Translations under genes and position numbers: made by a program
From: Mayamaea pseudoterrestris
Lineage: Eukaryota; Bacillariophyta; Bacillariophyceae; Sellaphorales; Sellaphoraceae
NCBI GenBank assembly: GCA_027923505.1
Contig: BROI01000004.1
Location: 1-64,000 of the forward strand
Direction of reading: 5' to 3'
DNA length: 64,000 bases
The notes under the pieces: generated by a model
The model's input: the letters and a program-made list of their open reading frames with translations, nothing else
Told to the model about the DNA's origin: nothing
Databases searched by the model: none
Shown: positions 1 through 64,000 of the stretch, piece after piece
How the letters are laid out: each line of letters opens with the position of its first letter
Numbering within the stretch: the stretch's first letter is position 1

Positions 1-3000
1 ACCATTTGAGACTTTGCACCTGTCAATGGCCATACCCTGGACATGTTTTGCCTGACTCATTGGGTATTTGGGTGGCCAGGGCATGGGGCGTTTGACAGGG
101 AAGAATCTGCAACTTGTGGTGTTGGCCATACCCACAGTGGAGGCCGTACCCATGGTGTCAGCCTCCAGGCAGTCCTTTTTGCACCATTTGAGACTATGCA
201 CCTGTCAATGGCATCCCCTGGACATGTTTTGCCTGACTCATTGGGTATTTGGGTGGCCAGGGCATGGGGCGTTTGACAGGGAAGAATCTGCAACTTGTGG
301 TGTTGGCCATACCCACAGTGGAGGCCGTACCCATGTTGTCAGCCTCCAGGCAGTCCTTTTTGCACCATTTGAGACTATGCACCTGTCAATGGCATACCCT
401 GGACATGTTTTGCCTGACTCATTGGGTATTTGGGTGGCCAGGGCATGGGGCGTTTGACAGGGAAGAATCTGCAACTTGTGGTGTTGGCCATACCCACAGT
501 GGAGGCCGTACCCATGTTGTCAGCCTCCAGGCAGTCCTTTTTGCACCATTTGAGACTATGCACCTGTCAATGGCATACCCTGGACATGTTTTGCCTGACT
601 CATTGGGTATTTGGGTGGCCAGGGCATGGGGCGTTTGACAGGGAAGAATCTGCAACTTGTGGTGTTGGCCATACCCACAGTGGAGGCCGTACCCATGGTG
701 TCAGCCTCCAGGCAGTCCTTTTTGCACCATTTGAGACTATGCACCTGTCAATGGCATACCCTGGACATGTTTTGCCTGACTCATTGGGTATTTGGGTGGC
801 CAGGGCATGGGGCGTTTGACAGGGAAGAATCTGCAACTTGTGGTGTTGGCCATACCCACAGTGGAGGCCGTACCCATGTTTTCAGCCTCCAGGCAGTCCT
901 TTCTGCACCATTTGAGACTCTGCACCTGTCAATGGCCTACCCTGGACATGTTTTGCCTGACTCATTGGGTATTTGGGTGGCCAGGGCATGGGGCGTTTGA
1001 CAGGGAAGAATCTGCAACTTGTGGTGTTGGCCATACCCACAGTGGAGGCCGTACCCATGGTGTCAGCCTCCAGGCAGTCCTTTTTGCACCATTTGAGACT
1101 ATGCACCTGTCAATGGCATACCCTGGACATGTTTTGCCTGACTCATTGGGTATTTGGGTGGCCAGGGCATGGGGCGTTTGACAGGGAAGAATCTGCAACT
1201 TGTGGTGTTGGCCATACCCACAGTGGAGGCCGTACCCATGGTTGTCAGCCTCCAGGCAGTCCTTTTTGCACCATTTGAGACTATGCACCTGTCAATGGCA
1301 TACCCTGGACATGTTTTGCCTGACTCATTGGGTATTTGGGTGGCCAGGGCATGGGGCGTTTGACAGGGAAGAATCTGCAACTTGTGGTGTTGGCCATACC
1401 CACAGTGGAGGCCGTACCCATGTTGTCAGCCTCCAGGCAGTCCTTTTTGCACCATTTGAGACTATGCACCTGTCAATGGCATCCCCTGGACATGTTTTGC
1501 CTGACTCATTGGGTATTTGGGTGGCCAGGGCATGGGGCGTTTGACAGGGAAGAATCTGCAACTTGTGGTGTTGGCCATACCCACAGTGGAGGCCGTACCC
1601 ATGTTGTCAGCCTCCAGGCAGTCCTTTTTGCACCATTTGAGACTATGCACCTGTCAATGGCATACCCTGGACATGTTTTGCCTGACTCATTGGGTATTTG
1701 GGTGGCCAGGGCATGGGGCGTTTGACAGGGAAGAATCTGCAACTTGTGGTGTTGGCCATACCCACAGTGGAGGCCGTACCCATGTTGTCAGCCTCCAGGC
1801 AGTCCTTTTTGCACCATTTGAGACTATGCACCTGTCAATGGCATACCCTGGACATGTTTTGCCTGACTCATTGGGTATTTGGGTGGCCAGGGCATGGGGC
1901 GTTTGACAGGGAAGAATCTGCAACTTGTGGTGTTGGCCATACCCACAGTGGAGGCCGTACCCATGTTGTCAGCCTCCAGGCAGTCCTTTTTGCACCATTT
2001 GAGACTCTGCACCTGTCAATGGCATCCCCTGGACATGTTTTGCCTGACTCATTGGGTATTTGGGTGGCCAGGGCATGGGGCGTTTGACAGGGAAGAATCT
2101 GCAACTTGTGGTGTTGGCCATACCCACAGTGGAGGCCGTACCCATGTTGTCAGCCTCCAGGCAGTCCTTTTTGCACCATTTGAGACTATGCACCTGTCAA
2201 TGGCATACCCTGGACATGTTTTGCCCTTTGATACTCATGGGTATTTTGGTGGCCAGGGCATGGGGCGTTTGACAGGGAAGAATCTGCAACTTGTGGTGTT
2301 GGCCATACCCACAGTGGAGGCCGTACCCATGGTGTCAGCCTCCAGGCAGTCCTTTTTGCACCATTTGAGACTATGCACCTGTCAATGGCATACCCTGGAC
2401 ATGTTTTGCCTGACTCATTGGGTATTTGGGTGGCCAGGGCATGGGGCGTTTGACAGGGAAGAATCTGCAACTTGTGGTGTTGGCCATACCCACAGTGGAG
2501 GCCGTACCCATGGTGTCAGCCTCCAGGCAGTCCTTTTTGCACCATTTGAGACTATGCACCTGTCAATGGCATACCCTGGACATGTTTTGCCTGACTCATT
2601 GGGTATTTGGGTGGCCAGGGCATGGGGCGTTTGACAGGGAAGAATCTGCAACTTGTGGTGTTGGCCATACCCACAGTGGAGGCCGTACCCATGTTTTCAG
2701 CCTCCAGGCAGTCCTTTTTGCACCATTTGAGACTATGCACCTGTCAATGGCATCCCCTGGACATGTTTTGCCTGACTCATTGGGTATTTGGGTGGCCAGG
2801 GCATGGGGCGTTTGACAGGGAAGAATCTGCAACTTGTGGTGTTGGCCATACCCACAGTGGAGGCCGTACCCATGTTGTCAGCCTCCAGGCAGTCCTTTTT
2901 GCACCATTTGAGACTATGCACCTGTCAATGGCATACCCTGGACATGTTTTGCCTGACTCATTGGGTATTTGGGTGGCCAGGGCATGGGGCGTTTGACAGG

Positions 3001-6000
3001 GAAGAATCTGCAACTTGTGGTGTTGGCCATACCCACAGTGGAGGCCGTACCCATGTTGTCAGCCTCCAGGCAGTCCTTTTTGCACCATTTGAGACTATGC
3101 ACCTGTCAATGGCATACCCTGGACATGTTTTGCTTGACTCATTGGGTATTTGGGTGGCCAGGGCATGGGGCGTTTGACAGGGAAGAATCTGCAACTTGTG
3201 GTGTTGGCCATACCCACAGTGGAGGCCGTACCCATGTTTTCAGCCTCCAGGCAGTCCTTTTTGCACCATTTGAGACTATGCACCTGTCAATGGCATACCC
3301 TGGACATGTTTTGCCTGACTCATTGGGTATTTGGGTGGCCAGGGCATGGGGCGTTTGACAGGGAAGAATCTGCAACTTGTGGTGTTGGCCATACCCACAG
3401 TGGAGGCCGTACCCATGTTGTCAGCCTCCAGGCAGTCCTTTTTGCACCATTTGAGACTATGCACCTGTCAATGGCATCCCCTGGACATGTTTTGCCTGAC
3501 TCATTGGGTATTTGGGTGGCCAGGGCATGGGGCGTTTGACAGGGAAGAATCTGCAACTTGTGGTGTTGGCCATACCCACAGTGGAGGCCGTACCCATGTT
3601 TTCAGCCTCCAGGCAGTCCTTTTTGCACCATTTGAGACTATGCACCTGTCAATGGCATCCCCTGGACATGTTTTGCCTGACTCATTGGGTATTTGGGTGG
3701 CCAGGGCATGGGGCGTTTGACAGGGAAGAATCTGCAACTTGTGGTGTTGGCCATACCCACAGTGGAGGCCGTACCCATGTTGTCAGCCTCCAGGCAGTCC
3801 TTTTTGCACCATTTGAGACTATGCACCTGTCAATGGCATACCCTGGACATGTTTTGCCTGACTCATTGGGTATTTGGGTGGCCAGGGCATGGGGCGTTTG
3901 ACAGGGAAGAATCTGCAACTTGTGGTGTTGGCCATACCCACAGTGGAGGCCGTACCCATGGTGTCAGCCTCCAGGCAGTCCTTTTTGCACCATTTGAGAC
4001 TATGCACCTGTCAATGGCATACCCTGGACATGTTTTGCCTGACTCATTGGGTATTTGGGTGGCCAGGGCATGGGGCGTTTGACAGGGAAGAATCTGCAAC
4101 TTGTGGTGTTGGCCATACCCACAGTGGAGGCCGTACCCATGTTTTCAGCCTCCAGGCAGTCCTTTTTGCACCATTTGAGACTATGCACCTGTCAATGGCA
4201 TACCCTGGACATGTTTTGCCTGACTCATTGGGTATTTGGGTGGCCAGGGCATGGGGCGTTTGACAGGGAAGAATCTGCAACTTGTGGTGTTGGCCATACC
4301 CACAGTGGAGGCCGTACCCATGTTGTCAGCCTCCAGGCAGTCCTTTTTGCACCATTTGAGACTATGCACCTGTCAATGGCATCCCCTGGACATGTTTTGC
4401 CTGACTCATTGGGTATTTGGGTGGCCAGGGCATGGGGCGTTTGACAGGGAAGAATCTGCAACTTGTGGTGTTGGCCATACCCACAGTGGAGGCCGTACCC
4501 ATGGTGTCAGCCTCCAGGCAGTCCTTTTTGCACCATTTGAGACTATGCACCTGTCAATGGCATACCCTGGACATGTTTTGCCACATGTTTTGCTTGACTC
4601 ATTGGGTATTTGGGTGGCCAGGGCATGGGGCGTTTGACAGGGAAGAATCTGCAACTTGTGGTGTTGGCCATACCCACAGTGGAGGCCGTACCCATGTTTT
4701 CAGCCTCCAGGCAGTCCTTTTTGCACCATTTGAGACTATGCACCTGTCAATGGCATACCCTGGACATGTTTTGCCTGACTCATTGGGTATTTGGGTGGCC
4801 AGGGCATGGGGCGTTTGACAGGGAAGAATCTGCAACTTGTGGTGTTGGCCATACCCACAGTGGAGGCCGTACCCATGTTGTCAGCCTCCAGGCAGTCCTT
4901 TTTGCACCATTTGAGACTATGCACCTGTCAATGGCATACCCTGGACATGTTTTGCCTGACTCATTGGGTATTTGGGTGGCCAGGGCATGGGGCGTTTGAC
5001 AGGGAAGAATCTGCAACTTGTGGTGTTGGCCATACCCACAGTGGAGGCCGTACCCATGGTGTCAGCCTCCAGGCAGTCCTTTTTGCACCATTTGAGACTA
5101 TGCACCTGTCAATGGCATACCCTGGACATGTTTTGCCTGACTCATTGGGTATTTGGGTGGCCAGGGCATGGGGCGTTTGACAGGGAAGAATCTGCAACTT
5201 GTGGTGTTGGCCATACCCACAGTGGAGGCCGTACCCATGTTTTCAGCCTCCAGGCAGTCCTTTTTGCACCATTTGAGACTATGCACCTGTCAATGGCATC
5301 CCCTGGACATGTTTTGCCTGACTCATTGGGTATTTGGGTGGCCAGGGCATGGGGCGTTTGACAGGGAAGAATCTGCAACTTGTGGTGTTGGCCATACCCA
5401 CAGTGGAGGCCGTACCCATGTTGTCAGCCTCCAGGCAGTCCTTTTTGCACCATTTGAGACTATGCACCTGTCAATGGCATACCCTGGACATGTTTTGCCT
5501 GACTCATTGGGTATTTGGGTGGCCAGGGCATGGGGCGTTTGACAGGGAAGAATCTGCAACTTGTGGTGTTGGCCATACCCACAGTGGAGGCCGTACCCAT
5601 GGTGTCAGCCTCCAGGCAGTCCTTTTTGCACCATTTGAGACTATGCACCTGTCAATGGCATCCCCTGGACATGTTTTGCCTGACTCATTGGGTATTTGGG
5701 TGGCCAGGGCATGGGGCGTTTGACAGGGAAGAATCTGCAACTTGTGGTGTTGGCCATACCCACAGTGGAGGCCGTACCCATGTTTTCAGCCTCCAGGCAG
5801 TCCTTTTTGCACCATTTGAGACTCTGCACCTGTCAATGGCATACCCTGGACATGTTTTGCCTGACTCATTGGGTATTTGGGTGGCCAGGGCATGGGGCGT
5901 TTGACAGGGAAGAATCTGCAACTTGTGGTGTTGGCCATACCCACAGTGGAGGCCGTACCCATGTTGTCAGCCTCCAGGCAGTCCTTTTTGCACCATTTGA

Positions 6001-9000
6001 GACTATGCACCTGTCAATGGCATACCCTGGACATGTTTTGCCTGACTCATTGGGTATTTGGGTGGCCAGGGCATGGGGCGTTTGACAGGGAAGAATCTGC
6101 AACTTGTGGTGTTGGCCATACCCACAGTGGAGGCCGTACCCATGGTGTCAGCCTCCAGGCAGTCCTTTTTGCACCATTTGAGACTATGCACCTGTCAATG
6201 GCATACCCTGGACATGTTTTGCCTGACTCATTGGGTATTTGGGTGGCCAGGGCATGGGGCGTTTGACATGGAAGAATCTGCAACTTGTGGTGTTGGCCAT
6301 ACCCACAGTGGAGGCCGTACCCATGTTTTCAGCCTCCAGGCAGTCCTTTTTGCACCATTTGAGACTCTGCACCTGTCAATGGCATCCCCTGGACATGTTT
6401 TGCCTGACTCATTGGGTATTTGGGTGGCCAGGGCATGGGGCGTTTGACAGGGATGAATCTGCAACTTGTGGTGTTGGCCATACCCACAGTGGAGGCCGTA
6501 CCCATGTTGTCAGCCTCCAGGCAGTCCTTTTTGCACCATTTGAGACTATGCACCTGTCAATGGCATACCCTGGACATGTTTTGCCTGACTCATTGGGTAT
6601 TTGGGTGGCCAGGGCATGGGGCGTTTGACAGGGAAGAATCTGCAACTTGTGGTGTTGGCCATACCCACAGTGGAGGCCGTACCCATGGTGTCAGCCTCCA
6701 GGCAGTCCTTTTTGCACCATTTGAGACTATGCACCTGTCAATGGCATACCCTGGACATGTTTTGCCTGACTCATTGGGTATTTGGGTGGCCAGGGCATGG
6801 GGCGTTTGACAGGGAAGAATCTGCAACTTGTGGTGTTGGCCATACCCACAGTGGAGGCCGTACCCATGTTTTCAGCCTCCAGGCAGTCCTTTTTGCACCA
6901 TTTGAGACTATGCACCTGTCAATGGCATACCCTGGACATGTTTTGCCTGACTCATTGGGTATTTGGGTGGCCAGGGCATGGGGCGTTTGACAGGGAAGAA
7001 TCTGCAACTTGTGGTGTTGGCCATACCCACAGTGGAGGCCGTACCCATGTTGTCAGCCTCCAGGCAGTCCTTTTTGCACCATTTGAGACTATGCACCTGT
7101 CAATGGCATCCCCTGGACATGTTTTGCCTGACTCATTGGGTATTTGGGTGGCCAGGGCATGGGGCGTTTGACAGGGAAGAATCTGCAACTTGTGGTGTTG
7201 GCCATACCCACAGTGGAGGCCGTACCCATGTTGTCAGCCTCCAGGCAGTCCTTTTTGCACCATTTGAGACTATGCACCTGTCAATGGCATACCCTGGACA
7301 TGTTTTGCCTGACTCATTGGGTATTTGGGTGGCCAGGGCATGGGGCGTTTGACAGGGAAGAATCTGCAACTTGTGGTGTTGGCCATACCCACAGTGGAGG
7401 CCGTACCCATGTTGTCAGCCTCCAGGCAGTCCTTTTTGCACCATTTGAGACTATGCACCTGTCAATGGCATCCCCTGGACATGTTTTGCCTGACTCATTG
7501 GGTATTTGGGTGGCCAGGGCATGGGGCGTTTGACAGGGAAGAATCTGCAACTTGTGGTGTTGGCCATACCCACAGTGGAGGCCGTACCCATGTTGTCAGC
7601 CTCCAGGCAGTCCTTTTTGCACCATTTGAGACTATGCACCTGTCAATGGCATACCCTGGACATGTTTTGCCCTGACTCATTGGGTATTTGGGTGGCCAGG
7701 GCATGGGGCGTTTGACAGGGAAGAATCTGCAACTTGTGGTGTTGGCCATACCCACAGTGGAGGCCGTACCCATGGTGTCAGCCTCCAGGCAGTCCTTTTT
7801 GCACCATTTGAGACTATGCACCTGTCAATGGCATACCCTGGACATGTTTTGCCTGACTCATTGGGTATTTGGGTGGCCAGGGCATGGGGCGTTTGACAGG
7901 GAAGAATCTGCAACTTGTGGTGTTGGCCATACCCACAGTGGAGGCCGTACCCATGTTTTCAGCCTCCAGGCAGTCCTTTTTGCACCATTTGAGACTCTGC
8001 ACCTGTCAATGGCATCCCCTGGACATGTTTTGCCTGACTCATTGGGTATTTGGGTGGCCAGGGCATGGGGCGTTTGACAGGGAAGAATCTGCAACTTGTG
8101 GTGTTGGCCATACCCACAGTGGAGGCCGTACCCATGTTGTCAGCCTCCAGGCAGTCCTTTTTGCACCATTTGAGACTATGCACCTGTCAATGGCATACCC
8201 TGGACATGTTTTGCCTGACTCATTGGGTATTTGGGTGGCCAGGGCATGGGGCGTTTGACAGGGAAGAATCTGCAACTTGTGGTGTTGGCCATACCCACAG
8301 TGGAGGCCGTACCCATGGTGTCAGCCTCCAGGCAGTCCTTTTTGCACCATTTGAGACTATGCACCTGTCAATGGCATACCCTGGACATGTTTTGCCTGAC
8401 TCATTGGGTATTTGGGTGGCCAGGGCATGGGGCGTTTGACAGGGAAGAATCTGCAACTTGTGGTGTTGGCCATACCCACAGTGGAGGCCGTACCCATGTT
8501 GTCAGCCTCCAGGCAGTCCTTTTTGCACCATTTGAGACTATGCACCTGTCAATGGCATCCCCTGGACATGTTTTGCCTGACTCATTGGGTATTTGGGTGG
8601 CCAGGGCATGGGGCGTTTGACAGGGAAGAATCTGCAACTTGTGGTGTTGGCCATACCCACAGTGGAGGCCGTACCCATGTTGTCAGCCTCCAGGCAGTCC
8701 TTTTTGCACCATTTGAGACTATGCACCTGTCAATGGCATACCCTGGACATGTTTTGCCTGACTCATTGGGTATTTGGGTGGCCAGGGCATGGGGCGTTTG
8801 ACAGGGAAGAATCTGCAACTTGTGGTGTTGGCCATACCCACAGTGGAGGCCGTACCCATGGTGTCAGCCTCCAGGCAGTCCTTTTTGCACCATTTGAGAC
8901 TATGCACCTGTCAATGGCATACCCTGGACATGTTTTGCCTGACTCATTGGGTATTTGGGTGGCCAGGGCATGGGGCGTTTGACAGGGAAGAATCTGCAAC

Positions 9001-11448
9001 TTGTGGTGTTGGCCATACCCACAGTGGAGGCCGTACCCATGTTTTCAGCCTCCAGGCAGTCCTTTTTGCACCATTTGAGACTCTGCACCTGTCAATGGCA
9101 TCCCCTGGACATGTTTTGCCTGACTCATTGGGTATTTGGGTGGCCAGGGCATGGGGCGTTTGACAGGGAAGAATCTGCAACTTGTGGTGTTGGCCATACC
9201 CACAGTGGAGGCCGTACCCATGTTGTCAGCCTCCAGGCAGTCCTTTTTGCACCATTTGAGACTATGCACCTGTCAATGGCATCCCCTGGACATGTTTTGC
9301 CTGACTCATTGGGTATTTGGGTGGCCAGGGCATGGGGCGTTTGACAGGGAAGAATCTGCAACTTGTGGTGTTGGCCATACCCACAGTGGAGGCCGTACCC
9401 ATGGTGTCAGCCTCCAGGCAGTCCTTTTTGCACCATTTGAGACTATGCACCTGTCAATGGCATACCCTGGACATGTTTTGCCTGACTCATTGGGTATTTG
9501 GGTGGCCAGGGCATGGGGCGTTTGACAGGGAAGAATCTGCAACTTGTGGTGTTGGCCATACCCACAGTGGAGGCCGTACCCATGTTTTCAGCCTCCAGGC
9601 AGTCCTTTTTGCACCATTTGAGACTCTGCACCTGTCAATGGCATACCCTGGACATGTTTTGCCTGACTCATTGGGTATTTGGGTGGCCAGGGCATGGGGC
9701 GTTTGACAGGGAAGAATCTGCAACTTGTGGTGTTGGCCATACCCACAGTGGAGGCCGTACCCATGTTGTCAGCCTCCAGGCAGTCCTTTTTGCACCATTT
9801 GAGACTATGCACCTGTCAATGGCATCCCCTGGACATGTTTTGCCTGACTCATTGGGTATTTGGGTGGCCAGGGCATGGGGCGTTTGACAGGGAAGAATCT
9901 GCAACTTGTGGTGTTGGCCATACCCACAGTGGAGGCCGTACCCATGGTGTCAGCCTCCAGGCAGTCCTTTTTGCACCATTTGAGACTATGCACCTGTCAA
10001 TGGCATACCCTGGACATGTTTTGCCTGACTCATTGGGTATTTGGGTGGCCAGGGCATGGGGCGTTTGACAGGGAAGAATCTGCAACTTGTGGTGTTGGCC
10101 ATACCCACAGTGGAGGCCGTACCCATGTTTTCAGCCTCCAGGCAGTCCTTTTTGCACCATTTGAGACTCTGCACCTGTCAATGGCATCCCCTGGACATGT
10201 TTTGCCTGACTCATTGGGTATTTGGGTGGCCAGGGCATGGGGCGTTTGACAGGGAAGAATCTGCAACTTGTGGTGTTGGCCATACCCACAGTGGAGGCCG
10301 TACCCATGTTGTCAGCCTCCAGGCAGTCCTTTTGCACCATTTGAGACTATGCACCTGTCAATGGCATACCCTGGACATGTTTTGCCTGACTCATTGGGTA
10401 TTTGGGTGGCCAGGGCATGGGGCGTTTGACAGGGAAGAATCTGCAACTTGTGGTGTTGGCCATACCCACAGTGGAGGCCGTACCCATGGTGTCAGCCTCC
10501 AGGCAGTCCTTTTTGCACCATTTGAGACTATGCACCTGTCAATGGCATACCCTGGACATGTTTTGCCTGACTCATTGGGTATTTGGGTGGCCAGGGCATG
10601 GGGCGTTTGACAGGGAAGAATCTGCAACTTGTGGTGTTGGCCATACCCACAGTGGAGGCCGTACCCATGGTGTCAGCCTCCAGGCAGTCCTTTTTGCACC
10701 ATTTGAGACTATGCACCTGTCAATGGCATACCCTGGACATGTTTTGCCTGACTCATTGGGTATTTGGGTGGCCAGGGCATGGGGCGTTTGACAGGGAAGA
10801 ATCTGCAACTTGTGGTGTTGGCCATACCCACAGTGGAGGCCGTACCCATGTTGTCAGCCTCCAGGCAGTCCTTTTTGCACCATTTGAGACTCTGCACCTG
10901 TCAATGGCATCCCCTGGACATGTTTTGCCTGACTCATTGGGTATTTGGGTGGCCAGGGCATGGGGCGTTTGACAGGGAAGAATCTGCAACTTGTGGTGTT
11001 GGCCATACCCACAGTGGAGGCCGTACCCATGTTGTCAGCCTCCAGGCAGTCCTTTTTGCACCATTTGAGACTATGCACCTGTCAATGGCCTACCCTGGAC
11101 ATGTTTTGCCTGACTCATTGGGTATTTGGGTGGCCAGGGCATGGGGCGTTTGACAGGGAAGAATCTGCAACTTGTGGTGTTGGCCATACCCACAGTGGAG
11201 GCCGTACCCATGGTGTCAGCCTCCAGGCAGTCCTTTTTGCACCATTTGAGACTATGCACCTGTCAATGGCATCCCCTGGACATGTTTTGCCTGACTCATT
11301 GGGTATTTGGGTGGCCAGGGCATGGGGCGTTTGACAGGGAAGAATCTGCAACTTGTGGTGTTGGCCATACCCACAGTGGAGGCCGTACCCATGGTGTCAG
11401 CCTCCAGGCAGTCCTTTTTGCACCATTTGAGACTATGCACCTGTCAAT
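1..11448. repeat. 181-bp satellite array, 63 full units plus a partial unit
   Basis: The same 181-bp unit follows itself head to tail from the first base to 11448, where it breaks off after about 27 bases of unit 64. Units differ at only a few sites. The main ones are the bases after CCCATG (GTGTC, TTGTC or TTTTC), GACTATGC versus GACTCTGC, and GGCATACCC versus GGCATCCCC. Length departs from 181 in six places: +1 near 30, +1 near 1240, +4 near 2228, +12 near 4583, +1 near 7671 and -1 near 10330. The unit is not a multiple of three, has no long open frame of its own, and carries open stretches on both strands only because stop codons are rare in it. These 60-130 codon frames should not be called genes. 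Size and uniformity suit a centromeric or subtelomeric satellite. Which of these it is cannot be told here, and the array continues beyond the left edge. Confidence 0.97.
3955..7060. repeat. 543-bp trimeric higher-order repeat inside the satellite
   Basis: Scoring each unit by the bases after CCCATG gives three types: G (GTGTC), F (TTTTC) and V (TTGTC). From about 3960 to 7050 the order is G-F-V six times without a break. The same trimer returns once at 7773-8135 and three times at 8859-10307. Later F units also tend to carry GACTCTGC, so linked variants travel together. Elsewhere the order is irregular, with runs of V at 1421-2145 and 7048-7591. This is what unequal exchange of three-unit blocks produces. 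Confidence 0.85.
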
Positions 11449-12500
11449 TGCAACGACGAAAGCAGCGACAGGGTTTGACCAGCAAGATTCGAAGCCTCAC
11501 CACCAACATGTTGAACAAGAATTCGGGTTCCGCGGTAGTCAAGCAGCAGCGCGATCGGTTCGCCGAAGCCAACTTTGATACCGCTCCGCCGTCCATGATG
11601 CGGGCATCTTCGGGGCGAGACGCATACGGCGAAGGCGGCGGCGGTAGTGGCCACTACAGTCACTACGGTGACGCGCCGTACGGTCGACGGTTCAGCACGT
11701 CGCAAACGTCGTCGCAGGATATCATGCCACCGCCACCGCGGCGACAAGCGCGACGGGGCGATTTGGAAGAAACGTATGCAAGCAGCAAGAGTTTCAGTGG
11801 GTCTTTCAATTTACATAATAATAGTAATGATGCATGGTATGAAGACAATGGTGAATCGGATGAGCTTGCTGAACATGCGCAGCACGTTGCTTCTGTGGAT
11901 GAGGACGAGGACGACGGCGGCATGCTGGCTATTTTGCAGAGGCAGCTGCTGGCGAAAGCGGCGGTCGAAGCGCAGCAGCGGCATGAACAACAAGCAACAC
12001 TACACGCGTATCCAACGATGAGGCCCATGGATCCAAATGGGCAAGCAGGCATTTCCATGGGAATGGACGCGATTGGAGCAATGCGAAATCTACATTTAGG
12101 ACCGCCGCAAGTTCAGCCCCAACCATACTTTGAAACATACCATGCCGTCATGCCGAGTGCACCGATTGCATCAATAGCAGCGCAGTTGGATAGAATGCAA
12201 GTGGATGCAGCGGCCATGCAGCCGACGCCATTGCCACCTTCATTCAATGGCGGCGCCCAAGCTCAAACGTACGCGCAGCCATCGCAAATACAGCCGGTAG
12301 GCTCGTTCGAAGTTCCCACATTCAAGTCACGCGCGAGCGGCCGCTTCTCCAGTATAGGTGAGCTAGAAGACGGGCAACTTGAGACTCTTTTGACCGGATT
12401 GGATGTAAGTTTATCCGATTTGAACTTTGACGATGCGCAGCAACAGCAGCAGCAACAACAGCAACAACACCACTACCAACAACGGCACGCGCAAGTATAG
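11448..12500 (+). CDS. Q-rich acidic protein, 5' end replaced by satellite
   Basis: The frame is open from inside the satellite through the boundary at 11448 to a TAA-free run ending in TAG at 12498-12500. The first in-frame ATG outside the repeat is at 11508, and one in the last repeat unit lies at 11391. The unique part encodes about 350 residues. It starts with a basic stretch (QRRKQRQGLTSKIRSL), followed by Gly/Ser-rich and PPPPRR segments. An acidic patch (VDEDEDDGG) comes next, then Gln/Met/Pro-rich sequence, a hydrophobic-acidic motif (LDVSLSDLNFDD) and a terminal poly-Gln. I recognise no domain. The composition resembles a transcriptional regulator, and the LDVSLSDL segment looks like an activation motif, but that is inference. 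The basic start cut by the array suggests a missing amino-terminal domain. The gene may instead start at 11508 and be whole. Confidence 0.6.
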   Translation: MQRRKQRQGLTSKIRSLTTNMLNKNSGSAVVKQQRDRFAEANFDTAPPSMMRASSGRDAYGEGGGGSGHYSHYGDAPYGRRFSTSQTSSQDIMPPPPRRQARRGDLEETYASSKSFSGSFNLHNNSNDAWYEDNGESDELAEHAQHVASVDEDEDDGGMLAILQRQLLAKAAVEAQQRHEQQATLHAYPTMRPMDPNGQAGISMGMDAIGAMRNLHLGPPQVQPQPYFETYHAVMPSAPIASIAAQLDRMQVDAAAMQPTPLPPSFNGGAQAQTYAQPSQIQPVGSFEVPTFKSRASGRFSSIGELEDGQLETLLTGLDVSLSDLNFDDAQQQQQQQQQQHHYQQRHAQV

Positions 12501-12661
12501 ATTATTCAATGGATTGATGTCTGTACACAAATCATCTGCACTATTGGGTGCATCTGTTAGCCACAAATAGAAAATACGATAACAAGAACCATATATTCTT
12601 TACATATTGATCAATTTCAAATCCACTATAAAGTAGGACCAACGCATCCGTTTTGCAACTA

Positions 12662-14086
12662 TCACGACAAATTCTCCGCGAAAAAGGCATCCGCATCCAC
12701 CAAATCAAACTCTTGCTCCGAAACCGGTGGCAGTCCCTGCAGCTTTAGCTTTTGGTTGAATCGGTGCCAATCTGATTTAAAGTGAGTGCGATAGGCAGCA
12801 GCGCTGGGAAATGAGCCGCCGCAAGTGTTGCAACTCTTGGCATCTGGGTCAGTATACGTTGCCATTGCGGTACTGGCTAGAGCGTTGCTTGAGCGACTGG
12901 TTGTAGCTTCTGGCGCAATTTTATCCGATGAATCTGCATCCTCCTCATCCGCTGCCTCCTGCTGACGCTTGGACATTTTTGAATGCTTCTTTTGCTGCTG
13001 CCGAAGCTGCTTGCGCGACATTGGAACAACAGTCTCCTCCTTATCCGATTCAGAATCGTCACTCGCATTATCAGTATTATCATTATTTCGAAGAGACACT
13101 CCTGCCATTCTTTGCTCGGTAATGTCCAGTTCCGAGTCACTGCTGCTACTGCCCGAGCTGCTTTCGGAGTGCTTGTCGCGTTGTTGCTTGAGCTTGTCAC
13201 TCTCGTTAACGTTTGCAGTTCCGGCTAGCGTTTTCGCGCGCAAGTCGTTATTAATACCTCTTTCGCCGGAACGGTTGCCCTGCTGAGCAATATTAGCATT
13301 CACATCCGTCACCACTTGCTGGTGCACAATTTCCAGCTTTCCTCCCTTGATGGACTGCACCAGCTGATCAAGGTTTCGATACAGCGACGGATCAACCTGA
13401 ATGCGAATGACAAACAATGCATCACTTGTAGTCGCAGCATTCGTCGTTGGCTCCTGTCGCTCCACCATGAGAATAATCACAGGCGGTTCCATCTCCTTGA
13501 GCGTCGCCATGACTGAATCCTGCTCCTCGTGGGTGCATGTCAACAGGAGCTCCATTTTCGCACGCTCAATATCCAACACATTCTGTTGCTTCAAATACTT
13601 TAACGCATCCAAATACTGCTTTTTCAACGCTTTATGGGGCTGCACATTGTATCCGCTCGACGAAAGCGCACTCTGAATCTGCAACACCGTGTAGGGTTGC
13701 TGCGTCACCGAGTGCACGCAGTGGTTGGCCATCCACGTCGAAATCCGCGCCAGCGAGTCCGCCTGCTGGAGCTCCCGCTCCTTGTCCGACACTTGAACAA
13801 TAGATTTGGGATGATTCAAAATAATCTTGACAATCACTTGTTGGTCCGTCGTGTCAAAGACTTGGCGCAAGTCTTGCGTCTTGGCGAATTGTCCCTTGCT
13901 CACGTTGGTGAAAACGCGATCGGCTTGCAGCACTTCGGAAATGTCCGTCTCGTGACCGCTTCGATAATCCATAATCTTGTTGCGATAGCAAGCAATTTCG
14001 AATCGCTTGCCTTGCAACTGCAATTTGACGACGGCCACATTGGTGAGCTTGACTTGATTGATGGGTTGTTGAATTAAACGAGACAT
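12662..14086 (-). CDS. SBDS: SBDS ribosome maturation factor with C-terminal zinc finger
   Basis: Intronless, 474 residues, ATG at 14086. Residues 1 to about 250 match SBDS/Sdo1 throughout: the FYSH domain begins with VKLTNVAVVKL and contains KRFEIACYRNK and QADRVFTNVSKGQ, followed by the central and ferredoxin-like domains. SBDS works with the GTPase EFL1 in the cytoplasm to release eIF6 from new 60S subunits. The usual protein is about 250 residues. Here a further 220 residues follow: a charged Ser/Asp/Gln-rich linker, then a C2H2 finger (CNTCGGSF, then H and WHRFNQKLKLQGLPPVS). That finger type is typical of Rei1/ZNF622 and ANKZF1. Extended SBDS proteins are known from plants and protists. 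The gene is head to head with the P450 gene, 426 bp apart. Confidence 0.93.
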   Translation of the reverse strand: MSRLIQQPINQVKLTNVAVVKLQLQGKRFEIACYRNKIMDYRSGHETDISEVLQADRVFTNVSKGQFAKTQDLRQVFDTTDQQVIVKIILNHPKSIVQVSDKERELQQADSLARISTWMANHCVHSVTQQPYTVLQIQSALSSSGYNVQPHKALKKQYLDALKYLKQQNVLDIERAKMELLLTCTHEEQDSVMATLKEMEPPVIILMVERQEPTTNAATTSDALFVIRIQVDPSLYRNLDQLVQSIKGGKLEIVHQQVVTDVNANIAQQGNRSGERGINNDLRAKTLAGTANVNESDKLKQQRDKHSESSSGSSSSDSELDITEQRMAGVSLRNNDNTDNASDDSESDKEETVVPMSRKQLRQQQKKHSKMSKRQQEAADEEDADSSDKIAPEATTSRSSNALASTAMATYTDPDAKSCNTCGGSFPSAAAYRTHFKSDWHRFNQKLKLQGLPPVSEQEFDLVDADAFFAENLS

Positions 14087-14512
14087 GGTGCTACTGCTGG
14101 TAGGGAACCTGAAAGTAGTTGGCTGCCAAAGGCGGTTAATTTATCACCAAAGCAATGGTGAATCTGGCGGATAAATCGTGCGCGGCTATTAATTTTTCGT
14201 TTGCTAGTCGCCTTGCGATCAATTCTGGAGGGCTGATGTGAAACGTGCGGCAGATTTGCCATGGCCTCGTTTCTGTGCGCCCGCGTTTCAAAACGTCGTA
14301 CCGGCATACAGTACGAACAGACAGTAACAGTGTGACAGCATTGTTTGCTGCGATGACGCCAGCGAGGGACGACGACGTTGGCCTCGGAAGCTGCAACCAC
14401 ATCCTTGGATCAACCATGGGAAGCAAAAAGAACAAAAGCTCTTTCGCCTCGCTATCAATCTAAAAGAGTAGACTCATCTCGCTACATTATACGGCTTCAA
14501 GTACCGGTAGTC
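14087..14512. promoter_or_regulatory. Divergent promoter region, SBDS / P450
   Basis: The 426 bp between two start codons on opposite strands must hold both promoters. No TATA box stands out. The palindrome TACCGGTA sits at 14502-14509, four bases before the P450 ATG. A 34-bp sequence at 14283-14316 (GCGTTTC, AAACGTCGT, CAGTACGA) recurs with small changes at 16413-16447, beyond the P450 gene. An open frame runs upstream of 14513, but it starts at a TTG and is unlikely to be translated. Confidence 0.5.
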
Positions 14513-16141
14513 ATGGCTCCTCGCGCTCAAACGCCAACGGACGCGTCTCTCGTTAACGAGACGATTGAGCAGCCCTCTCCCAAGCGTGCTGCTGCAAACG
14601 GCCAACAGGAGAGCATTGCTCCAAAGCAAAAACGATTTCATACCTTTCATCATGAGCTTAATGTGTATACCTTTGGTTTCCTTTTTTTCATGTACAAAAT
14701 CTTTGTCATTCCTCCCATGATGGTCAAGATCTCACTGACACTGATTGCATTGGATGCCGCCAAGTATTACTACTACAAAGGAAGTAAACCCGGCGTAGTT
14801 TATACACTGCCTTTCGTCTCGCTGATTGCCATGATCATCAAACCGACGCGTTTCTGGGCGGAAATGGCTGACATTGCTATGGAATCCGAAGCTGGCATGT
14901 GTACCAACTTGTTGGTGAGCAACTTTATGGTGTTTTGCACCGATCCGCAACTCTGTCGAGACATTTTGACGGGAGAAGGATCGTTTGGTGTATACGCCCA
15001 TCCAAATGCTCTCTGGCTCTTTGATCCAGATAATCTCATTTACCTTGACCGGGAACCGCACAAAAAGTTTCGCGCCATTTTGACGCCGGCACTCTTCTCC
15101 AGCGAGGCCTTGGCCCAGTACGCGCAGGCGCAGGAACGCGTCGTGCGAGCCTACATGGTCAAGTACAAGGAGAAGTGCACTGCTTCCGGCAAGCCGATTG
15201 ACTTGAAAACTAGCTTTCGCAGCATGGCTGCCGCATCGTCGCAGGAATCATTCATTGGGCCTTATCTGACGGATGAGATTCGTAGCCACTTGGAGCGTGA
15301 TATACTCACCTTTACCATGGGCTTTCTCTGCTTTCCGTTTCCATATTTCTTTGGACTTAGCAAAGCCATTCAGGCCAAGCATCGCATTGAAAAGACCGTC
15401 ATGGAGATTGTTCCCAAGGCGCGTGCTTATATTGCGGCTGGCAATGAACCGCGCTGCATGATTGAACACTGGTGTAAAAGCATTATTGACGCTGCCAAGG
15501 AGCTTGGCTGTGAGCCGCACGAGGTGCCTCAGTGCAAGGATAACGATTTGGCTCGATCAGTGCTTGACTTTATGTTTGCCGCGCAGGATGCCACCAACTC
15601 GGCTCTTGCAGCGTCAGTTGATGTGCTGGATGCGCGTCGAGATGTTTTAACAAGGCTCCGGCAGGAAGTTGATGACAAGTGTGGAAAGGGAGAAATTTGG
15701 AGCCAGTCACGTGCCGTTGATGGCTTGCCCTACCTTGCCAAGGTTGCGAATCAGCTTTTGCACCACAAGCCGCCCGTTCCAATGATTCCTCACATTACCA
15801 AGAAGCCAGCCATGCTAGGGGGTCATGCTTTGCCCAAGGGATGCGTCGCTATTCCATCGATTCAGTACTCTGCTCGTGCTAGTGGAGCGAGTATTGAGTT
15901 TTTACCCGAGCGCGAGGATCAGGACTCGCAGTTTGTCAAGACGGTGACGTTTGGAGGTGGCCAACACAAGTGTCCCGGAAGGAGGTATGCTGAGTCGCTG
16001 CTCAATGTCTTTTTGGCGGTAGTTGCGCAAGAGTATGATTTTCATCGCACTGGACGTCGTCCTACCGCCGATGAGTTTGTTTACTTTCCGACCATTTTTC
16101 CGGAGGATTGTAACTTTGTGATCAAGGCGAGAAGCAATTAA
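14513..16141 (+). CDS. CYP710/CYP61-like sterol cytochrome P450, divergent
   Basis: First ATG at 14513 gives 542 residues. Order of features: a hydrophilic leader, a hydrophobic anchor (about residues 55-90, ER membrane), then a P450 body resembling CYP710/CYP61 sterol C-22 desaturases. Matching features are KPTRFW after the proline region, the I-helix FMFAAQDATNSAL, the KPPVPMIPHI segment, and the haem loop FGGGQHKCPGRRYA with its cysteine. Members of this family put the C-22 double bond into the sterol side chain (ergosterol, stigmasterol, brassicasterol). Two things are odd. The K-helix position that should read ExxR reads QLLH, and the stretch between K-helix and haem loop is short, with no normal PERF motif. 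The protein may therefore be inactive, or use a changed fold. The family assignment is by eye. Confidence 0.82.
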   Translation: MAPRAQTPTDASLVNETIEQPSPKRAAANGQQESIAPKQKRFHTFHHELNVYTFGFLFFMYKIFVIPPMMVKISLTLIALDAAKYYYYKGSKPGVVYTLPFVSLIAMIIKPTRFWAEMADIAMESEAGMCTNLLVSNFMVFCTDPQLCRDILTGEGSFGVYAHPNALWLFDPDNLIYLDREPHKKFRAILTPALFSSEALAQYAQAQERVVRAYMVKYKEKCTASGKPIDLKTSFRSMAAASSQESFIGPYLTDEIRSHLERDILTFTMGFLCFPFPYFFGLSKAIQAKHRIEKTVMEIVPKARAYIAAGNEPRCMIEHWCKSIIDAAKELGCEPHEVPQCKDNDLARSVLDFMFAAQDATNSALAASVDVLDARRDVLTRLRQEVDDKCGKGEIWSQSRAVDGLPYLAKVANQLLHHKPPVPMIPHITKKPAMLGGHALPKGCVAIPSIQYSARASGASIEFLPEREDQDSQFVKTVTFGGGQHKCPGRRYAESLLNVFLAVVAQEYDFHRTGRRPTADEFVYFPTIFPEDCNFVIKARSN

Positions 16142-16811
16142 GCAATGATTTGGTCACATGTTATCTTGATAGTGTGCTTGGTTTTTGTTGTTGATGTGCT
16201 GTGATGATGATCATATGATCCAAGCTGTCTATCGGTTCAATTTGGTTATTATGTGTGAGATGTAGGAAGACCGGTGGAGTTGGCTATCACTTGAAAGGAG
16301 CTTAACATTCGATAAGCCATATAAGTGTATTTCTTGCTAAATTACACATGTGCGGCCTTCCATTAGCTCCCTAGTAAACTTGCACTAGTTAATAATCAAA
16401 TGTCAAATGCATGCGTTTCGAAACGTCGTGACGGTTTTGCAGTACGACGCCGCGTAAAAAAGCCAACGGCATTGCGGCGTTTATAATAGTAACTCATCAA
16501 AGAGTTCTTTAGTCATACACATGGCAATGGGCCTTGTAAGTTATTATAAAAGACGGACCAGTCATTGACAATTGTGCCAATCAGACCAAACAGATCAGCC
16601 TACGGAAAGCATCCCGTTGGGCACTGTCCCAAACTTGAGGTACAATTGTTATAGTCTACTTCAACAAATGTATCTGCAGAAACAGGATCCTGAGGGTACT
16701 CGTATGCTGACTAATATTTACCGTTAATCGCACAGAGGAAGTTGACAGAATGCTATTCTCCTCTTACAAATAGACGTGCGGCAGGCTTACATTCCATCGA
16801 GTGGTGTCTCG
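16142..16811. other. Intergenic, between convergent P450 and ASCC3
   Basis: This stretch of 670 bp between two gene ends holds no convincing gene. It carries the second copy of the 34-bp sequence also present upstream of the P450 (16413-16447), and an AT-rich TTATAAAAG at about 16543. Poly(A) and termination signals for both neighbours must lie here, but I cannot point to them. Confidence 0.6.
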
Positions 16812-19800
16812 TTACGCCAGGCTAATCAGCATTTCAGCATCAAGCCCTCGTATGTTATCAAACAATAGTCGGATAATCATTCGTCCACCCTCCGCTCCAC
16901 CATCGGCATTAGCCCTATTCCAATCAAACTCGACCGTTCGGACTACATCGAATTTCCCCAACCTGTCGATTCGGATTGACGACTGTCCCAAAAGCATCTT
17001 TTGGTGATAGCTACCAAGAAGAATCGTCAAGGAAACTTCATTGTCGGCCTTGTCTCGTTGGCGTTCCATCTGTAAATGCATTTCAAGCTTGCCGACTGCC
17101 TTTCCGGTCACCTTATTGATATGATGAGAGACCGCACACTTATTCAAGTTGACGAGTGGCAATCTAAAAAGGGTGGTGATGGCCACATCAACTCTCTTCT
17201 TGTCCAAACGCGTCAATTGTGAAATGGTATTCACAGCAGTTGCACGTGGCATCGCGCGAATTTCTCGTAAAGAAATGGTATGGTTGCTGGTCTTCTGCTT
17301 GTTTACCGTAAGCTCAGGAGCACCAACTAGGAGCAACACGGGGTCGCTCTGTGGTGTACTTTTGGTTGCAACGAATTGTCGCGTCCGAGAAAATTGCGTC
17401 AGCAACTCGAAGCTGCCTGGCTGCTCCTTGTCCTGGCCAGCGATAAACTCCATCGCCGCTAGCAGACGGGGTATATTGTCGACCACGCTCATTGTATCGT
17501 TCACGTAGTCGGTGATCGGAAGCTTGGCACGCTGCAAATAGGCTTGCACAAGCAAAAAGCATTTTGTGTGAGGATCTTGGAAGATCTCAACATTGTAACT
17601 TCGCCGACCGGAAAGCAGCATCGTCATGTCTGGGCCCCACATGAGACTACGGCTTAGCTCCTCGTTTAAATGCTCCTCATTATGGCGGACAGGGTGTTCG
17701 TCAAACTCATGTGTGGAACAGAGCGTGTACAACAGCCATCCGGATGCAACTTCGTCGATGCCTGGCGAGCGTTCAAATGAACTCAAAGTCGTTTTAAGGG
17801 AGTCGCTGACTTTGGAATTTGTTTCTTCTTCAAGGTATTTCAGAACAATGCGTCGGCCTTCTTTGACGCCAAACTGCATTTGTTTTGGTGTGCGATGGCT
17901 GAGATAATAACTCGCAGCTGCAATAGACAATGGAGTAGACTTAACCTGGGCAGTGTCGTCGTTTGGCTGAGTAACGATGCAGCCGCTCTCGTCAAGTTGG
18001 GCCAGCGTGTCTTTTACAGTGGAAAAGAGAAACTCTTCGACGTCATCGTCGTCGGATGACTTGGCGCCATAATAAGATGGGTTGGCTTTTACCCGGCGCG
18101 CAAAAAATGTCCACGACAGATAACCCAGCGCATCCACCGTCGTTGATATCGTCCCACTTGCAATTTCAGCATTAATGTTTTCGCATAATTTTTCTTGTAG
18201 ACACGACTCCACTGGGAACGAGGTATACTACGTAAAATTGACACGCAAGGGTTAGTATGTAAACATGTGTGCGCTCACAGCAAGCAGAGAAACGTTCGCT
18301 CACCAAAAACTTCTTATAAAAATTCTTCTTGTCTTCAGTAGCCATTACCACCGCGAATGCTTGCGTATCAAATCCTGGCCTGCCAGCGCGACCAATCATC
18401 TGCAAAACATCAGTCAAGGGATAATCTACGTAACGCGAAGACTTCCCATCAAAATATTCGGTTCCTTTAACAATGCATAATCGTCCGGGCAAATTCAGGC
18501 CCCAGGCAAGGGTACTATGTACAGGATGAGAGTATTGTAGATCAGCGCAAGAAGTCACTCGGCAAACGATGACACTATAAATGACTTACGCAGTTGCGAC
18601 CAAAACACGAATCCGACCTTCTAAAAACAATCGCTCAACAACCTCTCGATCAGCAGAAGTAAGGCCCGCATGATGCAAACCGATGCCAAACGTCAGCGTA
18701 TGGCGTAGTGACTCGTCGCGGATATTCTCGGCAACCGATTCGATGTAGTCTTGGCTACAGTCCAGAAAGGACATAGGCTGTTCATCACTAGCTGCATAGC
18801 TAATTAAATCAATCGCCGTGAGACGAGTCTGGCGACGCGAAGCAACAAATATAAGAGTTGGTTTCGTCGGAGCATAGTCCTTTATAGCCGCATAGCAAGG
18901 CTTGTTCATCGTTGCCATTCTGGGGCAATAATGCTTGCCGGAAAATCCCTGAACGTGCACCGCGATGGGTATCGGCCTAACATATTGAGAGAAATTGAAC
19001 AGACCTTGTCGGTTGCTCGTACACGTACTTTCTGTCTCAATGCCAATCCAAGCGCCTAAATCGACGGCGTTCGCGAGGGACGTGGAAAGCCCGACAATAC
19101 GTGTTTCTTCCTCGCCCTTCGGCCCTTTCGATTGTTGCAGCGTTCGAGAAATAAACCGGGTCCTACTAACAATGGCTTCGAGGACAGCTCCTCTTTCTTC
19201 GCCGAGCAAGTGCACTTTAACGAATAGAAAAGATTGAATTAGATGCAATACTGGTGATCACTAGTCCATAGTCGACACTAGCTTACCTTCGTCTATCACG
19301 AGAAGGCCCACACGTTTCACGAACGATTTTTCCTTAACGGCGTCCCCCGTTTGAAAACCTCGCCATCCGCGTGAGAGAAGATCCCATTTTTCAGGTGTGC
19401 ATACTAGCACATCCGATCGTTCCAGCCGTGACAAATCATGATGCGTATCACCCGACAATTCCAAGACGTTCCAGTTAAGGGGTGGCGCACCAAGTCGTCG
19501 CTGCCAATCCTTCAGTCTCTCTCGGGCAAGCGCCTTTAGTGGAGCAATGTAAACGCAGATGCTTGAGGGTCGGAGTTTCTTCATTCGGAGAAGAGCTAAC
19601 TCTGCGACGATTGTCTTGCCACTTCCTGTTGGCGCACCCAGCAGAACGGGAGAATCCGTATGGTAGAGAACATGAAACAATTGCGTCTGAATCGGGTTAA
19701 ATGCATGAAACGGATACAATTTTTCATAAGCAGCATTTTGTAAAGCCGACGTCGGAAGGGGAGTCAAGTCTTGAAGCTTCGTCAACACTTCATCTTGCTT

Positions 19801-22800
19801 GGGTAACTGAGATTCTTCAATAGAGATAGGTACAACCTGCTCAACACCGACCCACGAGTCGGATATGATCTTTACCACAAATTGGCCTGACTCGCCAAAA
19901 ATTGGTGCCATGGCATCAATCGCAAATGAGCTTGCACTCTTTGCTTTTGTCAGTGTGAACTGCTCATGGTGGTAGATGCGCTTACTCTCAGTGTTCTCGA
20001 TCCAGAACCAAAATGATTGTCCGCCCCCATGCCATCGTCCATGCCAAACAAACGCCGGCGACAATGTGACGTGGAATTTGAGTATACTACCTGTTACAGG
20101 CAACACACGACACTCCACCTCAAATTGAGGAAGCATACGGATCAAACTTTGTACTTTCTCGCCACCTTTGTTCCAATGACAAAGGCTACCAACCTCATTT
20201 GGGTGCAGGTCGAGCAAAGACGTGACTGACGCAAGCCCACTGTATTCGGAGCTGACGGCCTTTTCGAGATGTAGAAGCGCATTATCGCGAATCTCGCCTT
20301 CAAACTGTCGTAATGGTGTTTGAAACCACCAGATTCGATTATCAACGCTCTTCGCAATCCGTAACAGTTTCATTGCTGACCCAGCATCACCTTGCTTGAG
20401 ACACATCTCAAAAAGCGCCCGCGCGATACGTCCAGCGTTCGCCGAGATATAATTAACGTCTGATATGAGTGTAAAACTAGTTATCCGTTCCTTTGATATG
20501 TAGGCCTGAATAAGCAGGAAGGCCTTGTCTGTGGCACTAGTAACGAGGCCTCTGCCCCGATCATCAAGTCCAGCACCTCTAATCTCCAAGGGACAATTGC
20601 CAGCAATCTTCTCAAGTTCCTCCAGTTCTTCTTGCCGCACTTTCATATTCTGAAACTCGCTAGCCGATGCAATGGTGTGAACAAGGGATGCATTCGAAAG
20701 ATTTTTGTTACTTCCCATCTGTTCATTAAACGTCGCCACACTCTCAGATTGAACGTAAAAGTGAGCGGCTGTTCGTCCCATTTCTCTGGCAGACAAATTG
20801 CCGGATGCTTGTGCATAGGCGATCATCTTAGTGGCACTAAGATGCTTCGCGGCATGCACGATGAGCTCGCGGCGGCGAGACACAAGCGTTGGATCATCAT
20901 TCTTCTCCTCGGGTTTGATTCCATACGCCAGAGGATTGCCAAGCATTCTGATATGCAGGTACGTGTATCCAAGCCATTGCACGGCTTCTTGTATGGTCGA
21001 CACGGTTCCACCCACAATCTCTGCGTTCAAATGATCTGGAAGTTGTTTGATAAAGTTTGACTCGATTGGGACGGCACGGACAAGTTTTGTTATATATCGC
21101 TGATAAGCGTCATACGACGTTATTAAAGTTGCTTCACCTGAAGAGTCAAACTGCGGTCGACCAGCTCGTCCAAAAATTTGTTGCACATCCAAAATCGATA
21201 GATCGACGGCGCCACCCTTCTCAGGGTTGTACACTTCTGTTCCTTTTATTATCACCCTGTTGTACAGCAAGAGTGACGCTGTTGTGAGAATCAAGTTCCG
21301 CTATTGTGTAGTATAAAACAAATACAGCACCAATATTCCTACGTGTGCGCCGGAAGATTAATTCCCCATGCTAGCGTCTAGTCGATGAAGTGATAAGTAG
21401 GGTTAGTGCACGCTTTTACGAGAAGATGCACGACATCCAACGAAAACTTACGCTGTCATTTCAGAAACCGAGCGAGTACGGCGACGAATGTAAGTGCACG
21501 AATGGAAAACCAATAAACACAAGCGTATAATCACTATTTTTTGCATGGCTTACGCTGTGCAGCATAGGACTTTTATGGCACCGTCGCTAAACATGTTCTC
21601 CGTCAGCTTGCGGTCGCCACGCAACATTCCAGCATGGTGAATTCCCATACCATTCTGGAAATGTATGGCTACTTGACGGTCCCTCGACTTGATCACCTTG
21701 TCCTTGTATCTACTATATGCATCTCCGGCAACACCGTCCTTCCCAGCTGTGACGAAATGACTTTCGAGAGCGCCATCTGCTGCAGCGAGATCCGCCAACG
21801 CGCGCGCCGTATCACCAGTACCCTTTCTTGAATGCACAAATACCATTACTTGATAGCCACGACGTAGCGAATCAATGACGATGTCATAGCAAATCTCATT
21901 CATTTTTAAATCCCTTTGCCTTCGATCCTTCGTTGAGATCCCAATCATTGATTGTTGCAAAGGCACCGGGCGAAATTCAGGCCCAAAGAAAAAGATTCCT
22001 CGAGGAGGCACTTGAAGAAAGTTCGCGACATCCATATAATTCGGCAGTGTTGCCGACAAGGCCACAATTCGAAGTTGGCGCTGACGCGCTTCCACGAGCC
22101 TGTGATGTCGAGCCACTACGGACTCAATGACAGCGCCTCGATCATCCGCTAGCAAATGGACCTGAGCCGTAGGGCAGGGGGCGTCAGCGATGATGAAACA
22201 CTCACAACACAAATAACAATGGAAACTATTGTCATCGTACCTCGTCAATAATCAAGAGACCACACTGATTGCCGAGCGAAAGTTCATCCGTGCCGGACTT
22301 GCGCGTCACAACATCCCATTTTTCGGGAGTTGTGACAATGACATTGGCCGACTCTGCTTCGGCCCGGGTCAGTTGCATGTCGCCCGTTAGTTCGCGCACG
22401 ATGAGCCGCAACGATTTCAGCTTGGAGGAAAACTTTTCGACAACTTCCTGCGCCAATGCCTTCATTGGTGCAATGTAGACAACCTTGCGTCCAGTCTCCA
22501 TAATGGTTTGGTTGCTCGCTGACGCGCCTGGAAGCAACCCAACGTCTCGAAAATGCGAGACTACCGTCAACATTGCCACGTTCGTTTTCCCAGCTCCCGT
22601 GGGCGCACACACAAGCATGTTTTCACGGCCCCAAAAGGCAACGTCAAAGACTGTTGATTGCATCGGATTGAGTGTTTCCGTACCGTCAAACGCGCGCTGG
22701 CAGGCTTCGTCCATTACTTCACGAATCTTGAGACGGTCCGGTAGCTTTGACTCATCTCGACGAGCAGCTGGAATGATAACCTTTTCGTAGCCACTCCCCT

Positions 22801-23689
22801 TTTCAAATATTGTTCCAAACGGCAACCCCTTATCGTTGTAGTATTGCTTGGCACCACTTGCCAGCAGCGAATCCTGCAGTGCCTCCAAATCATTTGTCGA
22901 TTTCTTCATCAAGCCCCCCGGTCCTCGCTCCTGCAAGTCAAGTTTCCAAAAGATTTCATCGTCAAGAATGGCACCTTGCTCCTTGGCGCGAGCCAATGCT
23001 TGCGCCGCCTTTTTCTCGAGTCGCTCCACCTGCTTGACGGCGTCGCGATTGGATTGTCGAACCACCGAGTGCGTCAGCGTTTCTGATGAGTTACTATATA
23101 AATTGGCGTTCTCCAGCTCCTGTCGTGCCAGCTCGGCCAGTTGCGCCGCTTCCCTGGCTTCCTGCAGCAAAAATTGTCGCTTTTCTTCCTCCAAGTCAAG
23201 GTAGACTGAATCGGATGCAATAATATTGCCATTTTGCACTGCTGCATCTCCCGATACTAGTTCGTCTCGCCGCATGTTACGAGCAATCTCCCGCATCACT
23301 GGCATGATCTCCAACAAGACTGCCATGGCCTGATCGGACGACCCAAGCACGTCAAAGAGGGCAGCCTGCTGCGACGCTTCGTCGAGTGATTCGTTCGTTG
23401 CCACGTCGAAAATGCACTCGGCCAAGTAGTTGGCACCCAATGCGGATGATACAGTGGAACAATGTTTCAGCAGCCATGATGCATTGATGAGTGATGTTGA
23501 GGAGGCTGGATAATCTTGCAATGGTGAAGATGCTTCGTTGAATGATTCTCTTGACGCATGAGACGACTTTAGAATGGGCAGAGCGTCACGTAATGCGACG
23601 GCGAGGTCAACAAAAGCTGACTGCACCTTTGCATCACATACAGGTGCTTTCTTCTTGTTGGAACAAAGACCTTTGAGGAAGGCTTCCAT
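16812..23689 (-). CDS. ASCC3: ASCC3-type double-cassette RNA/DNA helicase
   Basis: The exons are 23689-22241, 22161-21554, 21452 (one base, inferred), 21377-21343, 21256-19287, 19214-18590, 18514-18304 and 18227-16812. All introns are GT-AG, and the total is 6315 nt, encoding 2104 residues (human ASCC3 has 2202). There are two Ski2-like helicase cassettes, each followed by a Sec63 domain. Cassette 1 has Walker [11 protein letters not shown] (about residue 358), DEVH, SATLPNY and [12 protein letters not shown]. Cassette 2 has [10 protein letters not shown] (about 1236), [12 protein letters not shown] and [16 protein letters not shown]3 and yeast Slh1 split collided ribosomes in quality control, and ASCC3 also unwinds alkylated DNA for ALKBH3. 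Phrases such as [12 protein letters not shown] and [13 protein letters not shown] separate it from Brr2. The frame is open upstream of 23689, but only from a TTG. An upstream 5' exon is possible. Confidence 0.93.
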
Positions 23690-24097
23690 ATTATAGATTA
23701 GAAAGCGTGGGTTGCTAATGGTCGTCAGTCGTCGAGGCTTGTCGAGGCTCGAGAGGCAGGTCGAAAGGTTTTCGAGTGTGGTGGCAACGCCTTTTTCAAC
23801 CTTTACCAAACACCACAGTAAGTCAATGTCACTCTTGGACCAGATCAGCCGGCTTTCAACTCAGTCTCTTGATCCCGTACGGTAGCAAGCTGGGATGACG
23901 AGTGATGGCTCGCACGTTTCGCGGCGGCGAGGAATGCCAGACACGCTGCGACTTTTTAGAACTGCTGCGACAATAATTCACGCAACCGCGCCGACGCAAC
24001 GGAAAATGCGCCTTCATCGAGGAACCGATTCAGAATCATGGCAGCAGCAGCGTCGTCTTCATCTTCCATCGCACCACTGTCTCTTACTGTCTTGATC
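23690..24097. promoter_or_regulatory. Divergent promoter region, ASCC3 / FG-rich paralogue 1
   Basis: These 408 bp separate two opposite start codons. The last 130 bp or so (about 23965-24097) resemble the same distance upstream of the second FG-rich gene (about 25850-25983). Shared blocks include CATCGCACCACT and CTTGATCATGT, the latter containing the start codon. So the promoter was copied together with the gene. Confidence 0.55.
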
Positions 24098-25393
24098 ATG
24101 TCTAATTGGAAGAATGAACATTCGTTTGGAACGCCGCCTCCAGCTCCAATAGGCAGCATGTGCGCTTTATTTGGTGCGGCGCCGGCTCCTCCCCTCTTTG
24201 GCGAAACATCTGCAGCTCCGCACAGTTTTGGCGGGTTTGGAGGAGGCCATTGATTCTCGGCGTCATCTGGAGGATTTGGATTCCCGTCGGCGACGTCTGG
24301 AGCATTTGGAGCGCCGGCTCCAGCTCCAAGTGGCAGCTTTTTTTGTACAACGCCAGCTCCAAGCAGCTTATTTGGTGCGGCGCCAGCTCCTTCACTCTTT
24401 GGCGAAACATCCGCAGCTCCGCACAGCTTTGGCGGGTTTGGAGGAGACCATGGATTCTCGACGACCTCTGGAGGATTTGGAGCGCCGCTGGCGACTTCTG
24501 GAGGATTTGGGTTTGAAATGCAGCCTTTTCTCTCGGCTTTTGGAGCGCCGTTGGCGACATCTGGAGGATTTGGTTTTGGAACGCAGCCTGGTTTCTCGGC
24601 TTTTGGAGCGCCGTCGGCGACATCTGGAGGATTTGGGTTTGGAACGCAGCCTGGTACGTCGCTAAATTGGATGGGCGGATTTTCCGGGGCTACGGCAGCT
24701 TTTGGAGCGTTGCAGCAGCCGCAGCCACACATACCTTTCATTGGACGTAAGAAAGATCCAGCTCACCGCTTTGACCTGCCTCGCTCGCCTTTTCCTTTCG
24801 CGACAGCTCCCGCTTCGCATGAGTCAGCCGGATTTGGAACCGCGCCGTCCTTTGGTTTTCCGCCGGCCGCCGCAACTGGCTTTGCGCCACCTGCTTTTGG
24901 ATCGAATAGCTTTTCTTTCGCTTCAATTCAAGCTGCAGCTGCAGCTGCCTTTCGAGCCCCCACTTGCCGCAACAATTCAGTCGTCCCAACGTCAAAGACG
25001 GGCGGCAGCAACTCGGTCCTTGTCGGACATCTTGCGCAGGAAATTGTTGATCGCATCAACAAGCTCGAGTACAATGACTGGAAGGAGAAGGTCTTTGGCT
25101 ACTTTAGCCGCAAGTCGATCCAGGCGCAGTCGGATTCGAACATGATGGATGAAGACTTTGGAGACAAGTTGCTCGCTCTTCTGAAGCATTTGGAAGTGCT
25201 TGCCAAGATCTCCGTCTTGAAGCTGGTGGTGTGGAAGGCCAAGTGTCGTTTGCACTCGAGCGACGAAAACGCCGACCCGCTTGGCGCCGTCATGTGGTAC
25301 AGTAAGGGATGGAAAAAAGTCAAGCAGCATTACGTTGACGACGCGGCGATTGAAACGGTTGCGAAACTCATTCGGCCATGGCTCGGGGAGTAA
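24098..25393 (+). CDS. FG/GFGF-rich protein, paralogue 1, with an in-frame TGA
   Basis: ATG at 24098, same frame to the TAA at 25391, apart from one TGA at 24251-24253. Before and after it the frame encodes Phe-Gly repeats (ALFGAAPAP, SFGGFGG, GGFGFGTQPG) typical of nucleoporin-like unstructured sequence. The last 130 residues are a charged helical domain (about 25015-25390) with LLKHLEVLAK, LKLVVWKAKCRL and KGWKKVKQ, conserved in the next gene. I do not recognise that domain. A 93-bp internal repeat (about 24168-24260 and 24382-24474) shows that the TGA stands where the other copy has GGA. Other genes here use TGA as a stop, so this is a real interruption, a sequencing error or readthrough. 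Nuclear-pore work is only a guess from FG content. Confidence 0.6.
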
Positions 25394-25983
25394 GCGAGCG
25401 ACAAGAGTAATTACATCAATGAAACATGAAAGCGACATGAGTGTCGGGGTTTGACAGCAACAGATTACATCAATGAAACATGAAAGCGACATGAGTGTCG
25501 GGGTTTGACAGCAACAGAAAACAAGAGTTTTCGAGTAGAGTACAGGATTCTTGCGACGGCGATCCAATAATAGTACTAACAGTAAACTAACATACTACTT
25601 ACGCAATACTCTATGGTCTATCGTGGATACTTCAGAGTGCGTGGCTGATATCTTGGCAATTTACAGAAGTCACCAAAACAGTAAGTCAACAAAGAAGCTG
25701 TTAACATAGTTGACACAGATGACCTGTACGCTCGTTCATTTGCCAAATCCCGTGGCAAGCTGCGATATCAAGAGGCGTGTTGCCTCTCGCAACCCAGTTT
25801 CGCTCCCGCGGGGAATGTCAAACTCGCTCCGACTTCTGTACCCGGTACGACACACAATCCGGCAACTACAGCTCGCGCACAACGGAAATCGCCATCGTGG
25901 AACTGGTTCAGCTTTTTGGCAGCAGCCGCGCAGCGTTGCCGTGGATTTCATCGCACCACTCTTGTCAATTAACTGCCTTGATC
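25394..25983. other. Intergenic between the two FG-rich paralogues
   Basis: This 590-bp spacer holds the 3' region of paralogue 1, including a 54-bp tandem duplication, and the promoter of paralogue 2. An open frame runs through about 25780-25983 into the next gene, but it begins at a TTG. I see no separate gene. Confidence 0.6.
25410..25517. repeat. 54-bp perfect tandem duplication in a 3' region
   Basis: Positions 25410-25463 are repeated at 25464-25517 without a visible mismatch (ATTACATCAATGAAACATG start). The lack of divergence suggests recent origin. It lies just after the stop codon of paralogue 1, probably in its 3' untranslated region. Confidence 0.9.
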
Positions 25984-26853
25984 ATGTTTCGATATCCTCC
26001 GAACAACGACAATTCTAATTTCGGAGCGCCAGCTGCTCGCGGTGGCGGATTATTTGGACCGCCGCCAGATGCTCCTGATGGCGGTGCGCCGCAAGGTGGT
26101 GCCTTTGGTGCGCCAGTTCCAGCGGGTCTGATGCCGCCCGTAGACGGGTTTGAAGGAGGCTTTGGGTTTGCAGCTGCAAGCGTTGGTGTCGAAGATCCTC
26201 CAGCTGCTCGTCCACGTTTCGGCTTTGGAGCGCCATCTGCGGCTGCAGATGGAGGCGGCCTCCCTTTGCTCAATGCCTACCATGAACGTCAACAGCAAGG
26301 AGTGCTGCCGCCGAGCAGTTTTTTATTTCGTAATCCGCCTCGCAATACTCAGGCGCCAGTCGCTACGTATCCGTGTTTTCGTTTTGACTCGCAGTTGCAT
26401 ATACAAGAGCCTAGTACCGGTAGTTTCTGGCCGGCAGCAGTGTTTAAAAACTCGGCGGATGACCGTCCCATCCTTGCTGGCTTCATTGGAGAGGATATGA
26501 TCGACCGCATTGAGAAGCTCGAACACAATGCGTGGAAGGAGCAAGTTTATGGCTACTTGTGCCGCAAATTCATCCACTTGCAGATGCCTAATAGTCAAGA
26601 CGCCTTGGACGAAGTTGGAGACCAAGTTCGTTCGCTTTTGAAGCATTTGGAAGTGCTCGCCAAGACTGTCCTTTTGAAGCTTGTCGTCTGGAAATCAAAA
26701 TGCCGCTTGCATGAGGTCGAGGAGAATACCAATCCATTTGGTGTCATGTTGTGGTCGGGCAAGGGATGGAAGAAGGTCAAGCAGGAATATGTCAATCATG
26801 CGGCCATTGATACGATTGCCGAGGTGATGCAGCCGTGGCTTGAGGATTTGTAA
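25984..26853 (+). CDS. FG-rich protein, paralogue 2
   Basis: ATG at 25984, 289 residues, intronless and uninterrupted. The first 100 residues are Gly/Ala/Pro-rich with scattered FG and GLFG-like elements (NFGAPAARGGGLFGPP, GGFGFAAA). From about residue 155 comes the helical domain shared with the gene upstream (ILAGFIGEDMIDRIEKLEHN, LLKHLEVLAKTVLLKLVVWK, KGWKKVKQEYV), roughly 55% identical by eye. The FG part has diverged much more than the carboxyl domain. That domain is therefore the constrained part. Function unknown. The FG content permits, but does not prove, a nuclear-pore or condensate role. Confidence 0.75.
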   Translation: MFRYPPNNDNSNFGAPAARGGGLFGPPPDAPDGGAPQGGAFGAPVPAGLMPPVDGFEGGFGFAAASVGVEDPPAARPRFGFGAPSAAADGGGLPLLNAYHERQQQGVLPPSSFLFRNPPRNTQAPVATYPCFRFDSQLHIQEPSTGSFWPAAVFKNSADDRPILAGFIGEDMIDRIEKLEHNAWKEQVYGYLCRKFIHLQMPNSQDALDEVGDQVRSLLKHLEVLAKTVLLKLVVWKSKCRLHEVEENTNPFGVMLWSGKGWKKVKQEYVNHAAIDTIAEVMQPWLEDL

Positions 26854-27306
26854 ATGATTCTAGACGGGAGCAACTGAAGAGACGGAGAGTGATCCAGTGT
26901 TTGTCGAGTTGAGTAGAGTAGTTTTCGAACGACCATTACTTACTGTAATTCTACTACTGTGATAACAAGATTTAATGATTGAAAAACGCCATATACTCCT
27001 AGCATTTTCGTGCGCGACGTTTCGTTTCATGCTAAGCGCCTTCGGCGCAGCTCTCCTTGCAATAACATACAATACAGTGAGCTAGTTTCCGTAATGAAAA
27101 AGCTGCGGGATTATATCCCGCGAACATGCAGCGATTGGCATACCGGCAGCTAGTCAACCGATGCGACTCGGGAACGAGTTCATTAGGGTCATGGTTGACG
27201 TGGATGCATGATGGATTCGCATCATCCGTTCGACCAAGCATATATTCACCATGAGATCTTGCGCGATTCCTTGTAGCTTCACGCACCTTTAAACCTACGT
27301 TACGTA
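26854..27306. other. Intergenic before topoisomerase gene
   Basis: 453 bp between two plus-strand genes. I see no open frame of note. A perfect hairpin lies at 27105-27121 (GCGGGAT, loop TAT, ATCCCGC), of unknown meaning. TACGTTACGTA occurs just before the ATG at 27307. Confidence 0.55.
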
Positions 27307-30300
27307 ATGGAATTACAATCTACATTAAACCTTTACAAGTGGAAGCGAAAGCGGCGGTATCTCGTTAATTGCGCGTGGAGAAGTTTGGGAATCTGGCAAA
27401 CCATCATTGCCGTCATGTTTCTTCTCGGCATGTCGCAACGAAGCACCTTCTTTGTCAAAGGGTTTATGATTAAAAGCAACTTTAATCAAAGACATGAACG
27501 AGCATCAGTGCTCCTGACGGCTGTCGCCGCGAGAAAGGCGTCCAAGAAAGCCACGAAACCCACAATAGTAGCATCGGACACTACCTCCTTGCCCTATCGA
27601 CTCGTCATTGTCGAGTCACCCTCCAAGTGCAAAACAATCGACAAGATTCTGAACGAATATGTGCAAACAAACAATCTTGCATTCAGCTATCAAGTGACAT
27701 CATGCTACGGCCATGTGAGGGATCTCAGCAAGGAAAAAATTCCACCGAGCGACTCTGCAGCCTTTCCCTATACTGTTCCTGGCATTGACCTTTCCCATCA
27801 TCAATTTAAACCACTCTACCAAATCATTGAAAAGAAGAAACATATTGTCAAAGAGCTGCGTCAGCTTGCGAGCAAGGCGGAAAAGGTATTGCTCGCGACG
27901 GATCCGGATCGTGAAGGTGAAGCGATTGCATGGCACTTGAATGAAATATTACAGACTGATAGTATTGATGATGCTGGACGCTTACCGACTGAGCGCGTCT
28001 CATTCACCGAAATTACTCCATCTGCTGTTTTGGACGCAGTCATACCGACGCACGAGAATGATGCAGCTAGTTCTGCCGAACATAGTAACCTCCGGCGAAT
28101 CAATCCACACTTGGTCACGGCCCAGGAAACGCGGCGATTACTGGATCGACTCGTTGGATTTACACTGAGTCCGATTCTTTGGCGCAAGATTGCGCCCGGC
28201 TTGTCGGCGGGTCGCGTGCAGTCGGTGGGCATGGCGCTCGTGGTAAATCGCGAGCGAGAGCGATTGCGGTTTGAAGCAACTGAGTATTGGGACTTGGAAG
28301 CGAAATTATTGGTGGCGACAGAGTCGCATAATGAGCAGAGTAATTCAATCAAGGCAAAGCTAGTGTCTGTGAATGGACAATATGTGGCGTCGGAAGGAAA
28401 AGACTTTACTGCCCAAGGAAGACAACTTGTCTCGGCCGAGAAACTGCACTTGAACGTGGATGAGGCGCACTCGTTGGCAAACAAACTATCCAACGCCACT
28501 TGGGTCATCAAGGAGGTTACATCGAAACAGGTGCGTATGCAGCCTCCGAAACCATATCGAACCAGCACGCTGCAGCAGGATGCGAATCGCCGGCTATCGC
28601 TCAGTGTTGACCAGACAATGCGAGTGGCGCAACAGCTCTACGAAGCCGGGTACATTAGCTACATGCGGACAGACTCGAGCACCTTGTCAAGTCAAGCAGA
28701 GGAAGCCATCGAGTTGTCAGTGGAAGAAGTGTTTGGCTCTACTGAATACGATGCATCGATACGTGGCAAGGGCATTGGACATGTCAAATCGTCGCAAAAT
28801 GTCAGCTTTGCGCAAGAGGCCCATGAGGCTATCCGCCCAGCCGTCCAACCAGGAGGTATCTTGGCAGCGCCAGAACTTTTGATGGGTCAAGTCGACGATG
28901 TTGCATTAAAATTGTATCGCATGATTTACCAGCGCACATTGGCCAGTCGCATGCAGCCTTTGTTAACGCTTCGCACCCGAATTGCCATTGAAACTACTGA
29001 ATATGGGGGTGTCACTGCGGAGTTTCGTGCAACTGGTAGCGTCATTGTCAAACCTGGTTATTCAGCAGCTTATGCAGCAAGTAAAATAGACGAGGAGGCG
29101 GAGGGCGATAAACAGCAGCTGCCTCATCTAAAAGAAGGTCAAGTCATGACGTTAGAAACTGTTTTGCCGATTGACCACGCCACACAACCTCCACCACGAT
29201 TCAATGAAGCCAGCTTTGTCAAGGAGCTTGAAGCTCTTGGCGTGGGTCGTCCAAGCACTTATGCGAGCACCGTAAAGACTCTGCGCGAGCGAGCCTACGT
29301 GGGAACCCCTCTTAAAGAAAATAGCCGCCGAATCAGTTTCAGAAAGGAACCTTCGGGCATGTCTAAAGTAGCTCAACGAGCTGCCGGTGGCGAGGATTTT
29401 ACAGGAGCAGCTCAAGGTCCACTGGTGCCATCTCTTTCCGCGTTTGTCGTCAGTGACCTTTTAGAGAAGCACTGTTCAATTATCATTGATTCCGGGTTCA
29501 CTGCAAATATGGAAGAGCAACTGGATTGGATCGCATCGGGCGACAAACCGAGCGAGTACAGTGTCCAGTACCTGAATGACTTTTATACTGGCGACGAAGG
29601 TTTGGCAGCACGTGTGAAACGGATTGATGAGGCGGTAGATGCGGACGACGCGCGCCGTGTTGATCTCCCAGCTCTTGAACCTACCGATTTTGCATCGTCA
29701 GGCGACGACATTGCACTGTGTGTCGGGCCTTGGGGGCCTTTCGTCAAGCTTGTTGACAATAACGACAGCAGCAATGCAACGACAGTGTCATTACCGCCAG
29801 GAATGGCTGCTGACCTCACTTTAATATCCCCTGAGGCTTTGCGATCTATTGTCGCCACCAAGCTGGCTGGAGGATTAGTGCTCGGCCAGCATCCATCGGA
29901 CGGACGCAACATTCGGTTAAAGACGGGTCGATACGGAGCTTTCTTACAATGGGGTGAGGATAACGAAGAGGGCACGACAACCCACTCTTTGCCAAAAAGT
30001 ATAGCAAGCATGCGTACCTTTGATTCGTTCACAGATGACGTTGAAGCTGATAGCGAGGAGAACGCTGGATTGTTTGCTCAGCGACTTGGGGTCACTTACG
30101 ATCATGCGGTCGGCTACGTGGAGCTTCCACGTACTGTTTGCTTCTTGAATGATAAACCCATCGTCGCGGCAATCGGCCCGTATGGTCCCTATTTGAAGTA
30201 CAACAATTCTTATACAAGCTTAAAAGCCACAGACGGGGACGTACTCAATGTTGATCCAGCTACAGCGGAACAGTTGGTCATCGAACGAATAGTAAACGGT

Positions 30301-31044
30301 AAACCTAAGGGCGCTATAGCTGATCTAGGTGAAAAGGATGGAAGCCCAGTAACAGTAAAGAGAGGGCGGTTTGGCAATTACTTGAATTGGAAGCGAGTCA
30401 ATGCCAAGCTACCTTCAGAATACCAGGACGAGCCATCGAGCATGCCACTTGAAGAAGCGTGGGTGCTGATACAGGCTGCTTCGGGTGGATCCAAAGGTAA
30501 GAAAAGCACGTCAAAGATAGCAAAGTCTTCTCCAGAACTCCCGCCAGCTCCAAAGCGCCCAATGTCGGCATATTTACACTTTTGCGCCGCGAAGCGCCCG
30601 GAAATTAAAAGCACTGTGTCTTCGCTGGGAGATGCTGCAAAGGCGCTGGCAGCTCTTTGGGCCGCAGCTTCGGAGACCGAGCGCGAAACCTACATTAAAT
30701 TAGCAGCTGCGGGAAAGGTCGAGTACGAAAAAACAAAGGAAAACTGGCAGAAGGAGTGTCAAGAGATTCTTGACAAGTCAAAAGCTGCCAAGCCAACTGG
30801 GAAACAGCGAAAGATAGCTGTCATCAAGAAAGCTCCGCCTTTGCTTTCGAAAAAGGCGAAATCAGCCTACCTATTCTTCTGCGCAGAGAAGCGCCCCCAA
30901 GTTGCAGCGCAATTCTCGGGGTTGGGCGCCGTGACCAAAGAACTCGCTCGTCAATGGGCAGAAACTTCCGATCGAAGCAAATACGAAGCGCTCGCACAAG
31001 TGGCCAAGGAGTCACATGCCACGGAGAATGTGTTGCAAACATGA
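27307..31044 (+). CDS. Bacterial-type DNA topoisomerase I (type IA) with two HMG boxes
   Basis: ATG at 27307, 1245 residues, intronless. The first 60 residues are basic and contain a hydrophobic stretch (IWQTIIAVMFLLG), then Ser/Arg/Lys-rich sequence, as in an organelle-targeting leader. From about residue 97 comes a TopA core: Toprim with VIVESPSKCKTI and ATDPDREGEAIAWHL, then GLSAGRVQSVGMALV. The active-site tyrosine is in ISYMRTDS (about Y452), followed by AHEAIRP, VGRPSTYAST and MEEQLDWIASG. After it come TopA carboxyl repeats (GPWGPFVKL, GRYGAFLQWG, GPYGPYLKY). Two HMG-like boxes end the protein (about 1082-1150, KRPMSAYLHFCAAKRP; about 1181-1240, KKAKSAYLFFCAEKRP). TopA relaxes negative supercoils. 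In a eukaryote this form most likely serves plastid or mitochondrial DNA. The fusion to HMG boxes suggests nucleoid binding, which is inference. Confidence 0.92.
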   Translation: MELQSTLNLYKWKRKRRYLVNCAWRSLGIWQTIIAVMFLLGMSQRSTFFVKGFMIKSNFNQRHERASVLLTAVAARKASKKATKPTIVASDTTSLPYRLVIVESPSKCKTIDKILNEYVQTNNLAFSYQVTSCYGHVRDLSKEKIPPSDSAAFPYTVPGIDLSHHQFKPLYQIIEKKKHIVKELRQLASKAEKVLLATDPDREGEAIAWHLNEILQTDSIDDAGRLPTERVSFTEITPSAVLDAVIPTHENDAASSAEHSNLRRINPHLVTAQETRRLLDRLVGFTLSPILWRKIAPGLSAGRVQSVGMALVVNRERERLRFEATEYWDLEAKLLVATESHNEQSNSIKAKLVSVNGQYVASEGKDFTAQGRQLVSAEKLHLNVDEAHSLANKLSNATWVIKEVTSKQVRMQPPKPYRTSTLQQDANRRLSLSVDQTMRVAQQLYEAGYISYMRTDSSTLSSQAEEAIELSVEEVFGSTEYDASIRGKGIGHVKSSQNVSFAQEAHEAIRPAVQPGGILAAPELLMGQVDDVALKLYRMIYQRTLASRMQPLLTLRTRIAIETTEYGGVTAEFRATGSVIVKPGYSAAYAASKIDEEAEGDKQQLPHLKEGQVMTLETVLPIDHATQPPPRFNEASFVKELEALGVGRPSTYASTVKTLRERAYVGTPLKENSRRISFRKEPSGMSKVAQRAAGGEDFTGAAQGPLVPSLSAFVVSDLLEKHCSIIIDSGFTANMEEQLDWIASGDKPSEYSVQYLNDFYTGDEGLAARVKRIDEAVDADDARRVDLPALEPTDFASSGDDIALCVGPWGPFVKLVDNNDSSNATTVSLPPGMAADLTLISPEALRSIVATKLAGGLVLGQHPSDGRNIRLKTGRYGAFLQWGEDNEEGTTTHSLPKSIASMRTFDSFTDDVEADSEENAGLFAQRLGVTYDHAVGYVELPRTVCFLNDKPIVAAIGPYGPYLKYNNSYTSLKATDGDVLNVDPATAEQLVIERIVNGKPKGAIADLGEKDGSPVTVKRGRFGNYLNWKRVNAKLPSEYQDEPSSMPLEEAWVLIQAASGGSKGKKSTSKIAKSSPELPPAPKRPMSAYLHFCAAKRPEIKSTVSSLGDAAKALAALWAAASETERETYIKLAAAGKVEYEKTKENWQKECQEILDKSKAAKPTGKQRKIAVIKKAPPLLSKKAKSAYLFFCAEKRPQVAAQFSGLGAVTKELARQWAETSDRSKYEALAQVAKESHATENVLQT

Positions 31045-31595
31045 AACATTCATAGTCAAGCTACACGACGCTCCGACCAGCGCTGTAGAACCGACCGGTC
31101 GTCGACACTTTGCCTTCGGTTGTGCCAGGTTACAAAATGGCATCGGCAAGGTGCGTGAGGTGCACTACTGAAGCAATTAAGAGGGCCAGATAGCGCCTAT
31201 AAAAAGGCTACCCGATGACTTCGACTACAGCAGAGTAGTTGAGCGATGGGCTAGCTAGATAATCAATGCAACTGCCTTCTCTTTGCTGACCGTGCGGACG
31301 TTGTTCAAGTAAACCATCTGTGTTGCTCCAATGATTAGTCGCCGCGCTCGCCCGCCGGCTGGAATTGTTGTCGGACCGGTTATGCGACGTTCTTGGTACT
31401 CATTTGACGTGGATTTCTACAGGGGAGCCTCGCTGATTCGGTTCGGGTGACGTGGTGTTCTCGCAACGCATGCGAAGGTTCGAACTTTAAAACGGACATG
31501 ATCACCGAAAACAAACTCGTTCGTTTCGACCGCATTTAATTTGCGACGTCGCTCACAAACCGACAAAAATCTTTTTGTCTCGAACAAGGATTCCA
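31045..31595. other. Intergenic with TATA-like sequence
   Basis: 551 bp between two plus-strand genes. A good TATA-like sequence (CCTATAAAAAGG) lies at about 31197-31208. That is nearly 400 bp before the next ATG, so a long leader or a leader intron is possible. No other feature is evident. Confidence 0.45.
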
Positions 31596-31856
31596 ATGGC
31601 CCTATCTTCAGCGACAAGCACCATGGTGCGACGGGCGGCGACTCTGCAACGATCATCCCCAACTCTGCATCAGCAGCAACGACACTTCCAAGCAAGCAAG
31701 GTGACGACGGAATCGAGCCTCACCGGGGCCTCGATCTTTATGGGAGCTTTGGTCGGAATTCCCGGTCTTCTTGTCTACGCCGACTATGCATTTATGAAAG
31801 AAAGAGTCGAAGTCTTTGGAGGCAGATTGCAGCGAGTCAGCAGCAGGTGGCTGTAG
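31596..31856 (+). CDS. Small single-pass protein with mitochondrial-type leader
   Basis: ATG at 31596 gives 86 residues. An alternative ATG is at 31623. The first 40 residues are rich in Ser, Arg and Gln with no acidic residue (MVRRAATLQRS, QQQRHFQASK), as in a mitochondrial presequence. One membrane segment follows (ASIFMGALVGIPGLLVYADY), then a short basic tail. Size and layout match small accessory subunits of respiratory complexes, but I cannot name a family. The clean leader and the spacing between neighbours support a real gene. Confidence 0.6.
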   Translation: MALSSATSTMVRRAATLQRSSPTLHQQQRHFQASKVTTESSLTGASIFMGALVGIPGLLVYADYAFMKERVEVFGGRLQRVSSRWL

Positions 31857-32126
31857 GAGTAATATGATCGAAAATGCGATTCATTTGATGCATTGTTCGA
31901 CCATTTCTACAGTACGTACGACTCAATTCATTTCGATTACCACTTCTCTGAACTTTGCCAAGGCCTTTTTGCAAGACACCAAAGAAACGCACATCTTTTA
32001 TGCATATATACGACAGTCTGACTATCATGTCGGTAGGAATTAATACATAGGCAAATGTTTGTCACTTTTACCCTACCTTCGTAAACTTCTGATATTTCGG
32101 TAGCTACGTAAATGGTGCAAATTAAT

Positions 32127-35100
32127 CTACATTAACATTCTATTGCACTGAATCTCCAGCAGGTTGTCAACAACCAAGTCCACCGTTGATCCAATCGCAC
32201 TTGCCAAATCTTCTTGGTCAACCAGAGAAAGGTCTACGTAGCGCATGACAAAATCACCGTCAATGACGCCTTTCTTTCGATCGTTGCTTCGACATCCACC
32301 TCGTCGCGGTGATCGGCGGTATAGCCGATATGCTCGTTGATTCAAGCCACAATCGCTCTCCAAAGCATTCGCCATGACCGACTGCAGGGCCATGAGTCGC
32401 CAGTAGACGGGCTCGCTAAGCGGAACAATGCCATGAATGCTTCCATCAGTCGTGCCAAAGAATGCTCCAACCTTTTGATCGTCGTCGCTTTTACCAAACA
32501 GAGTGTCTTGCTGCTTCAAAGCAGCCAATGTGCTCGATGGTGTTGCGCTGTGGACATGGAGGCTTGACCGACAAAAGTAGGACTCGAATGCTGTTGTCTG
32601 ACTTCCAACATGAAAGTCCGCCCGACAAACAAGCTTGTTTCCTCCTCGAGCGGCTGCTTCGCCGGGCGAATACTGGAAGAACTGCAAATTTTGGCGGTCG
32701 TCATTGCAAATAAACGTCATCGCTGCCCCGCGGCTCATGAGACCTGCAGCGTATACGGCAATCGGATCATAGTCCTTAGCCAGCAGCGTCAAGCTCTTGT
32801 CAGACTCTCGCCATATTAAGAAATGAAGAGAATCGTACGCATCACTGAGCAGCAAAAAGTTTTTGAAATGATGAATGTCCAAAATATGCATCGTGGCCCG
32901 GAAAAAGCCCACCTGTGTCAGCCTGTTGCTACCCCACTGTTCCACATTCACATCAGCACCAGCGCCAATTACGAGTCGATGCCGCCCTTCCGCAGCGAGA
33001 CAGCTTAAACTTGTGACAGGACCATGGGAAATGTTCTTCTCGTATTTAAGCGAAAGGACTGGCACATCAGTGGCCATCAAGTTTTCCTCGGCAGGTGGCG
33101 AAATTTCAAAAAGCAAGGCTCGGCCCTTTGATGTGACATCCTCGCCGTTATGATTAACAATCCCAGTGCCAACCGTAACAAATAATTGGTCGTTATGTTC
33201 CGTCGTGTCTTCCTCCGATGAGCCAGACACGTCCGGAAAGTCAGTCAGCCTCATGACCTTCATCGTAAGCGCATGTTCGTACTCTTCAAATTCAAATGAG
33301 TCGACAACCATCCAATTGCTTGCTGCGTCAACAATCCAAAGCGAGTATGCCTCTGTCACTAAAGGAGGGGCCCCGCCGAGGGTGTCACTGATGGCAAAAC
33401 AGTCCTCGCGTTCAATCTCTTCCACCCACTCAGTCTCAAGATCAAAGCCACCAAGATCAGCTTCGACCTGTTTCTGTATCTTCGCTGCTTGTTTCTCTTC
33501 TTGTATCCTCTCCTTCTCCTCTGGCGAGACACCGTCGTTGTCAATATCAAGCTGATCCACTTCTAGCTCACGAGAAACCAACATTGCATAGATTGGACGG
33601 TCTGGAGACGAAATAGTATCGTCGTCAATAAAACAAACAGCGCGAACAGTAACTCCGAGCAAAATTTTCTCTGCCAGATAGCTGCTGTTGCCGACTAGAA
33701 GACCTTGCGACTGAAAAGCCGGTGATAAACCATGAAAGGCAGTAATCCGCTGACTGCCGACGCGGCCAACACGTTCATGAAGTGTCACAAAACCGAAGTA
33801 AGCACCTTCGCTAGGCAACAATCCTGAACAAAATCCAGACACTGGCCTTGGTTTGCCGCCTGCTGGAGCTCCATGTCTAGTGCGATGGACAATTATCTTT
33901 GGATTTTCCCGCTCTGGAACAATCCAAACAGACTGAGAGCATGACGCAAACAGTCCATCGAGTCCTGATATGTTACTAAATCGATGAAGTCGGACGAAGG
34001 AGAATGAATCATCGAGGTTCGTTTTTTCAACAATGCGTCTCCGCACTAGCTTTGTGAAATGTCGATGCTGCTCCTGACTTGACCGCACTATAGATGCACT
34101 TCGAACTTTGTAAAAGACGGAACTTGAACCAGATTCAGCACTCACTTTCACGCTGTAGAGCTCGAGATCGCCAGCAGTTGTCTCGATTGCCAAGCACATG
34201 CTATTTTGTATAACCGCATTCGACGTGTTGCTAGATTCCTTACACAAAAAGAATCGCATTTCTTTGACAGCAATTAAATGAGATCTAGGAAGCCTCACAG
34301 AACTTGCATCATTTTGTAACATTTCAACTCCTTGGCCGCAACCCGCAGCAGTCCAACATTTACTGAGATGGCCATCACTGCCGTAGGAGTAAACTTCTAG
34401 ATGACCAGACTGCCTACAAACAGCAACAAATAACATCACTTCGTCCAATAAACTGGTGGCCTCCTGCTGCACATTCTCGTGTGTCTCCGGAATGCAGGTA
34501 GTGGATCGAGCAGCTATACCGTAAAGTTCCGCCTCCTCGTCATCGTCACTAAAATAACTAGGGATGACATTGACATTCGCATTCCCATTCTCTGATGTCA
34601 TTGCGTCCTCATCATTCGCGGCCAGTTGTGGTGCGAAAAACGATTTTGGGCACGTGAAGACATCGACACTGACAACTAGCTTGTTTTTGTAAAAGCTTTG
34701 GATATCGTCATCATCAATGTCCATGTCATCGGCCGGCGAAGCCTCTATTGCACAAGATGACAATATGCCACCATCGCTTACAATAAATGCCTCGCCTCGG
34801 CCAGAGCTCCAAACACAAGCAAAAGCCAAACCATCAACACCTTCGACTTGATGCTTCACAAACGGAGTCGCTTGGTTCATAGTGTCACCGCTTGTTTCAA
34901 GCATAATTTCTATTTTCAAGACGAGTGATGCTCTGGTGGCTTCGAGGACGACAATAAAATAAGCAGGCATGCCATTAGCACTAGGTGTACTCACAAGGAC
35001 ACAGACCGACCCGTCGAGAAATTCTCCTGCCATATGGAGTGTTGAAAGAAAGACATCCGCTGTGCTTTCAAAGATTTGGCCTCCGCTTGAGAAGTCATTC

Positions 35101-37214
35101 CACTCCCTTATGTCAATTTCGTTAAGGGGACACTCGCTGTCGCCGCTATCCGATCGAAGAACGCGCGTTCCACCACCAGCTTTCTCCGACATGCCAAGCA
35201 AAAGTAAGCCATTCACTGGCAAGCTGAAAATGCAGTCGACATTCATGCAATCCTGCTCGCCGAGTATCATTCGATCATCTCTGCCAGGAGCTGTTAATAT
35301 AGACAGGCCGCCGCTGGAGCCATGCCCAGCTGGGAAGACAAGCGCTGGCGAGCCGATTACCGATATGGGCTCTGACGCTCCGACCGGCGTTTCTTCCGGA
35401 ATCAAGAATGTCGGCGTTGAAGCGATTGGACCTTCACAACTCTTCCCGAGAGGACCAGAGTGGACGAGCGAATCCAGAGGCGTTAACACTCGAACCACGG
35501 AAGACGTTGCGAGCCGCTGCCGTTTCAAGTCTCTCGCAAAAGCATGTTTTTCGGCGTCCGACGCAACGTCTGGAACTGTGTCAAGGTTGTCAACATTCGT
35601 ACCATTGTCATCACACGGCGCATACAGCGCCTCTTCCTCAATTCGCAAGATCCTGTCGTAATCTTCATCCACGACTGATGCCAGTACATCCGACTTCACA
35701 TGCGTTTGATCCAAGATTTGACTGGTTGTTTTCGCCATTGACGATGATACAACCGGCACAAGATCATGTTTTAACGTCTCCAAATCGCTGGGCATTTTGA
35801 TCGCCTCCAGCGCGAACCCAAGAAGCAACGAGTTTCCGAGACGACTTCCAGCAAATATCAATCCCATGGACATGTCTACCGACTTTTCGCCTCCCAGTTT
35901 GCTCACCCATGAGGACTTGTTGCTTGCGTGATTCAATGAAAGAGCCGTCATGTGATCGATTTGCCCAATGCCACCAAGTGTTTGACCCGTCGGAAGCAAA
36001 CTCCATGTTTTATGTCCCAAGCGCTGGAAAATGTACAACTGACCTCGTCGAAGTGAAACAAGCGCTGTGGCCGAAGTCGCTGCACTCCCAGTATCAACCC
36101 AAGTCCAAGCACTCCCATCCAGTGCAATGGACAGCTTCAGCAAGGGATTTGCTCGTAGGCGCGGCATTAAACTATTGGGACAAGTTGCCTTTGCCCATCC
36201 ATTCACCGCCGTTACTTGCTCGACGGCACCAGTCGCATCCAACACAGTCAATGTATTTACACCCACCACTAGACACTTCGAGTCATTGTCAAAGGCGTGC
36301 ACCGATATTGCATCCGCACTGACTGTCGTCGACCATAGCAGCGCGCACCGATCATGGTGAACACTCACTGATAGTGCCGTCACGTAGTAGGGATGCGTCA
36401 CTCCGCCCTGTCCATTGGTGCGTCCCAGTCGTCCACTCCACACCCGACCCTGCGGGTCGGAATGCAGTAGCAGCAACACTGGTTCCTGGTAGCAGGATAG
36501 AAATGTTGCGTCAAATATATCGCCAAAACCAGTGGATAGTGATGATAACGTAGTGTTGCCTATTGATAATCCTCCTGGTTGCATTTGATGCAGCTGCGTG
36601 TACGCATGCGTCTGCAAGTGCGGCAGCTTGGTGGCAATCGTTGACAGCGGCACCACGTACGGTTCCTGCTTGGTCGCCACCCATGTTTTCTTGACTTGTC
36701 TCAGTTCTACGACTACAACACTGAGTCCGCCTCCAATCACGCAGGCAATGGTGGCGTGACCGGGTTTTTGTTTCAAGGTCTTGCACAAGGCATCGGGATG
36801 CTCCGTGGCGCCGCCACTCGTTTCAAAAACGTTCTGCAGCGCGCCAAGATCGAGCAAGCACTCGGCTTGCAGCAAGTCGTATTGAACACTCACGACGCTC
36901 AACTTTGGATCGGCTCCGGCGAAGCCAATCAGTAAGGCATCGGAAATGAGAGGCGAGTTGGACGAAAGAGTCGCTAAATAGCTGACACTTCCCGCTAAAT
37001 TTGTAAAAGGACCATTGAAGACAATGCTTAGCTTGCCATTGACATTGACGCGGTAGACCGTAACGCAGGATGAGGCTGCCGTGACCAAGTTTGGAATGGT
37101 TTGCTGCTGTTTGCGTCGTTCCAAGTAGGCCCAGCAGGAAGATTCGGCTCCCCGCAAGGCGTCTGTCAAACTCAAGACGCACGGATGAACGGGACGGGAG
37201 ACTGCGGATGACAT
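32127..37214 (-). CDS. CPSF1: CPSF160 cleavage and polyadenylation factor subunit 1
   Basis: ATG at 37214, 1695 residues, no intron (human protein 1443). It is a triple beta-propeller protein of the DDB1/SF3B3 type. The amino-terminal MMS1-like part has conserved propeller strands such as DALLIGFAGADPKLSVVSV. The CPSF_A part near the end contains LFVTVGTGIVNHNGEDVTSKGRALLFEI and, at the terminus, GSTVDLVVDNLLEIQC. CPSF160 is the scaffold of the nuclear poly(A) factor that, with WDR33 and CPSF30, reads AAUAAA. The extra length lies in acidic insertions between propeller blades (DDMDIDDDDIQSF, YFSDDDEEAELYG). A helical insert (EEKERIQEEKQAAKIQKQ) lies about three quarters along. It converges on the small gene at 31596. 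Confidence 0.93.
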   Translation of the reverse strand: MSSAVSRPVHPCVLSLTDALRGAESSCWAYLERRKQQQTIPNLVTAASSCVTVYRVNVNGKLSIVFNGPFTNLAGSVSYLATLSSNSPLISDALLIGFAGADPKLSVVSVQYDLLQAECLLDLGALQNVFETSGGATEHPDALCKTLKQKPGHATIACVIGGGLSVVVVELRQVKKTWVATKQEPYVVPLSTIATKLPHLQTHAYTQLHQMQPGGLSIGNTTLSSLSTGFGDIFDATFLSCYQEPVLLLLHSDPQGRVWSGRLGRTNGQGGVTHPYYVTALSVSVHHDRCALLWSTTVSADAISVHAFDNDSKCLVVGVNTLTVLDATGAVEQVTAVNGWAKATCPNSLMPRLRANPLLKLSIALDGSAWTWVDTGSAATSATALVSLRRGQLYIFQRLGHKTWSLLPTGQTLGGIGQIDHMTALSLNHASNKSSWVSKLGGEKSVDMSMGLIFAGSRLGNSLLLGFALEAIKMPSDLETLKHDLVPVVSSSMAKTTSQILDQTHVKSDVLASVVDEDYDRILRIEEEALYAPCDDNGTNVDNLDTVPDVASDAEKHAFARDLKRQRLATSSVVRVLTPLDSLVHSGPLGKSCEGPIASTPTFLIPEETPVGASEPISVIGSPALVFPAGHGSSGGLSILTAPGRDDRMILGEQDCMNVDCIFSLPVNGLLLLGMSEKAGGGTRVLRSDSGDSECPLNEIDIREWNDFSSGGQIFESTADVFLSTLHMAGEFLDGSVCVLVSTPSANGMPAYFIVVLEATRASLVLKIEIMLETSGDTMNQATPFVKHQVEGVDGLAFACVWSSGRGEAFIVSDGGILSSCAIEASPADDMDIDDDDIQSFYKNKLVVSVDVFTCPKSFFAPQLAANDEDAMTSENGNANVNVIPSYFSDDDEEAELYGIAARSTTCIPETHENVQQEATSLLDEVMLFVAVCRQSGHLEVYSYGSDGHLSKCWTAAGCGQGVEMLQNDASSVRLPRSHLIAVKEMRFFLCKESSNTSNAVIQNSMCLAIETTAGDLELYSVKVSAESGSSSVFYKVRSASIVRSSQEQHRHFTKLVRRRIVEKTNLDDSFSFVRLHRFSNISGLDGLFASCSQSVWIVPERENPKIIVHRTRHGAPAGGKPRPVSGFCSGLLPSEGAYFGFVTLHERVGRVGSQRITAFHGLSPAFQSQGLLVGNSSYLAEKILLGVTVRAVCFIDDDTISSPDRPIYAMLVSRELEVDQLDIDNDGVSPEEKERIQEEKQAAKIQKQVEADLGGFDLETEWVEEIEREDCFAISDTLGGAPPLVTEAYSLWIVDAASNWMVVDSFEFEEYEHALTMKVMRLTDFPDVSGSSEEDTTEHNDQLFVTVGTGIVNHNGEDVTSKGRALLFEISPPAEENLMATDVPVLSLKYEKNISHGPVTSLSCLAAEGRHRLVIGAGADVNVEQWGSNRLTQVGFFRATMHILDIHHFKNFLLLSDAYDSLHFLIWRESDKSLTLLAKDYDPIAVYAAGLMSRGAAMTFICNDDRQNLQFFQYSPGEAAARGGNKLVCRADFHVGSQTTAFESYFCRSSLHVHSATPSSTLAALKQQDTLFGKSDDDQKVGAFFGTTDGSIHGIVPLSEPVYWRLMALQSVMANALESDCGLNQRAYRLYRRSPRRGGCRSNDRKKGVIDGDFVMRYVDLSLVDQEDLASAIGSTVDLVVDNLLEIQCNRMLM

Positions 37215-37823
37215 GAGTCTAGTGATTGATTATCTGATGAACCAAGAATTTCGTTTAGAAAGTAGATTTAGAATGGCAGCAGGATCCTCATGGTCAAATT
37301 TGATTTGATCTGCGGTCGGCGTGACATGTCGCTGCGGGAATGAGTCGCTCGAGTTGTTCAGCTACGTAACGGTAGCCAACGCCGTGCTTCATATGTGACA
37401 AACACACACATCAAGGCCTATGTTTAACATTGACGGTTAGATTGTAACAACAATTAGACATCTGAGGCTCCAGTGAAGCTCTTGCCAGAGCAAGGTGGCA
37501 AGTAGCATTGGCCCGGTATGCTGCGCTCACTGAATGTGAATCGATATACGCTATCAGATACGGAACGTACTCATTTAAATAGAAGTGGTGAGCGCAGCTA
37601 TTTTAATTTGTAGCGAATTGCGGGAGGCAGCAGCCATATTATACTCGCAATGTTGCAGTATAATACGACGAAACGAATACGACTGCGCGTAATGAGCGTT
37701 GCTATCTGTAAGGTTTATATTGATTAACAGTCCACCTTTCTCTGTACAGTCGACTAAACTTTTTGTCTGATAGAGTCATCAAGTATGTCAGGGAGCAATG
37801 CTTGTCGACAAGGCCATCCTTAC
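37215..37823. other. Intergenic, no gene seen
   Basis: 609 bp between the start of the CPSF160 gene and the end of the small gene at 37824-38120, both on the minus strand. It must carry the CPSF160 promoter. It is AT-richer than the coding DNA, with TTTAAATAG at about 37574. A second exon of the small gene could lie at its left end, because a GTGAGTAAG donor-like sequence sits at that gene's last codons. Confidence 0.45.
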
Positions 37824-38120
37824 TCACACGCCATTCCAGGTTGTATTTTGCCGCTGAATCCGACCAGACTGAACGTCCTTGACATCGCCTCGAATGAAAT
37901 AGGCAGGTATCAAAATGCAGGGCACCAAGACAAAACCAAGGAACCACTTGCTGCTGTCATTTGACGACTCGGAGGCCGATGATGGTGTTGCCGAAGGTTT
38001 CTGTGATGGATGCGAAGACAAGAGCCGCAATTGCTGCGATGGATATCTTGAGGCTAACGGACGTGCAAGAGTAGCAGCATAGCAGCGGGCCAGAGAAGAA
38101 GTTGATCGTAGAAGCAGCAT
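37824..38120 (-). CDS. Small single-pass protein, probably mitochondrial inner membrane
   Basis: ATG at 38120, 98 residues as read. A long Ser/Arg/Leu-rich leader without acidic residues (MLLLRSTSSLARCYAATLAR and on to LRLLSSHPSQKPS) looks like a mitochondrial presequence. One membrane helix (WFLGFVLVPCILIPAYFI) and a short polar tail follow. The layout resembles small subunits of respiratory complexes. I do not recognise the family. The last codons overlap a strong 5' splice-site sequence (GTGAGTAAG), so the true end may be in a further exon downstream. Confidence 0.6.
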   Translation of the reverse strand: MLLLRSTSSLARCYAATLARPLASRYPSQQLRLLSSHPSQKPSATPSSASESSNDSSKWFLGFVLVPCILIPAYFIRGDVKDVQSGRIQRQNTTWNGV

Positions 38121-38237
38121 AGTAGTTGTTGTACTTTAATGAAGTATGACGATGAAGGAAGTGATCGTATCGTTGATGTCGTTCGAAGGAACTCCACAAG
38201 GAGCTGAAGAGCCTTTTGCGGACGTCACATTGATGCG

Positions 38238-39436
38238 TGGTATTCAAAATTTCTATAGGCTAAAGAGTGATAAGGAGTTTCACGAATGAGTCATTTGACG
38301 ACGGGGAATCGTGCGTTGTGCGCAACCAAGCTGACTGAGAATGAGCTGCATCACTTTCGTTCATATACCGGCAAGGGTAGGGGATTCTAACACGGCTACT
38401 TTTAGCCTCAAAATATAGAACAACTTTGACGTTTGTAATCAACTACCGGTAGGCGCTTATCGCTATGCGCTGCCGTTAATTTTAACTCAAAACTACCACG
38501 TCTCTAATCTAGGCGAACAAACCACCCATACCAGCCGCATATGCCATCGGCTTGACCGCCGGATGAGGAACACAGTCAAACTGTGTATAGACAGGTTCCA
38601 GAGATGCATCAAAATGAATGAATGCTCCCTTGTTGCCCATAGTGCTAACTCGTCTTCCGTTTCGCGGGTCTCGCGGGGGAAGTCACTTTCAGTTTTTCCT
38701 GCGGCGTTTCGCTTGGGCATCTTGTGCACTCCCAGGGTCGCGACTCCCCATCGTTCGTTCGTGACAAACCCGTGCAACCAGTGAATTTTTGCTTTTTCTT
38801 CGCTTGATTCGATCGCAACTCGAACCAGCAGCCTCAGTCCAGATCTCGATAGGGACGCTACCGGTATGCAACAGAAAGTAGTATCACTATGCCGTTAAAA
38901 GTAGCGCACCTCGGAATCGAACCAAGGATAACCGGCTATATCACCTCTAAACACGCTGCTACTTTTCCGTCTGCTAGTGTACTATATGCTGCATACAAGG
39001 CACCATGCACTATGACAAGTAAAGGTATCGCTCTGGTTGCTGTTTTTCGTGTGCAACCTGCTACGCAAATTAATGCAGCAATTGAAACTCATAACGCAAG
39101 GCCGCCGCCTCGCTTCGATGGACTCTTGCCCGGGAACGGCTGCGGATCGCTCCACAGCAAGTCACTCATGAGGCCATTTTCGGGCGGCTCCATGCCGCGC
39201 TTAATCTTCCGTATGTCGTCCAGCATGACAGTCTCGTCCACTGGTAAGCCGCCGTGAGTGACAAAGACCTTTTCGCCAATGACCGCCGCAAGAGGTAGCC
39301 ACTCAAATACTTCGAGAAACAGCTGGAATATCTTGTCGTCAAATTTTGCTCTGGCTTCTCCTTCAAATCCGTAAACTGCGCAGAAAAGTGTGCGGAAAGG
39401 CGATGGCAATCAACTTGTTGTTCCGACTTACTCTTA
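38238..39436 (-). pseudogene. Partial duplicate of the PP5 3' half
   Basis: This stretch copies the 3' flank, last exon and intron of the PP5 gene at 41588-42512, in the same orientation. The coding parts (about 38503-38640 and 39092-39410) are almost identical to the gene, while the 3' flank (38238-38500) is only about 75-80% alike with many indels. About 150 bp of the exon, covering the loop with the RSHEV motif, is replaced by about 455 bp of unrelated sequence (about 38641-39091). The copy ends three bases into exon 1, where a retrotransposon remnant begins. It lacks the TPR domain and half of the catalytic domain, so it cannot make a phosphatase. Confidence 0.88.
38901..38962 (-). other. 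tRNA-like sequence, degenerate or SINE-like
   Basis: Read on the minus strand, this 62-nt segment has a perfect B box (GGTTCGATTCC) in a T-arm-like stem and an A-box-like TTTAGAGGT. It is bounded by GTAGC and GCTAC, extended to a nine-base inverted repeat AAAAGTAGC/GCTACTTTT. The TTTT would serve as a polymerase III terminator. It is about ten bases too short for a tRNA, with no proper anticodon arm. It is therefore probably a decayed tRNA or the head of a tRNA-derived element, inside the segment inserted in the PP5 duplicate. Confidence 0.5.
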
Positions 39437-41585
39437 CGCTTTCAATGGACAGAGGTCCATCAACAAGCATTCGAACAGATGAAGGCAATCGTTGCCGAGG
39501 ATGCCCTCGTGCGGTATCCTGATCACAATTTACCGTTCGATATTGAAACCGATTCATCCGACTATCAACTTGGAGCAGTAATTAAACAGAACGGCTATCC
39601 AGTAGCCTACTATTCCCGCAAGCTAACGCCAGCGCAGCGGAATTATACAACGATAGAGAAGGAAATACTCAGTGTCGTAGAGACGTTGAAGACGTTTCGC
39701 TCAATGTTGCTCGGAGAACCATTCGCGTCCATACAGACCATAAAAATCTCACGCATGAGTTAACGCCATACCAAACACAACGAGTCCTACGATGGCGCCT
39801 ATATTTAGAAGAATATGGGCCAACGTTTCATTACAAAAAGGGCGGCGAAAACGTAATAGCAGACGCGTTGTCTCGAACGCCAACTCAACGTCTTTCACCA
39901 GTCGGGGAGGAAGACAGTGATGCCGGCCCGATGAGCAGTGATGACCGCTCAACAAGTATCAGTATAATGGATGATCCGGATCTAGTTGATTGCTTTCTAT
40001 TACACCCGCAATTCGACGACGCAAGCGACGAGTATCCCCTCGATTACAACGTGATTCGAACGCATCAAGACCACGACGGTCCATTAATAGCTGCAGCAAA
40101 CGCAAACGATATACCATCGATCCAATGGAAGGATCTCGGGGATGTACAGCTTGTTGTTTACGTTCCACCTCAGCGGCCGCAAGAATGGAGGATTTGTATA
40201 CCAACCGATATGTTGGAGAAGCTCGTTCAATGGTACCATATAATCTTGGCACACGCGGGTATGAAAGGACTCGAAGCGACAATGAAACGACATTTCTACA
40301 GCACGAAGCTGACGAAGACGATTGAAACCATCGTCAACAAATGCGACGCTTGCCAACGTTATAAAGCAGGCGGACAACCGAAATACGCAGAGTTACCAGC
40401 CAGGGATATTAGAGAAGCTCCTTGGTATGAAGTACAAGTTGATTTGATCGGCCCGTGGTCGTTCAAGGCGAACGGCGTTGAGTATTCGTTCCAAGCGCTC
40501 ACGATGATTGATCCAGTAACAAACTTCGTCGAGCTTGCGCGTTGCGATAACAAGCAAGCACAACACGTAGCCTTGTTGTTCGAGAACAATTGGCTAGCGC
40601 GCTATCCGAAACCATTGCGTGTCATACATGATCGAGGAACCGAGTTCAAAGGGGCATTTCGGCAGATGCTCTTGCAAAACGGAATTGCAGAACACATTTC
40701 CTCAACGAAGAATCCAACGGCAAACGCCATTTGCGAAAGAGTCCATTTAACGATAGCAAACGTATTGCGAACGATGCTGCACGCTCACTTTCCTGATGGA
40801 TTGACGGAAAACGAGCTCATCGATCAATGCCTCGCGACGGCAATGCAAGCAACCAGAGCAGCAGCAAGTAAAGCTCTTGATGGTTGGTCGCCTGGAGCAC
40901 TTGTCTTTCAAAGAGATATGATTCTCGATATACCGCTAATCGCGGATATAATGGCCATTACAAACAAACGTGCACGTGCGATAAACGAAACGCTTTTAAA
41001 AGCAAATCGGCAAAGGGTGACTTACGATTACAGAGTCGGCGACAACGTATTACTAAAGGTAAACGATCCAGACAAGCTCGATGATCGATGGATTGGACCA
41101 TATACGATAACAAGAGTCCATACAAATGGGACTGTAACCATTCGAAAGACGCCAATGGTAACGGATCGAGTCAATGTGCGCAAAATCAAACCATACCGAC
41201 AATAAAACACGGGTTTTCGTCAGCTTTTCCCAAGGCGTTCGATACGCTTTCAATAGCCTACGTATAAAGGCAGCTGACATGCATAACTACATGCGTCAAT
41301 AACAGTAATAAAAAGGACGACGAGCGTCCATCGTCTTCAAGATGCAAGCATCTTCTCCAGTCGGGGAGGGTGAAAGATCATGACGCAACGGTACTCGTTT
41401 AGCTAGGAGTAAAGGAGCCGACTGCCGGACCAATGAGTCTTAGGAGAGACATCGAGGCCCGCCGATATTCTACCGAACGGTCCCGACGGTCGAGCCCATG
41501 GTATACATCATAATTGCACGTTTTGCATATGACTTCTACGTCTCGTGACTAGGTGTAGCACTTTGCGAACGTCAGTCGTTGATGA
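39437..41585 (+). mobile_element. Ty3/gypsy LTR-retrotransposon remnant (fossil)
   Basis: A broken remnant of the downstream part of a Ty3/gypsy pol region: RNase H sequence first, then a zinc-binding HHCC region and the integrase core and tail, ending near 41205. The gag, protease and most of the reverse transcriptase parts are absent. A purine-rich tract near 41357-41376 may mark the start of a 3' LTR, but I see no matching LTR at the other end. The right limit is set by the start of the PP5 flank repeat and is approximate. The still recognisable coding sequence suggests moderate to low age. Confidence 0.85.
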
Positions 41586-41859
41586 GGGGTATTCAAATTT
41601 ACTATCGGATAAAGAATTCGACGGAGTTTCACGAATGAGTCATTCTACGTTGAGGAATCGTGCGTTGTGCGCATCCAAGCTGAGAGTGAGCTGTTGCATC
41701 CTTTCTTTCGCTCAAAAAAAAATTACGGCAAGGTTAGTCTAGCAAGGCTAATTTAGTAGCATGATGTAGAACAACTTTGACGTTTGTAACAAACTAAGAC
41801 GCTTATCGCTACCGGTAAGCGCTGCTGTTAATTTTACTCTGCATTGTCACGTCTCTAAT

Positions 41860-43617
41860 CTATGCGAACAAGCCACCCATACCAGCCGCATATGCCATTG
41901 GCTTGACCGCCGGATGAGGAACACAGTCAAACTGTGTATAGACAGGTTCCAGAGATGCATCAAAATGAATGAATGCTCCCTTGTTGCCCATAGTGTCGCA
42001 ATAGTTTGGTGCGCTAAACACAGTCACCGTCTTGCCACCATGTTCCACCAAATACCCCTCCTCCTTGACCTCGTGTGATCGAACCAACAAGCTCAAATGA
42101 TTGCGCTCCAAAAATGCCGCCGTAATGTCTGGTCCAAACGCAAAGCCGACGCCTCGCTTCGATGGACTCTTGCCCGGGAACGGCTGCGGATCGCTCCACA
42201 GCAAGTCACTCATGAGGCCATTTTCGGGCGGCTCCATGCCGCGCTTAATCTTCCGTATGTCGTCCAGCATGACAGTCTCGTCCACTGGTAAGCCGCCGTG
42301 AGTGACAAAGACCTTTTCGCCAATGACCGCCGCAAGAGGTAGCCACTCAAATACTTCGAGAAACAGCTGGAATATCTTGTCGTCAAATTTTGCTCTGGCT
42401 TCTCCTTCAAATCCGTAAACTGCGCAGAAAGTAGTGCGGACGAAAAGTGTGAATCAGTGTATCGGTCGCACTTACGATAACCCCAAACAGTCTTGTTCCG
42501 ACTTACTCTTATTCATATTCTTTGTTTCATGATTGCCTCGCGTCAAATAAATGCATTCGGGATCGTACAGTTTGAACAACAAATAGGTCAGAATGACTTC
42601 CACACTAAAGGATCCACGATCCACAAAATCTCCATTGAACAAGTACGGATTGTTGCGATGCGGGTAGCCATTCAATTCAAATATATGCAACACGTCATAA
42701 AACTGTCCGTGCGTGTCGCCGCATACCGTCACGCGGGGCGAAACGTCCGTCGCATGATCCGGCGGCAAACCGGGAACTGAAATCTCCATGAGACTGGACA
42801 GTTGCGCAAAGTATGTGCGGCACGACAGCAGCAAGCGCGCCACGTAGCGCTTGTGAATGAGCTGCTGGTGTTTAAAGCGCTGCACCGACGCCATGACAAA
42901 CTCCAGCGGCAATTTGCCAGGTTCAAAGTACGACGCCTCCAACTCCATATCCGTCAGTAACGTTCCATCAATATTTGGATGCGGTCCATCATATGACGCT
43001 GCTACATCAATTGCATTCGCATCAAAGATACTCGACAGTGGCGCCGTTTGCGTCGCCTCAATGGCTTGCGCAAAGGCAAACTCGCGCACCGCCTTTTCGC
43101 AGGCCGCCAGCTTGACGCGGGCATCCTTGTCCTTTGGTTTGAGCTTGACCACGGCCCGAAAGTCCTTGCGGGCGAGTTTAAAGTGATTGAGCGCGTAATT
43201 GGCCGACGCGCGGCGGTAGTACGCCTTGGCGTAACTAGCGTCGGAGCAAATGGCGCCATCGGCATCCACCAAGGCCAAGCCGTAGTTTTCGACTTTAATG
43301 TAGGCGAACGCGCGGTTGGATAGTAGAATGGCGTTTGTAGGAGCATACTGGAGACCCTCACTGTATTTGGAAATCGCCTGCAAGTAGTGGCCAGCGACGA
43401 GTTCAGCATTGCCTTGCTCCTTCAGCGCCATGGCTTTGGATGCGGCGTCGGGATCGGATGACAAGTCGATGATTGGCTCCTCCATGGGTGGACGCTCCGA
43501 TTCTTCGGACGATGCCAGCGAGTCTTCCTCGTCGGCGGCTGCTTCCACCAGGGAAGGCATCAAGCTGCTATCAGTGCTGCCGTCATCAGACTCGTCAGCT
43601 GATGCATGAAAAGACAT
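41860..43617 (-). CDS. PPP5C: Serine/threonine protein phosphatase 5 (PP5)
   Basis: Two exons, 43617-42507 and 42419-41860, with an 87-bp GT-AG intron in the codon after NMNK. The product is 556 residues (human 499). An acidic leader precedes three TPR repeats (about residues 48-165, ALKEQGNAELVAGHYLQAIS, ILLSNRAFAYIK, AKAYYRRASAN) that bind HSP90. The PPP catalytic domain has GDTHGQ, GDFVDRG, GNHE, SDLLWSDPQP, RSHEV and SAPNYCD, so all metal ligands are present. PP5 dephosphorylates HSP90 clients and co-chaperones. It stays autoinhibited until HSP90 or lipid binds the TPRs. The 3' half has been copied to 38238-39436. The gene is head to head with GPAA1. Confidence 0.95.
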
Positions 43618-43724
43618 TTTGTGAATACTAATGTTGGCTTAATTCCTCGATGACGGATAGAAATATATCCTAATAACAATAGTGCTCTTTGCAAGCAATC
43701 GTAGTTATACAATCGGCAGCGTGG
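43618..43724. promoter_or_regulatory. Divergent promoter, PP5 / GPAA1
   Basis: Only 107 bp separate the PP5 ATG (minus) from the first GPAA1 ATG (plus), so promoter elements must be shared or overlap with coding sequence. If GPAA1 really starts at 43908, the gap is 290 bp. No clear motif is seen. Confidence 0.5.
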
Positions 43725-45749
43725 ATGAGCAAGGAGACCAACAATGTCCATCGCGATGGATGGCCGTCACTGAGTACCGGAACGATATTAAAAATCGTAT
43801 ACCGGAGCGATGTCGTAGCAAGCGACGGAAGAAAACGCAAAAGCATCAAACGCAAATCTCGTCGCGACGACCAAACGAAAACGTCAAAAGCTCAATACTG
43901 CACCAGCATGGCATGTTCCATACCATTGGATGCCAATAACGTAGCTAGCAATCTTGACGCGAATGCTGAGAAAGATGGCCATAAACCGACGGCACGAACA
44001 CTAAGAAGGAAACGATGGTGGCCATTCATGTTGGTGCCGTATATGATTGGCATCACTTGGCACGGACTTCATCCATTCATGTCAATCTTGACTGGAGATT
44101 TTTCCAAGCCTCGTCGATCCTACATTGACGAACACTCGTTGGAACCGCATCACTTTAAGCGAGACGTGACGTATCATCCCATCAAGGCGTCGCAGCATCT
44201 GCAACCAGCGGAAACCTCACTCTGCCGCTTGCTGCGCTCCGGTACCTTGCTGCAACGTTCCATGGAATGCTTGCAGCGAAAACCACTCGAAATTGTCAGA
44301 ATCGTTCCAGTCGGAACAGCCGTTGCGCCAGTTTCCGAAGCACTCGTCTTGGTGGTGCCAGCGACGCTTAATTGGCGGACGAGTCAGCTGCATACTTCGG
44401 TTGTGCAGCTAGTGACGAAGCTCGCTTCGCCTACGGCAATTCCGTGGCTCGCCAAGACGGTGCTGCTCGTGTCGGCGTCACATACAGATACATCATTGCA
44501 TGAAACGGTGGATACGTTTCTCAACATGGTCAACGGCGAGCCGTTGCTGCCGTTGCTGCCGGATGGCGCCGTCATTCGCCAATTACTCGTATTGGATGTA
44601 GCAGCAGCAACAGCAACCCCGACCAACTCGTCCCTCGCGACGTCGACGACTGCGCAACTACAAATACTTCCACAGGGCCGCCGCGGCATATTGCCCAACA
44701 TGGATCTCGTGTTCTTGTGCACGAGCATTTACGCGCGCGACAATTTGTTCACAAACATTGCCATGCATCCGTACCGCGCGCAACTCGACGCGTGGCGACA
44801 AGCGAAACCATTGTACAAGTCGCTCCCACCTATCGTCGTCACCTATTTGGACAAGCTGCTCGAACTACTGAGTTTTGAATACTCGCTCATGGCGGGCCCC
44901 GTGACGTCGCATGCTTCTGCGTTGGATCGCCAGATTGATGCACTCACCCTTCGACTCATCGTTTCATCCGGCCGCCACGACAACAACGCCGTTTGCCACT
45001 TGATCGCTGGCGTTGAATACATTCTGCGCGCCATGAGCAACCTGCACGAGCGACTGCATCACTCCACGTCGCTCTATCTCTTGACGTCGCCGCGCGCCTA
45101 CGTGAAACACGAGGAATACTTGGTGCCCAATTTGCTGCTGCTTTTGCCGTGCGTACTGCGGGCAATCACGTTGGTGTTTTGTGACTTGCAACGATTCGAT
45201 TTTGCCGTCGCCAAGCGGGCCATGTTGTACACGCTACTTTGGACGGTGGTGGTTGGCATGCTGGGAGTGCCACTGCTACTTGGTGAATCGGATGATGGAA
45301 ATGACACTAAAGTATTTGCATCATGGCGTTTCAATGTCAACCGTGCAGCTGCTTGCCTTGTGGCGCTTTGCCATATACCATTATTTTGGTGGTCACCGCT
45401 AGCAACCGTGCATCGTGACGGCAAGACGAACGACGCAGCGCTAACAAGGGACGATGACGCGCTGTTGACGGTTCAGTTCTTGGCGTGTTTGCTGGTGGTC
45501 TACACGCACGTGGCCATTGCCTTTGGCCACGTTTCCTTGGCCTTTCCGTCGGCGCTGGTGTGGTCCATGCTGGCGGCGTTTCCTCGCTACGACGTTACGC
45601 CGCGGTGGATCCGGAAACTGTTGTTTGTGGTAACATGCGCGGCAGGTAGCTGGCTGCTGCAGAATGGCGTCTTCTCCTACGACGACATGTACATGCGCTT
45701 CGTGTGTTTGCCCCTCCACTGGCTCTTGTCAATCATTTGGCTGGGATAG
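43725..45749 (+). CDS. GPAA1: GPI transamidase subunit GPAA1/Gaa1
   Basis: ATG at 43725 gives 674 residues. An ATG at 43908 would give 613, nearer to human GPAA1 (621). A membrane helix near residues 95-118 (WWPFMLVPYMIGITWH) is followed by RRSYIDEHSLEPHHF, corresponding to the conserved segment after the first helix. A lumenal domain of about 350 residues contains RGILPNMDLVFL and AMHPYRAQL. Then comes SNLHERLHHSTSLYLLTSP, a GPAA1 hallmark, and about six membrane helices to the end. GPAA1 is part of the ER complex that moves a preassembled GPI anchor to the carboxyl end of proteins, and is thought to form the new amide bond. The extra amino-terminal Lys/Arg-rich stretch is unusual if translated. 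Confidence 0.88.
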   Translation: MSKETNNVHRDGWPSLSTGTILKIVYRSDVVASDGRKRKSIKRKSRRDDQTKTSKAQYCTSMACSIPLDANNVASNLDANAEKDGHKPTARTLRRKRWWPFMLVPYMIGITWHGLHPFMSILTGDFSKPRRSYIDEHSLEPHHFKRDVTYHPIKASQHLQPAETSLCRLLRSGTLLQRSMECLQRKPLEIVRIVPVGTAVAPVSEALVLVVPATLNWRTSQLHTSVVQLVTKLASPTAIPWLAKTVLLVSASHTDTSLHETVDTFLNMVNGEPLLPLLPDGAVIRQLLVLDVAAATATPTNSSLATSTTAQLQILPQGRRGILPNMDLVFLCTSIYARDNLFTNIAMHPYRAQLDAWRQAKPLYKSLPPIVVTYLDKLLELLSFEYSLMAGPVTSHASALDRQIDALTLRLIVSSGRHDNNAVCHLIAGVEYILRAMSNLHERLHHSTSLYLLTSPRAYVKHEEYLVPNLLLLLPCVLRAITLVFCDLQRFDFAVAKRAMLYTLLWTVVVGMLGVPLLLGESDDGNDTKVFASWRFNVNRAAACLVALCHIPLFWWSPLATVHRDGKTNDAALTRDDDALLTVQFLACLLVVYTHVAIAFGHVSLAFPSALVWSMLAAFPRYDVTPRWIRKLLFVVTCAAGSWLLQNGVFSYDDMYMRFVCLPLHWLLSIIWLG

Positions 45750-46076
45750 AGAAAGATGGTGTTAATTGGGAAATGTACTAAGAAGGCACTTCTTTGCATG
45801 CCTTCATTGTGAGGCGAGAGATAGAATATGGGTGCTAAATCTTCGGCTCAGATGTCACCTATACGGTACAGAAGTCCATCTCATTTTCATCGAGGTTTTT
45901 AATTATATTGTTATATTATGACGTTCAAGCTAAACTAGATACAGCTTTTCAAAGGCTGCACATGATTGATCCTTTACGCCAACTCTTTGTCGTCAATATC
46001 ATCTTATGCTCGACACAATACATAATTCACCCCATCTCCCAATCACACCAAGCATATATGCCGTCCAACAATCGCT
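45750..46076. other. Intergenic between convergent genes
   Basis: 327 bp of AT-rich sequence between the ends of GPAA1 and the small two-exon gene. It presumably holds both 3' regions. I see no gene in it. Confidence 0.6.
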
Positions 46077-46561
46077 CTACACTGGCGCCGGAAATCGCTC
46101 ATGGCTATTCACAATCGCCACGCCGCACTCGCGAGGCCATGTGATGAGCTTCTCAAGGAAACGGTTAATGTCCTTGACAAAACTCAAGAGAGCTTCGAAT
46201 GGCTGTAAGTGAGATAACAAGTGTGTCAGAGAGAGGATATCAAAATTCACGCTTCGACAGCGTGAGTGAGCCTGGGGTGAGGCCAAGGGTGGCGGAACGT
46301 CCGCAGTCGAAGTGCAGCAATCGTGATCTGTACAATTTCAGTTGTTCACCATTCTTCACTCATTCACTGAAGCGTGCCAGACATCATGACAGTCTATCCT
46401 CATCGTTCATCGGCGCATGTTGCCTCCAACCCATCACGAACGAACATTTCGAAACGCACCTGAATGATAATCCAGAACCACGAGCAGAACAATGCTAATG
46501 GCCAGGCAACAAAGAAGAGGAGAAGAATCCAAAGAATTGAGTAGATAAAGTTCTTGGCCAT
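46077..46561 (-). CDS. Short two-exon membrane protein, 75 residues
   Basis: Exons 46561-46460 and 46202-46077 are joined across a 257-bp intron with GTGCG donor and TTACAG acceptor, encoding 75 residues. Exon 1 gives MAKNFIYSILWILLLFFVAW plus PLALFCSWFWIIIQ, a long hydrophobic hairpin-like segment. Exon 2 gives PFEALLSFVKDINRFLEKLI and TWPRECGVAIVNS. The joined order matches a family of tiny membrane proteins I know from animals and protists (a WPxxxxC hydrophobic half, then QPFEA and a final LPxxCG motif). That match across the splice is the main support. The function of the family is unknown to me. Each exon alone is short enough to be missed by gene finders. Confidence 0.78.
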
Positions 46562-47126
46562 GGTTAAGGTCGTCGTTTGGTTGGAGGCGAAAAGGAATAA
46601 TGATTGGAGCAACAAGTTGTGTGAGATGAGCGTGGACGCGGAACAAAAGATGCTCGCCAAAAGCGCACGTCGCATTGGCGATAACGCAGCCGGCCGGCTC
46701 GCATTGACGCATCATTCGTGACTGACTCGAAACTCTATTCGCGCTGCTTCACACGCTCCGCCGACGAACATCATTCGAGCCGAACTTTTCCTCCTTTCAA
46801 TTACGACGACCACTACTTTCTTGCTGCTTTCCTTTTAGAAGCTTCTTTTATTTGAACGTCTACCTTGGTCGAGTGAAATTTCTCTGCGCTTAACTCATTA
46901 TTTCGTGACGCCGCTTCAACCGTCCGCAGACGTCAAGGCGATACGATTGAAGACTGCTCAGCTTGCAATCACTCATCAAGATTAAAAATCTTCGAGACGC
47001 GCGCTTGTACAGATTAAATTCTCTCGTCCAATTTACGACCCTGGAATTTTGGCGACTGACTTGTAAACGAAGATAGCTACGAATCAGCAAATCAACGGCA
47101 TCAACGGTCACCTGAATCATTAAAAC
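46562..47126. promoter_or_regulatory. Divergent promoter region, small membrane protein / Doa10
   Basis: 565 bp between opposite start codons. Several in-frame extensions of the small protein upstream of 46561 exist, but they read through sequence without coding character. No TATA box is clear. Confidence 0.45.
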
Positions 47127-50100
47127 ATGGAAAATTTCACGAGCGATCACGACGAGCCCGAGTGCCGCGTCTGTCGCGGGCCGCCCGAACTACCCGACTC
47201 ACCGCTTTTGCGCGCCTGCAAATGCAGCGGCAGCATTGGATGGATCCATCAGGAATGCTTGCAGCACTGGCTGGACGTCATGGTGCGGCGCGGAAGTGGC
47301 AACCAAAGGAAATGCGAGCTGTGCAAGTACGCCTTTCAATTTGAACCATACTATGCGGAAGATGCGCCGGAGCACTTGACGAAAGGCCAGTTTGTTTACG
47401 GAGTCTCGCGGCGCGCCTTTGTCAAATGGATGCCGATTTTTGTGAAAGTGACAATTTGCTTGTTTTTGTGGCTTGGAGTCATGCCGCTACTGTCGGCGCA
47501 CTTGTACTTGTCATGGATGCGCAGTCCGGCGTTACTGCTGCAGCGATTGACCTACGACATGATGAAGCAGGATTGGGCCGCTGGATTGGTCGTTGCCGCT
47601 TTGATCATCATTTCCTTTTTGTGTTTAATGAACTTTGCCGATTTCGTGCGAATGGAGATGCAGCCATTGGCGATTGAGCGCCGACGATTGCTGCAGGTGA
47701 TGCAGCGGGCCGCCGGGCACCGTGCAGTTGGTCAAGATGACGATCGACGCGAACAGCCACCACCGGAGGAGCGCATTGATAATGAACTCTGTAACCAGGC
47801 GCAGCAACAAGAAGGTATCCGCACAAGAGCGAGGCGGAATATGGTTGGTCGGTATTCCTTGGACCGGCCTGTTAGTGACTATGCAACGGATATGGATGTT
47901 GTTCTTATGAATGCTGGAGGGGACTTTGACGATGATGATGATGACGACGACGACGAAAGCTACGCGCAAGAAGACGACGATGACGACGACCCCTCTGCTG
48001 ATATAGAAAGTGACGATGAAGATGTTGGCGACGATGGTGCTGATCATTTCGATATGAACAATGCTCGCATGCAGGAATTTATAGAGCAAATGCGCGAGCG
48101 ACGTCCTGGTGTTCACATTGAGGTCCGCCTAGATGCAGGCGTAAACGATAACAATCGCTTGTTGAACGGTCAAGCAGCGCTTCCGGCACCTGCGTTGAAT
48201 GACGGCGGTGATTTGGGTATACAAGAAGCGTTGGACGAGATTTTGGGCTTACGAGGACCGGTGTTTATTGTATTGCGCAACATGCTGTGGCTTTTGACAT
48301 TTAACACCCTCTTTCTGCTGCTCTTTGTATTTACACCTCGAATGGTGGGCAAGATGGCCAACTACTTATTTTTGAAGTTGATCAGCAGCAACTTCACCCC
48401 ACAAGTTTCTACCAACGTGACCGATACATTACAGTCATTGAACACATCGAGTGCTCTGGAAATTGATTGGCATTCGATCATTACAAATATATCTTCGCCG
48501 ATGGATTTATTGCGTGCTGTTGAAACGCACAGCGAAGTCACGAAAGCTCCGTTTCGCCTGTCTGACATTTCGAATGTCTTGTCAGGCTACTTGGTATGCG
48601 CATTTGTCGTAGTTTTCTCGCATTTCTTTTGGCTTGCCATGACTCGCTTTCGATGGATGCGACGCGCGGAAGAAGAAGCAAATGCGGCGGAAATGCGTCA
48701 AAATATTGACATGGAGGAGATGCGAGTGGCTTTTGATGCGTTTAACCGAGTGCTTGACGGTGCAGCCGAGCAAGCAGAGGTCGGCGAAAATCGCCCTATC
48801 GTTGACGGCGAAGAAGATGTGGCTATTGTTTTTGTAATACGAGTTAGTTTGAAAGCGATTACATCTGTCGTGAAAGTTGGCGTATTGCTGCTACTCAAGA
48901 TGTTCGTACTGCCTGTTGCGCTTGGTTTGTATCTTGATGCAGTCACCATGTCTCTTATTGGCGCCACATTGGATCAACGCATCCAATTTGCTGGAAGTGA
49001 TCTGTTCTCTTTCACACTTCTCCATTGGGTTGCGGGTATCACTTTCATGCTGCTAGTAACTGTCTCTGTCCTGCAGCTTCGCGAGGTCATGCACCCTGAA
49101 ATTCTTGCAAATGTCGTGCGGCCACAGGAGCCTCAGCCTGATTTGCTTGGAAACCTGATGCACGAAGCATTTACAAAACATATGAAACGAATGGTACTGT
49201 CGCTGTTTCTTTACGCTTGTCTATTATCGATGCATGTCTACGTGCCTGTTCGATTTCTTACGTGGGCAGGCTATCAGCCGCGCTTGAACTTTTCATTCCT
49301 TTTGATGCCCCGTGTGCAAATCCCGCTGGAGCTTATCTTCTTTCACCTTTGCATGCTTGGACTGCTAGAGAAGAATAAGAATATCATTGGCGAGTTGCAG
49401 CATCATTGGCTTAAATTCATTGGTGGTATTTTGCGCATGAAGGAATGCATTTTGCCCCATGTAGTTCCCCGATTTCGATTCTACGGGAATCGAAACATTT
49501 ACTTTGCCGATTCAACGATAGATCCATTCTGGCAGAAACTCGCAAAATGCAAGTACAAGCAGCGAGAAGAAATTTTGGAAAAGGGCTCAGACGGTTTTAT
49601 GCTCAGCGAGACCAACGTCTTTCGCCCGAGTGCGATTAGATTAGACGGGAAGCGTGTGTTGAAACCAGATTTTGACTATATTCGGCTACCACTTCGCATA
49701 CCTGTCCGTGCTGAACGATGTCGTTCACTTTTATTGCCTACAAGCATTGGCCGATACAGACTGAGTCGCACACAAAATTTAGAACGCGACGTTATTGAAG
49801 TGTGGGAAGAGTCCACAGGAGAGGCGATCCCGCGTCCACCTGAAGGATGGGACGACCTTGGAGCTGGTGGCGCATTTGAGCAAGGGCGATGGAGTTGGAC
49901 ATTGGAGAAGAAATCTGAAATTGAGAATGGCGTGGCACGCCGCACTCCGTTTTTCCAGACGCAGCGAAGTATGGTGGTTGCTATCTTCAAGCTTGCTTTT
50001 ATGGCGATTGCCTCATGGGCGGCAACTTCGGTTTTGGTAGGCTTGATCGCGCTGTCGCCCCTGGTGATTGGTCGATGGTTGCTTTACATAGCTCGCCTTT

Positions 50101-50912
50101 CGGATACTTGGGCTCATGATCCATTTGCATATGCACTTGGCAGCCTTTTCTTCTTTCCTATGTTCAACTACGTGTTTCACGGATTCGTCGGGGATCGTCG
50201 CACTCCCTTTGCACGCCGTTTCTCGAGGGGGCTTTGCCAGCTCAGCCTGTTTCCGGCTCATAAGACGATGACACTTTGTGCCTCTGCTGCGCTGTTCTTT
50301 GGCTTGTCTCCCTTGCTTCTCGGGTCGATTATCGACGTTGGCGTCATTAAACCCAAAGCATGGTTTATGGGAGCAGAACCATGGGTTGACCAGAAAGATA
50401 TTGTACTTGACTGGCTCCTTGGAGCTGTGCTACTTTTTGTTTGGGTCCAGTTTTGCCGTTTCGGCTTTGTGGCTCGACATATTTGGGCGTTCTTCACGCT
50501 GGCTCCGCCAAACAGGGCTGCGATTGTCGTCAATGGTGGTGCCCAGCCTCACGCACCTGCGATGGATGATGGGAATGAACCATTGAATGGTGCCTGGCTG
50601 GGCGAGTTTGGTCGAACGACGCATTTTGTTGCCATTTGGAAGGCTGCCTTGCTCGACTTTGAGTATGACAAGATCGATTCAGCAGTTCTTCTCGACGATT
50701 TTTGCTTTCCATTAATTCGCGGCCTAGTCGGTACATTGTTTTGGCCGCTGGGCTGTCTTGGAGTCATTCACTGGTGCGCTCCGGCGACTTCTGCCTTGTT
50801 TCGGGCGCTCATCGTTCGCTGTTCAATCCTTCTTACGATTGCACACAAAACGAGCCCGTTTTGGCTGGAGCCGGCGAAAAAGCTGTTGAAGGCTGCCCAC
50901 ATGAACCATTGA
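47127..50912 (+). CDS. MARCHF6: Doa10/MARCH6-type membrane RING-CH ubiquitin ligase
   Basis: ATG at 47127, 1261 residues as read, no intron. RING-CH at residues 12-68: CRVC, LLRACKCSGSIGWIHQEC and CELC, the C4HC3 pattern. About fourteen membrane helices follow, with an acidic loop near residues 267-310 (runs of Asp). Doa10/MARCH6 sits in the ER and inner nuclear membrane and marks misfolded and short-lived proteins, including sterol enzymes, for degradation. The reading frame ends with KAAHMNH at a TGA, caused by a 326-bp tandem duplication. The conserved carboxyl element seen in yeast and human enzymes (here ARDDLFLLGERLMTYGG) lies beyond it in another frame at 51234-51286. The gene as read therefore lacks that element. 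A haplotype-merging assembly error would also explain this. Confidence 0.9.
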   Translation: MENFTSDHDEPECRVCRGPPELPDSPLLRACKCSGSIGWIHQECLQHWLDVMVRRGSGNQRKCELCKYAFQFEPYYAEDAPEHLTKGQFVYGVSRRAFVKWMPIFVKVTICLFLWLGVMPLLSAHLYLSWMRSPALLLQRLTYDMMKQDWAAGLVVAALIIISFLCLMNFADFVRMEMQPLAIERRRLLQVMQRAAGHRAVGQDDDRREQPPPEERIDNELCNQAQQQEGIRTRARRNMVGRYSLDRPVSDYATDMDVVLMNAGGDFDDDDDDDDDESYAQEDDDDDDPSADIESDDEDVGDDGADHFDMNNARMQEFIEQMRERRPGVHIEVRLDAGVNDNNRLLNGQAALPAPALNDGGDLGIQEALDEILGLRGPVFIVLRNMLWLLTFNTLFLLLFVFTPRMVGKMANYLFLKLISSNFTPQVSTNVTDTLQSLNTSSALEIDWHSIITNISSPMDLLRAVETHSEVTKAPFRLSDISNVLSGYLVCAFVVVFSHFFWLAMTRFRWMRRAEEEANAAEMRQNIDMEEMRVAFDAFNRVLDGAAEQAEVGENRPIVDGEEDVAIVFVIRVSLKAITSVVKVGVLLLLKMFVLPVALGLYLDAVTMSLIGATLDQRIQFAGSDLFSFTLLHWVAGITFMLLVTVSVLQLREVMHPEILANVVRPQEPQPDLLGNLMHEAFTKHMKRMVLSLFLYACLLSMHVYVPVRFLTWAGYQPRLNFSFLLMPRVQIPLELIFFHLCMLGLLEKNKNIIGELQHHWLKFIGGILRMKECILPHVVPRFRFYGNRNIYFADSTIDPFWQKLAKCKYKQREEILEKGSDGFMLSETNVFRPSAIRLDGKRVLKPDFDYIRLPLRIPVRAERCRSLLLPTSIGRYRLSRTQNLERDVIEVWEESTGEAIPRPPEGWDDLGAGGAFEQGRWSWTLEKKSEIENGVARRTPFFQTQRSMVVAIFKLAFMAIASWAATSVLVGLIALSPLVIGRWLLYIARLSDTWAHDPFAYALGSLFFFPMFNYVFHGFVGDRRTPFARRFSRGLCQLSLFPAHKTMTLCASAALFFGLSPLLLGSIIDVGVIKPKAWFMGAEPWVDQKDIVLDWLLGAVLLFVWVQFCRFGFVARHIWAFFTLAPPNRAAIVVNGGAQPHAPAMDDGNEPLNGAWLGEFGRTTHFVAIWKAALLDFEYDKIDSAVLLDDFCFPLIRGLVGTLFWPLGCLGVIHWCAPATSALFRALIVRCSILLTIAHKTSPFWLEPAKKLLKAAHMNH

Positions 50913-51226
50913 ATGGTGCCTGGCTGGGCGAGTTTGGTCGAACGACGCATTTTGTTGCCATTTGGAAGGCTGCCTTGCTTGACTTTGAGTACGACAAGAT
51001 CGATTCAGCGGTACTTCTTGACGACTTTTGCTTTCCATTGATTCGCGGCTTATTCAGTACATTGTTTTGGCCGCTGGGCTGTCTTGGAGTTATTCACTTG
51101 TGCGCTCCGACGACGTCTGCCTTGTTCCGAGCGCTCATCGTTCGCTGTTCAATCCTTCTTACGATTGCACACAAAACGAGCCCGTTTTGGCTGGAGCCGG
51201 CAAAGAAGCTGTTGAAGGCTGCCCAC
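50575..51226 (+). repeat. 326-bp tandem duplication of the Doa10 3' coding end
   Basis: Copy 1 is 50575-50900 and copy 2 is 50901-51226. They differ at 18 positions. In the Doa10 frame 14 of these are silent, and four change residues (V/F, G/S, W/L, A/T). Because 326 is not a multiple of three, copy 2 and the original gene end that follows it are out of frame with the gene body. Confidence 0.92.
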
Positions 51227-51286
51227 AAGTCTGCGCGTGACGATTTGTTTTTGCTGGGAGAACGATTGATGACTTACGGGGGATAA
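50901..51286 (+). pseudogene. Displaced 3' end of the Doa10 gene
   Basis: Copy 2 of the duplication continues into unique sequence encoding the expected end of Doa10, stopping with TAA at 51284-51286. The frame is open backwards through copy 1 but does not match the gene frame there. No AGGT-type site that could splice out exactly one copy is visible. The mostly silent differences from copy 1 mean it has been, or still is, translated somewhere. If the tandem arrangement is an assembly artefact, this is simply the true 3' end of the gene. Confidence 0.7.
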
Positions 51287-51715
51287 ATGGAGCGATGGAC
51301 GCGCTTGCAGATTTAATAGAAATAAACCGCCACTTGCCTATAGAGCATTGCTTAATTACGCAACTCATTGCATAGTTCTGGGAAAATACCTGCCGGTAAT
51401 CTTAACAACGTTCTTTGTTCCGTTGCCGCGTCGCCATTTGTCAGTAACGCTACGACGTTTCTGTTAGGCTGAGTCACGATCCGACGGCCCGACTGACTGA
51501 CGGTGTCACAATCACAGAACAAAGCGGTCCCCACCTCCATCCAAACTTCCCATCACCCTTGCTTCTGTAAAACCATAAAAAGTAGACTTGATACTGCGCG
51601 AATTGAAAGATTAGAAAGGAAAGATAGTCTTAGTAGTAGAAGGAGTGATAAGGAGGAGTCGGTGTGACGAAGGAACCAAAAAACCTGAGTTTCGAAACCA
51701 GTCTATAGCAACAGC
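51287..51715. other. Intergenic before ribonucleotide reductase gene
   Basis: 429 bp between two plus-strand genes. The 100 bp or so before the ATG are purine-rich (AGAAAGGAAAGATAG and GAAGGAGTGATAAGGAGG). I see no gene. Confidence 0.5.
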
Positions 51716-52954
51716 ATGACGCGACGGTTGACCCTTCTGATCGGATGGCTGATGTTACAGGCAGCCCAATCTACGCCACAATACTCTGATCCTAATTTGA
51801 ATACCTGGTCATGGCGAAGGAGGAAATCGAGTCCATTTTCACAACAAACTCCTGGATACCTTCCAACAAGCCTGTCGCCAAGGCTGCTCACCTCGAAACC
51901 TGTCACAAACGGCATGCGAGGAGGCTCGCTTCAACCACCACCAAGCAACGACGAATTCATAGAGCCAATTTGTCGACGCGACGACATGGGATCTCGCTTC
52001 TCGCTCTTTCCCATTGAACATCCTGATTTATGGTCCATGTACAAACAACATGTTGCTTCCTTTTGGACGGCGGATGAGATTGACTTGTCACAGGATCTGC
52101 AGGACTGGAAGGAGCGACTCAACGACAATGAGCGACATTTCATCAGCATGGTGTTAGCCTTCTTTGCTGGCGCGGATGGAATCGTCGTGGAAAACCTTGC
52201 GGAGCGATTCTGTCGGGACGTTGCCGTGCCCGAGGCGCGATGCTTTTACGGCTTTCAAATGGCCATGGAGAGTATACACCAAGAAACGTACTGTCTCTTG
52301 ATTGATAGCTACATTAGCGATCCAAAGAACCGAGATGTTTTGTTTAAGGCGCATACCCGCGTGCCAAGTGTGAAACTGAAGGCACAGTGGGCGCAACGAT
52401 ACATTGGATCCGACGCATCATTTGCCGAGCGGTTAGTGGCCTTTGCGGCAGTCGAAGGTATTTTCTTTTCGGGTGCCTTTTGCTCCATCTTTTGGCTCAA
52501 GAAGCGAGGCCTCATGCCTGGCTTGACCTTTTCGAATGAGCTCATTAGCCGAGACGAGGGTCTGCACTGCTCCTTTGCTTGTCAACTCTACTCGAAACTG
52601 GAACGAAAGCTACCCGAACGAGCAATACACGCTTTGATACGCGATGCTGTCGACGTTGAAAAGGGCTTTATATGCGATGCTCTTCCAGTCGGACTCATTG
52701 GCATGAATGCATCGCTCATGTCGCAATACATTGAGTTTGTGGCCGATCGTTTGTTATCCGATCTAGGCTACCGACCTCTGTTTGGCAGTAAGAACCCGTT
52801 TGACTGGATGGACATGATTTCACTGGAAGGAAAAACAAACTTTTTCGAAAAGCGGGTGGGAGAATATCAAAAGAGCGGTGTCATGGCGTCGCTATCTCAA
52901 CCAGACCACGGGCGACAAACGTCATCCTTTAACTTTGACAATGTCGACTTTTAA
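51716..52954 (+). CDS. RNR2: Ribonucleotide reductase small subunit (class Ia R2)
   Basis: ATG at 51716, 412 residues, intronless. The catalytic body starts near residue 90 ([14 protein letters not shown]). It has the iron and radical residues: [48 protein letters not shown] (radical tyrosine in TYCLL) and [24 protein letters not shown] and an acidic FNFDNVDF tail that binds the large subunit follow. R2 holds the di-iron tyrosyl radical used to make deoxynucleotides. The first 85 residues are not part of R2. They begin [19 protein letters not shown], which reads like a signal peptide, followed by a Ser/Pro/Arg-rich stretch. An ATG at 51914 (MRGGSL) would give a normal-length cytosolic protein. 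Either alternative starts or an organelle form are possible. Confidence 0.93.
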
Positions 52955-53459
52955 CTGCCCAGCAACAAGTGAACAAGAGCTACAGAGCTATATCACTGCT
53001 AACTGCATCCATCCACACTCTTTATGATCCTGCTTGTCATGTAAATTGATTACTACACGTTCTAGTAATAACCCTTGTTAATAGTTTTTCACGCTTGTTC
53101 TTTCATGACTACTTGTACACCTGCTTGGCCTCGTAGGTGCATCGGATGCCACGCCTGCAGCTATTCATCGAGGTGTACGGTTTACTAAGAGAAAAGGCAT
53201 AGAATACACTTCGCTGTGCTGCTTAGCATTTGGCAAGTGTTATCTCGTTCATGGGAGATACTGTCCCCGCCCTCTAACCACCGAATGCAGCTAGAAATAC
53301 TGCACTAGCTTCCAACTCCTTCAAAACTTAATATATTTCATAAGGGGAAAGACTACAAGAAGCTGAATTCAGAGTTTGTTTCTTAGTTTAATACATTATC
53401 ATTAAAGACTGCTACTTGCGCACGCCGCATTATCAAGCGACCAAGAAGCAGACAACCAT
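52955..53459. other. Intergenic between convergent genes
   Basis: 505 bp between the ends of the ribonucleotide reductase gene and RPS16. It contains no open frame of note and no repeat that I can see. Confidence 0.6.
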
Positions 53460-54044
53460 TTAACGATATGACTTTTGGAATCGCGCACGAGCCGATTTTC
53501 CTCCATACTTTTTTGGCTCGCAGCGACGCGGGTCACTCACTAGCAAATTGCGATCATAGTCCACCAAGGTGTTTCGCAGTTCATTCTTGGAGTGTTCATC
53601 CACATACTTGGCGTGGTACGCCACAATGCTCTTGGCAATGGCCGAGCGAATGGCGTAAATTTGCGACGTGATACCTCCTCCCTTGACTCGGATGCGAATG
53701 TCAAGGTTAGAAAACTTGTCCTGTCCAATGATCAAGACTGGCTCAAATACCTTGAGGCGCAAGGCTTCCGGCTCAATGTTTTCCAAAGGCTGACCATTGA
53801 CCTTGATCAGACCGCGGCCCTGCTTGGCATGGGCGACGGCTGTTGCAGTCTTTTTCCTGATATAATAAAGGAGGGAATAGAGTTAGTAAATGTGCCGTAT
53901 GTAAGGGCCGATGGTGCAAGCAAGCCTTCAAGAGCATTCACTCGAGCGCCATGCATTATTTTTAAGCGTAAGCTAGTTGAATCCCGCCAGTCGCCGTCTC
54001 ATCACTCACTTTCCAAACACTTGAACAGATTGTACAGGCGCCAT
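53460..54044 (-). CDS. RPS16: Small ribosomal subunit protein uS9 (RPS16)
   Basis: Exons 54044-54010 and 53856-53460 join across a 153-bp intron in the codon for the lysine of VFGK, encoding 143 residues (human 146). The sequence runs [20 protein letters not shown], then [34 protein letters not shown] and ends [24 protein letters not shown]. This is the uS9 fold with the terminal arginine that touches the P-site tRNA. An intron just after the first dozen codons is common in ribosomal protein genes. It is head to head with the PHPT1-like gene, 150 bp apart. Confidence 0.97.
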
Positions 54045-54194
54045 GGCTATTGATATTTGATTTGAGTAGAAAATCAAGTCTATTGCAGCTCAGCGCTCGT
54101 CTTGGTCGATGCGTGCTCGTCCGCCGTCGCTTTCTCGTCAAGTAAGAGCGGTAACCTTTCGTGACTGGCCAAATCGGAGTCCCGAATAAAACCG
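54045..54194. promoter_or_regulatory. Divergent promoter, RPS16 / PHPT1-like
   Basis: 150 bp between opposite start codons must serve a highly expressed ribosomal protein gene and its neighbour. No motif is clear. Confidence 0.5.
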
Positions 54195-54800
54195 ATGCGA
54201 TACGGCGTTTCGACGGACCGTCATGGACACCACACCATGCAAGCAACCTGCTCCTTGCTAGTCGTTGTGTTAATCATCTTTGCTCCAAAAGCAAGTAGTA
54301 TAGCAATGGCTACTAGAGATAGTTCACCACCCAATGCTGCTACTTTTACGACGAATGAACATGATCAGCGCGAGGCAGCCAGAATTCGCCATGAGCTACA
54401 ATCCGAGCGAAACAATGCAAGTACTTGTTCCAATAACAATATTTCATCATCTGCTTCTCGACTACCATCCGTCGAAATTTGCGAGGGCGCACATAAATAC
54501 GTACAAATAACGGCATCATTGGACGGCGCCGAGCAAACCTTTGTCGTGAGTCGCCGCAACGCTTCGTACCATCGCAACGCTGCCGAACCCTTCATTGCCA
54601 AGCTAAGGCAGCATGGCTACTGCGACATTGAAGTAGCTGGAGGAGGTAGAGTCGATGTCAATGCAGACGCCAAGCAAGTGTCCATCTTTGGCTTTTCCTA
54701 CGGTTTCGGCAAGGCGAACCACGAGTTGAGCGCAGATATTGTACGACGAGACGAGCGATACAATGATTTTGACGTGTCTTGGAGTGATGATGGATACTGA
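54195..54800 (+). CDS. PHPT1/Janus-family phosphohistidine phosphatase with N-terminal hydrophobic leader
   Basis: ATG at 54195, 201 residues. A second ATG at 54237 starts MQATCSLLVVVLIIFAPKAS, a good signal peptide. After a Ser/Asn-rich spacer, residues from about 95 match the Janus/ocnus family and human PHPT1. The matching parts are AHKYVQI, RRNASYHRNA with the histidine at the catalytic position, DIEVAGGGRVDV, FGFSYGFGKANHE and the ending DFDVSWSDDGY. PHPT1 removes phosphate from histidine in proteins and is normally cytosolic and about 125 residues. The leader here would send it to the secretory route or another membrane-bound compartment, which is unusual. The family call is firm and the location is inference. 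Confidence 0.85.
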   Translation: MRYGVSTDRHGHHTMQATCSLLVVVLIIFAPKASSIAMATRDSSPPNAATFTTNEHDQREAARIRHELQSERNNASTCSNNNISSSASRLPSVEICEGAHKYVQITASLDGAEQTFVVSRRNASYHRNAAEPFIAKLRQHGYCDIEVAGGGRVDVNADAKQVSIFGFSYGFGKANHELSADIVRRDERYNDFDVSWSDDGY

Positions 54801-54971
54801 ATCAATTGAATATTGAATGTATATACACAAAAGCATGTATGCAGGCTCGATCAGACGATACAATTATGTATGAAGTATAGCGAGACTCGTCGACGGCAGC
54901 GGCTCCAGCCACCGCATCAACTGCTTGCAGATAGGTCAATGAATCAATGACTATAAATATAATCTCATTTT

Positions 54972-55745
54972 CTACCTAAGTTTGTAGTATCCTTCCGGCG
55001 CCTTTGCAATCTCCGCATTCATGTTCGGTCCATGCTGGCGAACGACTCCATCACCATGGTACTTGAGTGGGCGAAAGTAGTGGCTCGTTCCCGCCTTGGT
55101 GCGGTGCCACCAGTCGCACGAGGTACCTTCCTTTTGAATCTTGGCCGTGACGGCTTGCGGCAAAAAGTTGTCCTGGTACTGCGCGTCATCCCGACGCTCG
55201 TAGCGCAATATGGGATGCTTCACCACATAGTTCCATCCGCGCTTCTTGCAAAAGTAGACTGCTTCCTCGGCGTTCGCAAAGGTCAAGGGAGGCGCCGACT
55301 GGTAAGGATCCGCGTTACTCGTCCATCCCATGAGCGGGTTCAACCACTTTTCCGCCGTCATGCCGTCCTCGTAAAAGAAAATCTTCCAGCTGGCTTCCGG
55401 ATTGAGTGGCGCCTGCCGCATGGACTTTTGCTGCTGGCGCACCACGACGGTGCGCTTGGTGCCGTCCATGCGGAGGCGATGCCCCTGGTCGACGGGGTCG
55501 AGGGCGGCAATCTCCGCCGGATTCTCCGGCAGGACGGGCGCCGGAAGGAACTCGTCGTCGGTCTTGCCCCACACCATGTGGCGGTTGAACTTGGTCATGT
55601 GCTCCACCTTTTCCTGCACGGGATTGGCGACAACGACATCAGTTTCTGATTCAGTCGTTGTCACTGGTTTGGAGGAGAAAGTGCGCGCCGCTGAGTAGAG
55701 GCGCGAGAAACGGAGCGTAGCGCTAGTGGAGCGAGAGAGCATCAT
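54972..55745 (-). CDS. NDUFS4: Complex I accessory subunit NDUFS4
   Basis: I chose the ATG at 55745, giving 257 residues, because it starts a clear mitochondrial presequence (MMLSRSTSATLRFSRLYSAA, then RTFSSK). An ATG at 55805 would add 20 residues. The conserved NDUFS4 domain follows: WKIFFYEDGM, NPLMGWTSNADPY, LTFANAEEAVYFCKKRGWNY and VVKHPILR. NDUFS4 sits on the matrix arm of complex I near the NADH module and is needed for its stable assembly. The protein is longer than the human one (175). Its carboxyl tail contains GTSCDWWHRTKAGTSHYFRP, a kind of extension found in plant and protist versions. Confidence 0.92.
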   Translation of the reverse strand: MMLSRSTSATLRFSRLYSAARTFSSKPVTTTESETDVVVANPVQEKVEHMTKFNRHMVWGKTDDEFLPAPVLPENPAEIAALDPVDQGHRLRMDGTKRTVVVRQQQKSMRQAPLNPEASWKIFFYEDGMTAEKWLNPLMGWTSNADPYQSAPPLTFANAEEAVYFCKKRGWNYVVKHPILRYERRDDAQYQDNFLPQAVTAKIQKEGTSCDWWHRTKAGTSHYFRPLKYHGDGVVRQHGPNMNAEIAKAPEGYYKLR

Positions 55746-56068
55746 GGTGGACTTGTGTGCGTCGCTGCTGCGTCGCGCGTCGCTGTGATAAAAATGGTGT
55801 CGCATCGGTGCACATGCGTCACTCGTGGCTTCGGGTGCTCGTAAGCAGCTATCTCGGCGTTACCAGCGGTCAAAGCGCAAACCAAGACTTTCTGATTGTA
55901 AGGGGTTCAAACAAACAAAAACATAAAATAAATGATACCTTTTGCAGTAATAATGGTATATATCTAGCTATAGCAAGTGTGTGTATCATGTCCGGCATGC
56001 TTAAAGGGTTTGCATCGCATGCTGTACAGCCGGTTCACCACCGTTGAAAAAGGCGCATGGATAGCAGC
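55746..56068. other. Intergenic between NDUFS4 and the membrane protein gene
   Basis: 323 bp carrying the NDUFS4 promoter and the 3' region of the next minus-strand gene. The upstream ATG of NDUFS4 (55805) falls inside. Nothing else is seen. Confidence 0.5.
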
Positions 56069-57301
56069 CTACTGACCTTTCTTGTTCTTTGAAAGAGCTT
56101 CCAGCCTTGTCGTTGCTTCACTAATGATTCTGCGTATTGCATGGGCTTCGTCCTCCATCTTTGAGTTGCCGGCAACGGGTGCTGGATTCTCACCTTCCGT
56201 CAAGGTCAATTTACTTCCAGTAGTATCATCCAAATTCACCAAGTACATCATTCCCACGGACCGAAGCACAACGTTTGTAAAACTGCTTTGCGATCCAACT
56301 TGAATTGGCAGCGCATGAATTAAAACATGAAATCCAAAGCCATTGACAATGAAACTCATCACGAAGCGAAGCCACAGCCGCCAATCGTTGTGCACCAAGT
56401 TGTAGTGACCAAGCTTTTTGGTATGAATCGCCACATAGCTGGCGCATGCCCCCGTAATCTTGGCCGTCAGCAGCATTTGCAGCCAAAAGGAAGTGTTTTG
56501 TTCCGAGCTCCCATAGTTTGTCTTTGGGCCAAGCATGAACACCAAGGCGAAGAATATTCCCAGCACGTAAAACAAGTATGAGCCCAGCGTCAAACCAATC
56601 GGAACGTTTGGTGTTCCATCGAGCGACGTATACGTGGACGTGTGAAAGGCGTCGGCAACGACAATGCCAATGAGTAGTGTCTGCGTCAGAAACACCATGA
56701 GAACCACCGTGTAGCGCTGGGAAAGGTCTTCGTACACGTTGCGCGGCTGCAGTACAATAATTTCGTGATTCTTGGGCTTGACGTAGTAGTCCGACGTAGG
56801 CACGTACTCTAGCAGTGACGACGTTTCCTTGTAGGCAATCACGACGCGGAGTGAATCCAAAATGCTTTCGACGAAAAAGCAAGCCATCATGACGGTAAAG
56901 GCGCTTCCGTAATCAATCTGCATGCCACCCAAGAACCACAGAGATTGCGCCGTAAACTTGTTAATGACGAACCACGCATCGTCCGTGTCAATGTATGCCG
57001 ATATCAAGGTTCGAATGCGAATGGACCAGCTCAAGTGGCTGCCGACAATGTGCGAGCGATACTCGTGGACGCGCCGGCTGTACTGCCAACACGCGGCCAG
57101 CGAAAAGCATGCTGCCACGAGCCACGTGTACCAAAGGGGAGGCGCCCTGGCGTTGTACCACGCGAACGGCGACGTAAAGTTGATGCGGTCGTAGAGGTCG
57201 CCCTTTGAGCCGGACGTGTTGAAGTTTGGATGTAAGATCTGATCCATGATTCCTCCCACCTTGTGAATGATTCGTTCCGGAACCTGATGGAAATATGGCA
57301 T
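56069..57301 (-). CDS. Seven-helix membrane protein of unknown function
   Basis: ATG at 57301, 410 residues, intronless. About seven hydrophobic segments follow a soluble start containing GDLYDRINFTSPFAWYNARA: WYTWLVAACFSLAACW, SAFTVMMACFFVESIL, VVLMVFLTQTLLIGIVV, LTLGSYLFYVLGIFFALVF, WLQMLLTAKITGACASYVAI, LRFVMSFIVNGFGFHVLIHA, and a weaker last one ending MMYLVNLDD. The tail is Lys/Glu-rich and probably cytosolic. I do not recognise a transporter or receptor signature. The soluble motif before helix 1 and the LVNLDD motif after helix 7 look like conserved family marks. The gene is head to head with the transposase-like gene. Confidence 0.75.
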   Translation of the reverse strand: MPYFHQVPERIIHKVGGIMDQILHPNFNTSGSKGDLYDRINFTSPFAWYNARAPPLWYTWLVAACFSLAACWQYSRRVHEYRSHIVGSHLSWSIRIRTLISAYIDTDDAWFVINKFTAQSLWFLGGMQIDYGSAFTVMMACFFVESILDSLRVVIAYKETSSLLEYVPTSDYYVKPKNHEIIVLQPRNVYEDLSQRYTVVLMVFLTQTLLIGIVVADAFHTSTYTSLDGTPNVPIGLTLGSYLFYVLGIFFALVFMLGPKTNYGSSEQNTSFWLQMLLTAKITGACASYVAIHTKKLGHYNLVHNDWRLWLRFVMSFIVNGFGFHVLIHALPIQVGSQSSFTNVVLRSVGMMYLVNLDDTTGSKLTLTEGENPAPVAGNSKMEDEAHAIRRIISEATTRLEALSKNKKGQ

Positions 57302-57687
57302 TGTGTGCTTTGGTGAGCTTTGCTAAAGATGGAAACGAGACGAGATGATCACCGTTTCGTCGAAAGTCGGACTGTAAGCACCGACAATGAGAACCGCTCC
57401 GACAAAAATTAAAGGTCTCACCGTGACTGTGGATGTCAGCACGAGATCCATCCACGCGGAAAAGGCGGAGAAACCATGAAACGCCTGATCGGAAGCAAGG
57501 CGACGTGTTTAAATCCCAAACGTGTTTCGCGCAAGTGGTCGGAGTACCGCATTCGATCCGCATTCTCACGACCGGAGAAACATTGAAAAGCCTGCACAGA
57601 CCTTGGCTTATGTAAACAAGTACGTATTTCGTACAAGTGGTCGGAGTATTTGCAAAATTTGCCGCATTTTCCCGCAGCGGAGAAACC
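57302..57687. promoter_or_regulatory. Divergent region with repeats and an upstream ORF
   Basis: 386 bp between opposite start codons. It contains about three degenerate copies of a 102-105 bp sequence (see the repeat at 57465-57690). A 36-codon upstream reading frame (57476-57586) starts at a start-codon context identical to the real one (GGAGAAACCATGAAA). If transcribed, this could lower translation of the gene below. Confidence 0.5.
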
Positions 57688-57690
57688 ATG
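57465..57690 (+). repeat. Degenerate 102-105 bp direct repeats up to a start codon
   Basis: The block GGAGAAACCATGAAA at 57467-57481 recurs as GGAGAAACATTGAAA at 57574-57588 and GGAGAAACCATGAAA at 57679-57693. Between these, CGTGTTTCGCGCAAGTGGTC at 57521 recurs as CGTATTTCGTACAAGTGGTC at 57623. The last copy contains the start codon of the transposase-like gene. Confidence 0.8.
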
Positions 57691-58998
57691 AAAAAGCGAA
57701 CACAATCCGAATTTGAGGCGACAAAAGCCACCACAACTGCAACACAGCAAACAAACATGGCGGGGTCAAAGCGTAAGCAATATTTCTATTTGAGAGATGA
57801 AGAGCAAGATTGCATATCACGGGACTCGGGGCCGCCCATCGTGTCGCTGAGCAACGACGAGAGAGGGGCGCTCTTGCAATGCGAAGCGAACGAGTCAGCA
57901 GCCCGTTTCATCAAGCGATTACGCAAGGACACGGCGTTAATGTTCCCTGAAAGAACGAAGCTACTAGGCTTATCAAATTCTCGTGGAGACTACTACGCGC
58001 GACAGGCTCACAGAATGACGACGGATCATTTCTGGCGGCTGTACGAGTTACTGAAACCACACATGCGTCCTGAACCGTTGCCTCTTCTAAAGCACCGCGA
58101 GGACTGGAATCAACCGCTACGGATCAAGGTGGCACTGCGATTCTTTGCTGGCGGTGACCCATTGGAGATTGCCATTGACCATTGTATTCCGACTTTACGA
58201 TTGCTGGAACAATATATCTTTGATGTAATTGCTGCGGTACATGATTGCGAAGCATTGAAACTGGAATTTCCCGAGTCGCATGATGAGCAGAGGGAGATTG
58301 CGACAGGGTTTGAGCTTTTCAAGTCGGATGCCGGCATTGATGATTGCTGCGGTGCTCTGGGTGGTATGCTACTTCAAACCGATCCGCCGCCGATTGACGA
58401 TGCCACACTTTGCGCCAAGTATTTTCATAAGCAGCGAGGGTTGTGGGGCTTAAACATGCAAGCCATTTGCGACTACAACGGCCGATTTATGGAGGTTTGT
58501 TTAAAGTCTCCAGCCTCTACGAGCGACAGCATGGCATTTTGTAAATCCTCGTTCAGGCGCAAGCTTGAGCGACAGGGATTTCTTGCCGATGGTCTGTCGC
58601 TCTATGCCGACGAGCAGTATCCCGACAGCCCAGTCATCACAAAACCCATTCATCTGGCTCGTGCGGACAAAACGCAAGACTATCGTCATTTTCAACTTCG
58701 AGATCAGGTTGACGTTGCCTTCAGCTGTTTACTGCAACGTTGGGCCCTCCTCCGTAGACCATTGCCACTCAGTCTGGGCAAAGACAAGATATCGCAACTT
58801 GTTCTTGCCGCTTGCAAGCTGCAAAACTTTTGTTTGGACGATTCAGAGCTCATGCCGCCCTTATTAGCCGGTGATGTTGTGTTTGGCATTCTCAACGGAG
58901 CCGTACTACTGGACCAAGACTTTCGTCCTGCTCGGCTCTTGGGAGCTGGAGTCCGCGTCGAAGAGAAAAATTGCGGTGATGCAGAGTTGACGGCATGA
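57688..58998 (+). CDS. PIF/Harbinger-type DDE transposase gene, intact frame
   Basis: ATG at 57688, 436 residues, no interruption. A charged leader is followed by a helical part with HFWRLYELLKPHM and RIKVALRFFAGGDPLEIAID, which resembles the helix-turn-helix region of HARBI1-like proteins. Then come DDCCGALGGMLLQTDPP, KYFHKQRGLWGLNMQAICDY, FMEVCLKSPASTSDSMAF and LSLYADEQYPDSP, matching the three acidic blocks of the DDE_Tnp_4 domain. I found no terminal inverted repeats or TWA target duplication nearby. This suggests either an old element that lost its ends or a host gene derived from a transposase. It lacks introns and converges on the gene at 59081. Confidence 0.82.
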   Translation: MKKRTQSEFEATKATTTATQQTNMAGSKRKQYFYLRDEEQDCISRDSGPPIVSLSNDERGALLQCEANESAARFIKRLRKDTALMFPERTKLLGLSNSRGDYYARQAHRMTTDHFWRLYELLKPHMRPEPLPLLKHREDWNQPLRIKVALRFFAGGDPLEIAIDHCIPTLRLLEQYIFDVIAAVHDCEALKLEFPESHDEQREIATGFELFKSDAGIDDCCGALGGMLLQTDPPPIDDATLCAKYFHKQRGLWGLNMQAICDYNGRFMEVCLKSPASTSDSMAFCKSSFRRKLERQGFLADGLSLYADEQYPDSPVITKPIHLARADKTQDYRHFQLRDQVDVAFSCLLQRWALLRRPLPLSLGKDKISQLVLAACKLQNFCLDDSELMPPLLAGDVVFGILNGAVLLDQDFRPARLLGAGVRVEEKNCGDAELTA

Positions 58999-59080
58999 TG
59001 TCGTTTGTGAAGTAGACGTTTATATAAGTCTATGAGTTGCAAATATAACATAGCGTCTATTCATTACATTAACCGGTCAA

Positions 59081-59342
59081 CTACTCCCAGCTACTGATAA
59101 TAGAATTTGAATGTGGAGGAGGCTGTAAAGTAAAACCATTGTCCCAACCATCATCGGCCTCGTACTGTCCGTCTTCTGAAATTATTACAGCTCCCATCAG
59201 CCGACGAATACCAGGAGCATCCATCCCATCGTCGCCCCAGTAGGATTGACTCAGACTTTCTATTCCATCCGTGTCTTCGCCATCATACGTAAGATCTTCC
59301 ATGACGGCGCTTATAGCATCGTGTTCATTCTTTTGTCGCCAT

Positions 59343-59373
<31 letters not shown>

Positions 59374-60831
59374 CATATAGTTGCTGCAGATAATATTGTT
59401 GCGACTCGGGTGAAATTGTTTGGAATTGCATCTGCTGATGATATTGCGGTGGAATGTCGTTGCTACCTCCTATGAATCGCACAGGCATGTATTGATCAAA
59501 ATACATGGAATCGTCGTCCAGCGCATCAAAGTCGACCACGGGGGCAGCTCGCCCGTCCAGTTGCAAATGACAGGGTGCTTGTTCCTCCATCATACCATCC
59601 ATGATTACGTGATGCTCTCCATTATGCTCCCTAATTTCATGCAAGCTGTCCAATGTTTCATCGTGATGTAATGTCGTATGCAACGGCATCATGGGTGACT
59701 CTGGCGCTCGTGGAGGTTGTCGTGGCGCCACGTCAATGAGGCGCTGCTGCTGCGGTTGTTGCGGAGGTCGATCAATGTATGTGACTCTAGAATATCTAGT
59801 GGATTGGTCGGCCATTTCTTCGGCCTGTCTGCGAGTCGTCTTTTTGAGCAGCAGTGTGCGTTTCAGCCTGCGACTGGCGCTTTCCTGTGGTCACAAAGAG
59901 GCAGGGGAGTATTGAATAAGCACAACAAAATTGCTTCGACTCATATGATCACCATCCATTAACGTACCATGTATTCTTCAAAGCGATCGTAACGGTCAAG
60001 TGAAGATACTGTCCGTCTTCGTTGATTCTTTGCCTTAACGTTGGCACGAATCGAGTCGATAATCTGCGGCAACAAAACTCATGTCGTCAGAAATGTTGAA
60101 GAGCACGCGACAAGCTTGACTCGTGACATGCACCAGCACAAAAGTACAATCCGTTACTTCATACACATACCTCATTAAAGGATGCGCCCCACTCGATCAA
60201 AATTTCCTCTCGATCTTGCCTCGTCAAGACGAGCTGTGGCAAATGTTTTCGCGGCGGTCGAGCTGCTTCGTAGTCGTCGACTAACATGGTTCGATCCTTG
60301 TCATGCGCCCAGCCAATTCTGCAACGAAACAAATAGTGACAGTGAGACATGCTTAAAAACCTTCGAATCCAACTTCAAACACCTGGCAACGAAACTCACG
60401 CTATTGGCGCCCCACTGCTACAACTGGGATTGTCGCCAATTATTCTGAAGTCGAGGTCAAAGGATTAGTGTAAAGCATATCGATAGACGTATCATCCACC
60501 ACGCAAAAGATCATGAACGATTGCAATTCGTAATGCCAATAGCATTTCCATCAATTCCATTCGCGCACCTTTCAAACTCTCGAACATGAACATGCTTGAA
60601 CTCCACCTTCTTCTTGTTCACGCAGAGCAGCGAATACTGACTCCCAGATGGCGTATTGGTGGACGATTCCGCCTTGGACGGCGCGTCGTTGTTTTTGCGC
60701 AGAATGCTCTTGAGTTGCACCGACGCGCTCGATGGGACGCTGTGGTGGGACGAACCATCCGATTCCTGCTGGAGGGACGGCGACTTGGATGACTTGGCGG
60801 ATGACCCGCGCTTGCGCTTTACAATGAACAT
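59081..60831 (-). CDS. Heterokont-type GDNPSCSSG-module protein with Q-rich acidic tail
   Basis: Five exons, 60831-60569, 60444-60400, 60318-60171, 60063-59968 and 59884-59081, are all GT-AG and total 1356 nt (451 residues). Residues 1-75 are basic and Ser-rich. Then VEFKHVHVREFER joins across intron 1 to IIGDNPSCSSGAPIA, then IGWAHDKDR, VDDYEAARPPR and LVLTRQDREEILIEWG. I know this order as a module widespread in diatoms and other stramenopiles, of unknown function. A basic stretch (NQRRRTVSSLDRY, SRRLKRTLLLKKTTRRQ) leads to a Gln-rich tail with ten consecutive Gln and acidic patches. Nuclear location and a regulatory role are inference from composition. The module spans four exons, and each splice keeps it in frame. 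Confidence 0.85.
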
Positions 60832-61339
60832 GCAATTGTCCTTTTATGTAAATGTAAATTGAATGTACTTTGTACAGTGCTCATGAACAGCGAGCGAGAG
60901 AAGGAGGAGATACTACTGTTTAGTTGTTCTGCAGAAATCGGCTGGCACGTCGTGTTCCTCGTTCCACAATTAGTCGTCTTCCGTTGCCCTCGAGACCCAA
61001 CTTCAAGGCTATTATCACAATTTCAAAAGTCTCGTAAGAACTGGGGATCACGAGTATAATGCAGGTCGATGTGACGGAAGGTAATCATCTAGTTGCACAA
61101 TTTCCATTTGCCAGGCAACAGCTTGCAACAGGATCAAAGTCGTCGCAGCGCGGGGGATGGAGGGACGAGAGTCTTTGTCGGACCGGTTCTCTTCGCTTAC
61201 CGAAGCGTTCCGCTTTCCTACTACCGGTAGTTCGCGTCATGCTTGGATGAGCCGTTATCATTCCAACATATACTCTTTAAAAATGCAAAGCTTATACAAT
61301 ACGTCTATATATATATTTATATAGCTATTCAAATGCATT
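60832..61339. other. Intergenic, no gene seen
   Basis: 508 bp between two minus-strand genes. TACCGGTA occurs at 61222-61229. AT-rich sequence with TATATATATATTTATATAG lies at about 61307-61323, near the end of the CXC gene. No convincing frame is present. Confidence 0.55.
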
Positions 61340-63693
61340 TCAGACCTCAGTATAGTTCTTCTGCGCCGTGGATGCCATAATGGGTGATAGGAAAGGATTG
61401 GTTGCCGACCGACCGCGTCGAGGACTCTCCAAGCGCAAACGCTTTGGACTGGCCGCTCCTCTACCTGGAGTTCGTCTTTGGCGTTTCTTTTTCAAGTGAC
61501 TCAGAGGCGTGGACAAGCTTGATGTTTCCTCGTCGTAGTCGCCCGTCATGGCCATGGCCGCCATCAACAGTTTGTTGACACCTTCCCCTTCGCCACTATC
61601 CGTTGGGCTGGTTGCTTCTCCCGAAGATGCCGCTTCAAGTGATGGAAGAGAGTCAATCTCTCCGCCCGTATATGCAGCCGATGGTTTCAAGTCTAAGGTG
61701 GCAGCAGACCCATGTTTTGGTGGAGTAGGCGTTCCATGTTTCATAGAGGTCAGATTCTGAGCAGCAAGCCAGGGTTCGGCAACGACAGGCTTACCTTTAC
61801 TACTTCTCTCAGCGCCGTCCGTTGCTGTTCCAGAATCGTTCTCGTTACTTCCGTCCATTGCGCTCGGCGTATGTGGTCCATCGCCTGGCGGGCTACCTGG
61901 CGCCATGACGTGCGGCATCATGTGAGGATGATGAGGAGGGGGGTGATGATGATACATCATCGGATGAAGAGGAGAATGGTGGTGATGATGTGGGTGTGGA
62001 ACGGGATATGGCATGGAATAGTATGAATGTGTCGGCATTGGCAGAATTTCAGAATTGTACGACATGGATGCTGCGGATCCGTCTCGCTTGCGACTATCCG
62101 CATGTGTGGCAGTCCCCATGTTTTTGCATCCCATGCAGCGACAAGCACCACTGCATTTAACGCCTCCGGCATAGCATTCGCAATACTGCGCATTATAGAA
62201 ACATATTTGTCAGTCACTGAGCACTCAAGGTTTAGCATTTCACAAGGTCGCTAACGCACCTTTTTCATGCAACCGCTTTTACGACACTTGCAACCCGTCT
62301 TGTGCGCAATGAGCTTTGGCGCCATTGTTGTAGCCGTCTGTAGAGGAAGACTCGCATCCGAAGCGGCACCCTGCTGTTCGTCGTGCACTGCTGTGTCATT
62401 CGTGCTCGCCGTGTCAGTCGACTCTGCTGTTGCAATGACTGCGTCACTCTGCTGCTCCACCACCACCACTGTCTCCTGCTGAAACTTGGTGTCAAAGGCA
62501 GTCGGGTTGCGCGCCAATATCAAGCGCATGGCGCTTCGCCGCGTATCTTCATGCTCCATGGTGTTTTGACAAGTGAGACATCGACAGTTGTTTCCGCAGT
62601 ATTGTTTGGCGGCGAAACATTGACAGTATAATTTGAGACAGCGAGTTCGCTTGCAAGTGCAGCTTCCATGTTGAGTAGAACCTGTTAATTGTTTCGTATC
62701 GGGAGGTAACTTGCCGCCAACCATTGCTTTCTTGTCCAATGGTTTTCGTTCGTGCTTGTCAAACGCCGCTGGTTTCCTGTAACGAGGCGGACGAGCACTG
62801 TATCCGATTGGTGGCACGGAAAGGGAAGAGTCCTTTTGTTCATCCGTTTCTGCGAATTGTTGTTGCATGTGAAAATGATGCATGTTCCAAAGGTTCATGT
62901 GCGGGGGCGGCGGCGGATAAGCGTGATATGGATATGGAGGAGGCGGAGGCGGAATATTATTGGCTGCCGGAGAATTCTCTTCCGTACCGGCGTCTTCAGT
63001 TTCGGATGGACTGCTCTTATTCACTTCGGAGCTTGCAAAATCGTTCGGGTCCGTTTGCTTCTGCGATTCCTTCTCATCGTCGCCTGCAGTCGTATCGTAA
63101 GAACTAGCCGGTATGTAAGACCGCAGATCACGGGGTTGTCTTTGGGCATCCGAAGCAGGTGAAAAGTATCGATGATACTTGTTGGAGGACGCCAATGCAG
63201 CTTGCGACGACAAGGGAGATGCTGTGCTTGCTGTTGCTGACGTTACATTGGTCATCATGGATGGATGATAGTAATGCTGATGAGGATGATGATAATTGTA
63301 GGGGCTCGTCTTCATCAATCCTGCCTTCATTGGCGATGATCCAGGCGTCTTTCCTCCTCGTCGACTAAAGCTGGAAGGCGTGCCGCCGTGAAACGGAGAC
63401 GAAATTCCGTGCAAGTAATGTGGCGGTGGAGAAGAGGTCGCCGATCCTAAAGGATGCTGCTGCTGCGATGGCGGCGGAGACATGATTCCAAAGGAGCTGC
63501 TGTCAAATGGCGGAGACATGAAGCCGGCGTAATATATCGGAGGAGGATGCACTGGTGGCGGTGCTGCTCCAGCTGCTGGCGACGCTGCAACGCTGCCATT
63601 CGTGGAAGCCTGTTGCTTATGTGGCGTTGTAGTTGGCGAGCTACTCGATGGCTTGCTCGAAGTATCATCAATTGAATCTTTCGCAGGATCCAT
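61340..63693 (-). CDS. Tesmin/TSO1-like CXC-domain protein (CPP/LIN54 type)
   Basis: Exons 63693-62260 and 62185-61340 join across a 74-bp intron, encoding 759 residues. The first 330 residues are Ser/Pro/His-rich low complexity. CXC repeat 1 lies at about 342-380 (CTCKRTRCLKLYCQCFAA, CGNNCRCLTCQN). The linker carries the family RNPTAF motif. CXC repeat 2 (CKCRKSGCMKK joined by the splice to YCECYAGGVKC, CRCMGC) is completed only by joining the exons, which confirms the intron. The last 250 residues are His/Pro and Ser-rich. CXC proteins such as LIN54 and TSO1 bind TTYGAA DNA through these zinc clusters and control cell-cycle and developmental genes. The spacer between repeats is longer than usual, with a Thr/Ser/Val-rich insertion. 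Confidence 0.93.
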
Positions 63694-64000
63694 GCTGATC
63701 TATTGTGAGAGTCTCTAAAGGCAAAAGGAATGGAACAGAATCTATTAGAGAAGACTCTTTCGCGGCGAACGATGTGTTTGTGTGTTGGGCGTCTCTTCGA
63801 ACGGAGCGGTCTTGTGGCCCATGCATCTGGTCTCCGGGTGTGCCTTGCTGGATCGACGTGAATCCAGTACCAAGATCTACGTAAGTCGGACTGGTACCAG
63901 TTCAAATTTGAATCGCAGAAGTTTTGGGCACACGTAACCGTTGAAGCCAGCTGGCGTGCTCGGGTTGTTGAACTATTTAGCTTAGCTTTAGGAAGAGTAC
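63694..64000. other. Region upstream of the CXC gene
   Basis: These 307 bp presumably carry the promoter and leader of the CXC gene. No other feature is visible before the window ends. Confidence 0.4.

Follow-up and report, generated by a model that had tools for sequence, protein, structure and literature searches.

Incipient trimeric order in a 181-base satellite array of Mayamaea pseudoterrestris

Introduction

Grouped copying of satellite repeats is well known in animals and plants, and the most familiar higher-order repeats belong to old satellites that have diverged strongly. The window analysed here, a stretch of 64,000 bases from Mayamaea pseudoterrestris, starts within an array of a 181-base unit, for which a first-pass annotation had claimed a trimeric higher-order repeat in a protist satellite. 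The locus raises the question whether these nearly identical units follow one another in threes beyond chance and, if they do, how such an order could have come about.

The array and its unit

TRF, run on the window, reported a 181-base period in 63.2 copies at positions 1-11452. Cutting at ACCATTTGAGACT delimited 63 full units, of which 57 have 181 bases, three have 182 and one each has 180, 185 and 193, and a recount of the right edge placed it at 11448, after a partial 64th unit that equals the consensus over 27 bases.

1 to 11448, no strand: satellite array of 63 full units and a 27-base partial unit (TRF, unit cutting, right-edge recount)

The unit has 53% G+C, and no extra copy of it lies elsewhere in the 64-kb window. 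The genes beside the array, in a gene-rich stretch, encode a Brr2-like helicase, GAA1, NDUS4 and SBDS; the attribution to a protist is compatible with these eukaryotic nuclear genes. Over nine scored sites two units differ on average by 1.70 bases per 181, and their mean pairwise identity is 99.1% (scored sites only). With its 63.2 head-to-tail copies of a unit that is non-coding and has stops in all frames, the long array is a satellite. The stops number 63-64 per forward and 80-84 per reverse frame, by which a coding array was rejected; three conceptual translations gave no Pfam match above the cut-off (E up to 1), the one sub-threshold match being Mpo1-like (14.8 bits, cut-off 24; E = 0.031). 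An RNA gene was rejected: Rfam gave no match for the window at gathering scores or for positions 1-1088 up to E = 5, and no tRNA was found. Inverted repeats are present; special folding was rejected, the unit having no advantage over dinucleotide shuffles (DNA z = 0.28, or 0.60 in another rotation; RNA z = 0.42). None of the telomere motifs tried occurs in two copies within the window.

The observed/expected ratio of CpG is 0.16 in the unit, as compared with a mean of 1.12 and a minimum of 0.34 in 872 flank windows. This strong CpG depletion is a new observation here.

Trimeric order

Unit types G, F and V are defined by the bases at sites 154 and 156, two bases apart. In this notation the array reads GVVGFGVVVVVVGGFVVFVFV, then six times GFV, VVV, GFV, GVV, three times GFV, and GGVVGG. 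The strict G-F-V order that had been reported six times, once and three times was recovered on recounting as units 22-39, 43-45 and 49-57; an eleventh G-F-V, absent from the earlier description, occupies units 14-16, out of register with the other ten. Since units 20-21 are already F-V, the longest strict run measures 20 units. A single G-F-V register fits 33 of the 36 places in units 22-57, with a V out of place at units 40, 41 and 47, and the three blocks are therefore better read as one interrupted block. Outside it only 9 of 21 (units 1-21) and 2 of 6 places (units 58-63) fit. Thus the order is irregular in these outer parts, as had been stated, but not between the blocks, where the register continues.

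1 to 3807, no strand: units 1-21, irregular, without lag-3 signal; out-of-register G-F-V at 14-16; 20-21 are F-V
3808 to 10335, no strand: units 22-57, a trimeric higher-order repeat at an incipient stage; one G-F-V register fits 33 of 36 places
3808 to 7077, no strand: units 22-39, six strict G-F-V
7078 to 7620, no strand: units 40-42, V-V-V, an interruption that keeps the register
7621 to 8164, no strand: units 43-45, one G-F-V
8165 to 8707, no strand: units 46-48, G-V-V, a single misfit
8708 to 10335, no strand: units 49-57, three strict G-F-V
10336 to 11421, no strand: units 58-63, G-G-V-V-G-G, 2 of 6 in register

The excess likeness at a lag of three units, by which the first-pass annotation had wished its claim to be judged, is present: types match in 38 of 60 pairs, with a mean of 21.1 in shuffles, and one shuffle in 400,000 attained 38. 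When each shuffle was allowed its best lag among 1-12, the observed z was attained by 8 in 400,000. Type matches are also raised at lags 6, 9 and 12, and a first-order Markov null, which retains the neighbour preferences of the unit types, gave p = 0.014, 0.006, 0.003 and 0.025 for lags 3, 6, 9 and 12. Over all nine sites, units are less alike than chance at lags 1 and 2 (z = -3.25 and -2.78) and more alike at lags 3 and 6 (z = 4.75 and 4.44). By the shuffles and the Markov null, then, the multimer has a fixed order beyond chance, as a higher-order repeat should. The multimers of such a repeat should also be more alike than neighbouring monomers, and in units 22-57 they are, successive trimers being 99.51% and neighbouring units 98.78% alike; the gain comes mostly from sites 154/156.

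When these two sites are removed, lag 3 is no longer significant (p = 0.08 for units 22-57, 0.17 for all 63), and lag 6 has p = 0.06 and 0.03, respectively. In units 1-21 by themselves, lag 3 gives no signal over all nine sites (p = 0.51). Site 33, at which 20 of the 63 units have C, is nearly free of the register (C in 4/12 G, 1/12 F and 7/12 V slots; p = 0.06), a pattern not predicted by wholesale copying of trimers without later conversion, recurrent mutation or error. C at site 14 is confined to the V slot (6/12 versus 0/24) and is not independent of type, because eight of its nine cases sit on V units. TRF, with periods to 2000, found no 543-base period in the whole array, in units 22-57 or in units 1-21, reporting 181 only. 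The array thus falls outside the multimers of one survey (PMC4053949), whose rule, as given in the part of its text consulted, asks for a TRF multimer of higher identity and score than the monomer; this is a detection rule of that survey rather than a definition of higher-order repeats.

The trimeric order is real but subtle, and the array is an incipient higher-order repeat. Of the original claim the trimeric order has held; successive trimers and neighbouring units are 99.5% and 98.8% alike, and the order rests on two sites two bases apart.

How the order may have arisen

We consider it probable (about 0.7) that the array is a young nuclear satellite, highly homogenised, in which the G-F-V segment of 543 bases recently spread as a block. 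The array, the trimeric order in units 22-57 and the higher identity of trimers than of neighbours are directly seen; from them we infer that sister arrays underwent unequal exchange (or slippage) with a preference for pairing between best-matching partners. Once a G-F-V trimer had arisen, shifts by three units would match better than shifts by one or two and would therefore be favoured, so that the trimer would spread. The V misfits at units 40, 41 and 47 may best be explained by V units that came in later, through conversion or replacement, and the trimer would need no sequence-specific function. Recent homogenisation fits the low divergence of the monomers, the 12 of 63 units that are identical to the consensus and the right array edge, which is without decayed units.

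In simulations, none of 180 runs with identity-blind exchange yielded a clean higher-order repeat; of 540 runs with identity-dependent exchange 124 did, 28 of them trimeric, and the other 416 had none. These simulations were crude, their result varied with the settings, and the identity-dependent runs had median diversities of 2.6-7.3 compared with 1.70 in the array. In a first simulation, with identity-blind blocks and a diversity unmatched to the array (mean 2.4-17.4), 305 of 750 runs attained the z of the array both at a lag k and at 2k, and just one did so without similar likeness at shorter lags.

Comparison with known systems

The order of the array is a known kind of satellite pattern, seen in animals and plants. 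Primate alpha satellite also has a monomer near nucleosome length and blocks of several monomers that were amplified together and are more alike than neighbouring monomers. It differs in degree: its monomers are about 70% alike within a block and its blocks up to 97-100%, according to the excerpted text of PMC8122249, compared with 98.8% and 99.5% here. Short higher-order repeats of animals and plants are likewise dimers or trimers of a satellite monomer in the sections consulted of PMC4053949, a survey that required the multimer from TRF, which here returns the monomer only; the excerpts of PMC8122249 add satellite trimers in the beetle Chrysolina carnifex.

Among stramenopiles, PpSat1 and PpSat2 of Phytophthora parasitica resemble the array, by description rather than by sequence, in their long head-to-tail arrays with variation at few sites; the consulted part of PMC7290008 ascribes to PpSat2 no particular hierarchical organisation and to PpSat1 mutated repeats towards the array ends. 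The terms 'higher-order' and 'higher order' are absent from that text. The open-licence literature contains little on higher-order repeats in stramenopile satellites, none appearing in the portions examined, including those of PMC11541908.

Alternative explanations

The array could be part of a centromere, its trimer being due to the turnover that centromeric chromatin undergoes in primates and plants. The case is circumstantial. It draws on a unit near nucleosome length, a hint in the first-pass annotation that is borne out weakly, by a 10.65-base periodicity of A/T dinucleotides (p = 0.005 versus position permutations). It also draws on how common higher-order organisation is among candidate centromeric satellites from animals and plants (in 76 of the 171 species with Sanger data, in the part seen of PMC4053949) and on the oomycete precedent PpSat1, a candidate centromeric satellite according to its authors (PMC7290008, in part). 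We nevertheless hold a centromere to be rather unlikely: the unit has 53% G+C, and the surroundings are gene-rich, with the first ATG of an ORF at a distance of 59 bases from the array. Most stramenopile centromeres described in the excerpts at hand are built otherwise, being marked by transposable elements in P. sojae, other oomycetes and Ectocarpus, or short and A+T-rich in P. tricornutum. A CENP-B-box-like motif is absent from the window, which is weak evidence because the motif is a mammalian one.

It is improbable that the order, or some of the variation, is a product of assembly or polishing. Such an origin would suit the single-base insertions/deletions in units 1, 7, 43 and 57, the near-random behaviour of site 33 relative to the register, the five recurrent variant sites, every one of which is A/C or G/T, and the invisibility of the trimer to TRF. 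Independent errors, however, produce no order, and a simple looped assembly path is excluded, since 11 of the 12 in-register trimers are distinct.

That the array is foreign to the contig, joined to it in a chimera with, for example, DNA of another organism, we regard as very improbable. The nearest ORF reads as follows.

11508 to 12500, plus strand: neighbouring ORF from its first ATG, with the frame open upstream into the array; no Pfam match

A chimeric join would explain the CpG-poor composition (0.16 versus 1.12); it is also favoured by the dinucleotide distance of 0.336 between unit and flank, attained by none of 226 ORF-free windows, and by the abrupt edge inside a frame that stays open. 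Against it stand the small sample, one sequence of 181 bases, and the equal deviation of 4 among 1164 flank windows; satellites and genes often differ in composition. The array may have removed the 5' end of the neighbouring gene: the 20 codons ahead of its first ATG reach 4.5 bits, equal to the median for genuine coding pieces. Another frame, however, reaches 4.8, and about 6.0 is attained by 5% of the 516 intergenic pieces that are free of stops. Nor does the unit match plasmids or phages (blastn, 1e-5) or, by two exact patterns each, prokaryote and viral contigs, all of them collections without eukaryotes.

The idea that the trimer is kept to restore a reading frame, 181 being a multiple of three plus one and three units (543 bases) a multiple of three, can practically be dismissed: stops every few units in all six frames refute it, and there is no Pfam match above the cut-off.

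Significance

With trimer members that differ by about two bases, the array shows the first step of higher-order repeats. There is a slim chance that it is a CpG-depleted satellite of a protist outside animals and plants, in an otherwise CpG-rich 64 kb, at the very birth of such a repeat, its members separated by only two sites. Should the family form centromeres, it would represent a satellite-type centromere in a lineage where most of those described are rich in transposons or else short and A+T-rich, and would let the beginnings of higher-order repeats be seen directly. Lying in one array, units 22-57 and 1-21 offer by their contrast a built-in control for the effects of exchange, and the CpG depletion would make the satellite indicative of earlier cytosine methylation of this organism's repeats. 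Neither the early stage, nor the control, nor the bearing on methylation hinges on a centromere function.

The satellite array and its surroundings

Window positions 1-11448 are a tandem array, for which TRF gave a period of 181 bases, 63.2 copies and 98% matches. The window start lies within the array, the left end of which is therefore outside the window; at the right the array is closed by a partial unit of 27 bases. Cutting at a fixed word gave 63 full units, numbered from left to right, 57 of which are exactly 181 bases long. In a comparison of these 57, substitutions were found at nine sites. Over the nine sites, units differ pairwise by a mean of 1.70 per 181 bases (99.1% identity). The array contains 20 distinct unit sequences, and 12 units match the consensus exactly. 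In the 63 units variants recur at five sites, namely 14 (C in 9 units), 31 (C in 2), 33 (C in 20), 154 (G in 20) and 156 (T in 14); at all five the change is A/C or G/T, with no transitions. Larger changes occur in two units: unit 13 (window 2175-2359) has a rewritten patch and unit 26 (window 4532-4724) a 12-base tandem insertion, both near unit position 51.

The nearest ORF to the right of the array, whose first ATG is 59 bases away, is without a Pfam match. It is followed by genes for SBDS-like, P450, Brr2-like, topoisomerase I (with HMG boxes) and CPSF-A-region proteins and, further on, for TPR-phosphatase, GAA1, RINGv, ribonucleotide reductase small chain, Ocnus, NDUS4 and CXC-domain proteins. 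The genes of this flank are eukaryotic nuclear genes. Among the ORFs submitted to Pfam two are mobile-element genes:

39868-41205, integrase ORF
57637-58998, DDE endonuclease ORF

A single ORF (27307-31044) joins a bacterial-type topoisomerase I to two HMG boxes. Two adjacent ORFs (24518-26853), neither with a Pfam match, have C-terminal halves that are similar by eye and FG-rich N-terminal parts; a 63-base repeat (24476-24655, 2.9 copies) lies inside an ORF. A 326-base tandem repeat (50575-51227, 2 copies, 94% matches) begins within the 3' end of the RINGv-domain ORF, and the ribonucleotide reductase small chain (51716-52954) has an N-terminus resembling, by eye, a signal or targeting peptide.

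Trimeric order of the units

The haplotypes at sites 154 and 156 define three unit types, G, F and V. The first-pass annotation had described these as following one another strictly as G-F-V six times (units 22-39), once (units 43-45) and three times (units 49-57), an order that was borne out as given. Excess similarity at a lag of three units was found: 38 of 60 comparisons matched versus 21.1 expected, a number attained in 1 of 400,000 shuffles (the same z at any lag from 1 to 12 in 8 of 400,000). Against a first-order Markov null, p was 0.014, 0.006, 0.003 and 0.025 at lags 3, 6, 9 and 12. The longest strict run comprises 20 units; the maximum among 3000 shuffles was 11.

The feature is real and its position correct, but instead of three separate blocks we prefer one fixed G-F-V phase (register) over units 22-57, with which 33 of the 36 places agree. 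We regard this single register as no more than suggestive, since we infer a chance of about one in nine that both later blocks are in phase with the first. An additional G-F-V at units 14-16 is off this register.

The strength of the trimeric order comes down to two sites. In units 22-57 matching places of successive trimers are 99.51% identical versus 98.78% for neighbouring units, a gain owed mostly to sites 154 and 156. With these two sites removed, units at lag 3 differ by 0.70 versus 0.85 in shuffles (p = 0.08); for all 63 units p is 0.17 at lag 3 and, uncorrected, 0.03 and 0.04 at lags 6 and 9. In units 22-57 C at site 14 is confined to the third (V) slot (6/12 vs 0/24, Fisher p = 0.0005). 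It is bound to V units in 8 of 9 cases, and when the 15 V units within 22-57 are compared with one another (6/12 in the third slot, 0/3 elsewhere) there is no evidence of a tie to the slot itself. Site 33 is without a clear tie to the register (p = 0.06), and a 543-base period is absent from the TRF output. We therefore call the G-F-V trimer an incipient higher-order repeat.

Origin of the trimer

That the order, or some of the variation, is a product of assembly or polishing is improbable. A looped assembly predicts identical trimers, whereas 11 of the 12 in-register trimers are distinct, and independent errors do not produce an order. Error or polishing may have played a part at the freely varying site 33, in the single-base insertions or deletions of units 1, 7, 43 and 57, and in the uniform kind of change at the five recurrent sites.

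Block duplication and deletion blind to unit identity gave the pattern in none of 180 simulation runs. An earlier, cruder simulation of this kind gave it in 1 of 750; in 305 of the 750 the z of the array was attained at some lag k and also at 2k, but with likeness at shorter lags too. When exchange preferred matching partners, a clean higher-order repeat arose in 124 of 540 runs, in 28 of them a trimeric one. The array shows the pattern scored in the second simulation, with z = -3.25, -2.78, 4.75 and 4.44 at lags 1, 2, 3 and 6. We propose, with a probability of roughly 0.7, that the G-F-V trimer would have spread by unequal exchange favouring the best-matching partners. As diversity in the simulations exceeded that of the array, this route is plausible rather than proven.

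CpG depletion of the unit

The unit contains 2 CpG versus about 14 expected at the flank rate (Poisson p = 8e-5, post hoc and for one independent sequence). Within the array CpG observed/expected is 0.16. For 872 181-base windows taken elsewhere, the mean is 1.12 and the minimum 0.34, and 1-kb windows outside the array are never below 0.88. CA/TG is in excess (1.77 vs 1.19, z 3.1), as would be expected from deamination of methylated CpG, which leaves the excess of CC/GG (1.35 vs 0.79, z 3.7) unexplained. Both surviving CpG are unbroken in 63 of 63 units, so the loss probably predates the present array. The integrase ORF, at 1.45, shows no such depletion. In the diatom P. tricornutum, high methylation is reported for most transposable elements (PMC3145265); methylation of repeats is therefore conceivable here, if the organism is of such a kind.

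Comparison with known satellites

Centromeres are reported to be short and A+T-rich in P. tricornutum and transposon-rich in P. sojae (PMC7082073). Those of further oomycetes show an enrichment of Copia-like elements (PMC11139960), LTR elements mark those of Ectocarpus (PMC11541908), and those of two Chlorella genomes are without tandem satellites (PMC11005252). Satellites are described in oomycetes, among them PpSat1 of P. parasitica, a proposed centromeric satellite (PMC7290008), and at Ectocarpus subtelomeres (PMC11541908). A centromere function of the array is a guess. In the literature examined, no stramenopile was described as having a satellite higher-order repeat. In animals and plants such repeats are common (76 of 171 species with Sanger data; PMC4053949), and the trimer of the Mayamaea pseudoterrestris array is a real feature, a fresh example of an already known type.
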